Shown in pieces: positions 1 to 64,000 of a stretch of DNA of 64,000 nucleotides (position 1 is its first letter; every line of letters begins with the position of its first letter). The notes beneath the pieces are model-generated. The model was not told the DNA's origin, searched no databases, and saw nothing but the letters and a program-made list of their open reading frames with translations. The translations under genes were made by a program, and so were the position numbers. Source of the DNA: Prorocentrum cordatum (lineage: Eukaryota > Sar > Dinophyceae > Prorocentrales > Prorocentraceae); assembly GCA_963575745.1 (NCBI GenBank), contig CAUYUJ010017804.1:634839-698838 (forward strand), in the 5' to 3' direction.

Positions 1-3000
1 CTCTGGGGAGCCTCGGCGCAAGCTCCCCTGACGTCATCTGCGGCCACCTCGGCGGAGCCTGCGCCCTCATCGAGACTGGCCAACCCCAGGGGCGGCAGGA
101 TGCTCGGGGAGAGAGCAGCGGGCGGCTGCGTCGAGGCGCCACTGCCCCGCCTGTTCCCCCAAGCCGCTACTAGGGCGGAGGCAGGAACCAGAGCGCAGGT
201 CTGGACGCGTTGAGGGGGCCCAGGGGCCCTGGCCAAGATGGCCTCGACGGTCGGCGCCTGCAGGCCCAGGCGCGCCGCTTCGTCGGCGGACAGGTGAGGG
301 AAGTTCAGACGCGGAACGCGGGAATCCGAGATAGGGGACAGTGGGGCCGCACTCCCCTGAGTCAGAGTGGGCAAGGGCTGCTCGACGGCCTCGGAAGCCG
401 TGCGCCGCGCTGCGAAGGCTGCAGCCGCGGCGCTCCCGGGGTCGCCGCTGTGGGTGCCGCTGGGATGCAGCTCGCGCCCCGAGCCCCGGCCAGGCGCGAG
501 GCCGCTCGAAGACCCCCGTTCCTCGGCGGCACGCCCTCCGCCCTGCGGGGCCGCAGCAGCATCGCTGGAGGAACGCGTGCCCACCGAGGACGGGGGGGCC
601 TGAGCAGCGGGGCCCGCGCGGTAGCTGCCTGCGTGGGCGCCGCCCGAGCTCGCACCCTGGCGGGGCGCGGCCTGCCGAGGCGCCGTAGCTGGGCTCGGGC
701 GCCGCTTCGGAGCGACCCGAGGGGCGCGCGCCTCGCGACGCCGAGGCGACGTCACCTGTCGCGAGGGCGCGCGGGGGGAGCCGCGGGCGTCCCTGGAGCG
801 CGACGCCTCTCGCCTGTCTGAAGGGCGAGGGGGCGGAGGCGGCGGCGGGAGCAAGGGCCGCGGAGGCTCGGAGCCTACGCGCGGACCGCGGCCCCGAGAG
901 CGGCTGCGAGCCGAGGCGCGAGCGGCGGGCGGGGAGCCCCCCGAGCGGCGAGGAGGGTGCCCCCTGTTACCGCGCTGCTGCCTGCCCCCGTGGCTGCGGG
1001 GAGAACCCCTCCTGCTGCCGGAGCGCTCATGAGAGCGGGAGCGCTCGTCGCGGGGTCCTCGTTCAGCCGAGCCACCAGGGAAAACCGTCTGCAGGCGGCG
1101 GAGGACCTCGGGGTTCATGCCCGCCACGACGCGCTCAAGGTCCATCGAAGAGTCCGCGAGGGCGCTCAGAGAGGCGAGCGCGCCCTCTTGCAGAAGGGCG
1201 TCGTCGGAGTCGAACGCCTCGTCCTCGTCGCACGCGGGCTCCGCTCTCGAACGGCTGCGAACGCTCGCGGGCGGTGACCCGTCGGGCGAGCGCGGGGGGC
1301 ACCTCGGGGCTCTGGCGTGGGGGCCCTCCGGTGCCACTCCCGCGGGCGGTTCCGACGGCTCCTCGGGCGAGAGCGGGCCGTCGACGGGAGGCGAAGAGCC
1401 GCCCCCCGAGGGAGAGGTGTGGTCCCTCCCGTACGGGTTTGGAGACCGCGTACGGCCGCGGGCAGCGCTGGGGCTCCGCTGTGGGGAGCCCACTCCCGCG
1501 GCGGAGCTGGGGCGTGCCACGCCTGCCCAGCGGCGCGCATTGGCTGTGCGACGCGCCCTGCGGCCAGGCGCCGTGGCGGCTCCCCCCTCAGGGGCGGGGA
1601 GCGCCGCCATCGAAGCCCGCCGTTGCCTGGCGGCGCGCCTGGCGCGCGCGGCGCCCGTGCGCGAGGCGGAGTGCGGCGCGTGACCACCGCGGTTGGGCTG
1701 GTCCTCGACCGCCTCATCCCGCGGGCCCGGGCGGGCGCGGACTGCGCGCCGCTCACGGAGGCTGAAGCGGGGCGCAGGGTCGTCGGCGGGCCGCGCCAGG
1801 GCGCGCGGATCCTCGGCCTCCACCTCGGCCAAGGAGCGGCCAGTAGACGACGCGGGTGCGTCCCCACCGCGAGCGGCGCGCTCCTCGTTGGCGAGGCCCG
1901 TCTTGACCTCAGCGTTGTGCAGGACGGCACGCGTGTTCTGCGGGAGGGGCCCCTCGGCGGGCGCCCTGGCCAACGGCCTCGGCCCAAGCGGAAGCCTGGA
2001 CGGCTGGCTCGCCTGCGGAGGCGCGAGCACGGCGGACGCCGACTGATGCGCCGCCGCCTTCAGCAGCAGGGACTTCGCGTCGCACAAGTCCTTCCACCGC
2101 TGGACGCGGGCGACCGCTTCGGCAGCTGTCAACCCCGCGGGTGCCTTGTCGGGACGGCACGGGACCGAGAGGCGCCGGAACGAGCCCTCGATCGCGTCCC
2201 TGTGGGCGCCCTCCGCGACCCCGAGCACTTGGCGGGCTCGGCCCAGGCGGGCGGCGCGCTGGAAGGCGTGAGGTGTCGCGGCCTCGCGGCCCGTCGGGAA
2301 GTCGCGCCCAACTGTGCGAGCTTGGCCACCCCCGACGGCAGGCTGGGGGGCCGACCGCGTCTTGGGACGCGCGTCGGGGGCCGACGAGAGCGCGGGGGGA
2401 GCAACAAGGCGGGCTGCCCCCTCCGCGCAGCTGCCGGGACCCTCGTCGCGCGGCTGGAACAGCGCGTTCCGCGGCCCCACACGGGGGCCGAGCGCCTCAG
2501 CGGGCGCCCCGTCAGCGCTGCAGGCGCCAGGGGCTCCGGCAGTTGGCCCCTCGGCGTCGTCTGCAGCGGCGGTCAGCCCCACGCCCGCCGCGAGGGGGGA
2601 ACAGGCCGCCCCATTGTGGCCCACGGGGCTGTCGAGGAGCCCTCGAGACAGCAGCAACGCGACAAGGCGTCCCCACAGACATGTGGGATAAGGTGCACGG
2701 GAGTCCGCGTATGCGACACAATCAAACCTGGTGAAGTCTCCCGCTTCGGCTTCAACCAGCCAGGACGGTGGAGGTATAGAAGGGGGCCTGACGGGGCGAT
2801 TCCTGGTAGGATCGTCTGCTCGATGCACATCCGTTGGCACGTATAACCCTCCCATATAAAGACCTCCCCCGATCACATAAGGCAAAGTGGTGGAAAGAAC
2901 GTGGGACAACCCAGGGGAGCTGCTACGCCCGTGAGCGGACGCCCCCAGGGCCACCTTCGAGTCCAGAAGAACTGGAATACGGGAGTCTGGGATCCGAATA

Positions 3001-5610
3001 CAGCAGTACTTGCAAAGACTCTTATAAACGGTGGTCTCGAGGATGTTGATGTGACGCGGCATGCGGAACTCCCATTTATACGCCAAGCGAAAGCGAATCG
3101 CCTCCGAGAGCTCGGTTACCCAGCGCGGCGCGACGGGAGGCTCAAGAGAAGGCAGCCCCAGGTCGCGGTGCAGCTGGGTAAGCTCAGGGCCCAAGGATTC
3201 GCCGCGGCTCAGAACGGCGAGGAGGCTCCGATTGTGCAGAATCGTGTGCCACCCCCCGTGCTCAGATCGCCGCCACAGCTCGGCAGACAACTGGGAGCTG
3301 ATCGGAGCGCGGACCACTCCCCCCCAGCCGAGGGATGCGTCCGTACCGAACACTTCGGAGCAGGGGCGCGCCCGAAGGTCGGTTATAGCGGTGAAGGCCA
3401 GAAATGTACAAGCCAAAAGTTCGTCACGCACCGAGGGAGGAAGATCGTACTCGATCCCGTCCTCAGTTGCCAGACGTGACAGAAAGTTGTAGACATGCGT
3501 AAATATGGCCAACAGTGGGCGGCGGTAGAGGAAAACTTGCACCCAACAACCGACAAGAGATGACAAGAGGGACCGTGTAGTGATGCCGAGATAAATCTGT
3601 ATCAAGGTCAGCCTGCACAGGGCAACGGTCCGCACCAGGGGGGCGCAGACGATACCGATACGTCCCTCTACTTCGGCCCCCACCACAACTTTGTGCGTCT
3701 CCCCGCGGGCGCGTTTGCCTGGGTGCTGCACCAGGCCCACGCGCGGGTACCCTTTGTCGCAGGCGGCGAAGACCTCGCGATCCCGACGATGAGGGTCGTC
3801 AGGGCGAGGCGCCGTCCCACGCCAGGAGAGCTTTTGGAAGCCAGTATGGTCGTCAATGTTCAGCATCTCCACGAAAGGGCCCCGGGGGAAGGGCAACCGA
3901 TGCACGACTTGTTCGTGAGGTCGTAAGGCGCCGAAACTGCGCAGAACACCCTCATGGGCTGAGTTGGCAATTTCAACCGCCATGTTGTCGCCCATCGCAA
4001 GAGCGTTCAAGCATGGGGCGACGTCCACGCCCTCGAGCTCGGGCCGCCAGGCGCGAAATGCCTTGAAGCGGGCCGAAGGCAGGCGAACTCGCAGAGCGTT
4101 TCGCCGAGCGCGGGCGGGGGGGACGCGGAACGTGTAGTAGAACTCCCGCAAGTCGTCGCAGGAGACCGCCAACCACTCGCCAGGCTCCAGGCCCAGGCGG
4201 CACAGCAGGAAGCCCTGGCCGAGCCGCTGCGTGCTGGACGAGATGGAGGCGCAGCGGCTGTTGACCACTGTAGGGTTAAGGATCAGACGATCGAAGTCGC
4301 TGTCCTTTGGAACCCTGAAAGCTCCACAAGCTTCATCCCAGGCGAGGTCCGAAGCGGGAGTCAGGTAGAGAGCGCCGCAGGCGTCCCACTTCTGGAGCAG
4401 GGCCCACAGCTCAGCGCGGTCCATATGGACACGTGCACCCTTCTGGCCTGAAGGCCACTCTGCCGACGGCAGCCGCATCACCTCGGGGTCGAGGAACGCC
4501 TCGCGCACACGCGCGTCGGAGAGGAAGGGAGTGGGATCGAACTCGGGCGAGTAATCCCACTTGATGCGGGAGGCCCGGACCTTGAGGTCGAAGGGCTCGG
4601 CTTGGGTGGGGTCCCAGGCCGCCGCAGAAGCCAACGAACCAGGCACGGGCGGAGCGCTGGTCGGGCAGTGCCGCATGGGGGCAGGCACGGAAGAGGAGGA
4701 GGTGAAGGAAGCCTCAAGAGCTACGACATGGGTGGCCAGGCCATGGAGCGAGACTTCGGTGGAGTCGAACTTGGCGAAAGCCCGACCAAGGTCGCTCTTG
4801 CCACCGCGGGCAAGGCGAACTGCGATCCGACACAACCGCTCAATGCGGGAGCGAACGCCCTCCTGGCAGGGCGAGGCCGTGGCGCGGACTCGGGCTTCGG
4901 CGGGAGCGAAGCTAGGGTGACCCAGCGTGAGCCAGTTCAACGCAATAACGGAATACTGCGCAAGAGTCCGTGCCGCGCGCCTGAGCCGCCAACGCTCCCT
5001 GCGCCTCGCTGACAGACCATCAGGCGGGGGACCAAGAGGTGGGGCAGGCGGACACGGCCAAGGATCGCGGGGAGGCGGCCCCAAAAAGTACGGGTCGTCC
5101 CGATCCAACGCACGCAAAGATGAGCGGGAGAATGAGCCCAGTGAACAACGAGCACCCATCCCGACCTGAGACAGCGCAGCTGCCCAGTGGGTGATATCGA
5201 TGTTTGCGCCAGGAAAAAGACGCAGCAAGGAAGACACGTCAGCGACAAAGGGCGCGACTTTAGCAAGGGCAGCGGGGGTGCACGCGACAGGACGCGCGCC
5301 AGCAAGGACACCGCTCTCAGGGGCTGCACACCCCGTGCGGGGGGAGCTCGACTGAGGGCAGTGGTGGCCAAAATGGCCGGGTGGATACGAGGGGCGGCTC
5401 GGAGCGAAGCGAGAGGCGTGATGGCGGAACGAACTCCTCCCTGCGGGGCCGCACCAGCATCGCTGGAAGAGCGCATTCCTACCCTCACGGCCTCGCTGCG
5501 CCCAAGCGCGCCTAGCAGCCGCAGCAGCGTCAGCACGGACTGACTGCGGCGCTGAACCTCGGCCACTGGAGGCAGCTCCCTCGCAGGTGACGGGCAGCAG
5601 CGGTCCCGTC
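1..5610 (-). CDS. Retroelement pol-like polyprotein (RT, RNase H, J-like segment, disordered tail), 3' end beyond window
   Basis: One minus-strand frame (codons starting at positions 2 mod 3) is open to the left edge, so the stop lies outside the window. Reading 5' to 3': from about 5290 an RT N-terminal region; RT motif A with VSCDDLREFYYTF (about 4160-4130); AMGDNMAVEIA (about 3995), which replaces the usual motif B; catalytic motif C NIDDH (3857-3843). RNase H follows with all acidic positions: GTDASLGWGG (about 3345), INILE (about 3036-3044), LLDSKVALG (about 2954-2970) and HRADDPTRN (about 2803-2830). After RNase H comes a J-domain-like segment, then about 680 residues rich in Pro, Arg and Ser with SRSHERSGSRR-type runs. 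The RT belongs to the gag-RT-RNase H retroelements abundant in dinoflagellates. The true start is unclear: the frame is open from 8690, and the upstream gag-like part lies in another frame. Confidence 0.75.
2048..2258 (-). other. J-domain-like segment inside the polyprotein
   Basis: About 70 residues in the pol frame read as a DnaJ-type fold: RARQVLGV, then EGSFRRLSV, then CRPDKAPAG, then RVQRWKDLCDAKSLLL. The spacing of the leading LGV, the basic helix II, the PDK loop and the ending CDAK-LLL helix matches J domains. The diagnostic HPD tripeptide reads RPD, so the histidine needed to stimulate Hsp70 ATPase is missing. Whether it is part of the mobile element or captured host sequence is inferred, not shown. 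Confidence 0.55.
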
Positions 5611-6310
5611 ACTGCTTCTGGGGTGGCACCTTCGGTACCTTGGGAGGCACCTTTGGAGTCCTGGGCTGCTTGGGTACGTGAGGCGGCTGCTGGGGAAGCG
5701 CGGCGGCGCGCTCGGCGTCGAGGCGCGTCCGAAAAACCTGCAGCTCCTTCATGTACTCGCCCTGCGCGGACAGCCAGCGGAAGTCCACGAGGGGTGAAAA
5801 CGGGGACTGCGCCTCGCGCTCCGTGTGCTGACTGGTGACGCGACATGGAGTGGGCTCCACCCCCGTGAGGAACCATGCGGCCTCTAGGCAGCCGCGGTCC
5901 CCCGCCTGCTGATCGATGAACATGCACTGGCAGGTCAGCAGCGTCTGAACCCCGAGCGGGTCTCGCACGGCGGGACCGTGCTGCGCCAAGGTAGCATGCC
6001 AAGCGCGCCGCCGTGCGATCCCCCGCATCTGAGTGGACGAAGAGTTGAGGTCGCCCGAAGATGCGGACGGGGCCTGAGCGTAGTCGCTCAGAAACCCCAG
6101 TAGCGGATGAGCTGCTGGGCGGGAGCCCCGCCCCTGCTGCAGGGCTAGGGCTGGAGACTGATGCAAGCACATCAGCGCCATGCTGAGGTCCGACTGGGGA
6201 GCCGCAGGAGGCGGGTCCACGGCGTCCGCGCCGCCCGCCTCGGCGAAGCCGCCGACCGAGGCAAGGTCGTGTTGCCCAGGCGGAGGCGCGGGGCCCAGCG
6301 GCGAAAGGCT
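5609..6310 (-). CDS. gag-like segment of the same retroelement, ending in TGA
   Basis: This frame (codons starting at 1 mod 3) carries a compact protein-like stretch: IARRRAWHATLAQHGPAV, QTLLTCQCMFIDQQAGDRG, CLEAAWFLTGVEP, SPLVDFRWLSAQGEYMKEL, and a Lys/Pro tail ending VPKVPPQKQ before TGA at 5611-5609. The pattern of a CLE-AW-LTG helix followed by SPL-D-RW and a Y-KEL coil resembles gag-like proteins upstream of RT in dinoflagellate retroelements. Relative to the pol frame this needs a -1 shift, somewhere between the TGA and about 5290. This frame stays open after the TGA to 4937, so stop read-through followed by a later shift is also possible. Upstream of about 6310 the coding signal moves to the pol frame. 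Confidence 0.55.
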   Translation of the reverse strand, partial: SLSPLGPAPPPGQHDLASVGGFAEAGGADAVDPPPAAPQSDLSMALMCLHQSPALALQQGRGSRPAAHPLLGFLSDYAQAPSASSGDLNSSSTQMRGIARRRAWHATLAQHGPAVRDPLGVQTLLTCQCMFIDQQAGDRGCLEAAWFLTGVEPTPCRVTSQHTEREAQSPFSPLVDFRWLSAQGEYMKELQVFRTRLDAERAAALPQQPPHVPKQPRTPKVPPKVPKVPPQKQ

Positions 6311-8195
6311 TTGCTGATGGCCTTGGGGTGGCCAGGGGCAATGCAGCCATCCTGTCGGCCACGTCAGCCAGGTCCGAAGGAACCCCGAGCGACCGCGGCA
6401 GGTCGTGAGCGCTCGAATGACCCGCTGAGTCTGACAGGGGCGCGGGAAGGTCGCCGCGAACCCTGGGCGCCCGCAGCACGTCGCGTGGACTCGAGCAGAT
6501 AGCACCGCTCGTAGGAGACACGAAGGCGGCCGGCGACGCGTCGAGTCGGCGCAGAGAAGAAGGGCACCGAACGTGGGCTGACGACGTCCCGTTGCCAACG
6601 CGGGACGCGCCCGCGCCACATGGAGTAGGATTTCGTGCACCTGACACGTCGACCCCGCTCGCGGGACAGGTCGGCGGCCAGAGCCCGCCCGGGTCGCCCG
6701 TGCAGCCGAACTCAGAAGTAGACTCTGCCAGCACCGACGCTGTGTCGGGCGGGGGCGTGGGGGGGTCCCCATGCACCCCGAGCGACCGCGGCAAGTCGCA
6801 AGTGCCCGAGCCCGCAGCACCGCGCGAAGGCACAGCGGCGGCGGGTGGAGGAGTAGCCTGGCAAGCAGCCGCAACGAGAACCCCCCGTGAAACAGCGGCA
6901 TCGGCGGCTGACGCCATCGCATATGTCCTCATGTGGGGCGGCAGGGCTGACAAGGATGAGGCTGGATCCCCGAATAGCCCGAGCGAGTGCAACAAATCGC
7001 GGGCGCCCGCACGCGGGGATGGACCACTGGCGGCGGGCGCGCCGACACCACCCACGAGGCTGGTAGGCGGTGGGAGCCCTCCGAAATCACCATACCAACC
7101 CAAGTCACGGGCAGCGCACGCCCAAAGTGAGGCGGGATCAACAGCGTTACGGTGGAGCGACGGGAGCGCCTCTGGGTCGGCGAGACCTGGCGGCGGCCCC
7201 GCCCGCCCGGCTTGGAAGGGCGATCCACCACCGACGAGAAACGACTCCGCGGGCGTGCACGGACTGATCGCAGGCGGCACCCGAGCGCCGGCCTCCATGC
7301 CGGAGAAACGCGGAAGCGATTCCACACGCCACACATCCGGCTCCAACGGCGCGACCAAACCGGGTGGCGGACGAGGAGGCAACCCCGTCGGAACCCGTGG
7401 CGACGGCGGCCTTCGCTCGGCAGCCGATGGAGGGCCAAGGCCCGGAGGGGGGCCGATACCCAATTCGGCGAGGCCTGGGGGCGGCAGGGGACGCCTGCCC
7501 TGCAGCGTCGGCGGCGGGAGGGTGCAGATAAGGGGCACACCGCGCTGAACGTCAAAGGCGCTCGCCAACAAAGCGGGTGGCTCAGCTGATGACGCGTCCC
7601 ACCAGGACGAGGACAGGCCCGCCGCGTCGGTGCCTGGAACCCGGAAGGCCGCGCGAAGCGGCCACTCGGTGCCCGCTGAGCAAGCGGGGCCCCGGTCGAG
7701 CCATGGCGTTGTGAGGGGGGGAGGGGAGTGAGTGAGGAGGTGGAGGTTAGCAGGACTCTCCTCCTCCCATTCCCCCGTCCCCAAGGCGGTTCCCTTCGCG
7801 CGCTCTGCCTCCTCGCCCGCGGTTCGGCGGGCGTGAGGCTGGCTCAGAGTTGCAGTGGGCTGCGGGCGGTGCGTACTGCGCGGCGGTGGCTGGTGGGGCG
7901 CGAGCAGTAGACCGTTCCTCCCTCTGGCGGCTTGTTCTTCGCTGCGGAGACCCAGGTCTTCAGCCTCCTCGTACCCCTCCTCGTCCTCGTCGTTTCCCCC
8001 CGCCTCGATGGAAGAAGAAGAGGGAGGCGAGGGGAGGAAAGGCGGGAGCTTTTGGGTTCGCGTCGCTGAGGCAGCGCTCCGCTGAGCAGTCTCGTTGCGA
8101 GAGCGCCTGCCGGCGAGCGGTCGCGCGGCAGCAGCTGTAGCAAAGGAGCGTAGGTCGGGCCAGATGGGACCTCCGCCGACAAGCGGATGCGCCAT
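6300..8195 (-). CDS. Proline-rich N-terminal part of the retroelement ORF with DLPRSLG repeats
   Basis: Same frame as pol, with an ATG at 8195-8193 (MAHPLVGGG) as the first plausible start; the open frame itself begins after a TGA at 8693-8691. An acidic patch (about 7960-8005) is followed by a Pro/Gly-rich region with recurrent PPPGL motifs and at least three copies of a DLPRSLG-type motif (about 7000, 6800 and 6404), for example CDLPRSLGVHGDPP and HDLPRSLGVPSDL. The motif recurs with the same spacing of charged residues, which supports coding over chance GC-rich openness. No known domain was recognised. It probably precedes the gag-like core, joined across a +1 shift near 6300. Confidence 0.4.
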
Positions 8196-8953
8196 CCAGG
8201 CGGCCAGAAGGGAGAGGAAGAGCAGAGCGTGCGCGAGCGAGCGCGAGCGAGCGAAGCTCGCGCGGAACGGCTCAGGAGGACCGTCCGAGGGGCTCGGCCC
8301 CGCGAGGCGGTGAGGGCCGCCTCGAGCTGAGCGCGGCGCGCTGAGCGGGCGCCGACGAAGGCACCGACCCCGGGACGCAGGGCCCGAGCCCTGTCGAGCG
8401 CCTGGGCTCCTGGCCCGCAAGCAAGCGCTCGGGCCGCGCGGCGGTCCTGCTCGAGCGGAGCAGGCGCCGCACCGCGCGGCCAGGCGAAGGGCCAGAGCCT
8501 CCGCCACAGGCACGGGCCCAGCAGCCCGGAGCAGCAGCCTGCGCAGGCGCTGCACGCGGCCGTCACCCAGAGGAGGGCAGCGACCGTCGAGAGCAGCCGG
8601 GGAGAGGCCCCGCTGCTCAACTCCACCGCCTGCCCGAGGCAGACGGTGGGACAGGCAGAGCCCGCCGAGGGGAGGGGGCAAACGGCCCCCTCACCCCCAG
8701 GCGGGTCTGCCTGTTGGGTGGACCAGGCGGTAGCGGAGGCCCCTGGTCCTGAAGCACAGAAACGGGGGCGGCGACGAGCCGCTCGCAGAGCGCGGCCCGC
8801 ACCCCCCGAAAAAGAATGTCCCCCGCGCCCTGGAGAGCCACCTACGCGATCGCCTGCATAAGGCGCCCGCGCGCGCGGCCGAGGGGGGCGCTTTGGGGCT
8901 GAGAAGCTGCAGAGACAGCAAGAGCGCGGGTCGCAAGGAGAATAGAGAGGAGC
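8196..8953. other. GC-rich stretch with no recognised gene
   Basis: The minus frame remains open to 8690 but its translation is low-complexity Arg/Ala/Gly/Pro with no motif seen. It may be 5' untranslated sequence or the leader of the retroelement to the left. Confidence 0.4.

Positions 8954-9010
<57 letters not shown>
8954..9010. repeat. (ATG)19 trinucleotide microsatellite
   Basis: Nineteen uninterrupted ATG/GAT units. The long His, Asp or Met runs in translations across it are repeat artefacts. Confidence 0.97.
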
Positions 9011-9540
9011 GCGGAGCAAATTCTGAGGGTGTCTCGAGCGAGACGCGGGTTTCAGCACCCCCACGCCAAAGGTATTGCACTCCTCCGATCGCGCCAACAT
9101 GCGGGGGTGTCTCGAGCGATTTGCCTGTTCCCTGGCCCAGCATCCTCAGCTTTCGGAGCAAATTCTGAAGATGTCTCGAACCAGGAACGGGTTTCAGCAC
9201 CCCAATGGGGAGCCGCCAAGGGGTATTGCACCCCTCCGTTCGCGCCAAAATGGCGGTGATGTCTCGAGCGGTGTGCCTGTTCCCTGGCCCAACATCCTCC
9301 GCGTTCGGAGCAAATTCTGACGATCTCTCGAGCGATGCGCGGGCTTCGGCACCCACATGGGGGAACCGCCAGGGGGGATTGCACTCCTCTGTTCGTGCCA
9401 AAATGGCGGGGATGTCTCGAGCGGCTTGCCTGTTCCCTGGCCCAACATCCTCCGCTTTCGGAGCAGATTTGGAGGGTGTCTCGAGCGAAGCGCCCATGTT
9501 CGCCCCCAAGGCGGGCTAGGTGTTGAGGATGTCTCGAGCG
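9011..9540. repeat. Tandem 141-154 bp repeat with TCTCGAG core (family R)
   Basis: About 3.3 copies. Each carries GGAGCAAATTCTGA, then TCTCGAGCG, then a CAGCACCC segment, GTATTGCAC-CCTC, CGCCAAAATGGCGG, and CCTGTTCCCTGGCCCA. The TCTCGA anchor occurs at 9032, 9173, 9325 and 9479, giving the unit length. One more copy family member lies at 22050-22275. Confidence 0.85.
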
Positions 9541-9584
9541 GTTTGCTTGTTTTGGTGGCCAGACTCGTGGGCAGGGGTCCTCCC

Positions 9585-9895
9585 CAGGATGCCACAGGAG
9601 GCTCCAGCAGGCTCCAGGAGGTCCCAGCAGGCAACAGGAGGTCCCAGGAGGCATCAGGAGGCCATAGGAAGACTCAAGAGGCCACAGGATGCCCCAAGAG
9701 GCTCCAGGAGGCCCCAAGCGGGTCCAGGAGGCCTCTGGAGGCTCCAGGATGCTCCAAGAGGCCGCAGGAGGCCCCAGGAGGCCACAAGAAGCGCCAGGAG
9801 GCACCAGGAGGCCACGGAAGGCACCAGGAGGCCCCAAGATGCCCCAGGAGCAGGAGGCCTCAGGAGGCCACAGGAGTGGCTCCAATCCCATGCAT
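9585..9895. repeat. GGAGGCCCCA-type decamer minisatellite
   Basis: Degenerate tandem of about 10 bp (CAGGAGGCCC, CCAAGAGGCT and variants). It links family R on its left to block A on its right and recurs elsewhere in the window. Confidence 0.85.
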
Positions 9896-10671
9896 TGTAC
9901 GTATGTCCCTACAGATTGAGACCCCCCTGGAGCACGAATCCTTTTTGTGCTTTACGTATGCTTCTATAGATTGTCCTTCCCCTGTGCATCCAATCCTAAG
10001 TGAATTACGTATGTTCCAAAAATTTTGGCAAGCGACACTTCAGAAGGCCCAACTGCTGCTCGACAAAAAAGGTTGGACACTTCAGATTCAGTGTGCCGAC
10101 TGCTGTGAGCGACGAAAGCTTGCTGGACCCAGCTCCTCGCTGAATCACCGCAGAGAAGGACGAATTGCTGCTCGAACGGCACTGGGGGCCGCTGGGGACG
10201 TACGCCATGCCCTGAGCTTCCTGTGTTCACGCGTTCCCGTTGTCATCGGTAAGTATTGTAATGACAGCGCTGTTGGTCTGGTTTCCGGGGCCTATCGGGG
10301 TTCTTCAAAATCGTTCGTGACCATCTGGGCGCGCCTTGCGGCTCGGTGGAGGCCGTCATCGCCAGAGGAATTACCCTGGAAAGGCGTCTGGGAACATGCT
10401 GCCACCTTGCGGTGGCGCTCTTTCCGCCGCGTAAGCCCACGGCTGGACTCGACCACCGGACCCACACAGAAGTTGCGCAGCAAGCGAGTGAAAGATCAGT
10501 GCGCGGCCAAAGTACACAACGATGCGCTAGCGGCCATTTTCTCACAGGAACCTCCGAACGTCACGAGGGGAAGAGGCTTTCAAGTGCATGAGTAGCAGCC
10601 TCCAGTGATGCCCGCTTGAGAACACTGCGCACAGAACGCAGTTTGTGATTACTGTCTATTCAGTGCGCCAC
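9709..10671. repeat. Repeat block A, copy 1
   Basis: About 960 bp, nearly identical to 17096-18052. Both begin in the decamer tract and end at CAGTGCGCCAC. Contents: decamer repeats, two or three TACGTATG-CCTATAGATTG units, then unique sequence with no convincing ORF. Confidence 0.9.
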
Positions 10672-10738
10672 CGCCTCCGATTGGTCAAAAGCGGAGTTGG
10701 AGAAGTTGGGAGCTCCAGAATGAACCAACCTATACGTG

Positions 10739-11617
10739 AGGCCCCAAGAGGCCCCAGGAGCAGGAGGCATCAAAGGCCACAGGAGCGGCTCCAATCCCAT
10801 GTGCTTACGTATGCTCCTATAGATTGGGCCTCACCTGGAGCACGAATCCTTAGTGTGTTACGTATGTGTCTATAGACTGTTGTTTTCATGCGTTTCCTAT
10901 CCTAAGTGTTTTATGTATTGTTCCTAGAGATTGGGCCTCCCATATGTGTACGAATCTAGGTGTTTTTCCGTGTGTTCATGTAGATTGCGCTTTTCCTGCG
11001 GCTCCACTCCGCAGTGTTTTATGTACGTCTGTTCCTATATATTGGGCCGCTGAGGCCTCAAGATGGCCCAAAGAAAGATCGCCCAAGAGTGCCTCAAGAA
11101 GGGCCCGCAGATACCCCAAGACGGTCCTAAAAGGCTTCCAGGAGCGCCCCAATAGTGCCAAGGAGCAGATGTCTCTGGCTCTGGAGGGGCAGCGCTAATC
11201 AAGTACCAACACCTTCTTGATCGATGTCCTCCAAGATGGCCCTAACAGGGCCCACAAGGTCCCCAAGCCGAGAGCGCCCAAACTGCCCCGAGAACTGCTA
11301 GAATAAATCTCAAACAAACTCCAGGATCAAAATGTCCGCACTCATAATTAATGCACCCTTCGGACCCACGTAGAAACCAGTCATTGTAATTCCTACCTCA
11401 CAATGGCGAATTTCGTTAACTTATCCACCCTTCCAGGGATCAGCGGAATGATGTCAGCCCCTTGAATCCGCCCGCCCACTGGGCTGAGGGGTGTGTGGGA
11501 TTCAACTGGAAGAACTTCTTTCAAAGCTTCAGCCCTCTCTAATCCCCCGCAGACGGACTCCGCCGTTCTGCCGCCCGCTGCGGCGGCTGACCTGGGCCCC
11601 AAGACGGCTTCCAAACG
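10739..11617. repeat. Repeat block C, copy 1
   Basis: About 880 bp, closely similar to 22384-23209. It begins GGCCCCAAGAGGCCCCAGG and ends at CTTCCAAACG. It contains a degenerate array of about 50-60 bp units built on TACGTATG plus CCTATAGATTGGGCC (10805-11050), then a CCAAGANGGCC decamer tract (11060-11280). Confidence 0.88.
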
Positions 11618-12140
11618 GCGTCCAAGGCGACCTCGCAAATCACTCCATGCCCAACTTGTTTTCGCCACGCATTGTCGCTACATTCCGGCCCCTTGGGCTT
11701 GGGGGCCCTGTTTTCGCCTCCCAAATCGGCTCTGGAGCTTTCCCAGAGCGCCTCTTGGGCACAATTTCGCATGCAAGCTGGAAGCTTCACAATATCAGCA
11801 AACTCTCAAGGTGTAACGGTTTCAGCCTCGCTGGGGGACGTATCGTCGACTTTCCGGCTCGTGCATCGTATCTTTCACCATTCTGATTTCGGCACCGTTT
11901 TAGATGCGCTCCGGGGTCACGATTCTGGCAGCAACTCGAGCCCCAAACGCGGCCCAAACTAGGTTCGGTGTCGACACGGTTTACATTATATCCGGGCGGG
12001 GTTTGAGCCTTTTTGGGCCGTCTTCCTGCAGTCTTGGGCTCATGTTCGGCAAATCCGTTGGTAATGATGACGGGGACCGATCAGCCACACGGCATACCTG
12101 AGCCCATTCGGTGGTGTCATGGCGCGGGGGGAAGGAACAT
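11618..12140. other. Unique sequence, nothing recognised
   Basis: Moderate GC, short ORFs only in all frames, and no repeat or domain signature seen. Confidence 0.4.
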
Positions 12141-12172
12141 AACACACACACACAAACACACACACACACACG
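12141..12172. repeat. (CA)n microsatellite
   Basis: ACACACAC run with one AAA interruption. Confidence 0.95.
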
Positions 12173-12587
12173 CCAAATATTTCCCTACTCTTGGAATAAA
12201 GCCATCCCGTCTTGGAGCCGTCTTCGCCTCCTCTGGCGAGAACTGGAGTGGGCCGGCGGTGAACGCGAAGCGTCTCGAACGGACTGAGGGGAGGAAATGA
12301 CTGGGAGGGGACGGGAGCGGGAGTCGTGAGGGGGGAAATCAAAGAAGCCGTGGGAGCCGAGGTGTGCAGGGTGGGAGGGAAACTGATGGAGCGAGGCGGC
12401 AGCGGAGCGGGATTGGAAGGAGAGGGGCTGGGGAGGGTACGCACACAGGGGAGCGGAGCATGGCTCGGGATGGAGAGGAGGGGGGAGCGGCAAGCTGGGT
12501 GCGCGCGCGTCATATCTGACGTCCTACCCCTCCCTCCCATCCCTTACCACGGCGTAGATCTCATATCTGTTCGCACAATCGGACGTC

Positions 12588-12665
12588 GCAGCATGGCATA
12601 GCATTACATGGTATGGCATGGTGTCGAATCTCAACGCGTAGCATGGCATAGCATGGCGTGGCGAC
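12588..12665. repeat. AGCATGGCAT-type short repeat tract
   Basis: Repeated AGCATGGCATAGCAT words, similar in flavour to the longer TATG-rich tract at 21733-22030. Confidence 0.6.
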
Positions 12666-12819
12666 TCCCCAAAGTGGGGGGGGCTTCTGCGGCCCAAAAG
12701 ATGATCGAATCGACACCGAATGTGGAATCACTTCCGATAGTTTCTTCGGGAGGCCATTTTGTAGATTTTGGGGCCTATTTGGAAGAACCGAAAACCATGT
12801 CGTGGCATGGCGCTGGAAA

Positions 12820-12957
12820 TAATGACGCCAGCGCTCCAGCAGGAGCACGATTCGGAACGACCGGAAGCGCGGAAATGACGCCAACGCTGCAGCGGGAGCA
12901 CGATTCGGAACGAGCGGTAGCCCGAAATGCGGCCAACGCTTCAGCGAGAGCAGCATT
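12820..12957. repeat. 52-bp tandem repeat, about 2.6 copies
   Basis: Units start at 12821, 12873 and 12925 (AATGACGCCAGCGCTCC, AATGACGCCAACGCTGC, AATGCGGCCAACGCTTC), each followed by GAGCACGATTCGGAACGA in the first two copies. Confidence 0.85.
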
Positions 12958-13479
12958 TTGATAAAAACAAAAAAACAAAAACCTAAGCGAAAACACAACT
13001 CCCGGGAATCCTGTAAAAAACCGGTACGCGGAGGGGAGCCAGACATTCCCCGGATGCCACCAGGGGAGAGAGGAGACAGAGTAGTATTTATTTTTGGTGT
13101 CATTGTGGAAGGGCGTCCAGAGGCGGAGGGGGCGGGGGAGGGGACCGGGGGAGAGGGAAGCGATGGTGGGGATGGGCAGGCGAGTGGGATGGGGAGCACG
13201 CAGACTGAAGGAATCCGCAGCGCATTCCGTCAATGGCCACCGAAGGTGGGCCTGGACCTTCGGCCCAGGCCAAGCGCTCGCTCGGCGCAAGCACCAAGAG
13301 GCCCACCAGACGTGGCAAGATGACGGCAGGGAAAGGGGGAGTTTGGAGTCGAGAGGGAGCTGGAACAGCAGCAGGGGATGGCAGTGGAACCAGGGGACCA
13401 ATGCGCGACGGAGAAAGGGGCGGGACAGCAGCCGTGGTATTTCTCCCACGCGTCGCCCTCGTGCCCCTCCGTCGCCCCC

Positions 13480-13575
13480 TCTCCTTCTTCTTCTCCTCCT
13501 CCACCTCCTCCTCCTCCTCCTCCTCCTCCACCTCCTCCTCCTCCTCCTCCTCCTCCTCCTCCCCCTCCTCATTCT
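13480..13575. repeat. (TCC)n tract
   Basis: CTC/TCC trinucleotide run. ORFs across it are repeat translations. Confidence 0.95.
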
Positions 13576-13759
13576 CGCATTCGTCGTCCCCCTCCTTCAC
13601 CCCCGGGCCTTCTCCTTGTTCGCTCTATGCGCCTCCTCGGCCAGTTTCTGCCGCTCCTGGCGTGCCCACCGCTCTCTCGGCGGGACAAGAACGGCGAGCA
13701 CGAGGGGAAAAGAAGAATGAGCATGTTTTGCTTTGAGCTCCACGCCCGGCTCCGCCTGT

Positions 13760-13970
13760 TAGGCAGGCATGAAGGAGCACGAGGAAGAAGATGAGGAGGA
13801 TAGAAAGGAGGAAGAGGCGGAGACACAGGAAGAGGGTGGACAGGATGAGGGAGGATGGGAAGGGACGCAGACGGGGAATGAGGAGGGAAGCAACAATACA
13901 TGGGAAGTTCCAGGGAGGCAGGAAGAGGAGGCAGGAGGAAGAGGAGGAGGAGGCGGCAGTGGGGGTTGAC
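13760..13970. repeat. Purine-rich GAG/AGG low-complexity tract
   Basis: Nearly all A and G on the plus strand, with irregular GAGGAA words. Confidence 0.8.
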
Positions 13971-14139
13971 CTGTTGCTCGATGCGTCCTGCCACGAGTGC
14001 TGGCGCGCCTTGCGTGCTCTGCGCGCGTCGCACATCTGAAGCGCCTGCAATAAGTGTGTTAACTGCGACGAAGGCCCTCACGATGACCTTGCCTGAGGGA
14101 AAGCCTCAAGCAGAGTAACTTGGGGCTGGTAGGGAAGAG

Positions 14140-14515
14140 GGGTTCGGATCCCCGTCGGCGCAAACACAGATGTGACGAGCACCGCCGTACCTCAAACACA
14201 CAATTGTGATCGAAGGTAATTAACTACCCAACAACACCGCACCTGTAACCCAAGACCGTGGTCCGAGGTCCCCGTCAACGCCAAAATATATGTGAAGAAA
14301 CCAACCGGAACTGTGAAACTACATAGCGGCACAAGAATACCCGAGACGAACACCAACTTTGGTGAGAGGTCCCCGTCGGCGCAACAATACCCGTGAAGAT
14401 CACCATCGTACGCGTGAACCAACATTGCGGTGAGAGGTCCCCGCCAGCGCAAGGATACCTGTGACGAGCACCAACTGCGGTGAGAGGTCCCCGTCGGCAC
14501 AGAAATACTGGCGCT
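14140..14515. repeat. Degenerate tandem repeat with GAGAGGTCCCCGTCGGCGCA core
   Basis: The core recurs near 14146, 14265, 14362, 14432 and 14482, each followed by a TACC-GTGA-GA-CACCA segment. Unit length varies from about 50 to 110 bp. Confidence 0.75.
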
Positions 14516-15200
14516 CCAACGTTCCTGGCGCACCCTGTCCGCATAGCGCACCCGGCGTGCGCATCAATATTGGTCCGAAGTGGCTGCCCATCGGATGGCA
14601 ATCGCTACCTCTGCTGAGTCTCAGGTGAATTGTGTAATGGGAGGACGTGTGGGAATGAACGAGACAGCCTGCGGCGTTCATGTCGGTAACTTGATCCGCC
14701 GCACTCCTCCCCATTCCCCTCATCCGCCCTCCCCTCCCATCTCTCCCTGCCACTTCCCCTCCGCTCAGTCTCCCCCGATTTCCTCCTCCTCCTCCTCCTC
14801 CTCCTCCTCCTGCTTCCTTATCCTTCTTTCTTCCGCCTTCTCTATCCATCTTCCTCCTCCTCGCCCCTGCTGCGCCCCTGCTGATACCCTCATCGTGAGC
14901 CATGCCTGGACCACCTGCACCACCGCCGTGAACTACCGGATTAAATGCCGGTACCGAAGCGTAGACTCGCGACCATCATGTTCCAAGGGTTATCCTGGCA
15001 ATGGCCTGTAGTAGCTGGCTCCTCATCGAATCCGCGCTTTACTGTGTGCACACCTGCTGCAATATGTTCCGTTTCATGCTAGCTAGCAGCGCAGCACCAC
15101 GATTGGAGAGAAAAACAACTTCGGCTTCGTGCAATTCCAGAGCTTCGATGTTGCCGCGTGAGGACCTTTCGACAGCGGAACAGCGCAGGGCCCTGCACGA
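14516..15200. other. No gene recognised; contains a (TCC)n run at about 14776-14812
   Basis: CT-rich stretch plus unique sequence. No ORF has a recognisable domain. Confidence 0.4.
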
Positions 15201-15203
15201 AAG

Positions 15204-15560
15204 CTAGGAGGCTGCACTGCAAGCTTCGTCACCCCCTTCACCACTCGTCTCTCGCACCTTGGTTACCGTCTGCTTTGCCACCTCCTCTTTCCTTCCCGTA
15301 TGGGCAGGCCGACCTGCATCAAAATCGGACCTTCCACACGCCTTTGCAAACACCTCGTGGACCGTGGCCCAACGATGGCTGTCCTTTCTGATGCAGCCAA
15401 TTTCGAATAAACACCAGAATGAGGCCCAAACAAACAGCGCCGGAAAACCGCACCGCCTCACCGATGCCCAACGAGGAGGCAAGAGCCCCCTCGCTACGAA
15501 AGCTCCGGAAGCGCGCCCCGGGATCCTCCTCGCGGACGCGGCGGGTGCATGACCCTGCGT
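15204..15560 (-). CDS. Possible gene fragment with a FWCLFEIG motif
   Basis: The C-terminal part of a minus-strand ORF (full ORF 15204-15809) reads FVWASFWCLFEIGCIRKDS, HEVFAKACGRSDFD and GRKEEVAKQTVTKVRE, more protein-like than its surroundings. A WC-FE motif recurs in several dinoflagellate signalling-type proteins, but this fragment is too short to place. It could equally be a chance ORF. Confidence 0.2.
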   Translation of the reverse strand, partial: TQGHAPAASARRIPGRASGAFVARGLLPPRWASVRRCGFPALFVWASFWCLFEIGCIRKDSHRWATVHEVFAKACGRSDFDAGRPAHTGRKEEVAKQTVTKVRETSGEGGDEACSAAS

Positions 15561-16140
15561 CCCCGACAGCCCTGGCGACTGCATCCCCAGAGATCCAATG
15601 TCCTGATTTTTCCAATGCGCGGTCCCAGGAAGTCTCGACCCACTCCCCAGGACCGGTTTCTCATCCTGAGTCGTTCTTTGACGGTCCCGAGGCCCGGCGA
15701 GGGCCCCTAGGAGCTGAAATGTGCGAAAGAACTCCGTCTTGATTTTTGTCCATCCGTTGGATCTCTGGGTCGGCGCCGACCCAGACGTCTTCGGCCTGGG
15801 CGGGGGCACGGACAGCGACGGCCACGTCCCTCAGAACTGCGGCCCTGCCTCGGCAGCGTCGACCTCCGACGCGCCGGCCCTCCTGGGCGGCGGCTCCTCG
15901 GGAGCCCTCGGCCCTGCCACCGCGGCGTGGGGTGCCGCAGCTCGTCCAGCAGCGACGGCGAGGCGGGAGCCCTGGCGGCCACTCGCCTGCCAACTCCTGC
16001 CCCGCCCGCTGGGGCAAGGACCGTGCCAGGAGGGACGTCCGGCACGGTGGCCACCAGGGCGCCCATGCCTGGCCCGCTCTCCCGGGCGGGAGCCGAGGCC
16101 AGGAGACACGGCCAGTCCAGGTCCACACGCTGCGACGGCA

Positions 16141-17097
16141 CGTGCAACAGGCGCCGCCCCGCGGCCGCGGCCCCGCCCCTGCAGCGGCGAGCTCCCCGGC
16201 CTCGCGGAACGGAAGCGGCAGGCTCAAACAGACGGGCTCTTCCCGAACGCTGTCGCCGGCCCGAGGGCCGCCACGCTGAGCGGCGACAGGCCGCCTCAGC
16301 CCAGGCCGGCCCCGCCCCGCCCGCAGCAAGCGGCTGAAGCTGACGCCCGACAGGCACCCACGCTGGCGCGGCAAGGAGCTGCACCGCTCGGCTCGTGGGT
16401 CAGGTCCGCGGCATCCGGGACGACGCCGCGCATCAGCAAACCGAGCGGCAAGAATTGGTCGAACGTCTCTGGGCCACTCAGGCCGCATCAGCTAGTGTGC
16501 GGGCTGTTGCGAGCCCCACCGCAGCCCTCGCCGCTGCCGCCGGCGGCAACAGGCCGACCGCCCGATCACAGCCACGAAACCAAACCGAGGCCCCCGAGCT
16601 CGTCTGGCGGGCCCTCGGCCGCAGCGCGGACCACCTCATCCGCCGCTGCCCCGCGCCCACTTCGCTGAATGTGCCCACGTCGCTGCGTCTTTCACACCAC
16701 GCTGTTGGCACACGCCAGCAGCACCTGGGCTGGTCGCCGTGCCCCTGTGCGCACCCTGCCTGGCACTCCGAGGGAAGGGAACTCCCCCAGAGCTGGGGGG
16801 GCCGCTTTGCCCCAACGCTGGGGTGGCCGGGCTTGGCCCTCCCGCCACCGTCCCGGCGTTCTGTGCCCCAGGGCTGGACCTAAACGGTGTTTTGGCGATT
16901 TCGTGGGCCGTTTTCGCTTCGACTTCGTTTTGCGGTGGAGGCGGATTGAAGACAAAACGAGGGAAAACGAGAACTAAACGAAAACGACAAACACCGTTCA
17001 GGTTCAGCCCTGCTGTGCCCCTCCCATCCCTTGGCGGGCTCGCGCAGCGCCTGTCTGGTCTGCGCGCCGCCGCTCGGCGCGTCGTCCGCGTCGTCAG
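16141..17097. repeat. Repeat block B, copy 1
   Basis: About 957 bp, nearly identical to 23208-24116 apart from about 50 bp missing from the second copy just after its start. It carries the MITE at 16869-17012 and abuts block A copy 2 at about 17096. Confidence 0.92.
16869..17012. mobile_element. hAT-like MITE with 8-bp TSD, copy in block B1
   Basis: A 144-bp element with terminal inverted repeats. The left end reads CAGGGCTGGACCTAAACGG and the reverse complement of the right end reads CAGGGCTGAACCTGAACGG, both continuing TGTTT (22 of 24 matching). It is flanked on both sides by CTGTGCCC (16861-16868 and 17013-17020). An 8-bp duplication and a CAGGG terminus are hallmarks of hAT transposons. 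It has no coding capacity, so it is non-autonomous. Confidence 0.88.
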
Positions 17098-18052
17098 GCC
17101 CCAAGCGGGTCCAGGAGGCCTCTGGAGGCTCCAGGATGCTCCAAGAGGCCGCAGGAGGCCCCAGGAGGCCACAAGAAGCGCCAGGAGGCACCAGGAGGCC
17201 ACGGAAGGCACCAGGAGGCCCCAAGATGCCCCAGGAGCAGGAGGCCTCAGCAGGCCACAGGAGTGGCTCCAATCCCATGTATTGTACGTATGTCCCTACA
17301 GATTGGGACCCCCCTGGAGAACGAATCCTTTTTGTGCTTTACGTATGCTTCTATAGATTGAACTCCCCCTGTGCATCCAATTAACTGAATTACGTATGTT
17401 CCAAAAGGTTTGGCAAACGACACTTCAGAAGGCCCAACTGCTGCTCGACAAAAAAGGTTGGACACTTCAGATTCCGTGTGCCGACTGCTGTGAGCGACGA
17501 AAGCTTGCTGGACCCAGCTCCTCGCTGAATCACCGCAGAGAAGGACGAATTGCTGCTTGAACGGCACTGGGGGCCGCTGGGGACGTACGCAATGCCCTGA
17601 GCTTCCTGTGTTCATGCGTTCCCGTTGTCATAGGTATCGTAATGACAGCGCTGTCGGTCTGGTTTCCGGGGCCTATCGGGGGTCTTCAAAATCTGTCGTG
17701 ACCATCTGGGCGCGCCTTGCGGCTCGGTGGAGGCCCTCATCGACAGAGGAATTACCCTGGAAATGCGTCTGGGAACATGCTGCCACCTTGCGGTGTCGCT
17801 CTTTCCGCCGCGTAGGCCCACGGCTGGACTCGACCACCGGACCCACACAGAAATTGCGCAGCAAGCGAGTGAACGAACAACGCGCGGCCAAAGTACACAA
17901 CGATGTGTTAGCGGCCATTTTCTCACAGGAACCTCCGAACGTCACGAGGGGAAGAGGCTTTCAACTGCATGAGTAGCAGCCTCCAGTGATGCCCGCCTGA
18001 AAACACTGCGCGCAGAACGCAGTTTGTGAATACTGTCTATTCAGTGCGCCAC
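17096..18052. repeat. Repeat block A, copy 2
   Basis: Near-identical partner of 9709-10671, here joined directly to block B. Scattered substitutions and small indels (for example, missing bases near 17380 and 17632) show independent decay. Confidence 0.92.
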
Positions 18053-18284
18053 ATGCTGTGAGCGACGAAAGCTCCTGCTGATGCCCACGGGGGCAGCACG
18101 CGCTGCCGAACCAGGCAATCAGGGACGCCGCTGCGTGGTCGAAGGCCAGGCAAGAGGGCGCTCTTGTTTACCACAGAAAGCTCGGCTACACAAACTGTTC
18201 CCCAACCGTCCTCGTCCGTTTGAAGAAACAACGCCCCGCATTCTCCGTCCTTCCTCCTCCCCCTCCTCCATCATCGTCATCACC

Positions 18285-19100
18285 CGTTTCAGCACACCCC
18301 TCACACGTTTCGTGGCCCCAGAGGGAGCTCCACCGAAGGCCCCAGTGCCACCGCCCGCATGCGTCACCCACACCCATTTCGGCACAACACCCTCTCAAGT
18401 TTCGTGGCCCCATAGGGAGCTCCACCGAAGGCCCCAGTGCCACCGCCAGCATGCGTCATCCACACCCTTTGCAGCACACCCCTCACATGTTTCGTGGCAC
18501 CGTAGGGAGCTCCACCGAAGGCCCCAATGGCACCGCCCGCATGCGTCACCTACACCCTTTTCGGCACACCCCTCACATGTTTCGTGGCCCCATCGGGAGC
18601 TCCACCGAAGGCCCCAGTGCCACCGCCCGCATGCGTCACCCAAACCAATTTCGGCACACCTGTCACATGTTTCGTGGCCCCAGAGGGCGCTCCACCCAAG
18701 GCCCCAGTGCCACCGCCCGCATGCGTCACCCACACCCATTTCGGCACACATGTCACATGTTTCGCGGCCCCATCGGGAGCTCCACCGAAGCCCCCGGTGC
18801 CACCGCCCGCATGCGTCACCCACACCCATTTCGGCACACCCCTCACACGCTTCGTGGCCTCCCAAGGAGCTCCACCGAAGGCCCCAATGGCACCACCCGC
18901 ATGCGTCACCCACACCCATACCGGCACACCCCTCACCGTTTCGTGACGTGGCTCCATAGGGCCCTCCACCGACGGCCCCAGTACCACCGCCCGCATGCGT
19001 CACCCACGCCCATTTCGGCACACCCCTCATACGTTTCGTGGCCCCATCGGGAGCTCCACCGAAGGCACCAGTTGCTGATCGCATGCGTCACCCACACCAT
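18285..19100. repeat. 90-bp tandem repeat, about 9 copies
   Basis: CATGCGTCAC anchors occur at 18358, 18450, 18540, 18630, 18720, 18810, 18900, 18993 and about 19083, mostly exactly 90 bp apart. Each unit carries TTTCGTGGCCCC, GGGAGCTCCACCGAAGGCC and CACCGCCCGCATGCG. Because 90 is a multiple of three and the unit lacks stops, several frames on both strands are open with a 30-residue period. A host gene is not supported. Confidence 0.93.
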
Positions 19101-19790
19101 CCCCTTCATACCCGTCCTGGGGTCGCTGCATCGTGGGTGTGCCAGTGTCGCGAAATCCTACCAATCAGCGACAAAAGGCTGCCGACAAAATTAGAGCTGG
19201 GCCAAGAGGTCCGTTCCAACGGCAACCCAGGGGAGCCATAAAACTGACTACATGCCTCGGAGGAAATAGCGAACACTCATGCCACATTCATCTGTCAACG
19301 CCTCCCCCTACCCCCAATCCTCCCCCCAATGTTCAAAGTTGGCGGTGGGTCTGATGAGTTGCACCTCGACAGCAGTCTCCCCTGCGCGTACCAACTTTGA
19401 GTTTGGGGGGGAGGGGGAAGGTTCAGTAATTGTTGCTTCCCTCGTCCGTATTGTAACCTACTCGCCACCCCCAAAATCCCCAGATGATCAGGGTTCCCAT
19501 CCCCCGACGTCTCGTCGGCCCCAGGGCTCGGCAGCGCAAGAACAGGCGCGCGGGTCGTCGCTGCTGGTAGTTGCACAGCACGAGGGTGGGAGGGAGGAAG
19601 CACGAACGCGGAGGGCGGAAATAGGAGGAACGAGGGAAGGGACCGGTGCAAAAATGTGCACCACCATTGCCAACGACTAATTGGCAAGACTCTGGTTGAG
19701 AAATCCCTGTATGTAGAAGAGACTTGCAACAGCATGAATAGCTCGGCTGCGCAAACTTTGGATATCCTCATTGATACTACCTTTGGAGCA
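19101..19790. other. Unique sequence 3' of the fucosyltransferase gene; nothing recognised
   Basis: Only short ORFs. A CCCCC-rich patch at 19305-19330 and a G-run at 19405-19420 stand out; no domain was seen. Confidence 0.4.
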
Positions 19791-19792
19791 AC

Positions 19793-21214
19793 TCATTCCT
19801 CGAACACGGTCGGCCTCTCATCTTGTTCATGCCTCCGGCCAAAACTGAAGATGCGAGGGCATCTGCCGTTGCGCTGTTCGCACATGCCATAATACAGAAA
19901 CCTTGAGAACGAGCTCTCCGTGTTACCGACAAAGAAATTACAAGCGCTCATGAGGCGGATGGACAACAACCATGACAACATGTCCCCAGAAGTGGCCGCC
20001 GAGTATCCAAAGTCGCTGCTTCCAATGGAGCCTGTATCTTTGTAAAAGTCTGACAAGCTGTTGAGCGGTGTGCTCGGGGGCACGGTATGGATGATGGCCC
20101 GTCGAGAACCCTTCGCCACCGCGATGATGTCAGCGTCGTCGGTCATCAGAAATATTAGCGGAATTTTCTTGCTCCGAGAAGCGTCTGTCAGCTGAGGCTT
20201 GTCCTCCATCATCTTAAGCGCCACGTCTAAATAGTCGTCGAAGCTCTTATTGAAGCCTCCAGCGATGGTATCGTGCTCTTGTATCCAATACGGTGTGAGC
20301 TTGTCCCCGTGGCGGACATGGATCGCCGCGCAAGCGGGGCCTGTCCCCGACGCAGGCCACGCTTGGTTCTTGGAACGCCACTCTGCTTCACGGCGGGCGA
20401 TCTCGTTTCGTGTCCTCGCGTTCTGACGGAAGAAGAGCATCTGCCACATCACATGAAGGTCGCCGACACCAAGGCCGTCAAATGGCTTGGACAACCGGTG
20501 TCGGAACGGCACAGCCATATCAACGTTACCATTCACCAAGTTCTTCCCCCAGTGTGCACTGTCCATCGTGCAGCTGGACGTCGGCAAGAAAAAGCATTCC
20601 TGCCTCGTCATGGGGGAGACTGTGCTAGTTGTCATGGGGGATACGTCCACCTCCCCACAGAACGGACTGAAATACTCCGCGGGATGACTGTCCAGACGTG
20701 GATCAGACCACACAGGCAGAAAAGCAGTTCGTTTCTGGGAATCTCGAACCTCGCTGACCCACTGCTCAAAACCGAAATAGAAGTCTTCTTCCGTGGCCTG
20801 CCCGACCCAGCCGCTGGAGGTCATGACGGTGGCGCGGCACCTGTTAGGATCTTTCGCATCGGCAGGGAACTGCAACGAGTCCAGCAAGAGAAAATGGTGG
20901 AAGGCCTTGTCCGGCACGCGCCGAAGGACACACTTCGACTTCCGCCAGTCCCCACTGCAATGGCTGAACCTCCACTCCGCGCGCGGGATCAGAAATTCGT
21001 CGATCGCTTCGCTTATCTTCTTGAGCGGCCCTGTTACCTCCGTGCGCGTCACGTTGCCTGCGGTGGCAGCGCGCAACTGTCCGACATAGTCGGGTTCGCC
21101 GTCGCGGGGCGAGTCTCCCAACCTCAGCGCCGCACAGAAGAGGTGGTGCGTCACCAGAAGCTGCAAGAGCAGAGCGCAAGACAACCATGAGGCTGGATGT
21201 CCGATGGCCGCCAT
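19793..21214 (-). CDS. Fucosyltransferase, alpha-1,6 / FUT8-like (GT23 family), intronless
   Basis: 473 residues, ATG at 21214, single uninterrupted ORF. Residues 9-30 (WLSCALLLQLLVTHHLF and flanks) form a hydrophobic N-terminal anchor or signal, as expected for a type II Golgi enzyme. The catalytic region includes CAAIHVRHGDKL (295-306), corresponding to the HVR-DK donor-binding motif of FUT8 and related fucosyltransferases; FDDYLDVALKM (325-335); IFLMTDDADII (354-364), a typical TD-D motif; and SWLLSIRLMSACNFFVG then TESSFSRFLYYGM (414-444), corresponding to the FUT8 strand and helix with a conserved SS-R. Expected role: transfer of fucose from GDP-fucose to N-glycan or protein in the secretory pathway. 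Paired cysteines at 86, 95, 186 and 207 fit a lumenal protein. Length is slightly below animal FUT8 (about 575), which has extra coiled-coil and SH3 parts absent here. Acceptor specificity cannot be read from sequence. It is the clearest host gene in the window. Confidence 0.85.
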   Translation of the reverse strand: MAAIGHPASWLSCALLLQLLVTHHLFCAALRLGDSPRDGEPDYVGQLRAATAGNVTRTEVTGPLKKISEAIDEFLIPRAEWRFSHCSGDWRKSKCVLRRVPDKAFHHFLLLDSLQFPADAKDPNRCRATVMTSSGWVGQATEEDFYFGFEQWVSEVRDSQKRTAFLPVWSDPRLDSHPAEYFSPFCGEVDVSPMTTSTVSPMTRQECFFLPTSSCTMDSAHWGKNLVNGNVDMAVPFRHRLSKPFDGLGVGDLHVMWQMLFFRQNARTRNEIARREAEWRSKNQAWPASGTGPACAAIHVRHGDKLTPYWIQEHDTIAGGFNKSFDDYLDVALKMMEDKPQLTDASRSKKIPLIFLMTDDADIIAVAKGSRRAIIHTVPPSTPLNSLSDFYKDTGSIGSSDFGYSAATSGDMLSWLLSIRLMSACNFFVGNTESSFSRFLYYGMCEQRNGRCPRIFSFGRRHEQDERPTVFEE

Positions 21215-21720
21215 CAGGCGGTGCTCTGCACGGATAAAATATGTATGAGGTGTGTGGTGCGATTCGGGGGGCGGACCCTGCGGCGCCTTGGGCTGGGATC
21301 GCTGCGGACGTTGCTGTTCGCGTGTTGTTATATTATTGCTGGTGCTGTCTTCCTCATCGTTGCTGCTTGGATTGTCGTTATGGTTGTCAGGGCAACTGCC
21401 GTTCTTATCGCTATGTTGTTATACGCTGGTGTCGTCATGGCTGATCATGTGTTTGCTGTGCTGCTGTTATGGCTGTCACCATCGTTGTGATTGCCGTCGT
21501 GCGTTTTGCCGCTATTCCTACTGCTTCAATGTTTGTTGTATAATGTTGGGATTGCACTGTGCTTTCGTTGATGCTATGATTGCTCCGGCTCATAGTACTA
21601 TTGCGAGTTCCCCCATACGTACCCTGAATGGGGTTCTTGTTATTCCCCATATCCAAAGGGTGGGGTTCTTGAAATTACTCCGACAGCGCTAGGATTCTCA
21701 CCTTCTCCCTCCTCCTCCTC
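21215..21720. other. Upstream region of the fucosyltransferase gene; no feature recognised
   Basis: T/G-rich sequence with a hydrophobic plus-strand ORF (21197-21490) that overlaps the fucosyltransferase start and looks compositional. No spliced-leader relic was seen here. Confidence 0.35.
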
Positions 21721-21732
21721 CTCATCATCATC

Positions 21733-22030
21733 TTGTCGTGTTATAGTATGTCATGGCATGCTATGTTATGTTATGCTATGGTGTGGTATGTTATTCTCCA
21801 TATCCAAAGGATGGTGTTTTTGTTATTACTCCGACCGCTCCGAGGGTCATATAATCCCTCCTCCCTCCTCCTCATGCTATGTTATGTCACGACATGCTAT
21901 GATATGGTATGTTATGGTGTATGTCATGTTATGCTATGGTATGGCATATTATGGTTTGAAATGGTATGCGATGCTATGATATGGTAGATTATGATGTGTT
22001 ATGCTATGGTTTGCTATGATACGGTATGGC
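21733..22030. repeat. TATG-rich short tandem tract
   Basis: Irregular pentamer/hexamer words such as TATGC, TATGG and TATGT, interrupted by unique pieces including CATATCCAAAGG copies at about 21649 and 21798. Confidence 0.75.
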
Positions 22031-22049
22031 ATGCGTCGTTACGTTAGCG

Positions 22050-22275
22050 GGCTTCAGCACCACCAAGGGGGAGACGCCAAGGGGTATTGCACCCCTCCGC
22101 TCGCGCCAAAATGGCGGGGATGTCTCGAGCGGTTTGCCTGTTTCTCGGCCCAACATCCTCCGCTTTCGGAGCAGATTTGGAGGATGCCTCGAGCGAGGCG
22201 CTCAGTTTCGCCAAAGGGGGGCCTGATTTTGAGGATGCCTCGAGGGGTTTGCATATTTTGCTGGCCAGACTCGTG
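22050..22275. repeat. Family R repeat, dispersed copy
   Basis: Same elements as the array at 9011-9540 (GGGTATTGCACCCCTCCG, CGCCAAAATGGCGG, ATGTCTCGAGCGG, GGCCCAACATCCTCCGC), followed by the same GGCCAGACTCGTGGGCA exit into a decamer tract. Confidence 0.85.
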
Positions 22276-22283
22276 GGCACGGA

Positions 22284-22411
22284 GGCCACAGGTGGTACCA
22301 GGAGGTATCAGGATGCCACAGGAGGCCACAAGAGGCCCCAGGAGGCTCCAGGAGGCCCCAAGAAGCCCCACGAGGGTCCAGGAGGCCCCAAGAGGCCCCA
22401 GGAGCAGGAGG
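22284..22411. repeat. Decamer minisatellite (CAGGAGGCCC type)
   Basis: Continues directly into block C copy 2, as the equivalent tract at 9585-9895 continues into block A. Confidence 0.8.
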
Positions 22412-23209
22412 AATTATAGGCACAGGAGCGGCTCCAATCCCATGTGCTTACGGCTCCTATAGATTGGGCCTCACCTGGAGCACGAATCCTTATTGTGTTA
22501 CGTATGTGTCTATAGACTGTTGTTTTCATGCGTTTCCTATCCTAAGTGTTTTATGTATGCTCCTAGTACGAATCTAGGTGCTTTTTCGTGTGTTCATGTA
22601 GATTGCCCTTCTCCTGCGGCTCCACTTCGCAGTGTTTCATGTGCGTCTGTTCCTATAGATTGGGCCGCTGAGGCCTCAAGATGGCCCAAAGAAAGATCGC
22701 CCAAGAGTGCCTCTCGAAGGGCCCGCAGACACCCCGAAACGGTCCTAAAAGGCTTCCAGGAGCGCCCCAATAGTGCCAAGGAGCAGATGTCTCTGGCTCT
22801 GGAGGGGCAGCGCTAATCAGAGCCAAGATGGCCCTAACAGGGCCCACAAGGTCCCCAAGCCGAGAGCGCCCAAACTGCCCCGAGAACTGTTACAGTAAAC
22901 CTCAAACGAACTCCAGGATCAAAATGTCCGCACTCATAATTAATCCACCCCTCGGACCCGCGTAGAAACCAGTCACTGCAATTCCTACCTCAAAATTGCG
23001 AATTTCGTGAACTTATCCACTCTTCCAGGGATCAGCGGAATGATGTCAGCCCCTTGACTCCGCCCGCCCACTGGGCTGAGGGGTGTGTGGGACGCAACTG
23101 GAAGAACTTCCTTCAAGGCTTCAGCCCTCCCTAATCCCCCGCAGACGGACTCCGCCATTCTGCCGCCCGCTGCGGCGGCTGACCTGGGCCCCAAGACGGC
23201 TTCCAAACG
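22384..23209. repeat. Repeat block C, copy 2
   Basis: Partner of 10739-11617 with small deletions (near 22566 and 22817). At CTTCCAAACG (about 23201-23209) it switches directly into block B copy 2. Confidence 0.9.
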
Positions 23210-24116
23210 TGCAGCAGGCGCCGCCCCGCGGCCGCGGCCCCGCCACTGCAGCGGCGAGCTCCCGAACGCTGTCGCCGGCCCGAGGGCCGCCACGCTGAGC
23301 GGCGACAGGCCGCCTCAGCCCAGGCCGGCCCCGCCCCGCCCGCAGCAAGCGGCTGAAGCTGACGCCCGACAGGCACCCACGCTGGCGCGGCAAGGAGCTG
23401 CACCGCTCGGCTCGTGGGTCAGGTCCGCGGCATCCGGGACGACGCCGCGCATCAGCAAACCGAGCGGCAAGAATTGGTCGAACGTCTCTGGGCCACTCAG
23501 GCCGCATCAGCTAGTGCGCGGGCTGTTGCGAGCCCCACCGCAGCCCTCGCCGCTGCCGCCGGCGGCAACAGGCCGACCGCCCGATCACAGCCACGAAACC
23601 AAACCGAGGCCCCCGAGCTCGTCTGGCGGGCCCTCGGCCGCAGCGCGGACCACCTCATCCGCCGCTGCCCCGCGCCCACTTCGCTGAATGTGCCCACGTC
23701 GCTGCGTCTTTCACACCACGCTGTTGGCACACGCCAGCAGCACCTGGGCTGGTCGCCGTGCCCCTGTGCGCACCCTGCCTGGCACTCCGAGGGAAGGGAA
23801 CTCCCCCAGAGCTGGGGGGGCCGCTTTGCCCCAACGCTGGGGTGGCCGGGCTTGGCCCTCCCGCCACCGTCCCGGCGTTCTGTGCCCCAGGGCTGGACCT
23901 AAACGGTGTTTTGGCGATTTCGTGGGCCGTTTTCGCTTCGACTTCGTTTTGCGGTGGAGGCGGATTGAAGACAAAACGAGGGAAAACGAGAACTAAACGA
24001 AAACGACAAACACCGTTCAGGTTCAGCCCTGCTGTGCCCCTCCCATCCCTTGGCGGGCTCGCGCAGCGCCTGTCTGGTCTGCGCGCCGCCGCTCGGCGCG
24101 TCGTCCGCGTCGTCAG
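23208..24116. repeat. Repeat block B, copy 2
   Basis: Partner of 16141-17097, ending at the same CGTCAG. About 50 bp are missing near 23258 relative to copy 1. Confidence 0.92.
23888..24031. mobile_element. hAT-like MITE, copy in block B2
   Basis: Same terminal inverted repeats and the same CTGTGCCC flanks (23880-23887 and 24032-24039) as the copy at 16869-17012. The insertion therefore predates duplication of block B. Confidence 0.88.
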
Positions 24117-24154
24117 CGCCCGTTGACGGCGCCGTCGGTGCCGCAGGGGCCCGA

Positions 24155-24310
24155 ACAGCGTGCCGCGAGCACGCTCGCACGTGCCCCCCTCGGACAGGTG
24201 CAGAAGCTTCCTTCGATTGCACATGTGCCATGTTGAAGCGAGCCGCAGCAGTTGGCGAGGCGGTGCCCCTCGCGGTCTGCCAAGTCCCTCACCCTCAAGA
24301 GCAGTCCCAG
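24155..24310. repeat. Dispersed repeat (pair with 25675-25830)
   Basis: Shares GAACAGCGTGCCGCG, GATTGCACATGTGCCAT, GCGAGCCGCAG and CCCTCGCGG in the same order with 25675-25830, at clearly diverged identity. Confidence 0.7.
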
Positions 24311-24879
24311 AAACCAAACTGGAACAACAAAAAACTGCATAAACATACACGGTTGGAGGTCCGCGCGTGTTTTTGGAGATCCGCGCTGGCCCCCCTTCCC
24401 TGGCGCGCGGAACGCACCAGTGGCGGCGCCGGAGGCGCCGCCAGGGGGGGTCCAGCGCCGATCCAAGAGATCTGCGCGGAGTTCTGGAAGCTTATGTTTG
24501 CGTCATTTGCGTTTCGACAAATCGGAGGGTAACATTTCGCACATGTCTGCTGGGGCAGGAGCCCCTGCCCATTGAGCAGGGAAGACTGTTCCAAATCCGC
24601 CGACCCTGTCGGCGTGTGTGGGGGGCTTGTCCGTTCGAGTCGTCGTCTCCGTCATTCGTTAGTCGTCGTCTCTGTCGTCTCCTTTCCCTGCGCTCACCCT
24701 TTCCCTGGGCCCGTCGCCGCTCCCGCCCCTTTCCCTGGGCCCTCCTCCTCAAGCGCTGGGCCCGTCGCCGCTCACCCCCTTCTTCCCTAGGCCCTCTTCC
24801 TCAAGCGAGCCAGCCAAAGCAAAATTGAGCGACGTCGTAATTGACTCGAAGGGAAGCCCGTTCCCTTTGATCCCTCCCC

Positions 24880-25000
24880 CGCCGGGAGGGGGGGGGTCCG
24901 CCGGGGTCGTCCTGGGTCATATGCGACTCCCCCCCGGGGGGGGGATCCCAGAGGGGGGGGGTCCCAGGTCAGATACGACTCCCCCCTGGGGGGTCCCGGA
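24880..25000. repeat. Repeated G-run/C-run hairpin units
   Basis: Two similar units with CGACTCCCCCC then GGGGGG, each followed by GGTCCC/GGATCC; able to form short GC hairpins. Confidence 0.6.
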
Positions 25001-25400
25001 GCCAAAAAAGCCCCAAGACGGGCCAAGAATGCCCCAAGAGGCCCCCAAGACAGTCCAAGAGGGCCCTGAATCGCCGAACGATCTGTCCAAGACGCCTTGA
25101 CGGCCTCCAGACGGCCCAAGAGCCCTGCAAAACAGCCCAAGAGGCCTGGAGGCGCACTTCCAAGAGGGCCCAAAATGGAAAAATCAATGATTTCTCATTA
25201 GTGTTTGAAGCATTTCAGCGTTCTCGTCCCTTCCGCTTCCCGACACTCCAAGACGGCCCAAGAGCGCCGCCAGATCGCCCCAAAGGCCCCAAGACGGCCC
25301 AAGACGCCTCCAAGACGGCCCAGAGGCCCCCACGAGGCTTCCAAGAGGCCCCTAAACTGTCCCCCAGAGGCCCCAGAGAGGGCTGCGAAGAGACCCCAAG
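25000..25400. repeat. CCAAGACGGCC decamer minisatellite with embedded AT-rich spacer
   Basis: Tandem CCCAAGANGGCC words interrupted at about 25160-25250 by a spacer (AATCAATGATTTCTCATTAG, then TTTGAAGCATTTCAG) that is recognisably related to the spacer inside the 55356-56350 array. Confidence 0.75.
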
Positions 25401-25430
25401 AAGCATCCATGAGGACTCTGACCCACGTCA

Positions 25431-25463
<33 letters not shown>

Positions 25464-25674
25464 TTGTCGTCGTTCCCCTTCAGAGTCAGCGGCACCGGCC
25501 GTAAGGCCTTCGCAATGCAAGCACAATACTCGTAGAGCATAGCAGCGATTGATTTGAACAAGAACCAGAACGGTCTCTGCCAGAAGTGTCCTAAGAACAT
25601 TTCGTACAAACCACAAGAGGTTGTAAGAACATCCTGTGGCGGGTCTGTGCAAGCCAGGGCGCCTCGCCACTGCT

Positions 25675-25830
25675 TGACGAACAGCGTGCCGCGGGCAGGC
25701 TCGCCCGTGCCCCTGGGCGTGCCGCGGGCGATTGCACATGTGCCATTCCGAGGCGAGCCGCAGGGCTCGGCGAGGCGGCCTCCCTCGCGGCCTGTCGGGC
25801 CCCCTCGCCCTCGAGGGCAGTCCGCGGCAT
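25675..25830. repeat. Dispersed repeat (pair with 24155-24310)
   Basis: Second member of the pair described at 24155-24310, about 1.5 kb away in the same orientation. Confidence 0.7.
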
Positions 25831-26099
25831 AGGCCCTCGAAGCCGCAGGCGCCCTTGGCGTGGGCTGCGCAGGCCTTCGGGTGGGCCCGGTGCGACGATG
25901 ACGCCGCTGGGACCCTCGTGGAACCATAATGGAACCAAACTCGCCCGTGCGCCCCCGTGGCTGGAGACCCGCCCAGTCCCTCGCCAGGCCAGACAGAGTG
26001 CCGCGCGGGGCCGGAGGGCGAATACTTCGGGCGAAGCTGGCCCACCGCGCTCAGCCGCGTGCCGCTTCCGTCCTTGACTTCGTGCGTCGTCCTTGTCTT

Positions 26100-26460
26100 G
26101 CTCCTCCTGATCCTCCTCCTCCTCCTCCTCGTCAAACGCTTCGGTGTCGTCGTCGCTCTCCTCCTGCTCCTCCACCTCCTGCTCGTCTTCCTCCTCCGAC
26201 TTCCCTCCTCGTCCTCACCATCCTCCCCTCGGACTTCCCCCCCCCTCTTCCCCTCCTCCTCTCCCACTCTTCCTTCCATCCCTCCTTGTCCTTCGTCCTC
26301 CTCCGCTCCTTTTACCTCTTCCTCTCCGCCTCATTTCCCTTCTGTTCTCCCGCCGCCTTAATCCTCCACATCTACTTCTCGTCTTTCTCCTCCTCCTCCT
26401 CCTCACGCCCTTTCTCTTCTTATTCCTCCTCCTCCTCCTCGTCATCCACATTTGCCTCGT
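26100..26460. repeat. Pyrimidine-rich CTC/TCC low-complexity region
   Basis: Mostly C and T on the plus strand. Ser-, Pro- or Glu-rich ORFs here reflect composition. Confidence 0.8.
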
Positions 26461-26665
26461 CCTTCTTACGCCCAAGTCCAATTAGTTTCTCCTCGATTGA
26501 TGTTTCGTCCAGCGGCGCTCCGTCGCCGGTGCTGGCTGGCGCAAGAGTGTCCTGTTCGGCCTCCTCCGCTTCTTGCCGCTCTTTCGCCCGTTCGTCTTCT
26601 CGGCGACGTTCTAACTCTCGCTCCTCGTTCTCCTGGGCCTCCTCGCTGGAGGGACGACGACGATG
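26420..26665 (-). CDS. Possible charged coiled-coil fragment
   Basis: The end of a minus-strand ORF reads SSEEAQENEERELERRREDE, then AEEAEQDTLAPASTGDGAPL, then EEKLIGLGRKKDEAN, before an acidic run and stop. Alternating Glu/Arg suggests a single coiled-coil helix and the middle part is not simple repeat. No family recognised; it may be an exon or chance. Confidence 0.22.
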   Translation of the reverse strand, partial: HRRRPSSEEAQENEERELERRREDERAKERQEAEEAEQDTLAPASTGDGAPLDETSIEEKLIGLGRKKDEANVDDEEEEEE

Positions 26666-26849
26666 CACACGACAGGGAGGAGGACGAGGAGAGAGGGAGT
26701 GATGAGGGACAGGGGTGGTGGGAGGCGGAAGGGGGGAGGGCAGGGAGTGCAGAGGGGAGATTGAAGGAGGGCGGCTGTAGGGGGGGGGCAGAGACCGAGG
26801 CGAACATTTCTCCTCGCGGCGAAGAAGTCCGTGGAACACAAGCCGACTG

Positions 26850-26911
26850 GAGCTGAGACTGCGCCGGCCCCCAGAGTGAGGAGCTGAGACTGCGCCGGCC
26901 CCCAGAGTGAG
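26850..26911. repeat. 31-bp perfect tandem duplication
   Basis: GAGCTGAGACTGCGCCGGCC followed by CCCAGAGTGAG occurs twice in direct succession. Confidence 0.9.
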
Positions 26912-27289
26912 GCCCCAGAAGAACACTAACGGTTGTAAGTGGCCATCCGTTGTACTCGTCGCGGTGGGAAGGCACAGTTGATGACGACTAGGCGAACGAG
27001 GAGGACGACGACCTTGGTAAATCCACAATGCATCAACGATGCTGCAGTGCACCCTCCCGTCCCAAGTCCCCTCCCCATCAGTACCGAGGAGCATTCAGCT
27101 TCACTGCGCGAAGCGCCCGCCTTGCAAAACGAGCGCCCCATGGACCGCAATTCGGGCGGAAGCTCCGCTTTGAGGGAAACGGACCTTCATCTCACGAGCG
27201 CTCACGAATGACAACGAGGTGCAGTTTGAAGATTCAAGGAAGCGTCAAGCGACAACCCGATTCTAACTTCGTGTCGTAAAATCAACTGA

Positions 27290-27690
27290 CATCTCAGGCG
27301 GGAGCCCGATTTTGAAAATGAGCGAAAAGGAGCCGACTTCCACCAATGCAAAACTTACACAACTTTCCATTGTTTGCGATCTGTTTGGAAGAAAACTCAA
27401 ACGATACACCAATTTTGAACATGTGCCGAATCCTCCGCGTAACTATTGGAAACGTTGAAAACGAATGTGCGCGGCACCAAGGCGAGAAGCGCATTTTGAA
27501 AACCACTGGCCCTCCACGCATGTAGCTGGAAACATTTGTCACGAATGTGCACGACGACACGGCGAGAACCGCATTTGGAAAAGCAAAGGATCTGAATCCG
27601 TGCTTGTGTGGAGGGTTTTAAGTCGGATATGTGCGGCGCCGAAACACGAGACGTATATTGACAACAATTCACCCTTCATCCGTGTACTAG
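27290..27690 (-). repeat. About 81-bp satellite, minus-oriented array
   Basis: On the minus strand, units carry CTCGCC-TGG-GCCGCGCACATTCGT. On the plus strand the CGAATGTGCGCGGC-type anchor lies at 27462, 27542 and 27624 (spacing 80 and 82). Diverged flanking units extend the array on both sides. Confidence 0.75.
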
Positions 27691-27699
27691 CTGCTGGAA

Positions 27700-28190
27700 T
27701 ACTTCGAAACTAAACATAGCAGAGAAATCCCTAACGTCATGCCCGACCTGGCATACGGACACGCCTGGTGGTGCGACGGGGAATTCATTCACAAGGGGGG
27801 ATGATTGGGCGGGAGGGGAATTCACACCCTCCCATAACATTTGCTCCTTTTCATCCTCTCCATCCCCTTTCCCATTTCCTGTCCTCTTGGAGGCAGCCAG
27901 GGAGTCTGAACTAGTTGGGCCACATAGAATTGTCCCCATGAAGCCAAATTCGCTCAAAATCTGCCCTGGGAACCCTCCCAGGGTCCATCTGGTGCAGTGC
28001 TTCAGCCCAAAACAATGTTTAAACCAACCGCAGGTTCCTGGGCGGGGTAGGCTATCAGACCCGTACCGGTGATGAATAAGCGTTTCGTGGTCGATGCCCC
28101 CCCCTGGAGCCTATCCCCCCGTAGCGATGCCTGTCGATGCATTCCTCACGGTGCTCGCAGTGCGGGGGGAGGTGGAAGAGGGCGGCGCAG
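27700..28190. other. Unique sequence, nothing recognised
   Basis: A short CCCTGGGAACCCTCCCAGGG hairpin lies at about 27963-27982. No supported ORF. Confidence 0.4.
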
Positions 28191-28214
28191 AATCAGGACG
28201 AGGGAGGAGGATGA

Positions 28215-28400
28215 GTGGGTGGCGACATCCGAACCCTACCCCCACCAACCATGGATTCTCCTGAATCGATGGGAGGCGGGGGTACGGTTCGGATTTCGCC
28301 ACGAGTTCCACGAATTCCGAACCCTACCCCCACCGCCCATCGAGTTGCCTGAATCGTGACTCGGCGAGGGTAGGGTTCTGACTTCGTCACCGACTTCTGG
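28215..28400. repeat. Two-copy CGAACCCTACCCCCACC repeat
   Basis: CCGAACCCTACCCCCACC occurs at about 28228 and 28317, each followed by CATGGATTC or CATCGAGTT and CCTGAATCG, about 90 bp apart. Confidence 0.6.
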
Positions 28401-28894
28401 AGTAAACCTCCTGGGAACAGCGTTTCGCATGCGTTGAGCCCAAGAAGCGCCGGGCACGGGAGGAACGCGCGAGGCTCACGGGAGGGACACCGGCCCTCGG
28501 TCTAAAGCGTGCCAGAAACGGCCTAATCGCTCCCCGGTGTCTCCCCAAGACGAGCCCCGAGGACCCCAAGAGGGGCACAAGAAGGCTCCAATATTGCGCA
28601 AAGGTGGGATTATAACCCCAAGACGGCCCCGAACATCAGCAAGAGGAATACCAGAGAACCCCAAGGCGCCCTAGACTCAAGATGAACAACAGGAGGCCCG
28701 AAGAGGTATCCAGGAGACCCACAAAAAAGCCCTGCCAAGCTAGTGAGATAAGCAGCTCGCAGGAGCCCGAAACCCTCCGTTGGGGCGGGCCATCCGGGAA
28801 CATGCATAGGAATACGTTGTGGGCTCCAGTCGCTCCACGCCACCTGGTTCGCACGTTTGTGTTGCATGATATACGTCCTCGCCTCCTCTTAGCG

Positions 28895-29060
28895 GGCGAA
28901 GAACGGTTTAGTATAGACCTTCCAGTCGCCAGGGTTGCCTGTCCCAAGGCGGCTGGAAAGTTTATACCCTAACGTGCCACCGTAGGGGTATAAACTTCCC
29001 AGCCGCCCTGGGACAAGCGTCCCCTACGGCCAAATCATGTACTTTATACCGTTCTTCGCC
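28895..29060. repeat. Foldback/MITE-like inverted repeat
   Basis: Outer arms GGCGAAGAACGGT (28895-28907) and its perfect reverse complement (29048-29060) enclose a stronger inner hairpin (about 28940-29015): CCCAAGGCGGCTGGAAAGTT pairs with AACTTCCCAGCCGCCCTGGG around TATACCC/GGGGTATA. No clear target duplication was found at the ends. Confidence 0.75.
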
Positions 29061-29699
29061 TCATCATGCGTGCACCTTGCGTGAGATCCCTCCTCGCTTC
29101 ATCGCGAACTCTGATTAAGCAAAACCGCGTGCGCCCTTCGCCCCACATCTCAAACACGGTGGCCGCATGGACCGACTGGTACGAAACATCTTGCCAGCAC
29201 TGCAATGCCCGCCAATTACCGTTCTGGGGCTACCGTGCAACTGCCTCGCATCAAACCTCACAACCGCGCACCTGCCCATTGGCCGATTCTGCAAATTTGC
29301 CGGTGTCGGTGACAGCGCCATCCTAGCATCTTCATGCTCGAGAGCATGCCGCGAATATCTGCCACCTCGATATGGTGAAATTCCCTGTCGCCCGTGCGTG
29401 CGCCAACGCCTGCTCCGTGTCGGTGGTCTCGTTTGCCTCCAGGCGCTCGCCATCGCGATGGAACACGTGTGCGTACAGACAAACATGGTAATAAGGACGC
29501 GCGGTAAGGACGCAAGACCCCTGGACGCCGAAGTCAATTTTTTTAGCGCGCACGGGACTGATCCCAAGGACGCAAAGGTGACCTAACCAAGCCTCGTCCT
29601 TGCCGAATTGTCGCGCCGCGCAGTCTGAGGACGCCGCCAGTCCCAGGTGCATCCAGGAGAGGCTGGCAAGCGAAGGCGGCCGAGGACGGGCCGAAAAGG

Positions 29700-30500
29700 C
29701 AAGGACGCGAGGCCGTCCTTGGAACGTTCCTCGTCCCTGTTATTGCGTCTGACTGTATGTGTGTGCGCTGTGCGCGTCATGCTATCCTCCTCTTCCTCCT
29801 CCTCCTCCTTCTCCTCCTCCTCCTCCTTCTCCTCCCTTTCCGTACTCCCTCTGGTGCCCGCTCCTTCGTCCACTTGCGCGCTCGTTCGCTGGCTCGTGTG
29901 TTCGAGGCACAGAAGAAAGGCATAAGCAGAAACACTTGGAGGCCCTTGCGGATCTCTTGGATCTGCGCTGGGACCCACCTCCCAAGCGCCAGGGGTGACG
30001 CGGGAGGCGCTGGCAAGGGGGCCCAACGCCGATCCAAAAATCCGCGCGCACCTCCGACAACACACATGTTTTTGCCGTTCTTCCCTCTTCGACGCTCGTT
30101 CGAGCGCTCATCCATCCCACCGCTCGTTTGCTCCTCCTCCTCTTCCTTCTCCCCCCTCTGTTGCCCGCTCGTTCGTCCACTTGCGCGCTCGTTCGCTGGC
30201 TCGGTTGCGCGTCCGCCACGGGGCAACTCCTGCTCCGGCGTCCAAATGTCGTGGACGAACTCGGCACGAGCGTCTCCGCCACGCTTCCGGCCCCCGGGGC
30301 CCTCACGGAAGAGCGCTGCTGGTCTCCCTCGTGCCCCCCCCCCCCCTTCCACCCCCTATCCCCGCTACCCCCCCCCCACCCCCACCCCCGTTACCCCCTG
30401 CGCCGCCTGCCCTCTCCCCTGCCCATCCCCTCCCCTCGGTCCCGTTGCTGTGCTCCTCCCCCTTCGCCCCTCCACGAACTGCTGACGTTTGGCCAGGAGC
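29700..30500. other. CT-rich region with repeated CGTCCACTTGCGCGCTCGTT segment
   Basis: Contains (TCC)n at about 29784-29842. A 30-40 bp segment (TCGTCCACTTGCGCGCTCG then TTCGCTGGCTCG) occurs at about 29867 and 30172. C-runs lie at 30338-30395. No supported gene. Confidence 0.55.
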
Positions 30501-31282
30501 TTTCTTCTCTCCGATTGCACGTTTGCCCTTTCCTTTTATGGCTGCCTCGTCCTCCCTCCGCAGCTCGGGAGGTGGGGGCTACTCCTGCTCGCGCCTCTCC
30601 TGCTCCAGGCGCTGCAGCTCCTGCTCGTCCTGGGCTCGGCTCCATGGGGGACGCGACGAGAGGCGGATGGAGGCGGGAGGAAGGAAAGGGGGGAGGTACA
30701 TCGTTCACCAAATTTGTATCTTCCTGCGTGCCGATGTACGTATACCAGTTTCTCGAGCCTTTGGCGTGGGGCGCTCACATGCCCCAAGGCCGATGGTAGA
30801 GGCCACCTTTCGGAGAAGTTCTTCAAGCCATGCAACAAAAGATCGATCGGAAGCGACGGTAGACAGTGACGTTTAAAAGACTTGAGGGAGGGGGTATGGA
30901 GGGAGACAATGGTGGATGGGGCTGGGGTAGAGGGGAGAGGTGGATGTGGGAAGGGCCAAATAGATGGCCTTACGAGGTGGTGGAGGCGGGAAAACAGGTT
31001 TGGGGCAACAAGCGGAGGGCGGGCCATGTCGGGGAATCAAGGGAGATGAGCGGCTGACATGATACGAAAGAGGTGGGACTAGATGAGAGCAAGGAGGATG
31101 GGCGGGTGGAGTTCGTCCTGATTTCTCCATTCCTTTTCCCCCTCCTTCCCATCGCCTCGCCAAATTTCACCTCGCCTCGCCTCCTACGCCCTCGTCGCTC
31201 CTCCCGCCCCCTCCATTCTGCACCTTTGGACTCCTCCTCCAGGCCCGTCCCTCTCTCCTCTTCATCCACCCCGTCCCTCCCC

Positions 31283-31432
31283 CTTCTCCTCCTCCTCCTC
31301 CTCCTCCTCCTCCTCCTCCTCTCCTCCTCCTCCTCCTCCTCCTCCTCCAACTCCAACTCCTCCTCACACTCCAACTCCTCCTCCTCCTCCTCCTCCTCCT
31401 CCTCCTCCTCCTCCTCCTCCTCCCCTCTCATC
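31283..31432. repeat. (TCC)n microsatellite
   Basis: Long CTC/TCC run with few interruptions. Confidence 0.95.
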
Positions 31433-31579
31433 TCCTGCTCCTAATCCTTCTAACCTCCACCCTCAGCCTCCTACTCCATACATTGTCCTGATGAATAACT
31501 CCCCCCTGTCGCACCCCGAAGCCAATCGGGAGGGCGCGCCGGGCGTTTAGTCTTAGACTTCCTTACCATTTACGAGCCT

Positions 31580-31930
31580 GAAGCCTAAACACTGGCAACA
31601 GTTTCACACATGGAGGGCGTGGGTTTACAAACTGTGGCTCTCGCCTCAGCGCCGCGCACATTCGTCTGACACATCTGCAAGGGTTTCGCGAATTGAGGGT
31701 CACTTAAAAAATGTGGCTGTCGCATCAGCGCCGCGCGTATTTGTTTGAAACGTCCGCAAGACATTCACGCAGTAAGGGCGGGTTGTTTCAACATGTGGCT
31801 CTCACCTAAGTGCCGCGCACATTCGTTTTAGTCAGTTGCGGAAGTTTCATGGATTGAGGGCGGGCCGTTTTCAGCATGTGGCTCTCGCCCTGGCGCCGAG
31901 CATATTCGTTTTTAGCGCTTGCGAGCATTT
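31580..31930 (+). repeat. About 81-bp satellite, plus-oriented array
   Basis: Anchors GCCGCGCACATTCG or variants lie at 31651, 31730, 31812 and 31894 (spacing 79, 82 and 82), each preceded by TGTGGCTCTCGCC. Same family as 27290-27690 but in the opposite orientation. Confidence 0.82.
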
Positions 31931-31939
31931 TGTTGATTC

Positions 31940-32120
31940 CCATGATTAGCGTACCAAGAACGGTGTTTCGGAACGACTCAGGACTGTCAGGGCGCAACAG
32001 TTACGTTGATTAGCGGCGTTGAAGTCCCAGGACTGGTTTTCTGGCACGAGTCAGGATCATCAAGACGCAGCAATCAGGTTGATTCGTGGCGTTGAAGTAC
32101 TGAGAATGTTGTTTTGGGAC
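31940..32120. repeat. About 74-bp tandem repeat, 2.3 copies
   Basis: Units share GGAACGACTCAGGA or GGCACGAGTCAGGA, CAACAG or CAATCAG, then TTGATT and GGCGTTGAAGT. Confidence 0.75.
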
Positions 32121-32279
32121 GCTTAAGGACTTTCGCACGGTTGTCCCCCAACGGGGCAGTTCTCTCAAAGAACATGAACATTGAGAGAGAGCTTGGAGGA
32201 AGGGCGTATTCCAACATCGTTGACGAGTCTTGGGTTTACACTGGTCTCTCCTCCCTCTCCTGGTCCTCCTCCTCTCTTT

Positions 32280-32315
32280 TTCTCCTCGTCGTCGCCTCCT
32301 CGTCGTCGTCTCCTT

Positions 32316-32357
<42 letters not shown>

Positions 32358-32400
32358 CCCTCACTCCTCGTCATCGTCCCCCCCTCCCTCCTCCATCCAG
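32280..32400. repeat. (CGT)n/(GTC)n microsatellite
   Basis: GTCGTCGTC run, core 32312-32357. Confidence 0.93.
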
Positions 32401-33493
32401 GCCCCACTTCCTCGGCCTGTCTTCGCTACCTCTGCCTCTCTCCTTCACTCCCATCCTCCCATGCTTCCGTCCAGGCTGTAAGACGCAGAACCAATACGGC
32501 TTCCTCCTCCTCCTTTTTACCTTCATGGTCGTCGCCATCCGCCCTCCTCCACCATCCTCCGCTCTCCCCCTCATCCTTTTCCTGCTCCTTCTCCTTCCCC
32601 TCCGTTCCAGTGGTCAGAAATCCCCGTCGTTGGCAGCCTTTGAACGTCAGGAGCCTAAATCAACGCATGGCATCATCAGCCATGGCAGGATCCTTACCAC
32701 CGTAGCAATGAGATCCCAGTGGCAGGTTGTTGGAATGGGCATCGTCAGCAGTGGGCAGCATCAACCATGGGCATCATCAGCAATGTAATCCTAGTGGAAG
32801 CCTGTTGGAATCCGATTGGGGTCTTGTTGGGATCCTAGTGCGATCCTGTTGGCCTCGCAGGAGGTCCCCAAAGCGAAAACGAGGCAAGGGTAGAAATATT
32901 GGTGCTTCTGCCTCGTCTGATGAACTACGTGGTGCCCGCTACAAGCACCCGCAAGGCTCCCACGGGCGACCAGCGGATGAGAACCTGCAAATGGCAGATG
33001 ATACGACATTTACATGTATGCCCTCGTACCCCCCCCCCCGGGGAATTTAGCACCTTGGGACAAGCCTTGCCGCCCAAGCGAGTTGGGCCACATGTTGAGG
33101 ACATGCAGTGTACAACGAAGAATGACACTTGAAACAACATACTGACGTATGAGCCTCGTGTGTGAGGAGCGAAGAACCCATTTGAACTCAGGAGGCCTAA
33201 TCGGTTTCTGTCGCCATTTGGCTTTGGGTTTGGGCCGCAACCTACCCCATCCTACCTCCATGTGGACAGTGCATGTTTAATGAACTATGTCCTGTATGTA
33301 TGTTGGAGCCAAACAGCTCATGCAACACATGCTGCGCGCCTACCGTGAATGCGAGACGAGGGACGGGAATCCCTGATCCATCCTCGGCGGTTCACAAAGA
33401 TTTGGACATTCCCGCTCCCTCCCATTCTCAGAAGACGGGGAGCATCAGAAGAAAATGTGTATCTTGCTTTTCTCCACTGGGCAGTAGGGTGGG

Positions 33494-33916
33494 TCATTCC
33501 CATCGAGCTCCAAGCCGAGTGGTTGCCACACGCTTTTGTGGTCTGTTGTACCCGATGCATCTTTCCACACACACACACACACAATTCGCTCTTTTGGTAA
33601 AACATCGTAGCCATGTGTGTTGAACCTCCATGGTCATCAAATCTAATTTCTTCTGAACTACGATCATCTTCTTGTGGGTGATCTCTTTTCCTTCCTTCAC
33701 CGCCGTGCTAGCCGGGATGGTGAACGAGATCGCGCTGTCCTCTGGCAGCGTCTCGGTGTCTAGGAACAGAGGCTCCCTTTCGGTAGATGACTGTCGTCTG
33801 ATGACCCCCAGGTCTCCATTACATACTTTGCGGGCCCGCTCCAAATCTTTGCTGGTGCTCCGTAAACTTGCCGCCCGTGCTAACGATTCAGTCGCAAGAG
33901 TTTCGATGTGTCTCAT
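33494..33916 (-). CDS. Hypothetical protein fragment
   Basis: About 110 residues of balanced composition after an ATG at 33916: MRHIETLATESLARAASL, KVCNGDLGVIRRQSSTEREP, AISFTIPASTAVKEGKEI. It then runs through a CA microsatellite (VCVCV) into unrelated sequence before the stop. No family recognised. The first two thirds could be an exon; the rest is probably non-coding. Confidence 0.25.
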   Translation of the reverse strand: MRHIETLATESLARAASLRSTSKDLERARKVCNGDLGVIRRQSSTEREPLFLDTETLPEDSAISFTIPASTAVKEGKEITHKKMIVVQKKLDLMTMEVQHTWLRCFTKRANCVCVCVERCIGYNRPQKRVATTRLGARWE

Positions 33917-33964
33917 GGTGTCGGGATGTACTTTGAGTGGCTTCCCATCCTAGATGCGGTCGAA

Positions 33965-34105
33965 GGATCGCGCCGCATCGGCGACACATGGGCGATGCAT
34001 CGGGGATGCATCGGCGACGTTGGAGATGCATCGGCGACGCCAACGCGCCGAAAACCGAGGTTCACATCGAGCCGCGCCGCCGATACGTCGGCGATGCGGC
34101 GCGAT
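33965..34105. repeat. Dispersed GATGCATCGGCGAC repeat, copy 1
   Basis: Several GATGCATCGGCGAC words, then CAC-CGAGCCGCGCCGCCGAT and GATGCGGCG. Partner at 36712-36825. Confidence 0.7.
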
Positions 34106-34494
34106 CCTCCGGCCCCATTAGCGCCCATCCGCCAGCCCACTCCCTGACGGATGATGTGGGTGAGCTGCGGGTAGGTCTTGGCGCGCGCAAGGCTGGCCTC
34201 TCTGGATGGCAGCCCCGGCGCGCCGCCTGGGCCCCTGGGCCGCTCTCTGACGGTCGCGGTCCCCTCTGCTTGAGCTGTCCAAGTTGGACCCACTTGTGCG
34301 AGTTGACGCCGGCCTCTCTGCATCGTGGCTCCCTCTGGGGATCCACGTGCCACCCCCCCAGCAGGGGTCAGCAAAGGTGGCCTTCCATCAACAACGTGGG
34401 CCATCGCTCGGCAAGAGTAGAACATCAGCAACTGGCATGGGAGACGATACTTACAACTTGCCCTCGTGCCCCCCACCCAGAATTTGGCACCCTG

Positions 34495-34640
34495 GGTTTG
34501 GGTTGTTGTTGTTGGGTTTGGGTGTGGGTTTTGGGTTTGGATCTTGGATTTTGCGTTTTTGCAGATTTGGATGTTGGGTTTTGGGTTTTGGGTTTTGGTT
34601 TGGGTGTTGGTCTGGCTTTGGATTTGGGCGGGGGGGCTCC
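34495..34640. repeat. TTTTGGG/TTTGGG telomere-like tract
   Basis: Irregular GGGTTT and GGGTTTT units with about four consecutive TTTTGGG at 34582-34608. It resembles, but does not equal, the TTTAGGG repeat usual at dinoflagellate telomeres. Confidence 0.6.
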
Positions 34641-34819
34641 ACAAATTCCCAGCCCAAGAGATCCGCGGGGATCTCCGAAGGCTCATGTCAGAGTGAGGGG
34701 GCTGAACCGAACGGTCATTCACTGTCCCTGGGTGCGTGGCTGAAATGGAATTCCGCGATGCGGATTCTTGTTGTTGTTTGTTGTTTGTTGTTTGTTGCTT
34801 GTTGTTTGTTGTTGTCGTC

Positions 34820-35580
34820 GTCCCACCCGCGACCCGCCCCGCGACCCACCCGCGACACACCCCGCGACCCAACCGCGACCCACCCCGCGACCCACCCGCG
34901 ACCCACCCGCGACCCACCCCGCGACCCACCCGCGACCCACCCCTCGACCCACCCGCGACCCACCCGCGACCCACCCGCGACCCACCCCGCGACCCGCCCG
35001 CGACCCACCCCGACACCCCCCCCGCGACTCACCCCGCGACCCACCGGCGACCCACCCGCGACCCACCCGCGACCCACCCCGCGACCCACCCGCGACCCAC
35101 CCGCGACCCAACCGCGACCCACCGCGACCCACCCGCGACCCACCCCGCGACCCACACAAAATGTTCGGCGCCTGCGGCGGGTTTCTTTTGCATTCGTTCC
35201 AAATGGAGAACCTGCGACCCACCCGCGACCCAAACCGCGCCCGCGACCCACCCGCGACCCCCCGCGACCCACCCGCGACCCACCCCGCGACCCACCCAAA
35301 ATTTTCGGCGCCTGCGGCGGGCTTCTTTTGCATTCGGACGTTCCAGGTGGAGAACCTGCCACCCACCCGCGACCCAAACCGCGTTCAGTGTACAAACCCA
35401 AATTTTTGGCGCCTACGGCGGGCTGTTCTTGAATTCCTTCCAAGTGGAGGTGGAGAGCCCGCGACCCACCCGCGACCCAAACTACGTTGACTGAACAAGC
35501 CAAAACTTGCGCCTGCGGCGGGTTTCTTTTGCATTCGTTCCAGGTGGAGAACCTGCGACCCCAATCGCGTTCAGTGTACA
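34820..35580. repeat. CCCGCGACCCA minisatellite with higher-order units
   Basis: Tandem ACCCACCCGCG words (34820-35155), then about five higher-order units, each with TTCGGCGCCTGCGGCGGG, TTCTTTTGCATTCG and GTGGAGAACCTGCGACCC, separated by more decamers. ORFs across it are repetitive and present in many frames. Confidence 0.9.
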
Positions 35581-35709
35581 AATCAAAATGTTCGTCCGAC
35601 AAGCAAGGTGAAGGCCACGAGGTCCGCCGGCTCGACGCCCGCGTCGCCCGCGCCCGCCCCCCCACTCTTATCCGCAAGTGCGGGGTGCTACGTACATTAT
35701 TCGAGGGGT

Positions 35710-35875
35710 GGCCAGAGGAGGGAGGAGGAGGAGGAGGAGGAGGAGGAGGAGGAGGAGGAGGAGAAGGAGGAGGACAAGGAGGAGGAGGAGGAGGAGGAGA
35801 AGGAGGAGTAGGCGGAGGAGGAACAGGAGGAGGAGGAGGAGGAGGAGGAGGAGGAGGAGGAGGAGGAGGAGGACG
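35710..35875. repeat. (GGA)n microsatellite
   Basis: Long GAG/GGA run with rare A or C interruptions. Confidence 0.96.
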
Positions 35876-36059
35876 AGCAGCAAACTCCCAGAGGGAAAAA
35901 ACTCGCGATTGGACCACCAATCAGAGCAATGGATGATGCACGGCCGGGGGGGGCATCCGTGCAGAGTGCGCCCGAGCCGTAAGCACTCTGGCCCGTGCGC
36001 CGCCTCGTGCGGCGTGCGCCGCAGCTCTTGATCCGAGGACACCGCAAGTGGGCCCATCG

Positions 36060-36345
36060 AGCGAGGAGGAGGAGGAGGAGGAGGAGCAGCAGGAGGAGGA
36101 GGGAGGAGGAGGAGGAGGAGGAGGAGGAGGAGGAGGAGGAGGAGGAGGAGGGAGGAGGAGGAGGAGGAGGAGGAGGAGGGAGGAGGAGGAGGAGGAGGAG
36201 GAGGGAGGACGAGGAGGAGGAGGAGGGAGGAGGAGGGGAGGAGGGAGGGAGGAGGAGGAGGAGAGGAGGGAGGAGGAGGAGGAGGAGGAGGGAGGAGGAG
36301 GAGGAGGAGGAGGAGGGGGAGGGAGGAGGAGGAGGAGGGTGCCTC
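36060..36345. repeat. (GGA)n microsatellite
   Basis: Second, longer GGA run with GGGA interruptions. Confidence 0.96.
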
Positions 36346-36711
36346 GATGGGCCCTTGATGGGGGGCCCCCCCAATCGAGGGCCCACCGAGCGTGCCGCGG
36401 GGCCATCCGCGGGGCTGTCCCGCATGAGCCCATCGGGGCGCGAGTGGGACCCGCCGACCTCCGCGCCCCGCGCCGCGCGAGGCGCGGAGGCGCGGTTTCC
36501 ACCCGCGCCGCCCCGTGGTGACCCCGCTGCTCTCCGACCCGAGCCGCTGCGCGCGAGGGGGGGCTATGCACATGCACCGATACTGGCCTCCCGTCCCCCC
36601 CCCCGCCTCCCCTCCCCCATCGTTCTCGCCGTCCCCCCCCCGCCCCCACTGCCCTTCGTTCTCGCCCTCCCCTCTCCCATCCCGCCTCCCTAGAAGCCTC
36701 CGCGCCGCATC

Positions 36712-36825
36712 GTCGATCCATCGGCGATGCATCGACAACGTAGGGGGGTATCGGCGACGCCAGCGCGGAGCAAATCAGGCTACACATCGAGCTGCACCGG
36801 CGATGCATCGGCGATACGGCGCTGT
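36712..36825. repeat. Dispersed GATGCATCGGCGAC repeat, copy 2
   Basis: Same order of GGCGATGCATCG, GGCGACGCCAGCGCG, CACATCGAGCTGCACCGGCG and GATACGGCG as at 33965-34105. Confidence 0.7.
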
Positions 36826-36859
36826 CCTTCCCCATATGCTCGGACCGCAATTGGGGGGC

Positions 36860-37685
36860 CTAGACTCCCATTCTTTCCTCTCCTGAGGAACAGTCTGGTC
36901 CTCCTGCCTCGCGTTGTCGTGCTCGCCCTGCTCCTTCAGCCCCTGCTGGTCCTGGTCGGCCTGTGCGGACTTCGACACTATTGCAAGTTGCGCGGTAATC
37001 GATGTTTGGGAGGAAAACGTTCACTTGTTGGTGGGCCAACGAGGGGGAGGGATTACGCAAGACATGCGTTCGTGATGATGTGCTGAATGTGAAACGCGTA
37101 ATCAACAACATGCTAACGTTGCCTCGGCACGACTCTGCTATAACACTCCCCTGCCCACCTGGACTACTTTACTGGTGCTCTTCGCCACCGCGCGATCATC
37201 TTTATGCCTCTGCGTTTCACCCTGTCTTCTTCCTTCGCCGCCACCGGCCATAATTACAGTGGATGTGGGCTTCACCATATCGTTAGCTTCCCGTCTCTAT
37301 GATTCTCTCTTGCCTCGTCTGTTTCCTTTGCTGCGGCTAGAAGGGAGGGACTACAAGACAATGCACACTGGCTGGAGAGGATGACGAAGACGAGGATGAG
37401 TAGGACATCGGACGTCGTCACCTCCTTGCCCTGCCCTTTTCCCTGTTCCCTCCTCCCGCCTCGCGCGCGGGGGGGGGGGGAAACAAGACGTAAGAGGGAG
37501 GACAAGGAGAAAAAGGAGGACAAACAGATACGGGGTGACATCCACGATGACGGTTTGCCCGACGGCCGACATAACTGCCGCGAGCTTTGGGTCTCCAGCC
37601 CGCCCGCAACTCAAAGAGCTTTTAAAACCCCGAGTTTCATCCGAAAACGAGCTTCTAAACCCCAAGAGACGGGCCGCAGACCCCG
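36860..37685. other. No gene recognised
   Basis: Unique sequence with short ORFs only and a G-run at about 37470-37479. Confidence 0.4.
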
Positions 37686-38954
37686 CTAATCTCGGCCCAG
37701 AACAAGCGTCACGGAAAACTCCGGCAGTGCCGAGCTCGCTACGAGGGCACTTGCGCGGCGGAGAAGGGGCGACCGCGACGTGCGACGACGAGCCTCAGAT
37801 GACGAAGGCAAAGGGGGAAGAGGAAAGGCGACCTCGACGGAATCAGACAGGCAGGCCTCGGTCGAAACCGTAGCAGAAGGCCACATCGAATCCGCCGTCG
37901 CCGAGGATTGATCCCACGACCCATGCTGAACACGAACAGGCTGCTGCTCCCGAACATCAGCTGACGTCACATCAGCCTGAAATCCACGCTGGACACGAGC
38001 AGGCTGCTGCTCCCGAGCGTCAGCAGATATCGCATCAGCCTGAAACGCAGCATCCAAATCGCGCGAATCAAATCTCCCACCATGAGCATTCACTCCATGT
38101 CGTCCGCGCTCAGAAACATCTGAATAATACATTCTAAGTCAAACTTTTTTTCACCGCCCCCAGCTGCTCTAAGAAATCGGTCAACGCCTTGAGCGAAGGG
38201 CTCGTCGACGAGCAGGATCTTCACCTTCTCAAGCTCGCGCGCGCTCTGGACCTTCACGAACGGGAAGCGTGCCGCCACAGCGGCAAGGTCGAGGGCCTTC
38301 ACTTCGTCGCGCCAGTGGCTGAGGGCCCGCTGGCCCCCGGCGCCCAGCGCCGCGCCCGCTTCGGGCCCGCCCTCGACGAGCCCGACGTGCGCGGCACAAG
38401 AGATCGCCTCCGTGGCCCTCACGTCCGCGTCTTTCCCCCTGGCCCTCAAGTCCCGAGCAGATCCTACCCGCCCGCGCACCCGCGCGCGCGCCTTCTGAAC
38501 CAGCGCAGCGCCTTCGACCATCAGGATCGCGACGAGGGTGATGGCCTCCTGCTGGCGCTGGCACATAGTGACATGTGAGCAACGGGTCTATCAGGACCGG
38601 CGCGGCCCGCTTGTCTTCGTTCAAACCCACGCGGTCGAGCCCCTCCATCTCCTCCTTCGATATCTTCTTGTTGGACTTCTGGCGCTGGGCGACGCGCTTG
38701 CGCGCGGGCTCGTCTGCGGCGGCGGCCTGCCCTCGGCGCGCTCCTGCCCCTCCGTTCGGCGCCGGCGAAATCGCGACAGGGGCCGCCGAGAGCATGCCGC
38801 GCGAACGCTGGCACGGGCAATGGCAAGTGAGATGCCAGGCGCCGCTGCAACAGCTCGCGAGAACGAAGAGGCGCATGACAGACGGGATGCGCTCGCACCT
38901 CATGGTCAACGATCGGGGGGCCCTACTGCGACGAGTCCACGCGACATCTCCCAT
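37686..38954 (-). pseudogene. Broken hypothetical ORF, probably retroelement-derived
   Basis: Protein-like sequence moves between two minus frames: AVAISPAP-type start, KKISKEEMEGLDRVGLNEDK and PVLIDPLLTCHYVP; then MCQRQQEAITLVAILMVEGA, HWRDEVKALDLAAVAARFPF and ARELEKVKILLVDEPFAQGV, ending FLSADDME; then, after another shift near 38110, a region with two tandem 24-residue units (FQADAISADAREQQPARVQ and FQADVTSADVREQQPVRVQ). Two frameshifts suggest decay or introns. No family recognised. Its position just downstream of a decayed LINE suggests a retroelement protein. Confidence 0.35.
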
Positions 38955-38959
38955 AAAGA

Positions 38960-41950
38960 TAAGCTTTCACCCAATGACGGACAGCCGTGCCTCTCGATCG
39001 AAGCGTGGATGAGCACGCAAAACATTGGTTGGTAACCGCAAGTTGGATATCACACTGGGCAGGCCACCCTGGCCTCCAGAGGCCCGTCGCTGATAAGCGA
39101 GCAGGGCGCGACGAGTCAGGAAGCGACGCTCGCGCACTAACCTAGCCCATCATCAGAAGGGGGAGCGCGCACATGATCACAGCACACACGCACGATCACC
39201 CGCAGTGAACTTACCAGGTTCGGGAGTGATCAGCCCAGGCCCCTCGTCTCGTAGGAGCCATTCCTGTCGATACTGCTGGAGATCAAATCTCTGAGAGGCC
39301 TCGAAGGCGTCGGACTGACCGCGTAAAATACTGAGACAATCCTCTGCGGCAGCCTCCACCACCGCCCCCCCCCCCCCCCCCCCCTCCTCCGCGCACCTCG
39401 AATGCTCCAGGTCCTGGAATCTGCTTTGCCAAAGAGTTCGTTCGGGGCGCATGTGCGGATCTCGGGGCGCTGCTGGTGAGCCAAGGAAATGGCGACTCAA
39501 CGGGCTTCTTGAGGTCCAAAGAGCAGGTCCAAAGGCTTCTTGTGTTCCAGCCGGGGGAACGAAGGATTTTCTGCAATTCGTTGAGACGCTGCGCTCTCGA
39601 CGCTAGACCTGCAGGGGCGACGGCGCGGCGCCGGGGCAGAGCGGCAGGAGGGGCGCGCATCGCGACAGTCTCACGTCCGCCATCGCCCAGCGCAGGCACG
39701 GACACGGCGACGCCACCTAGCAGCGCCCTGAGATAGCGAAGACAAGCCGAATCGAGACGAGCCCCCCGCGAGGCAGACAGCGCGCACGCAGTCAATCCCG
39801 AGACAGCGGCGCCGATGATGTTGCTCCGAAAGGCAAACTTTTTGGCCCGCCACGAAGTACACTGAGACCAGAAACGCCGCACATGGGCCCAACCTCGGAA
39901 CACTGCAGCGCATCTCGAGGTAACCGGCCTCAGAAGCCCAAGAAACCGTCGGCGTGAAAAACGACCACCAGCCTAAGAACATCAGCATCGGCTGGAAAGC
40001 ATAGCCTCGCGGCGGCCGAGTCGAGCGCGGCGCGGCAAACTGAACCGAATGCGTTCCTCGCGTCGCGATTAATGTCGATGGTGGGCAACCGTGCCTTCCG
40101 AACCCCAACAGAAAGTGCAGCCGTGGTGCGCGCGGCCTTGCCCAGTCCCTTGGGTTCGAACTTTGCCATTGTCTTCGGGGAGCTGGTACATGCATGACAC
40201 GTTCCACTGGGCTACGAGCCTCCCGTGCTGCCTGACTGTAGCCAGGGTGCCAGTGACCCATCTCCCAAGTAGCTCCCCACGGCCAGAAAGCGCATCCGCC
40301 TCAAGACCAGTGGCGAGATCCCGAATTTCAAGCCTCCGAGCCACAACCAACGCCCAAACCTCGTTGGGGTAGACTCCAAATTTACTGCAGCCCGCCGTCG
40401 GGCCGCCGCGCGAATGCCATTTGGGACCCCAAGGAGGTCCTCAATGGCCCAGTCGACGTCGCCGTTGCTCGGGGTTCAGTCGAGTCGAAGCGGGAAACGC
40501 CTAGCAGGAAGGCCTCATCAGATATCGGCTCGGCAGACACCCCCCCTGCTGGACGGCATCGCGAGATCCCCGTTCCACTCGTCCAAACTAGGTGCGCGCG
40601 CCGAAATGCGACCGAACATATTTGTTGTCCAGCGGGCGCTGACCGAGCTGACCGGGCGCCGACGCGCCGTGCCCAGGACAGGCCACCTGCGCCGAATTAG
40701 GGGGGGGAGGGGAGGGCCCCCACGACCCAGGCCAGCACAGGGGAGTGCACGGCAGCGGGATGGTGGGGGGCGTTGCCTCCGCGGACGTCACTGGCAACGC
40801 TCACCTCAGACCAGGAGTGCGACCGAACTTGCGCCGACGAGGTCTGGCCCCAGCCCCAGCCATCAATCGACAGCTACGCCACCCTTCACTCACTAGCTAG
40901 CCCACGAGCTTGAGCATCCGCTAGCTCTTCAGCAAGTTGCGACTCACGGAGTCCATGAAGCTCCCGACGCATCGCCCGACACGTACGAATAATGAAGCAA
41001 ATATAGAACCGCTTCCATCTCGCCCGTCATGGCAGCACGAGCGCGGTCGTATTCAGGTTAGGCAGCTTTCCGCTTCTGTGCAAATTTCTAGTGCGCAGCG
41101 GGCGTCGCAGATGGCGCAGCCTCGAAAGTGTCCAAGCCTATATCTTGAAGCACTCCCACCAAGAGAGCCCAGGCATCCTCCAGAGCCCCCGACGCCTCAA
41201 CAGTGGAACCCCCGTGGACCTCATGAGATCGCGGATGGCCCGCTCGACCTTCTGGCGAAAAGTTGCGAAGAACTCCGAGCGAGGCGCCTGGCCGAGCCCC
41301 GCGTAGTCCCAGCGCCGACGATGCTCGCGATCAGTCTTGCACGGCCTGAAGTCCAGCTCCAGAATTGACGGCAGGTGGTCGCGTGGTCGACTATCTGGGA
41401 TAGCTTGCAAGCGACGAGCGGACCGACATAGAAGCAAACATCGGCGAACTAGAGGCGCATGTGAGTGCGGAGTGAAGACGCGATGTATCCACGAAACATC
41501 CTGCTGAAACTTGGGCCGAAGTAGAGCAGCCACTGTGGCGCGCTGGTCCGATAAGAGTCGCGGCAACGATTGCTTCTTTGCGCGCGAGTTGTTGGTTGAA
41601 CAGCTTCACGCGCCGTGACAGGATCACCATAATACGAAGGGCCACAAAGATGAGAAGTATCTACAGCCGCCAACTCACAATGTCCTGCCAACTCTCGCAT
41701 CGCCTTGACAGCTTGGTGTTCAATGCTGAGCCCATGAGAACCAACGGCGGAAGAGTCCACGACAGTCGGACCATGCCCAGAAGCCTACCCGAGCCCATCA
41801 CTAGCATCAGAAGCTATGAGCGGGAACGTGCGCGACGGCAGGTCAGCGATGACGCTCGTCGCCCAGTCGTGCACCCTCTGAACGGCGCGGGGCAACTGGG
41901 CCTGTTCGCGAGAGCCTTTCGGACGCGAAGATAACTAGAGCCCTAGACAG
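38960..41950 (-). mobile_element. Decayed non-LTR retrotransposon (LINE) fragment
   Basis: Pieces appear in LINE order on the minus strand with many frameshifts. Near 41350-41420 is an endonuclease C-terminus (RRLQAIPDSRPRDHLPSILE), followed by RRRWDYAGLGQAPRSEFF. Near 40850-41010 is a helical linker (TCRAMRRELHGLRESQLAEE, then RLMAGAGARPRRRKF) like that before the RT domain. Near 39700-39850 is a post-RT segment (FRSNIIGAAVSGLTACALSA, then LDSACLRYLRALLGG). The RT core between them is not readable. A 20-C homopolymer at 39365-39384 lies in the 3' part. Confidence 0.5.
39365..39384. repeat. Poly-C run, 20 nt
   Basis: Uninterrupted C20; length may be unreliable in the assembly. Confidence 0.95.
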
Positions 41951-42704
41951 TTGATGTCGCCGTTGAAGCACTTGATGCGAATTGCCGCTGCACGACCACG
42001 GATCTCCAATGGAGCCGTCCACGTTCTGACCGAATCTCTCGCCCTCGCAGTCGCCGTATACAAATGGAACGATATGCCGCAAGAAAATTAGCAGACTCAC
42101 GCTTATGATGATCGCCACAATGCGCAACTTTTGAGGGTGGGAAACCCTCAACATAATATGCTGATTGCGCGCGCAACCTCTGGCTGCCGATCAACATCAA
42201 GATATCTACCCAGAAAAGCTCATGCTGGATCTCGAGCTCCCTGCCCCGATCTGCGACAGGCAACGGATTCCAGCGCAAGATGATCGTGGGCGGCCGCGCC
42301 AGAGCATGCGAACATGCATGTAATAAGTGCAAGAATGGGGCTGAAGCGTGAGTGGGCGGGGCGGGCGGCGGCCTGCCTCTCGGCGCCAGGAGCGCGGAGG
42401 CCTCGGCAAGTGCCGGGCAGCCGCGGCAGGTTTAATCCCAGGGCCGCGCGGCTAGGAGGAAAAAGGAGGAGGAACATGCAGAGGAGGACAGCACCTTGCG
42501 TCAACACGTTCGAGTGAGGAGGTTTTGTTTGGCCCCGGTAGGCCCGCGTTTCCGGCGCGCCCCGACATTCTGCGCGACCGGCGCCGCGCTGCGCCTAGAC
42601 GACCGCGCGCCCGACAGCGCCTCTTCCGGGCTTCGCGCGGAAGCCGCGTCGCGGGGCAGAATTAGCCACCGTCGAATTTGAACATCTGATCGGGTCGAAG
42701 CTGC

Positions 42705-42719
42705 GTCTGATCTGGCCGC
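42705..42719 (+). repeat. Left target-site duplication of the LINE
   Basis: GTCTGATCTGGCCGC, identical to 49023-49037, directly preceding the element. Confidence 0.9.
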
Positions 42720-42720
42720 T

Positions 42721-42742
42721 TCCGTAGCCATTTTGGCTCAAG
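42721..42742 (+). other. Relict dinoflagellate spliced leader (DinoSL)
   Basis: 22 nt matching the DinoSL consensus (D-CCGTAGCCATTTTGGCTCA-AG) at every position, with T at the variable first base. DinoSL is added by trans-splicing to nuclear mRNAs and is not normally next to genes in genomic DNA, so this copy came in through reverse transcription of a mature mRNA. Confidence 0.97.
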
Positions 42743-42842
42743 ATTTGGTTTCCCTGTGGAAACAAGTGGATGCCGCTAGTCCGCGGCTAGACCCCAGCTT
42801 TCATCGCACCGCTGCGTGAGCCGCCCCAGGCGACGCAGCTTC

Positions 42843-44086
42843 ATTTTGGCTCCTCGGAGCAAGACGACGAAACCGCCTGGCCAGCTCCAGGTTCGGGAAC
42901 CGGGATGGCACTACGAGCCGTGGGTACAGATTGGGCGTGGCGGCGGGTGCTCAGCGTGCTCGTCGTGGTGACTAAACTGTCTGCTCGTGTGGCCATTGGA
43001 CATGGAACGATCTCTTGGCCAAACGCAAATGGTTGTGCGTCGGGTGCCAGGACATCTGCGACCCTGCACGCGCCCCTCTTCGTGCTCATGCGGGACAGTC
43101 ACCAGCTCTCCAAGACGGTTATACCTCTGCACCCCCCGCCCATGCCAAGGGGCGGTGGAGGAAGGGCCAGGCAGCCGTCAGCCTGCCGCCCGACACCCTC
43201 ACAATGGTCAGGGAGATCGCTGGCGCGCTACCTTCAGCACAGGCCCAGAAGTTGCTGGCGCCCTTCGTCCCCATGGAGACCGCCGCCAAGGCACCACGGT
43301 CGACCCAAGCGGCTTGGAACCATGCTCAGCAGCATCGCAAGTCGGTTGCGGACAAGCTTGAGCGTGCCATGGCGAAGCGTGTGGAGTTGGATCGCCAGGT
43401 CACGGAGTCCAACCTCACTCTCGAGCGGCTCATGGAAAATGACATCCGTGCTGAGAAGGAGTTGGAACACGCTACCAGAGCTCTGGCTGCAGGTGTTCTC
43501 AAGGAGGAGGCCACCTCTAACGTCATCAACATCTCGAATCTCTTCAAGGACAGTGCTGATGAGCTCACGCTCGACTTCGGCGACCAGATTGACCTCTCAG
43601 GCCCTGCCTTCTCGGATGAGGACCGCAACCAGTTCGCGGCGTTCCAGAAGGAGCAGTCTTCCAAGGTGGCCGCTCTTCTTTACGCTGCACTTACAAAGGT
43701 CATGGACCAAGCTAATGCTCATCACACAGAATACCTCAAGCGCATGGGCAAGCTCCGCAAGCGTCGCAAGCTCGGCGATGCAGCGGCAGCCGCCTGTGGG
43801 GCCCCACCTGAGCCTGGAGCAGCGCAGGCCGATGCGGGTGGCTGCGCCTCTCCCCCAGCAGGCCCTGGCCCTGCGGCTGGAGGAGGCGCCCCCCCTAGCG
43901 CGGGCCCCCGCCGCTGGTGGAGGGCCCCCCGCGGCGGCGGCGGGCGCGGCTGCGGCCAGCTCGGCCCAGGGCTCTACGGCGCAGGTGGGGTCCGACAAGC
44001 AGGCCAAGGTTGAGGCCCTCAGGAAGGACCTCCTGGCCAAGGCTCAGGCTAAGGCAGCCAAGGCTGAGGATGAGTCGAGCTCCTGA
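42843..44086 (+). CDS. LINE ORF1: zinc-ribbon-like and coiled-coil protein, frameshifted
   Basis: Recognisable protein spans three frames. HYEPWVQIGRGGGCSACSSW (about 42900-42960) runs to a stop. CSCGHWTWNDL and LCVGCQDICDP (about 42980-43060) then form a Cys-rich putative zinc ribbon. A long helical region follows: WNHAQQHRKSVADKLERAMA, LDRQVTESNLTLERLMENDI, FKDSADELTLDFGDQIDLSG. The tail is Ala/Pro-rich and shifts frame near 43800-43950 to end QAKVEALRKDLLAKAQAKAA with a stop at 44086. Small ORF1 proteins with nucleic-acid-binding and coiled-coil parts are typical of LINEs and package element RNA. The start codon is not certain because of the shifts. Confidence 0.65.
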
Positions 44087-44108
44087 TGGAGCCAGCGGCC
44101 AGGTGGCC

Positions 44109-45419
44109 ATGAGGCGGCTTCGACCGCCCAAAGGCTCGCCAAACCCGCCGAGTAAGCCCAAATCTCTATCTCTCGTGTATTCCAATATTTCAGTTTGGGA
44201 TCCCACCGCGCTTCGGTGGGTTCAAGAGTCCAAGGCAGATATCATTCTCTTCGTGGAGCACAGGCAGCGCCCTGTGAAGTTCCAAGCGATGGTCAAGAAA
44301 TTGCACAAACTCGGTTGGAAGGTTGTTCCTCAAGAGGCTCATCGTACTGATGCAGACGATTCGTCCTCTGGAGTCATGGATATTGCTCGTTCTCACCTGG
44401 GATGGTCTGGTTTGACGTATGCAGCTGGTGAATGGTTAGACGTCGGGACTTCACGCTATCTGTTGTCAACCCTGCGGCTTCGTCACGCCTCGCTCACCAT
44501 CGCGCCTGTCTGCCTCCACACCGTTGGGCAGCTTGGCGGCGACAACCTGAAGCTGCTCGCTGACCTGGGTGCGCACTTGTCTGCTGCTGGTGTTCCTGCT
44601 TTAATTGTCGGCGACTGGCAGGTGCCACAGGAGGAGCTAGAAGCCTCGGGTTGGCTGGAGCCTCTCGGCCTCATCCCTGTCTCGATGCCTGGGGTTTCGG
44701 TCACTTGCACCACGGTCACCACCAGTCGCATCGACTATGCCCTAGTGTCTGTGCCTTTTGCAGCCGCCTGCACATTCACTGGTCTTGTGCCTGTTCCGCG
44801 GGGCACTCACTGTGCGTTGGGCTTCAGCGTTGTGAGCACTCCTCGTAGCATCACTGTCTGGAAGGCCATGAGGCCTAAGGCGCCCCCCGTCAAGGACCTA
44901 GCTGGTCCTGTGATGTCATGGCCCCACCACCTCGCGCAAGCTGAGCTGCTGCAGCGCAGGCGGCCAGCGCTTCTCAGGTCTAATTACTATCAAGACACCT
45001 TGCTTCGCTTAGAGCATGACAATGCCGACGTGTCTCTCGCTCTAGGCCAGCAATTCTCAAGTTGGGTCCTCGCTGTCGAGCTTGAGGCTTTCTCTAAGTT
45101 GGGCCTTTCACAGGATTCGATGTTCCAGTATGTCGACCGCTGCCAGCAGCCGAGGCTCAGAGAAGTGCCTCTTATTGCCGTTCAGGTTGAAGGGCCATGC
45201 ATTGCGGATCGTAGTGCGAGGTGGTGGCAGTCTGTCTTTCTTCAGTTGTACCTGTTAATTCGGCCTGCTCCCGCTGACGCGGACCCGTCTGCCCCGCCTC
45301 AGCCCAAGCCTGCTTACGCTGCCCAGTACCGTGCGACCCTGGATTGGCTTTCCCAGCAGGTGCCCCCTGAGCCGTCGGACCCTTCGGACCCTGCGCAGAC
45401 TCGGCTCTTTGAGGTCTGA
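44109..45419 (+). CDS. LINE ORF2 part 1: EEP (APE-like) endonuclease
   Basis: Starts at ATG 44109 and ends with TGA at 45417-45419. EEP signature residues appear in order: SLVYSNISVWDP (Asn), ADIILFVEHRQRP (Glu), CLHTVG then ALIVGDWQVP (Asp), SRIDYALVSVP (Asp) and RGTHCALGF (His). The fold nicks the target DNA to prime reverse transcription. After the nuclease comes a helical linker (AQAELLQRRRPALLRSNYYQ) as in LINE ORF2 proteins. RT continues in a different frame after the stop, so a small indel near 45420-45455 broke the ORF. Confidence 0.82.
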   Translation: MRRLRPPKGSPNPPSKPKSLSLVYSNISVWDPTALRWVQESKADIILFVEHRQRPVKFQAMVKKLHKLGWKVVPQEAHRTDADDSSSGVMDIARSHLGWSGLTYAAGEWLDVGTSRYLLSTLRLRHASLTIAPVCLHTVGQLGGDNLKLLADLGAHLSAAGVPALIVGDWQVPQEELEASGWLEPLGLIPVSMPGVSVTCTTVTTSRIDYALVSVPFAAACTFTGLVPVPRGTHCALGFSVVSTPRSITVWKAMRPKAPPVKDLAGPVMSWPHHLAQAELLQRRRPALLRSNYYQDTLLRLEHDNADVSLALGQQFSSWVLAVELEAFSKLGLSQDSMFQYVDRCQQPRLREVPLIAVQVEGPCIADRSARWWQSVFLQLYLLIRPAPADADPSAPPQPKPAYAAQYRATLDWLSQQVPPEPSDPSDPAQTRLFEV

Positions 45420-45453
45420 CACGAGAGGCTTAGGTTAGTTAGTTCTGCTACCC

Positions 45454-47448
45454 ATGAGGACTTGCTTTTTGTACGTTGCAGAAGCCACCCTGGCCGCAGA
45501 CAAGTCGCATCGCTCAGCTCTTAAGGCGCATTCGGTAGCATGGCAGACGTGGCTTAAGCAAGCCTTGTATCGCTCTGCGGGTCCCGCCCACCGTCTCTGG
45601 AGGCCTCCTGTTGACTCCCTCCCAGAGAAAATCGGCGAATATGGACCATGCGCTACCGTGGCGCAAGTTTTAGAATTCGAGGCGGCAGCGTGGGCCAGCA
45701 CATGGCAGCAACATAGCTATGACGGTGCGAGAGCATCTCTGTCTGCGCTTCGGGTCGAGGCGCGATCCACTCCTCGGCCCGAGCCCATTTCGCTCGATCT
45801 GTTGAATCGCGCTCTGGCCACCATCCCCGACAAGAGGGGCCAAGGCATCGATGTTCTGGAGCCGCGCCTCCGCAAACAAGCCAGCGACGATGCCAAGCTG
45901 CGCCTGATCGTTGTTCTGCATTCCATCGAAGAGCAATTCGCGCTGCCATTTCAACAGCTGTTTTCCTTGATCGCTTTGTTGCCGAAGCCCGACGGCGGTA
46001 AAAGACCGATCGCGCTCCTCGGCTTGATGTATGTTTTGCTTCTTCGGATTCGCAAGACCCACATCTCTAGTTGGGACAAGAGAGCCCACGGCCCATGGGG
46101 CGCCACGGTGGGGGGCTCCGCCGAGGCTGCTGGCTGGATTGACGAATTAGAAACAAAACTTGCTATGCACTCTGGCTTCCTAGTGGGTGGTCTTCTCCTT
46201 GACATGAGGAAGTGCTATGACCAGGTTCGCCTTGAAGATTTAGTGGACGCGGCTGTTGCGCTCGGGTATCCTTTAAGGCTCCTGGTCCTGGCAGTAGATA
46301 TGTATCTGGGCGTGCGCCATCTGTCGATCGAAGGCGCTGTGCACACCGGCCTCAAGGCGCATGGAGGCATGCTCGCGGGCCGTGGCCAAGCGACCTCGTT
46401 AGCCCGAGCTCACCTCCACGAGCCTCTGGGCGTTGCTTATCAGTCGGTCGCTGGCCTGCGCCTGCGTGAGTGGGTGGACGATATCTCAGCTAGTCTTTTT
46501 GGCACTCACACTAGCATCGCCGCCACCTTTCCGGTGCTCCTCAGGGCCCTGTTGGTCAGCCTCAAGCGGCGGCGATGTGAGATTGCTGTTGGTAAATCGC
46601 ACCTGCTTGCGTCCTCGCCTGCGCTTCGTTCCACGCTCTCAGGGCTTGCTTCTGATCACCAATGCGCTTTTCGGGTTTCTCTGGCCGCTAGGGATTTGGG
46701 CCACGATACTTCGCTTAGCGCTCGTCGCACCGTGGCTGTTCGCAAGACTAGGTTTCAGAAAGGTAAGCACGCGACCGATGAGACTTCCAGTTTTCCAAGA
46801 CGAATCGCAGTGCTAACAAGCTCTTCTATCCCAATGCGTTCGCCAAGGCCACGTGGGCTCCAGAGATCCAGGGTGCGGCCCCATCGATGTTGCAGGGCCT
46901 CAGGGGCATGGCCAGAGCGGCCAGCAGGACACCACAGCGAGGAGCGTGCGCTACCACGGCTATGGACTTTTGGACTAGGTCATGATCCTGTGCAGATGTA
47001 TTATCGCAAGATTATCAAACCATGGTTCTCTAGGTCAGCTGGTAATTCATCGCTGCTGGCCCGTCTCAACCGTCACAGGCAGGCGTCGCTCGATACGGTT
47101 CGTCGGAGGTGGGCTTGGGTCCGAGGGCCTCTGGGAGCCTTCCAGGCCTCCATGATTTCCATCGGGTGGTCCTGTCCTTCTCCCTTCGAGCTTGTCTCCC
47201 CCTCTGGTGATCGGTGGGCTTTGCAGGTCGAGGGCCGAGGACCTCTGGGTCCCCTTGTAAACGCCTTCGACAAAACGATCGACGAGCGCCAGTGGCGGCA
47301 GGCCTCAGAACATCTCGACGGCAAAGGAATCGATGGTCCTGTTTCGTTGTTCCACGTTTGGGAGCTTGTTGCGTCTCTTGAGAAGGAAGGCCGTCGAGAT
47401 GTTGCAGCTATGGTTAGGGTCGTTGCTGCCAGGAGGCTACTGGACTGA
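45454..47448 (+). CDS. LINE ORF2 part 2: reverse transcriptase
   Basis: RT motifs in order: QLFSLIALLPKPDGGKRPI (fingers, about 45955-46010), motif A LLLDMRKCYDQV (about 46192-46227), motif B GLKAHGGMLAGRGQATSLA (about 46345-46405) and motif C REWVDDISAS with the Asp pair at 46477-46482. The usual YADD reads WVDD. Thumb and post-RT helices follow. Between about 46790 and 46980 the real sequence is in another frame (NKLFYPNAFAKATWAPEIQG), so two compensating indels are present. The frame then resumes to a TGA at 47446-47448. Confidence 0.85.
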   Translation: MRTCFLYVAEATLAADKSHRSALKAHSVAWQTWLKQALYRSAGPAHRLWRPPVDSLPEKIGEYGPCATVAQVLEFEAAAWASTWQQHSYDGARASLSALRVEARSTPRPEPISLDLLNRALATIPDKRGQGIDVLEPRLRKQASDDAKLRLIVVLHSIEEQFALPFQQLFSLIALLPKPDGGKRPIALLGLMYVLLLRIRKTHISSWDKRAHGPWGATVGGSAEAAGWIDELETKLAMHSGFLVGGLLLDMRKCYDQVRLEDLVDAAVALGYPLRLLVLAVDMYLGVRHLSIEGAVHTGLKAHGGMLAGRGQATSLARAHLHEPLGVAYQSVAGLRLREWVDDISASLFGTHTSIAATFPVLLRALLVSLKRRRCEIAVGKSHLLASSPALRSTLSGLASDHQCAFRVSLAARDLGHDTSLSARRTVAVRKTRFQKGKHATDETSSFPRRIAVLTSSSIPMRSPRPRGLQRSRVRPHRCCRASGAWPERPAGHHSEERALPRLWTFGLGHDPVQMYYRKIIKPWFSRSAGNSSLLARLNRHRQASLDTVRRRWAWVRGPLGAFQASMISIGWSCPSPFELVSPSGDRWALQVEGRGPLGPLVNAFDKTIDERQWRQASEHLDGKGIDGPVSLFHVWELVASLEKEGRRDVAAMVRVVAARRLLD

Positions 47449-47700
47449 AGAGAGACGGCATCTTGCCCAGCTTTCCCCGGATCCTATTTGTAGGCGTTGT
47501 AAGAGGGACCCAGAGTCCACTGTCCATCGAGTCTGGCAATGCATGTGCAACGACAGGTCTGCTTGCCCCGATGTAGTACAGTCGCAGCATCTGAGACATG
47601 CGGCCATCCAGGAGGCTAATGTTTTCAGTGTTTCTGGACGAGGGGGCTTATTCCCAGGGCGTGGTTCCGACTTCCTCCGACCACTATTTCTCGGCTGCTC
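47449..47700 (+). CDS. LINE ORF2 part 3: zinc-knuckle segment
   Basis: In the frame at 2 mod 3: HLAQLSPDPICRRCKRDPES then TVHRVWQCMCN, a C-x2-C-x7-H-x4-C arrangement typical of the region between RT and RNase H in plant and protist LINEs. It overlaps the RT frame's end and is joined to RNase H by another shift. Confidence 0.6.
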
Positions 47701-47739
47701 CGTGGCAAGCGGCTCTCGGGCCCCCTCGTCCCTGGATCG

Positions 47740-48624
47740 TTGCCTGGGGGCCTGTGCGGAACCGACGGCTCTGGGGGCCCTCTGGGGAAGTCACCTGGTT
47801 TAAGAAGGGTCGCCTTCGCGTTCGTTCGCATGGCCACTGGTGAAGAATTCGAGCGGGATTGCGCTGCCACAGGCGTCGTCGACCCTGAGCGGCAAACTGT
47901 TCCGCGTGCAGAGATTGTGGCTATTGTTGAGTGTGTTCGGTACGTCGACAGGGCTCAAGATCTGCACGTGGTCTCTGATCATGCTACTAAAATCAAGGCC
48001 TTCGCAGGTGGGCGCTCTCACACCTCTAAGTTGGCCAATTGTGATCTGTGGTGGGAACTCTGGGAGCTCCTCGACTCTCGTCCTGCCCCTTTTCGCCTGT
48101 CTCACATCCCCTCTCACCTCCTAGAGAACGCCAAGAAGCGTGAGCGTTTCCAGGATGTTGTTGATTTGGACCACGTTGGTCTGAACTCTCTGGCTGACAA
48201 ATTTGCTGATGATCGTGCGTCGGAGATTCAGGTCCCTCCAGATGTTGCCCGTGACCATAATTCGCTCGTGCTTCAGGCTTGCCAGATTTTGGCACGTCAT
48301 GCTGCTATCATTCGTGAGTGTGCCTCGCTTCGTGCCGACCCCGACACGCGACGGACCAAGGAACCCATCGACTATGTTGTTCGTCGGCGGCGGTGGCTCG
48401 CCGAGGCTGCCTTGTCAGCCTCCCATAGGTGGGTTTATGCCGATCAGGTGTGGAGGTGCGGATCCTGTGCCGTGGAGGTTAGGGACGGCGCCCCTTCCAT
48501 CCGTTCCAGGCTGCGCAGCCTGTGCCCTGCCTCTCTCGAGGAGGAAGGAGGGAGTGCGTCTGTGCGCGTTCCGTGTGAGCGGGGGGGGGGGGGGAGAAGC
48601 AAGCTGTGCATCGCCAATGGGTGA
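47740..48624 (+). CDS. LINE ORF2 part 4: RNase H domain
   Basis: RNase H catalytic positions in order: CGTDGSGGPLGKS (Asp, about 47758), TVPRAEIVAIVECVRYV (Glu, about 47912), LHVVSDHATKIKAFAGG (Asp, about 47965) and LNSLADKFADDRA (final Asp, about 48190). The domain degrades the RNA strand after first-strand synthesis and is found in I, Jockey-like and several protist LINE clades. A Cys-rich patch (WRCGSCAVEV) follows. The frame is lost at a 14-G run (48581-48594). Confidence 0.82.
   Translation: MPGGLCGTDGSGGPLGKSPGLRRVAFAFVRMATGEEFERDCAATGVVDPERQTVPRAEIVAIVECVRYVDRAQDLHVVSDHATKIKAFAGGRSHTSKLANCDLWWELWELLDSRPAPFRLSHIPSHLLENAKKRERFQDVVDLDHVGLNSLADKFADDRASEIQVPPDVARDHNSLVLQACQILARHAAIIRECASLRADPDTRRTKEPIDYVVRRRRWLAEAALSASHRWVYADQVWRCGSCAVEVRDGAPSIRSRLRSLCPASLEEEGGSASVRVPCERGGGGRSKLCIANG
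48581..48594 (+). repeat. Poly-G run causing a frameshift in the LINE
   Basis: G14. The protein signal leaves the RNase H frame here and continues in the frame at 0 mod 3. Confidence 0.85.
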
Positions 48625-48941
48625 AGCCCGCCAGGCCATTGCCCGAGCGGTGCGACGCCCTCTGGAGATCCTTGGGGCTCGATCCCACGCCGTCTAGGGT
48701 CGAGTCCTGGGTCGCAGGGAAGCCAGTCCATCAGCCCTACGTGCTCTGGCGCAAGGCCTCGATTCATGTCTGTGGAGCGTGTGGGGCCTGGGCCACCTCG
48801 AGGCCCGTTTCCTTGAAGGAACGGTGCCCAGTGGGCGAGTTCGGTCCTCATGCCTTCACGCAGGCTCGCCTCGTTGTCTTGCAGCAGCTGTGTAAAGGTC
48901 TGCCGCCGTCTAGGAAGCCCAGTGCGTGGCCTGATGTGTAA
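48595..48941 (+). CDS. LINE ORF2 part 5: C-terminal zinc-finger region
   Basis: After the poly-G run: VHRQWVKPARPLPERCDALW, then KASIHVCGACGAWATSRP and LKERCPVGEFGP (Cys pairs of a putative zinc finger), ending SRKPSAWPDV with a TAA/TGT region just before the 3' end of the element. Confidence 0.6.
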
Positions 48942-49022
48942 ATGTTCTGCCCTGGCCTCCAGTCCCAGGCAAACTCTTTGCCCTTGGAGCCTGCTCGTCA
49001 ACGGTGCACTGTAAACAAATAA

Positions 49023-49037
49023 GTCTGATCTGGCCGC
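49023..49037 (+). repeat. Right target-site duplication of the LINE
   Basis: GTCTGATCTGGCCGC, identical to 42705-42719, directly after the element's AAACAAATAA end. Confidence 0.9.
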
Positions 49038-50329
49038 GCGGACACGGAGTCGGAATTGAATTGGATCGGCCGCGCCAGAACGCACGGCAACACCATGCAA
49101 ATATCGGGCTGCGCCGCGTCGTCGCGAGGTCGGACACGTATCATATGAAACCACGACGCACCTGTGAAAGTCACGAGGTAGCTGTTAGCTGTTTCCCCCG
49201 CCATGGCTGCCGACTGACACCATGCGGGCCGCGCGCGCGCACCCCGCGCGCGCAAGTCGACATCGTCACGATGGCAGTGGCCTCTGAGGCACAGGTGCTC
49301 GCATTGTGCAAGCATCTGGATCAGCGCAACATTCCCAGGCGAAACGTATCTCACACTTCCATTGGCGTCGTCGTAGCTCGCACGTCCGCATGATGGGTTT
49401 GCATGAGACAATTCTGCGAGTCACCGCGCTGGTCGCGATTTGCTAGCAAGTGTTTCGATCTCGGCATCTGGAGTCATGCCGCCACCTCGAGAGTGGGCGG
49501 GTGCGATGTAAATCCGAACGCCGGACTTGACGACTGCCAAATCTTCGCGCATTGGGCCCCGCAGCCTTGCGACGCATAGATTGCATCGCCTATTTTATCA
49601 TACCATGCCGAAGCTGAAAGTGGACTTCGCGGCCCCTGTCCGCGCATATGCTCCCCGCACGCATACCATCACAGACAGTCCACTTGTCGCCCATCCTCTC
49701 GTCCCTGTCAAGCCATGCTGCGCAGAGCACTCGCTTCGATCTCCCAACTGGATGTCCCAGGACTCCACACCACGTAGTACCATGCGGGAGACACGAGCGC
49801 TCACGCGTCAACTTCAATACGAGCGCCATTATTTTCCTGAGAACTCCGAGTGTCAACCCCGCGCAAGCGCGAACATCGCCATGCGATGGGGGGCCCCTGT
49901 CAAGGTTCAACGCGGCTGCGTAACACCTGCTGGAAAATGGCGTCATCCCAAGCAAGTATGATAGCATGCGGCACCGCTGCGTGTAGCTCTGTTCGCATGT
50001 ACATGTCGGACAAGTTCCTCATGCTAAGTCACGCGCGCTTCTCCGGGAACATCAGACATCGGCGTCGGTCGCTCACGCGCTCATCAACTGGGGCCCAGAA
50101 TGCAAGGCCCAAGGGCGCATGCAAAACCAAGAACAAAGGTGTGCAACGATCCTTGCGCACGCAACGTAATCGGACAAACAAACCGAAGGATCATGCCGAA
50201 CCCCATGTTGAGGGGAAAACGCATAGAGGTTCCGACCTCTCCAGGCGCATCGCCATGACAACATACGCCGCAATGCGCCGCAACCAGTCCAGTGCAACTG
50301 GCAGGTGGGAGCGGTAAGTTGGCGTCCTG

Positions 50330-50368
<39 letters not shown>

Positions 50369-51590
50369 CTTTAAGTCGCCCCACCACCGCTGAAAACAAC
50401 GTACTTCTGAATGTGGATGAACGCTTTACTGAAGAGACCGCGCTGCGCGACAAATCTGGCCGCGCACACTCCAACTGTTCGACAGCCATGGCGCGATCCC
50501 ACGCAAGCGTTGCAGTATGGCTTACAGCGGCAGTCAGCTTAGACTGTGCGCTCGACAGCCATGCCCGTTCGAGATCGGGCTCTCCTCGTTCAGACTGAAT
50601 GCTGCCCCCGTTCCCTCATCGCGCGCGCGAGCCCATGCAGAACTCCTTTTTGAATTCCCACAGCTCCAGGCCCCATGTCACAGATATGACTAAGTCCAAC
50701 TCGTCAGACATTGCAATCTTGACTTCGCGCCATTGAAAAACGCCCACCGCTCCGCGGCCCCCGAGACCACGTCGAATCGTCCGACTCCTCGCGGCGACGA
50801 CGATGGCCAGCCAAGCGCTGCCAGTCGCCAGCGGCGTTGCGCCCGCAACGCCCCCCTCCAGCAATCGCCGAGCCATCTGCAACATCTCGCTGGAGAAACG
50901 GCGCGCTGAATCCGTCGCGCTGCTGGCAATGCCCCCCGAACGATAGCCTCGGCGACATGGTGTCATTGCTGGAAACGGAACGCCAGCATAAACATATGCC
51001 GAGAACGAGCTGCGGGTGCCAGGGCCTGTCCTGACATCATAACTCTGAACCGTCAAGCAAGCAGGCTGCAAGCAAGGTTTGAGAGTCTTGCGACTGAGAC
51101 ACCACGTGCTGCAACCCATGGGAGACGCCTGCAGACGAGAAAACTAACGCCGACACTGTCGGGATAAACACTTCTTAGAGGGGAGCAACATTGAAAACGC
51201 ATGGGTTGAGCCCAATGTCTTGAACAAGAATGGCTTGAAACAACATGGTGACGGAATTCAATGCGAAAACCATTGGGCTGTAAAGCGCGTTATCAAATAC
51301 ACGCGCTCCCCAAAACAAATCCTGCGCGCGCGAACTTGCATCGGCCCTCGCGGGCCCCCAACTCGCGAGAGAAGGAGGCCGAGGCGCCGCTGAAGTCGGC
51401 GTCTGGAGACTCCGGCTGGACGGTCCGAGCCCCGTTCCTCCGACCGCGAAATCTTGGCGCGCCGCAGCGACCAGGCCGCCCATCAGCTTCGCCCTCTATC
51501 CTCGCGCACCTCGATCATGAGCCACTGCGTCCTCCCGCAGGCACTCGGCTGGCTCGACTTCGGTTGCGTCGCCCGCGGCCCCGCCTGCCT
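49038..51590. other. Unique sequence, no gene recognised
   Basis: Short ORFs in all frames without domain signal. Contains only a (TA)n run at 50331-50364. Confidence 0.4.
50331..50364. repeat. (TA)n microsatellite
   Basis: About 16 TA units. Confidence 0.95.
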
Positions 51591-51599
51591 GGCGGCGCT

Positions 51600-52080
51600 G
51601 GCCGGCGTCGTGGAAGGCGGCGCGAGCGAGCGGTGCCAGCGGGGGCGGCTGGGCCATCTCGGCCAGCGGCGCCATCTCCGCGTGCTCCTCCTTCCTCGCC
51701 TCATTGATGGCATTATCCTTCTTGGCCCGGCAGCCCCGGCGCGACTGCTCGACCTCTAGCGGGGTCCTCCTGGCGAGCCCCCGCCTCCGCTTGCGCCTCG
51801 CGCATCCGGTGCACCGCCCGTGCTGGTCCCCGCCCGACTAGCGGGCGCCGATCGGGTGAGGGCACGTCTCCAGGTCCGTAATCTCGCCCTCGAGCTCGCG
51901 CTGGAGGCGGTTGGCCCGCCGTGCCAGCGCGGCCAGGAGGTGCGCGTCGGCTGCCGCGCGCAGCGCCGAGAGCAGCTCGATGGCCCAGTGCCCCGAAACG
52001 CGAGCTGGAGGCGCCGCGGCGAAGCCCCCGTCCAGGAACAACGTCTACACTATCTCGGCCAGGGTCTCCTCGTTAAGGTT
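51600..52080 (-). other. Possible decayed coding sequence
   Basis: Minus frames give SGHWAIELLSALRAAADAHL, RRANRLQRELEGEITDLE and, after a stop, CTGCARRKRRRGLARRTPL and DNAINEARKEEHAEMAPLAE, more structured than neighbouring GC-rich noise. It may belong to the copia-like element to its right or to another protein; not recognised. Confidence 0.25.
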
Positions 52081-52755
52081 GATCTGCCTGGGCGCTGTGC
52101 ATTCAAGGGCCCGAAGGCGCGCCCCAATTGGCGCCCGTCTCGCTGTCCTCGCCTTCAGACCGTCTCCATCCGCTCGGGCTCCTGGTCCGATGCCCCGCCC
52201 GCCGAACGCGCTGCCCTCGCCAGCGGCCCGCGGCGCCGTCGGGGCCCGGGGCGCCCGTGCTCGAAGTCGCCCGGGCGCCCTGGGCATGCTCGCGCGATCG
52301 CGGCACCCCGGTCGTCGCCGGGCGCGCCAGCTGGCCCGCGGGGGCTCGGGCCGAGAGCGACGGGGGGTGGATCGGGCGCTGCCCCGAGCGACCTGCCCCG
52401 CGAGACCGGCTGTTCGACGTTGAAAAGAGGCCGAGGGGGCGAGCCGGCCACTTGACAGGGCGCGTCAAACAGCAGGGCGGCTTGGGGCGTGCCCCGTCTT
52501 CCCCTGACAAGTCCACGGGCAAATGGAAATCCGCGCGCTCGACCCAGCGCCCGGACTTGGACTGGGCGAAAATCTCTTCCTCTGCCAACTTGCGATTGTG
52601 AGTCGGCCGCGTCCAAATGCTGACGGGCGGTCTCCCCGCGGTCGCTGACGCTGGAGACTGGCGCCGGCGTGCGTCGACCTCCCCGGGGTCGCAAAAGCCC
52701 TCGCGCGACCTCGCGCGCGCGCGACGGATCGCGCCTCGAAGCGACAATCGCCCGA

Positions 52756-53324
52756 TCACGGGCCCTCGACCGTCGCGTCTACTCGGGGCCCCTGGGGCTC
52801 CGTCGGGAGGGGAAATGCTTCGCCAGATCCGGGCGAAGTCGACGCTCCGAGGGGCTGTGCCCGATCAACTGGACAGCTCAATGACCGGAGGGGGGCCATG
52901 GACAGAGCCTGGCGCTCGCCCCCCGCGCCGACGATCAGCTCATTGGCGCCCAGGTCCACGACTGCGTTGAGGAAGTCCAGGCACCTGGCCAGCAGCGGCG
53001 GGGGGCGCGGGCGAGGCAATGAGAAGCTCGGCGATTCCGCGCCCGCGCGGAGACGCCGGCAACGGCGCTTGCTCTATACTGGCGAGGTCTTGCCACCGAC
53101 GGACCGACGCCGTTGGCCGAGGGCAGGTCCGAGATGTTATCGCTGATGTGGACCTTGAAGCCCCTCTTCCGGCTGGCCTGCGCGAGGCCGTCCACGTCTG
53201 GCGCCCCTATCAGAGCCTGGCCAGCAGCCGCGCCCACTGAAGCCTGAGCGTCCGCGTCGCGAAGAGTGGCCGCCGTGGCGGTCGCATCGCCAGACTCCAA
53301 GCAGTGAAACGTACTGGGGCCCAC
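52756..53324 (-). pseudogene. Retropepsin-like segment
   Basis: AAAGQALIGAPDVDGLAQAS then RGFKVHISDNISDLPSANGV resemble the A-AGQALIG core and the A-GVGG segment of protease in dinoflagellate copia-like polyproteins. The next part is in another frame: ARCLDFLNAVVDLGANELIV. The residue where the catalytic Asp is expected reads Gly (VGAAAGQ), and a frameshift splits the domain, so it is inactive. Confidence 0.4.
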
Positions 53325-53635
53325 CTGGCCCGCAGCTCCCCCCTGGTCTTGCCCTCCGAAAGCGATGGCCCCGCCTGGCCCTCGTCGACCAGGTCGCCCT
53401 CCTGCGCCGCTGACTCGGCGACGCCTACCTGGCGCGCGACGCCCGGCAGGTTCAGGAGGGCAACTCAGGAGCTCCCGGAGTGATCAGCGTCATGCGACAT
53501 ATCGAATAAGTGAGACGGGTTCTGGCCCTTGTCGGCCCAGGCCTTCATGCGATCGGCCTTGCTCCTGAATAGCTTTCGGCAATATTATATCCTTCGCCGT
53601 CTGTCTCCGCAGTTCGAGCGACCTGGATCTTTTTT

Positions 53636-54076
53636 TCAGAAGTCAAATCGCAAGAGGCGGCGAGTCTCGTTGAGTTGTTCTAATCCGCCTGACTTGCCCT
53701 CTCGTCGACGGTCACAAATGTCGCGACCCGCTCTCCTGCCGTTCTTCATTCGCCGGGATGATTGCCAAGTCTTGCGCCTGATGGCCGTCGCGACTTCAGC
53801 AGAAACGTCTGCGATCGTCCTCGGACAGATCTCGATCGTCCCCATGGGCGCCAAAATGGCGTTCAGCTCGTCCTCATCTGGGTAAATCTCGTAGATGCCA
53901 ATGCAGTGTGCCTCGTCGTCATTCTCTTCCGGCTTATCCTGATCCTCGGCGTAATCCACGAAGGTCGGTCTCGAGCTCGTCGGGCCCCGCGTCTTCGGCA
54001 AAAACCCTTGGTCCGACGCGTCGAGCTCCAGAATTGCGCTCCTGACCGAAGCGAAGTCCCTCTTTCCGTTCAGCAT
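53636..54076 (-). CDS. Copia-like gag C-terminal fragment
   Basis: 146 residues: MLNGKRDFASVRSAILELDA, FVDYAEDQDKPEENDDEAHC, IYEIYPDEDELNAILAPMG, DVSAEVATAIRRKTWQSSRR, ending RRLLRFDF. Balanced composition, with the acidic tract followed by a basic helix seen before the zinc knuckle in such gags; the knuckle itself was not found. The ATG at 54076 is internal to a longer, frameshifted gag. Confidence 0.5.
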   Translation of the reverse strand: MLNGKRDFASVRSAILELDASDQGFLPKTRGPTSSRPTFVDYAEDQDKPEENDDEAHCIGIYEIYPDEDELNAILAPMGTIEICPRTIADVSAEVATAIRRKTWQSSRRMKNGRRAGRDICDRRREGKSGGLEQLNETRRLLRFDF

Positions 54077-54859
54077 GGTTCACGGGTTGATGAGATTCTG
54101 TCCCGTGGGCCCGCGCCCCTCTTCGAAGTGCCTTGCCTGCGCCGAATCGGGCAGAACGAATCTGGCAATGCGCTCCGCGGTCGACAGCTGAATGCCCCGA
54201 CGGACCATGAAATCAATCCGGCTCCCGCCCTTCTTGATGGCACAGTCAACCATCACTGCGTTCTGGGCCTCTCTATTTGTCTCCTGGGCGCTCCACGTTG
54301 AGCAGCGAACTCTAAATGTTCGATCAGCTGGGAGAGGCAGTCGTTCGAATCCAGAGCTTCTGATCGCCTAAAACTTTGACTGGAACTCGACGGGGTAAGT
54401 TTCTAGAACACGTCTTCCTTGCACCTCAGGTCGGAAGGCTGCCCTTGCTCTCCATGAAATAATGCTGGAGGTATAAAATTTTCTTTCATTCCAAGGCATG
54501 GTGGTGGAGCCGTAAAATCCTTGTTCGGTGGAGGGTCACGTCCCTTCGCCGCGCCCTCACTCTTCGAGGGCCACCACGATTCATTCCACTTCCAAGCTCC
54601 CCAATTCCATCCAGGCTGGATCCCCACCAATGTGGAGTCCCTTGGACCTCGCGCCGGCTGCGGCGTCCTCCTGGGGTCCTTCGGCGGTCACCGCTGACGT
54701 CGTCCTCGGCGGAATGGAGGCTGTTCCCACGGGTCGGTGCCGCCGAACTGTTTGTTGGCGGGGTCTCGGCGACCCCAATGAGCACCTGGCGGCCTCGCAG
54801 ACTGCGCGTCGCCTGCGGCGTCCTGCGAGCCGTGCCCGTTGACACCCTCCTGCCCCCTT

Positions 54860-55355
54860 GAGGCCTCGTCCACGATCGGGCTACCGTTGTCGGCTGTCAT
54901 GGGGGTTTTACACGCTCGAGGAAGCCCGAGCTCAACAACAGTCCTTGTGCACGCCAGTGCCCCGCAACCCTGATCTGCTGTAGAGACCATGTATGCCACA
55001 TAAAGCACACAAAGGACGAGGGGTGAGGAGGTTAAACAAAACAAAACGGCCCCCAGGAAACCCCAAAACAGCCTCCGCGAGGCCCCCGAGAGGCTTCCCA
55101 AGATATCCAAACGAACATCCAAAACGCCTGCAACCCACAATCTGGGTACGGTGGCAGGATGGGCCGAAGGCAACTAGATCCGCCGCCCCCCGTGGTCTTG
55201 CCACAGGGGTGCACGGCGTGCTGGATGTTTCAGGTTTTGGTTTTGGTTCTTTTTCTAAAAGAACTCCCCAGTGGGCTTCGGCCCGTCCCGCCGGCCACCC
55301 GTAATTTTCCCCAAATCCGTCTGTCAATGCCTTTGTTGCCCCAACTTGGCCCAAG
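54860..55355. repeat. Decamer-related repeat margin
   Basis: Scattered CCCCAAAACAG and GCCCCCGAGAGGC words leading into the CAAGATGGCC array. Confidence 0.4.
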
Positions 55356-56350
55356 ATGGCCTCCAAGACGGCCAAGATGGCCCAAGATGGCCTCCAAGAT
55401 GCTTCCAAGACGGCCAAGATGGCCTCCAGGACGGGTACGATGGCTCCAAGATGCACCCAAGACGGCCCAAGATGGCCTCAAGATGGTCTAAGACGGCCCA
55501 AAAGGCCCGCAAAAGGCCTCCAAGACGGCCCAAGAGCCCTCCAAGACGCCCTCCAGGAAGGCCCGAATAGGTTAAAATCATTGATTTTCCTTAGGTTTTT
55601 CAAGGATTTTGGCATGTTCTTCTTTTCAGCTCTCCGACGGCCCAAGACGGCCCAAGAGGTCCCCAACATCGCCCCAACAGCACCCAAGAGGCCTCCAAGA
55701 TGGCCCCATGACGGCCCAAGAGGCCCCCAAGAAGGCCCCAAGAGGGCCTCAAGACGGCCCAAGAGGCCTCCAAGACGCCCAAGATGGCCTCCAAGACGGC
55801 CAAGATGGCCCAAGATGGCCTCCAAGATGCCTCCAAGACGGCCAAGATGGCCTCCAAGACGGGTAAGATGGCTCCAAGATGCACCCAAGACGGTCCAAGA
55901 TGGCCTCAAGATGGTCTAAGACGGCCCAAAAGGCCCGCAAAAGGCCTCCAAGACGGCCCAAGAGCCCTCCAAGACGCCCTCCAGGAAGGCCCGAATAGGT
56001 TAAAATCATTGATTTTCCTTAGGTTTTTGAAGGATTTTGGCATGTTCTTCTTTTCAGCTCTCCGACGGCCCCAGACGGCCCATGAGGTCCCCAACATCGC
56101 CCCAACAGCACCCAAGAGGCCTCCAAGATGGCCCCATGACGGCCCAAGAGGCCCCCAAGAAGGCCCCAAGAGGGCCTCAAGACGGCCCAAGAGGCCTCCA
56201 AGACGCCCAAGATGGCCTCCAAGACGGCCAAGATGGCCCAAGATGGCCTCCAAGATGGCCTCCAAGACGGGTAAGATGGCTCCAAGATGCACCCAAGACG
56301 GCCCAAGATGGCCTATGGTCTAAGACGGCCCAAAAGGCCCGCAAAAGGCC
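55356..56350. repeat. 428-bp tandem duplication (about 2.3 copies) within a CAAGATGGCC minisatellite
   Basis: GGCCTCCAAGACGGCCAAGA recurs at about 55364, 55792 and 56215. Each full unit has about 200 bp of CCAAGANGGCC decamers, an AT-rich spacer (ATCATTGATTTTCCTTAGG, then GGCATGTTCTTCTTTTCAG) and more decamers. Copies differ at few positions. Confidence 0.92.
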
Positions 56351-56844
56351 TCCAAGAACGCCCCTAGACGGCACAAGAAAGCCCCAAAACGGCCCCAAAG
56401 ACAGCCCCAAGACGGCCCGGCAGATCTCCCAAACGCCCACGCTGGCGTCCACTACGGCCACGATAAACCCAAGTGAGGCCACAGAGAGGCCCCCAACCCA
56501 GCCCAGACGGCGTCAGGCAGAACAGGAAGGCCGCAAGGCATCCAAAGAGGCCCCCAAGATGCTTCCAAGACCGCACATGTGGCCCAATATAAACCCAGAG
56601 TAGCCAAAAAGGCACTCAAGAGACCTCCTCCTCCATTCCCCCCCTTCCTATCTCTCCTCTCCTCCCCGTCCTCCCCCACGTGTTCCCCGAAGGCTGTAAA
56701 GACCGATTCGGGGAACATATGGCCCAATAACTTGGCAGACCTCTGGCCACAGCAGTCGGCCGCATCGGCGCTTCCGAAAGGGCAGGGGGCGGCGGTGATT
56801 CGCCGTAGGCGTCTTCGATACGCTACTCCACATTTGCTCTACTG

Positions 56845-57115
56845 TGCTCGTCGTCGTCGTCGTCATCGTCGTCGTTTTCGTCGTATTCGTCGTATTCGTC
56901 GTCGGCCGTCGTCGGCGGCGGCGGCGTCGGCGTCGTCGTCATCATCGTCGTCGTCGTCGGCGGCGCTGTCGTGGGCGCGGGCATTGGCGTCGTCGTGCGT
57001 CGTGCGTCGTGTCGTCGTCGTTCGTCCTGCGTCGTGTCGTCGTCGTCGTCGTTGTCCTTTCTGTCGTCGCCGTCCGCGTCGCTTGCTGGCGGCGGCGTCG
57101 CCGCCGTTGACAGGG
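56845..57115. repeat. (CGT)n/(GTC)n low-complexity region
   Basis: GTCGTCGTC-rich with GCG interruptions; open in many frames. Confidence 0.88.
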
Positions 57116-58620
57116 GGGTTCTGGACCACCGAATAATATTTCCACTGCCACAGGGGGGGGACCTCGTCCCAACCAAGGGCGGCAGACACCGCTCGTTCAG
57201 ACATCATCATGCAAACGATATCTTCGACGTCGCACGTGCTAGTTCAGAAGGGGCGTCGGCAAGAAACACGCACCCACGAACAACTATTTAATACACATCG
57301 CTTGACTTGTCGGTGCCACTTATCGCAGTAACTCGTCTACGAGTCGTCTCTGAATGGGCTGGTAAGGATACGTGAAACACCACGCAAACCCTATGTTTGC
57401 CCATGCGCCGAAGCGCACCGAACGTATAGTAAAGAGGGGACGCACTGAACATATGGTGCAAACGCTGTGGTATATACTAGACGGGGGGCATCCCAGCGCC
57501 GTAGTCTTTGAATGCGCGTCTTGGTGCGAGCATCTTTGACCTTGCGCCAAGATGGATGCAGCAACGGGTGGCGAAACAACAACATGAGGAGAGGGGAAGC
57601 AAGGACACCGTGGAGTGGGACGGGGGGCAAAGGGGTGTGACAGGATGCAAACAGGAGGTGCAATGGGGGGCAGAAGGTGTGACAGTATGGAAACACGGAG
57701 GGCAGGACGAAAGCGCTCCCCCGCGAGGGACATGCTCGCCTCTCTGCGGGGCGTGCCCTGGTCGAACTGAGAGCGGCATCGTTTGCCGCCGAAGGAAAAG
57801 GGCCTAAGGAGGGGGGCGCCGCTGCGCGGCGTGAGCCAAACTCGGGGGCGTGCGAACAGCCCGACTTCGGATCCGCCATTCTCTGGGCGATTTCACATCG
57901 GGCGGGCATGTTTGCCCGAAGGGGAGGGGGGGCAACGAGACCTTCCCGAAAAACATCCCTCTTTTGCTTCCCCCCCCCCTCTCCCCCCCCCTCCCCTCTG
58001 CCAGCACCTGCTCCCCGCCGATCTCTTTTCCTACTCCCGCTCCCGCCCCCCACTCCCCCCACGCTCACGCATCCTTCTCTCCCTCTTTCCCTCTCCCTGG
58101 CCCCATCCATCCCATCTCCCCCCCCCCCTCTTCCTCCCTCACCGCCCCCCATTCCCTCTCGGTTTCCCCGCCTCGCGCAATCATTCCCGTTCCAGCCCCT
58201 TTCCCCTCACAGTTCCTCCCTTCTCCGCCCCCCCCTCCATCTCCCCTCCCTCCCTCCCTCCTCCCTGACATTGCCGCTACCCGTAGCTCCTCGCCACCTG
58301 CCCGTTGTATCCCCCCCCACATCCCTCCCTCCCCCCAATCCCACCTTCCGCCTCCTTTTCCCTGCTTCCGCTCCTGCATCCCCTGCGTACCGCCTCGCCC
58401 AATATTATACCTCGCGATTCTGTGATGCATTGCATTGTTGTGACAATGCATGTGTAGCTTGATTCCTGATAATTCTGCCCAGGGCGTTTTCGATAGTGTT
58501 TTCTGCTCGGCGTCTTGGGAATGTTTTTTTTCGAGTTTCCAGGCCCCAACAAAGAATGACAACGCTGAAATTACTCCGACGGTACGACCCCGCATGATAA
58601 TCTGTGTAAATTGCCTTTAA
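57116..58620. other. CT-rich sequence without recognised gene
   Basis: Long pyrimidine-rich stretch (57970-58390) with C-runs; ORFs are Pro/Ser compositional. Confidence 0.45.
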
Positions 58621-58674
58621 ATGTCCCCCCGTCGCCCTAGCAGACATCCTCCTCTCGCCCAGACCTCGGCTCTC

Positions 58675-58875
58675 TCCTCCTCCTCCTCCTCCTCCTCCTC
58701 CCCCTCCTCCTCCTCCTCCTCGGCCTCCTTCTCCTCCTCCTTTTCCTCCTCCTCCTCCTCCCTCTCCTCCCTCTCCTCCTCCTCTTCCTCCTCCTCCTCC
58801 TCCTCCTCCTGCTATCTATCCCCGTCCTCCCCCTCCTCCTCCTCCTCTTCCTCCTCCTCCTCCTTCTCCAGCTCG
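58675..58875. repeat. (TCC)n microsatellite
   Basis: CTC/TCC run with TTC interruptions. Confidence 0.94.
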
Positions 58876-59183
58876 TCCCCATCGTCGGCCCCCCATCAAC
58901 CCCTTCCCCCCTCCTCATCCTCCTCCTGTCACTTCTCCATGCGCACCTCCCCTTCCCCCTGGCCGGGGCGACCAAGTCGATTTTCCTCGGCGCCGTCGCC
59001 GCCTCGGCCAACGCGCGCGCGTTCGCCAACGGCTAGATAGCGGAGCCTTTGGGCCAGCCCCGCGGGCCACGCCTATGGGGCAACCCCGCGGGCCGCTGCG
59101 GCGCGAGGCCGGGCCGCCGGGGCGACCCCGCGAGCCACGCCGTTGAGACAGCCCCGCGGGCCTCTAGCTGCGCGCCGCGGCGC

Positions 59184-60173
59184 TCAGGCGGGAGGCAGCG
59201 CGAAGCCGAGCTCCGCGGCGAGCTGCTCGGCCTCATCCCTGGAGGTCTTCGCTTCCTCATCGAACTTCTTGAGCGCCTCCCGCCGGAGCACCGGCGGCCC
59301 GCGCTCCAGAAACTCGCGCGAGGGCGGCCGCAGGACCAGCATGTTCCGCACGCGCGCGGCGCGGGAGAACATGACGTGGAGGTGCGCCCACCGCTGCTCG
59401 TCAGACATGCCCCTGCGGCCAACGTCCTCGCCCCTCGCGCAGTCGATGGCGACGCCCTTGCGCGGCGCCTGGCCCTGCGACAGCGCGGGGGTCAAGAAGG
59501 GCGCGTGCGTCGGGGTGAACCCCGAGCGGCGCGCAGCGTGCGTCCCCGAGCTCTGCCACGTGAGCTCCTGCTCGCTGGGCCTGAACACGAGCACGTTTCT
59601 CGCCCGCGCCTCGGCCTCGCCGTCGTCGTCGGTGACATTGGCGCCCTGTCGCAGCAGCTCGGCGGCCCCCTGGTAGATCGGGGACTCTTTGAAACCGCGG
59701 ACCTGCAGCCAGATTCCCTGCGGTAGGTAGCAGAGGCGAAAGAGCTGGCCAGCCGAGCACTCCTCCTAGTCGCGCTCGTCGTCTGCGTGAAACTCGAAGG
59801 ACGCGATGGTGGCGCGTTGCCCCTGCACGGGCCCCAACTTATTCTTCTTCTTCTCCTTCAACTCCTCCTGCGCGGCCGTGATCCGAACCTCCATGCCGAC
59901 GCGTGCCGGTAAAACGCCATGGATGGCCCCCGTCTTGTGCATGTTCGGGACATTCAGGAAGCGCCGGCCCGCGTCTGGGTTGCCTTGCATCGTGCCGCAC
60001 TCGTCCGCGGCCCGCAGGAAAACGAGGGGCACGCCCAGACGCCGCGCGTCGCGACGAGCGCGCGTGTTCATCCACCTTGCGAGCGTCGCCCAATAGATGC
60101 CCATGCCGTAGCCGAGCAGAAAATTCTCGCGCTGGTGCCGAAGGCCCAGGAGGCCTCGGCTGTCCGAGGCCAA
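59184..60173 (-). pseudogene. PIF1-like DNA helicase C-terminal remnant, in-frame stop
   Basis: One minus frame carries two consecutive parts. Upstream part (60173-59766): FLLGYGMGIYWATLARWMNT, VPLVFLRAADECG, RRFLNVPNMHKTGAIHGVLP, ARVGMEVRITAAQEELKE, then IASFEFHADDERD and a TAG. The same frame continues: GQLFRLCYLPQGIWLQVRGF, APFLTPALSQGQAPRKGVAI, RWAHLHVMFSRAARVRNMLV, LRPPSREFLERGPPVL, ending LGFALPPA. The P-N-KTG-LPGVLP-like, QGQ-GV-ID and H-VM-SRA elements correspond to the C-terminal half of PIF1-family helicases, including those carried by Helitron-like or other dinoflagellate repeats. Walker motifs are absent, so the N-terminal half is missing. The T expected in SQGQT is replaced by A. 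Confidence 0.6.
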
Positions 60174-60214
60174 CGTCTTCTCCCATGCAACGCCCGCTTG
60201 AGACTCTCGCCGTA

Positions 60215-60500
60215 TTCAGGCCTGAGGAACTCAAATGTGACGACATCTACAGGTTCCGATGACCCTCTCGGATTAGCAACATGATCTGCGGGCCCCATAG
60301 GGAGGGGCCCCCGCCTGAGACTTCCTCGCAATTCACTCACAGACGAGTGTCCCCGCCTGATACTTCCTCCGCGTTCAGGCCTCAAGAGTCCAAAAGTGAC
60401 GACAATTACAAGTTTCCGATGACCCTCTCGGATTCGCAACATGATCGGCGGGCCCATAGGGAGGGGGCTCCCGCCGGAAACTTCCTCCATATTCAAGCTA
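60215..60500. repeat. About 159-bp tandem duplication
   Basis: CAGGCCTGAGGAACTCAAA and CAGGCCTCAAGAGTCCAAA begin two copies (about 60219 and 60378); both contain TTCCGATGACCCTCTCGGAT, GCAACATGATC and CCCATAGGGAGGGG. Confidence 0.85.
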
Positions 60501-60534
60501 GGGAGTAAGTGATGGCGAAGTGATGAGTGAGCGA

Positions 60535-60612
60535 GTGATGGTGATGAGTGAATGAGTGAGTGAGTGAGTGGGCGGGTGGGTGGGTGAGCGAGCGAGCGAG
60601 CGAGTGATGCTG
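60535..60612. repeat. GAGT/GGGT/GAGC tetranucleotide tract
   Basis: GAGTGAGT, GGGTGGGT and GAGCGAGC blocks in succession. Confidence 0.9.
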
Positions 60613-61230
60613 ACGATGATCAGCACTCGGCGGGCGGCAGTTGAGAGCGGCGGCAGCAGCGCGGCACGAGAGCTAAGTGGCAGGCTGGAAAGGGCCCCGA
60701 CCTTGTGCCAGCAGCCGTACTAACCTGGATGTAGTACACAGAGCTCTGAGCCTGCTCGACAAAGCTAAGACTCCAACCTCCGCCGAAACTAGCTGTCGAG
60801 CGCGGAGGGAGTTGAAAGAGGCAAAAATGAAATCGAACGCGATCGCAACCGAGCATAATCGAGATTTGGCAAGACGAGGGGTGGCAGCAACAAAAACCGC
60901 GCATACGTGCGATCCCCATCGCCCTAATCAGCAGGGGGACAAGGCAAGCAGTGAGCGAGAAAATGACGAATTACATTGCAACTCACATAGTGTTATACTG
61001 AATCACCTCCCACAGCTTGACAACCGAATCGACATACCTGTGCCCCCTGGCGATAACGACGAGAAGTGGGGCCACGCATTTACGAGGGCTTTGAGGGTAG
61101 CGACAACGCACGAGCCGGGCAGTTTCGAGGCGAGGACCTTGAGGCGCTCAGTAATTTCATCGGCTTGGTTCATGGTGGCTTGCTTGTTCCAATACTGTAG
61201 TCTCGGTAGCAACAAGCTCGAAGGCGAATA

Positions 61231-61275
61231 CTATACATATATATATATATACATGCATGTATGTATGTATGTATG

Positions 61276-61322
<47 letters not shown>
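61231..61322. repeat. (TA)n/(GTAT)n compound microsatellite
   Basis: ATATAT, then GTATGTAT, then a long ATAT run, inserted in the C-terminal part of the LINE. Confidence 0.95.
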
Positions 61323-61410
61323 GTAACTACCTCGGAAGAGATCTTGGCATGGAGTTCTGATTCAGAAGCCTGGGACACACCAACTTGGCCACGACGAATC
61401 TTTAACTGAT

Positions 61411-61773
61411 TCACAACCTGGATATAAAAAAAACAAAGTCCCGAGAAGAGGGCACCCACTTATAAGCCACTACCCAATCAATTCTAGCCAAGATCTCTTC
61501 AAACTGCTTCAGCCGCATCTGCAAGGCCTCGCTCCTGAGCCCAGCACGGCGCAACCCTGAGCGAGCAACGGCGCTAAATGGCCTCGGCTGGTGAGAGAGA
61601 CTGAACTCCTTCAGCTGACACATCATCTCGGGGCCAAAGGAGTGCCGCGGGCTGGCGATGAGCAGCTGGAGGCCTTCACGCTCCGCTTTCAGCACTTCAT
61701 CCGTCGCAGTGTGGCGCTGCGTTACAAAGCTCAGGACAGGCTGCGTAAATGGTTTATACGTCAGCATACTCAT
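61411..61773 (-). CDS. LINE post-RT region
   Basis: LSFVTQRHTATDEVLKAERE, LLIASPRHSFGPEMMCQLKE and SGLRRAGLRSEALQMRLKQF resemble the helical region after RT in dinoflagellate LINEs. It continues, after the TA microsatellite and frame changes, as KLPGSCVVATLKALVNAWPH (about 61130-61070). Confidence 0.55.
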   Translation of the reverse strand: MSMLTYKPFTQPVLSFVTQRHTATDEVLKAEREGLQLLIASPRHSFGPEMMCQLKEFSLSHQPRPFSAVARSGLRRAGLRSEALQMRLKQFEEILARIDWVVAYKWVPSSRDFVFFISRL

Positions 61774-61821
61774 ACTTAGGCCAGGCTGTAGCCCTCGAAT
61801 GCGCCGACAACGTTTCTGCAG

Positions 61822-62514
61822 TTATTGAATAGGCTTGGCCCAAGACAGAGCACGTGCATTCATGCCCATAAATATCCCGAGGTACTTCGCAGCCAGCGCG
61901 ATTTTGAAGCGCTCAGCCCGAGGCACATGGACATGCAACTTAACCAGAACCGCCGAACGGTCGAAGTCCCTGGGCCACACAATGTGCGTTTTCTCAGGGT
62001 GGATAACGAGGCCAGGGGCCCTGGATGCCAATGCAAGCTCGCGAAGAGCTTTCGGCAGTGCAGCGAAGATGTCATGTGCGACCACGCCCTGGTCATCAGC
62101 GAAGACCAGGATATCAGAGAGGTCGTGCTTCAAACAGTTCAGCACATATCTGTTGATGCAGTCTGCGGCGACGGCAAGAATGACACCTGACATAGGGCAG
62201 CCCTGTTTCACACCACTTGAAAGCTCAAAGCATTGGTCCTGGCAACCTCGGAACCGAACGCGAATCCGAATGCCGGCGCACAGGCTTCCGACAGCGTGGA
62301 CGTACCAGGGTGGAAACCGGGCTGCCTCAAGCGCTGCGAATATCCATTCATGAGAAATGCTCGGGAACGCGGCTTTCACGTCCAGGAATGCTGCTCCAGA
62401 GTCATGGCACCCATCAAGTACAGACCACATGAACAGCTGCGCGTCAAGGTGAAACGCGCTGTCCAACAACTGACGGCCTCTGGCGACGCAAGGCAAGACG
62501 CAATGATCTTGCAA
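61822..62514 (-). CDS. LINE reverse transcriptase, palm domain
   Basis: Motif A GAAFLDVKAAFPSISH, motif B LSSGVKQGCPMSGVILAV, motif C SDILVFADDQGVVAHD, then LVIHPEKTHIVWP, the KT-hVP-like motif D/E region. Upstream, in another frame (about 62640-62530), are LAAPLPKGDMGG and ARPLAVSNTDCKIIASCLA, the finger motifs. All catalytic Asp residues are present. The ORF ends WAKPIQ at 61822. Confidence 0.85.
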   Translation of the reverse strand: MQDHCVLPCVARGRQLLDSAFHLDAQLFMWSVLDGCHDSGAAFLDVKAAFPSISHEWIFAALEAARFPPWYVHAVGSLCAGIRIRVRFRGCQDQCFELSSGVKQGCPMSGVILAVAADCINRYVLNCLKHDLSDILVFADDQGVVAHDIFAALPKALRELALASRAPGLVIHPEKTHIVWPRDFDRSAVLVKLHVHVPRAERFKIALAAKYLGIFMGMNARALSWAKPIQ

Positions 62515-63414
62515 TCCGTGTTTGACACAGCAAGGGGCCGGGCAGCTTCAGGAACGCGAGTTTGTTGAAGTTGGCCCCCCATGTCACCCTTGGGCAGGGG
62601 CGCAGCAAGACTTTAGACAAACTCAACGGGGGCCGAATTCCCCTCGCAAACAAAAAGGTACATGTCGTAAAGCGCAAGCTGGGCAAGATCACCTCCATTC
62701 TGCCATGCGCTGCACGGGGCCCCATCTCCTCCTGGCGATGAATCACGGCAGCGCAAGGGCAGCTCAAGGAATGCCGCGAACGGGATCTGCCAATGGATAG
62801 CATCAGCGGCCTTCTGCGCATACCTGAGATATGGAGAAAAAACGCTCGTGTGCAACTGGTTGGCGCGCAGAAACCTCGCCCCAATACTTAGCTAGAATAC
62901 GTGCGCATACTTCGGAATCGCGATGTTGTGCGCCATATTGATCAGAATTTGTTTGTAGAGTGATACGTTTGTGCTTCGGGGCCCACGCAGCTGCAAGATC
63001 GCGAATTCGGGCAGTCCGCCCATCGCGAACACTGAAAGGGACGCGCTCCCGCTGCACCTCGGCTTTCATTTTCTCGTAGCGAGCGGTATAAAAGGAAGCA
63101 AGATGCCGGCGAAGCCCGCCCCTATCAATCCGCTTCCACGATTCAGCGGAGAAAAAATCTTCAACACCTGATGCGCAGCCTCCGCCCTCTGGACAAGACG
63201 AGTCTGGCCGTGTCGAACCCCGCGAACCAGCGCCAAACACCAACTAATTTTCTCCAGATCGGTCTCGGGCCCCAGGATCTCCTTCTTCCGCTGGGTCTTC
63301 TTGGAAACAGAAAACATCGATGTTTTGACCTCCGCCAGACGGGCCGGCGGGCGCGAGAAAGCCCCACTTCTCGCAGCTCAGCCCCCAGCCACGTGGCAAC
63401 CCGAGGCGACTGGC

Positions 63415-63943
63415 TCACCCGCGATGGTATTCTGGGAGCAGCTCTAACTCCTGGATGCCGCAACGCACAGAATACTGGGGCATGATCGCTCGGCAGGTTC
63501 CCGTCGAACGCGCAGCGCCGACACCTGCCAGCGGACATAAGTCGAGGAGCTCCTCGGCAGACAGGGGGCAATATTTCTCATCGAGCCTAGCCACAGAGTC
63601 AATTCGCCCCTGACAGTAGGTCCTATGAGTCGGATCAGTTTGGGACAGTTCGGTGTATCCAGGAAATTGTTCAGCAAAAAAACCGAGCCTGTCCAGGGTG
63701 GTTTTTAACAGTCTTGCCATCGGGCCTCTGCCGGACCTCACCAACTTCCGCAAAGTTGAAACCGCCCAAGATAAAACTCGCACGCTGAGAAAGAGGAAGA
63801 AGACAACGGTTCAGATGTTGTAGGGAAGCCTCCATGTGCGAGAAGGGGATAGTAGGATCGAGGTGAACACTTGCAACTGCCATAGCCTGCCCCTGCTTTC
63901 GCAGGTGCACAATCGCGAGCCTGCCAGGAATCACGTCCTCCAA
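63415..63943 (-). CDS. LINE EEP endonuclease fragments
   Basis: MAVASVHLDPTIPFSHMEAS and RASFILGGFNFAEVGEV (63943-63671), then TYCQGRIDSVARLDEKY (63783-63415), then, in a third frame, GNLPSDHAPVFCAL (near 63490-63450). These correspond to the H-D, GDFN, RID and SDH motifs of EEP nucleases. The GDFN Asp reads Gly in this copy, so activity is probably lost. Confidence 0.6.
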
Positions 63944-64000
63944 CCAGATCTGCTCAAACTGGTTGCAGACCCCCTCGCGCGCGATCGTTAGACAGCCACT

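Follow-up and report, generated by a model that had tools for sequence, protein, structure and literature searches.

A 64,000-nt stretch of the Prorocentrum cordatum genome, referred to here as the window, contains a LINE that begins with the dinoflagellate spliced leader (DinoSL), and this raises the question of whether the element was copied from a trans-spliced mRNA. Such an origin had been proposed in an earlier note on the sequence of the window. The ends and coding content of the element were analyzed and compared with related copies and other leader-headed loci in the host genome.

Ends of the element and origin of the leader

The LINE is 6,303 bp in length (42720-49022) and lies between target copies that agree at 15/15 positions at both edges (Table 1), bearing out the perfect duplication described previously. 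The chance of finding the 15-mer GTCTGATCTGGCCGC in a given 3 kb is about 9e-6 under a first-order model. Control pairs of 15-mers in the window were required to be separated by 4-8 kb, to have a dinucleotide entropy of at least 2.9 and to lie outside the large repeats spanning 9.8-24 kb; one further single pair qualified, at 49360/56982, and it has neither a leader nor an element edge. No long terminal repeat was found at the ends of the element in a self-comparison of the window. The 5' end consists of a single T and a DinoSL matching at 22/22 positions (TCCGTAGCCATTTTGGCTCAAG), just as the earlier note had read it, and this is the sole DinoSL in the window when up to 3 mismatches are allowed (none in 100 shuffles). 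A reading of the 3' end as lacking poly(A) was dropped once the ends of other copies were compared; two of these carry GCAAAAA and GTAAAAAAAAA at the same 3' point as the window tail.

The SL RNA gene in L003 runs on past the leader (CTCAAG|GTACGC), whereas in the window the leader breaks off where its exon does and ATTTGG comes next, which identifies it as a spliced leader rather than an SL gene. With the donor absent after the leader, an SL gene or pseudogene in the window is ruled out. As is characteristic of DinoSL retrocopies, the DinoSL exon, cut at the splice donor, heads a copied transcript. A further SL-like stretch near the 5' end has a score reached by 0/544 other stretches (two reach 23), and in shuffles it was equalled in 0/1000 cases for 150 nt, 1/1000 for 658 nt and 5/200 for the whole element. 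It is tentatively regarded as an older, degraded leader.

Table 1. Features of the LINE and its target duplications (window coordinates).
Feature	Position	Strand	Remarks
Left target-site duplication, GTCTGATCTGGCCGC	42705..42719	+	exact
Extra single T between left target copy and leader	42720	+	
Complete DinoSL, 22 nt, exonic form	42721..42742	+	followed by ATTTGG, no splice donor
Conserved 5' box of the family	42743..42902	+	starts right behind the leader in other copies; most of the matches listed begin at query position 2
Further SL-like stretch, degraded, CGCAGCTTCATTTTGGCTC; tentatively an earlier leader	42834..42852	+	score 24 in the window copy
ORF1-like open frame, 345 aa	42976..44013	+	no Pfam match
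ORF2 N-terminal part, endonuclease/exonuclease/phosphatase (EEP) domain	44070..45419	+	in-frame stop at end; Exo_endo_phos E=0.008; P0001
Reverse transcriptase (RT) region, different frame	45439..47448	+	RVT_1 E=0.0012; homologous RTs 3' of DinoSL at other loci
zf-RVT-like stretch, frame shifted	47261..47803	+	E=0.053, weak
RNase H region	47620..48624	+	E=0.038, weak; RNase_H also in SL-headed L044 and in L052
ORF2 Cys-rich C-terminal end	48579..48941	+	frame changes near 14-G run; stop TAA
A-rich 3' tail, GTAAACAAATAA	49011..49022	+	
Right target-site duplication, GTCTGATCTGGCCGC	49023..49037	+	exact

Coding content

Domains occur in the order EEP, RT and RNase H, all three as Pfam matches under the curated cut-offs, and the RT region includes the sequence WVDD, which we take to be motif C. 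The EEP query found one relative in the protein database (P0001, 68% identical over 376 aa), and the RT and RNase H queries found none. Relative to P0001, the EEP-RT linker of the window copy has one stop and one frameshift, and more frame changes follow downstream. The previous description of a full element with EEP, RT and RNase H therefore holds for its length and domain order but not for its reading frame: the window copy is coding-dead though full length and, being broken, cannot be autonomous now.

No HDV-like ribozyme or other Rfam family was matched in the element, the only match at E<1 being to an unrelated lncRNA family and under its cut-off. The predicted RNA fold had z values of -1.69 (5' UTR) and -0.15 (3' end). 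In the viral collection, nothing related turned up with the RT, EEP or EEP-alignment queries, solved structures offered nothing useful for the proteins of the element, and AlphaFold models were poor (mean pLDDT of 34.5 for the EEP piece and 37.7 for the RT piece). A tblastx comparison of the element with the remainder of the window returned at least 40 short matches in scattered frames, and these were not counted as homology.

Other copies in the host genome

Exact DinoSL 21-mers are present 14,218 times in the host genome (G000, 4.13 Gb; control 0). When this genome was searched with the 5' end of the LINE, leaving out the leader, and 40 of 269 candidates were scored, at least 39 places besides the window were matched, 35 of which reach the 5' edge. 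The four that were dropped have matches starting at query base 31 (L061), 270 (L063), 161 (L083) and 28 (L082, beside N); the copy at L063 (C17153) begins inside the element, has no leader, and is truncated or rearranged. A full-length DinoSL stands at the 5' edge of 33 of the 35 copies (32 with no more than 3 ungapped mismatches, and L085 with a 1-nt deletion), 21 of them being exact in the 21-mer core, and the other two carry a 15-16-nt piece. The earlier note had suggested examining whether other copies begin with DinoSL and whether some have two leaders, and both are observed: all 35 start with the leader or a piece of it, and four have tandem leaders, three of these being cut at a CCGTAG|CCATTTT junction. 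The remaining 31 each carry a single leader, and its position is shared among them.

Conserved non-SL sequence upstream of the leader, which would have spoken against the proposed template, was absent from the window subfamily (window plus 8 copies) except for a 9-nt match at chance level, and the score per base over 55 nt is 0.39 upstream versus 0.80 downstream.

In all nine copies with both edges located (the window and 8 others), DinoSL is found next to matching flanks, the arrangement that the earlier note had proposed looking for, and each copy's own 5'/3' flank pair is the best match (9/9; permutations 0/20,000). Target duplications are about 8-18 bp across copies, those of C3780 (8/8), C1492 (9/10) and C1148 (in an ATG-rich flank) being weak taken alone, while in C4446 the best flank alignment lies off the junction and the match at the junction is 11/12. 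Where the window copy has its single T, between target copy and leader, the other copies show 0-7 extra bases. Short A-rich tails occur in seven of the nine, so the 3' side also fits the mature mRNA that had been postulated as template; the exceptions are C1492, with a C run, and C1148, with no visible A tail.

Other leader-headed loci and a retrogene

Twenty DinoSL loci, hand-chosen from 30 and leaning towards microsatellite flanks, were refetched. RT was detected by tblastn at eight, always on the strand of the leader, and RVT_1 was found at four further loci by Pfam, which was run on selected ORFs from 15 of the 20. Among these ORFs, those of L038, L040, L045, L048 and L050 matched neither an RT nor an EEP family in Pfam. 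At L038, 7.8 kb separate the RT from the leader, and this RT may belong to another element. SL-headed L034 exceeds the Pfam cut-offs for both RVT_1 (1.2e-15) and Exo_endo_phos (1.4e-8).

The features by which a LINE is recognized are present: RT with an APE/EEP-type endonuclease and no LTR (the window below cut-off, L034 above), target-site duplications of variable length (9/9 copies, three weak alone), and a fixed 3' end with an A-rich or simple tail (7/9), along with one leaderless copy, L063, that may be 5'-truncated.

A search for downstream repeats at the 20 loci found none for L045 and L048. Repeats of L040 (33/78), L046 (26/78) and L049 (11/78) were no better than controls, those of L036, L041, L042, L044 and L050 were matched by 2-5 of 78 controls, and those of the other 10 loci and the window by 0/78, with most of the repeats at those loci being microsatellite. 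One SL-tagged WD40 retrogene has ends similar to those of the LINE copies, with a 15-bp repeat, which makes the LINE machinery a candidate for dinoflagellate retroposition, that of SL-tagged retrogenes included.

Proposed route of retroposition

Taken together, the leader edges, tandem leaders, matching flanks and A-rich tails indicate that the family moves as trans-spliced RNA. To judge from the sequence, it is very probably a dinoflagellate non-LTR retrotransposon (EEP, RT and RNase H) that uses a host-processed mRNA as its RNA intermediate, and the trans-spliced template of the earlier note is supported by deduction from the DNA (DinoSL edges 35/35, flanks 9/9). Transcription of the element would occur by read-through or from the TTT(G) motif of the leader, the 5' end of the RNA would be made by trans-splicing of the 22-nt DinoSL, and the 3' end would be a short A tail. 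The element's own endonuclease and RT would insert a copy of this RNA at a staggered nick, with synthesis reaching the cap or stopping close to it, giving duplications of about 8-18 bp; the ends suggest target-primed reverse transcription as the most likely route. Copying to or near the cap after trans-splicing would account for full-length copies starting with DinoSL. The terminal AG of the leader may act as acceptor in the next round, so that the leader would be renewed in most copies without piling up, and tandem leaders are what repeated cycles would give.

DinoSL is a common sequence (14,218 copies), and an SL gene or relict might have come to lie beside an unrelated repeat by chance or assembly artefact, but the 35/35 edges and 9/9 flank pairs, on different contigs, make this hardly worth entertaining. 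Template switching, in which RT finished the LINE RNA and jumped to the SL RNA or the 5' end of another mRNA in the manner of LINE-1, is highly improbable given that the window leader is cut exactly at the splice donor and that the position of the leader-element joint varies by no more than a few bases across 35/35 copies (tandem leaders apart). A leader captured once, and since then transcribed with the element as a fixed, DNA-encoded part without being re-added by trans-splicing, would equally be expected to give the single leader at the same place seen in 31/35 copies. However, a second leader stands ahead of the old one in 4/35 (three cut at the known acceptor AG), which argues that new leaders are added, and the same 5' end is found on other SL-headed elements and on the SL-tagged WD40 gene copy. 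Four of eight copies matching over 558 bases at 75-89% identity keep the exact leader core, which fits renewal without proving it, and a fixed leader appears unlikely.

A-rich tails, target duplications of this kind, and an endonuclease together with RT are hallmarks of LINEs. The family has such tails in 7/9 copies and 8-18-bp duplications and encodes both enzymes, all of which leaves little room for the alternative that LTR (Ty1/copia) elements supply the enzyme retroposing SL-tagged mRNAs and that the LINE is itself a passenger, even though LTR elements are preferred in section 7 of PMC6050394, where copia is given as highly expressed.

Returning to a trans-spliced template, we lean towards a broader reading in which dinoflagellate LINEs rely on DinoSL as an obligate 5' end that renews itself: every cycle would attach a new leader, supplying the cap, the acceptor AG for the following round and perhaps a TTT(G) promoter motif, so that the element would need no 5' end of its own. 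On this reading several LINE families would be involved, a good share of the 14,218 DinoSL would be LINE heads, and the same machinery would make SL-tagged retrogenes. In very large genomes, a DinoSL head could be used to recognize LINE insertions of full length, and the family would be a clear case of a mobile element obtaining its 5' end from host trans-splicing.

Comparison with known systems

The type of retroelement mediating dinoflagellate retroposition is described as unsettled, with LTR elements favoured, in section 7 of the review PMC6050394. The copies described here appear to be LINEs that retropose RNA which they themselves encode and which carries the leader, and the ends of one host gene copy resemble theirs, so that the question is opened to direct testing. 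Like L1Tc/ingi of trypanosomatids, the present elements are LINEs whose host trans-splices its RNAs and transcribes its genes polycistronically, but L1Tc/ingi free the 5' end of their RNA by an HDV-like ribozyme, according to the passages available from PMC4035085, and the window element has no ribozyme family match. SymbioLINE-Dnmt, a LINE of the dinoflagellate Symbiodinium, likewise encodes RT and has an ORF upstream. It differs in having a DNMT, a domain for which Pfam gave no match in the window element, and in the available main text the terms 'spliced leader' and 'splice leader' are absent and 'trans-splic' occurs once (PMC5890265).

In parasitic flatworms, incomplete spliced leaders were noted on LINE and LTR elements at 597 discarded loci, and integration of trans-spliced retrotransposon RNA was suggested (PMC12582326, in the passages available). 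Genomic leader pieces are tied to mobile elements there also, but they are partial and mentioned in passing, whereas here full leaders stand at the 5' edge of 33/35 copies and flanks match in 9/9. Within the titles, abstract openings and consulted passages of open PMC literature, no LINE was described that combines target duplications with a complete leader at its edge.

The closest parallel is with processed dinoflagellate retrogenes carrying relict DinoSL (Slamovits and Keeling 2008, as reported in passages of PMC3229502, PMC6050394 and PMC12014239). In both, a genomic DinoSL lies ahead of a copied mRNA, and tandem leaders show the CCGTAG|CCATTTT cut that PMC3229502 describes for recycled mRNAs. 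The present copies differ in that their mRNA came from a LINE, which encodes an EEP and RT itself; both edges bear target duplications, and most tails are A-rich. Relict leaders on retrogenes, and leader pieces on LINEs of flatworms, are thus already known, and the leader-headed LINE is a strong variant of these.

Structure and coding content of the LINE

The exact 15-bp sequence GTCTGATCTGGCCGC lies at both edges of the element with zero mismatches, and the element itself begins with a T followed by the full 22-nt dinoflagellate spliced leader (DinoSL), bearing out what the earlier note had described. The leader is in its exon form, since it continues with ATTTGG and not, as in L003, with CTCAAG/GTACGC. 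L003 is a contig assigned to a bacterial (Dehalococcoidia) genome, and its DinoSL belongs to an SL RNA gene with a splice donor behind it. The L003 sequence adjoining DinoSL resembles an 18S rRNA gene, and this stretch is probably contamination.

The body of the element is a LINE, with Pfam matches (all below cut-off) in the order EEP, RT, zf-RVT and RNase H, and the EEP part has a relative in a public contig (P0001, 68% identical). Relative to P0001, the EEP-RT linker of the window copy is interrupted by a stop and a frameshift, and the copy's open frame shifts further downstream, once near a 14-G run. The copy is coding-dead, although some of the frame changes may be sequencing errors in homopolymers. 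The full element claimed previously stands as to domain order, leader and duplication, but its frame is broken. All 52 bases of the leader and the two target copies agree, so that under a simple model divergence since insertion is probably less than about 5.6% per site.

Features and flanks of the LINE copies and other loci (TSD, matching/compared positions of the target-site duplication; extra bases, manual count from target copy to leader)
Feature	Location	Strand	TSD	Extra bases	Remarks
Window copy	42720-49022		15/15	1
Copy	C67		18/18	0	AAA of it may be tail
Copy	C825		14/14	7
Copy	C5814		13/13	2
Copy	C13815		13/14	2	Equalled at 0 of 56 control positions
Copy	C4446		11/12	3	At junction; all-vs-all comparison aligns neighbouring repeat instead
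Copy	C1148		15/16	6	Repetitive flank
Copy	C1492		9/10	2
Copy	C3780		8/8	0
5'-end query	Window 42743-43300				Leader excluded
SL RNA gene, splice donor	L003:3600-4700
WD40 gene copy	L053 (G000:C3:691367-701366)
254-aa ORF	L001:1936-2913
Open frame, 2,896 codons	Window 3-8690	-			GC-rich, without Pfam match
Large mutually similar repeats, several	Window 9012-24121				e.g., 16241-17101 vs 23260-24121, 99.8%

Leader and flanks in other genomic copies

The assembly of the same genome (G000; 4.13 Gb, 21,875 contigs; window at C16955:634839-698838) has 14,218 exact DinoSL copies and none of the reversed control. With 40 of 269 candidates scored, a DNA search with the 5'-end query matched the window and at least 39 other places, one of them in two pieces of which the second is short, and 181-201 bases were read around every 5' edge of these 39. 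Four were excluded (L061, L063, L083 and L082, with matches starting at query bases 31, 270, 161 and 28, that of L082 next to withheld letters). The remaining 35 all have DinoSL, whole or in part, adjoining the element at the same position within a few bases; it is full-length in 33 and shortened to 15-16 nt in two, with the exact 21-mer core in 21, at most three ungapped mismatches in 32, and a 1-nt deletion in L085. Conserved non-SL sequence upstream of the leader, sought as counter-evidence, is absent from the window's subfamily (window plus eight copies): similarity over the 55 bases 5' of the leader is at chance level, the score per base is 0.39 upstream vs 0.80 downstream, and the single upstream match is of 9 nt (E 0.12).

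A 3'-end search of G000 gave at least 40 matches (40 of 101 candidates scored), and both edges were found on the same contig and strand for the window and eight copies; a ninth copy with a 3' edge (C17153) begins inside the element and was left out of the flank comparison. When each 3' flank was compared with all 5' flanks, the own pair scored highest in its row in all nine cases, the window included, and the summed score was reached by 0 of 20,000 permutations. The expectation that other copies would begin with DinoSL next to a duplication thus holds, shortened leaders included, for every copy reaching the respective edges. As 0-7 extra bases precede the leader elsewhere, the extra T of the window copy is unremarkable. 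Short A-rich tails end seven of the nine copies (e.g., GTAAAAAAAAA, GCAAAAA, AAAA; GTAAACAAATAA in the window), the C1492 copy ends in a run of C, and an A tail is not visible at the 3' end of the C1148 copy. The C3780 copy has a shortened leader, and its target has GGCCATTT where the leader has GCCATTTT, a likeness suggesting that the cDNA end may have paired with the target when this 5' joint was made. Five of the eight other copies are about 6.1-6.3 kb, and the rest (7.6, 8.0 and 13.7 kb) likely contain later insertions.

Tandem leaders

Elements with two leaders, which the earlier note proposed to look for, make up four of the 35 copies: L074, L088 and L090 have the leader plus CCATTTTGGCTCAAG, or nearly so, and L089 has the leader plus TAGCCATTTTGGCTCAAG. 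PMC3229502 explains the CCATTTTGGCTCAAG form by the splicing of a new leader onto the old leader's AG at position 7, and the four copies accordingly indicate that elements undergo trans-splicing again; an alternative in print (PMC6616646) derives tandem leaders from a tandem-SL gene. Under repeated trans-splicing, the single leader in the other 31 copies suggests that the acceptor in most cycles is probably the AG with which the leader itself ends, so that the leader would be renewed tracelessly.

Other leader-headed loci

The leader-at-edge pattern extends beyond the LINE family of the window. Directly before DinoSL, (TCC)n or (GGA)n was seen by eye at 22 of the 30 first-listed sites (L004-L033), and (TCA)n at one. 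This adjacency could reflect targeting of microsatellites or, in the case of TCC, selection for a tract of pyrimidines at the acceptor. Among the 35 LINE copies, at least seven TCC-type hexamers occupy the 30 bases before the leader in 22 of the 27 whose likeness to the window's 5' end covers only its first 100-160 bases or so, and in none of the eight copies of the window's subfamily. Twenty of the 30 sites, hand-picked and skewed to microsatellite sites, were refetched with about 8.8 kb downstream (omitting L009, L011, L014, L015, L019, L024, L025, L028, L029 and L031). At E up to 1e-4, eight of these loci have RT homologous to that of the window on the leader's strand, and none has it on the opposite strand. 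The L038 RT is 7.8 kb from the leader and may be part of another element. Pfam searches of selected ORFs from 15 of the 20 loci additionally found RVT_1 in L034, L035, L036 and L037 and, in L049, nothing more than a weak EEP match. One long frame runs from the leader onward in L034 (1,868 aa, with EEP and RT) and in L044 (2,785 aa; RNase H passes the cut-off, whereas RT and EEP fall below it). The pre-leader tract recurs 5.6-5.8 kb downstream in L034, L035 and L036, for L036 equalled at 5 of 78 control positions.

A host-mRNA copy, in this single case, has ends similar to those of the LINE copies: the WD40 gene copy in L053, about 1.3 kb long and not a LINE, carries a leader, is A-rich at its end and has 15 bp of its upstream flank repeated at +1318 (0 of 78 controls as good). 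In L001, a viral-collection contig, a less AT-rich ORF stands behind two exact DinoSL copies between AT-rich genes, which include a giant-virus-like GT41 glycosyltransferase. The arrangement suggests that a virus genome has taken up a copy of a dinoflagellate mRNA, with chimeric assembly as the alternative.

Proposed mechanism and comparison with known systems

At the DNA level, the LINE copies display a leader at the 5' edge, a staggered target copy, a mostly A-rich 3' end and, in some, repeat cycles. Trans-splicing would supply the 5' end of the element RNA, the element's own enzymes would copy it up to the cap or near it, and the leader would act as acceptor again in the next round. The TTT(G) of the leader has been proposed as a promoter in retrogenes (PMC6050394, section 7); if it works as one, every new LINE copy would have one.

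Judged from its sequence, the element combines the testable features of a LINE with those that mark a DinoSL retrocopy at the DNA level, and the novelty lies in this combination, documented at both edges. The claim of novelty is weaker because leaders on flatworm LINE and LTR elements have already been noted in PMC12582326; as described there they are partial, whereas 33/35 of the dinoflagellate LINE copies carry the leader in full.
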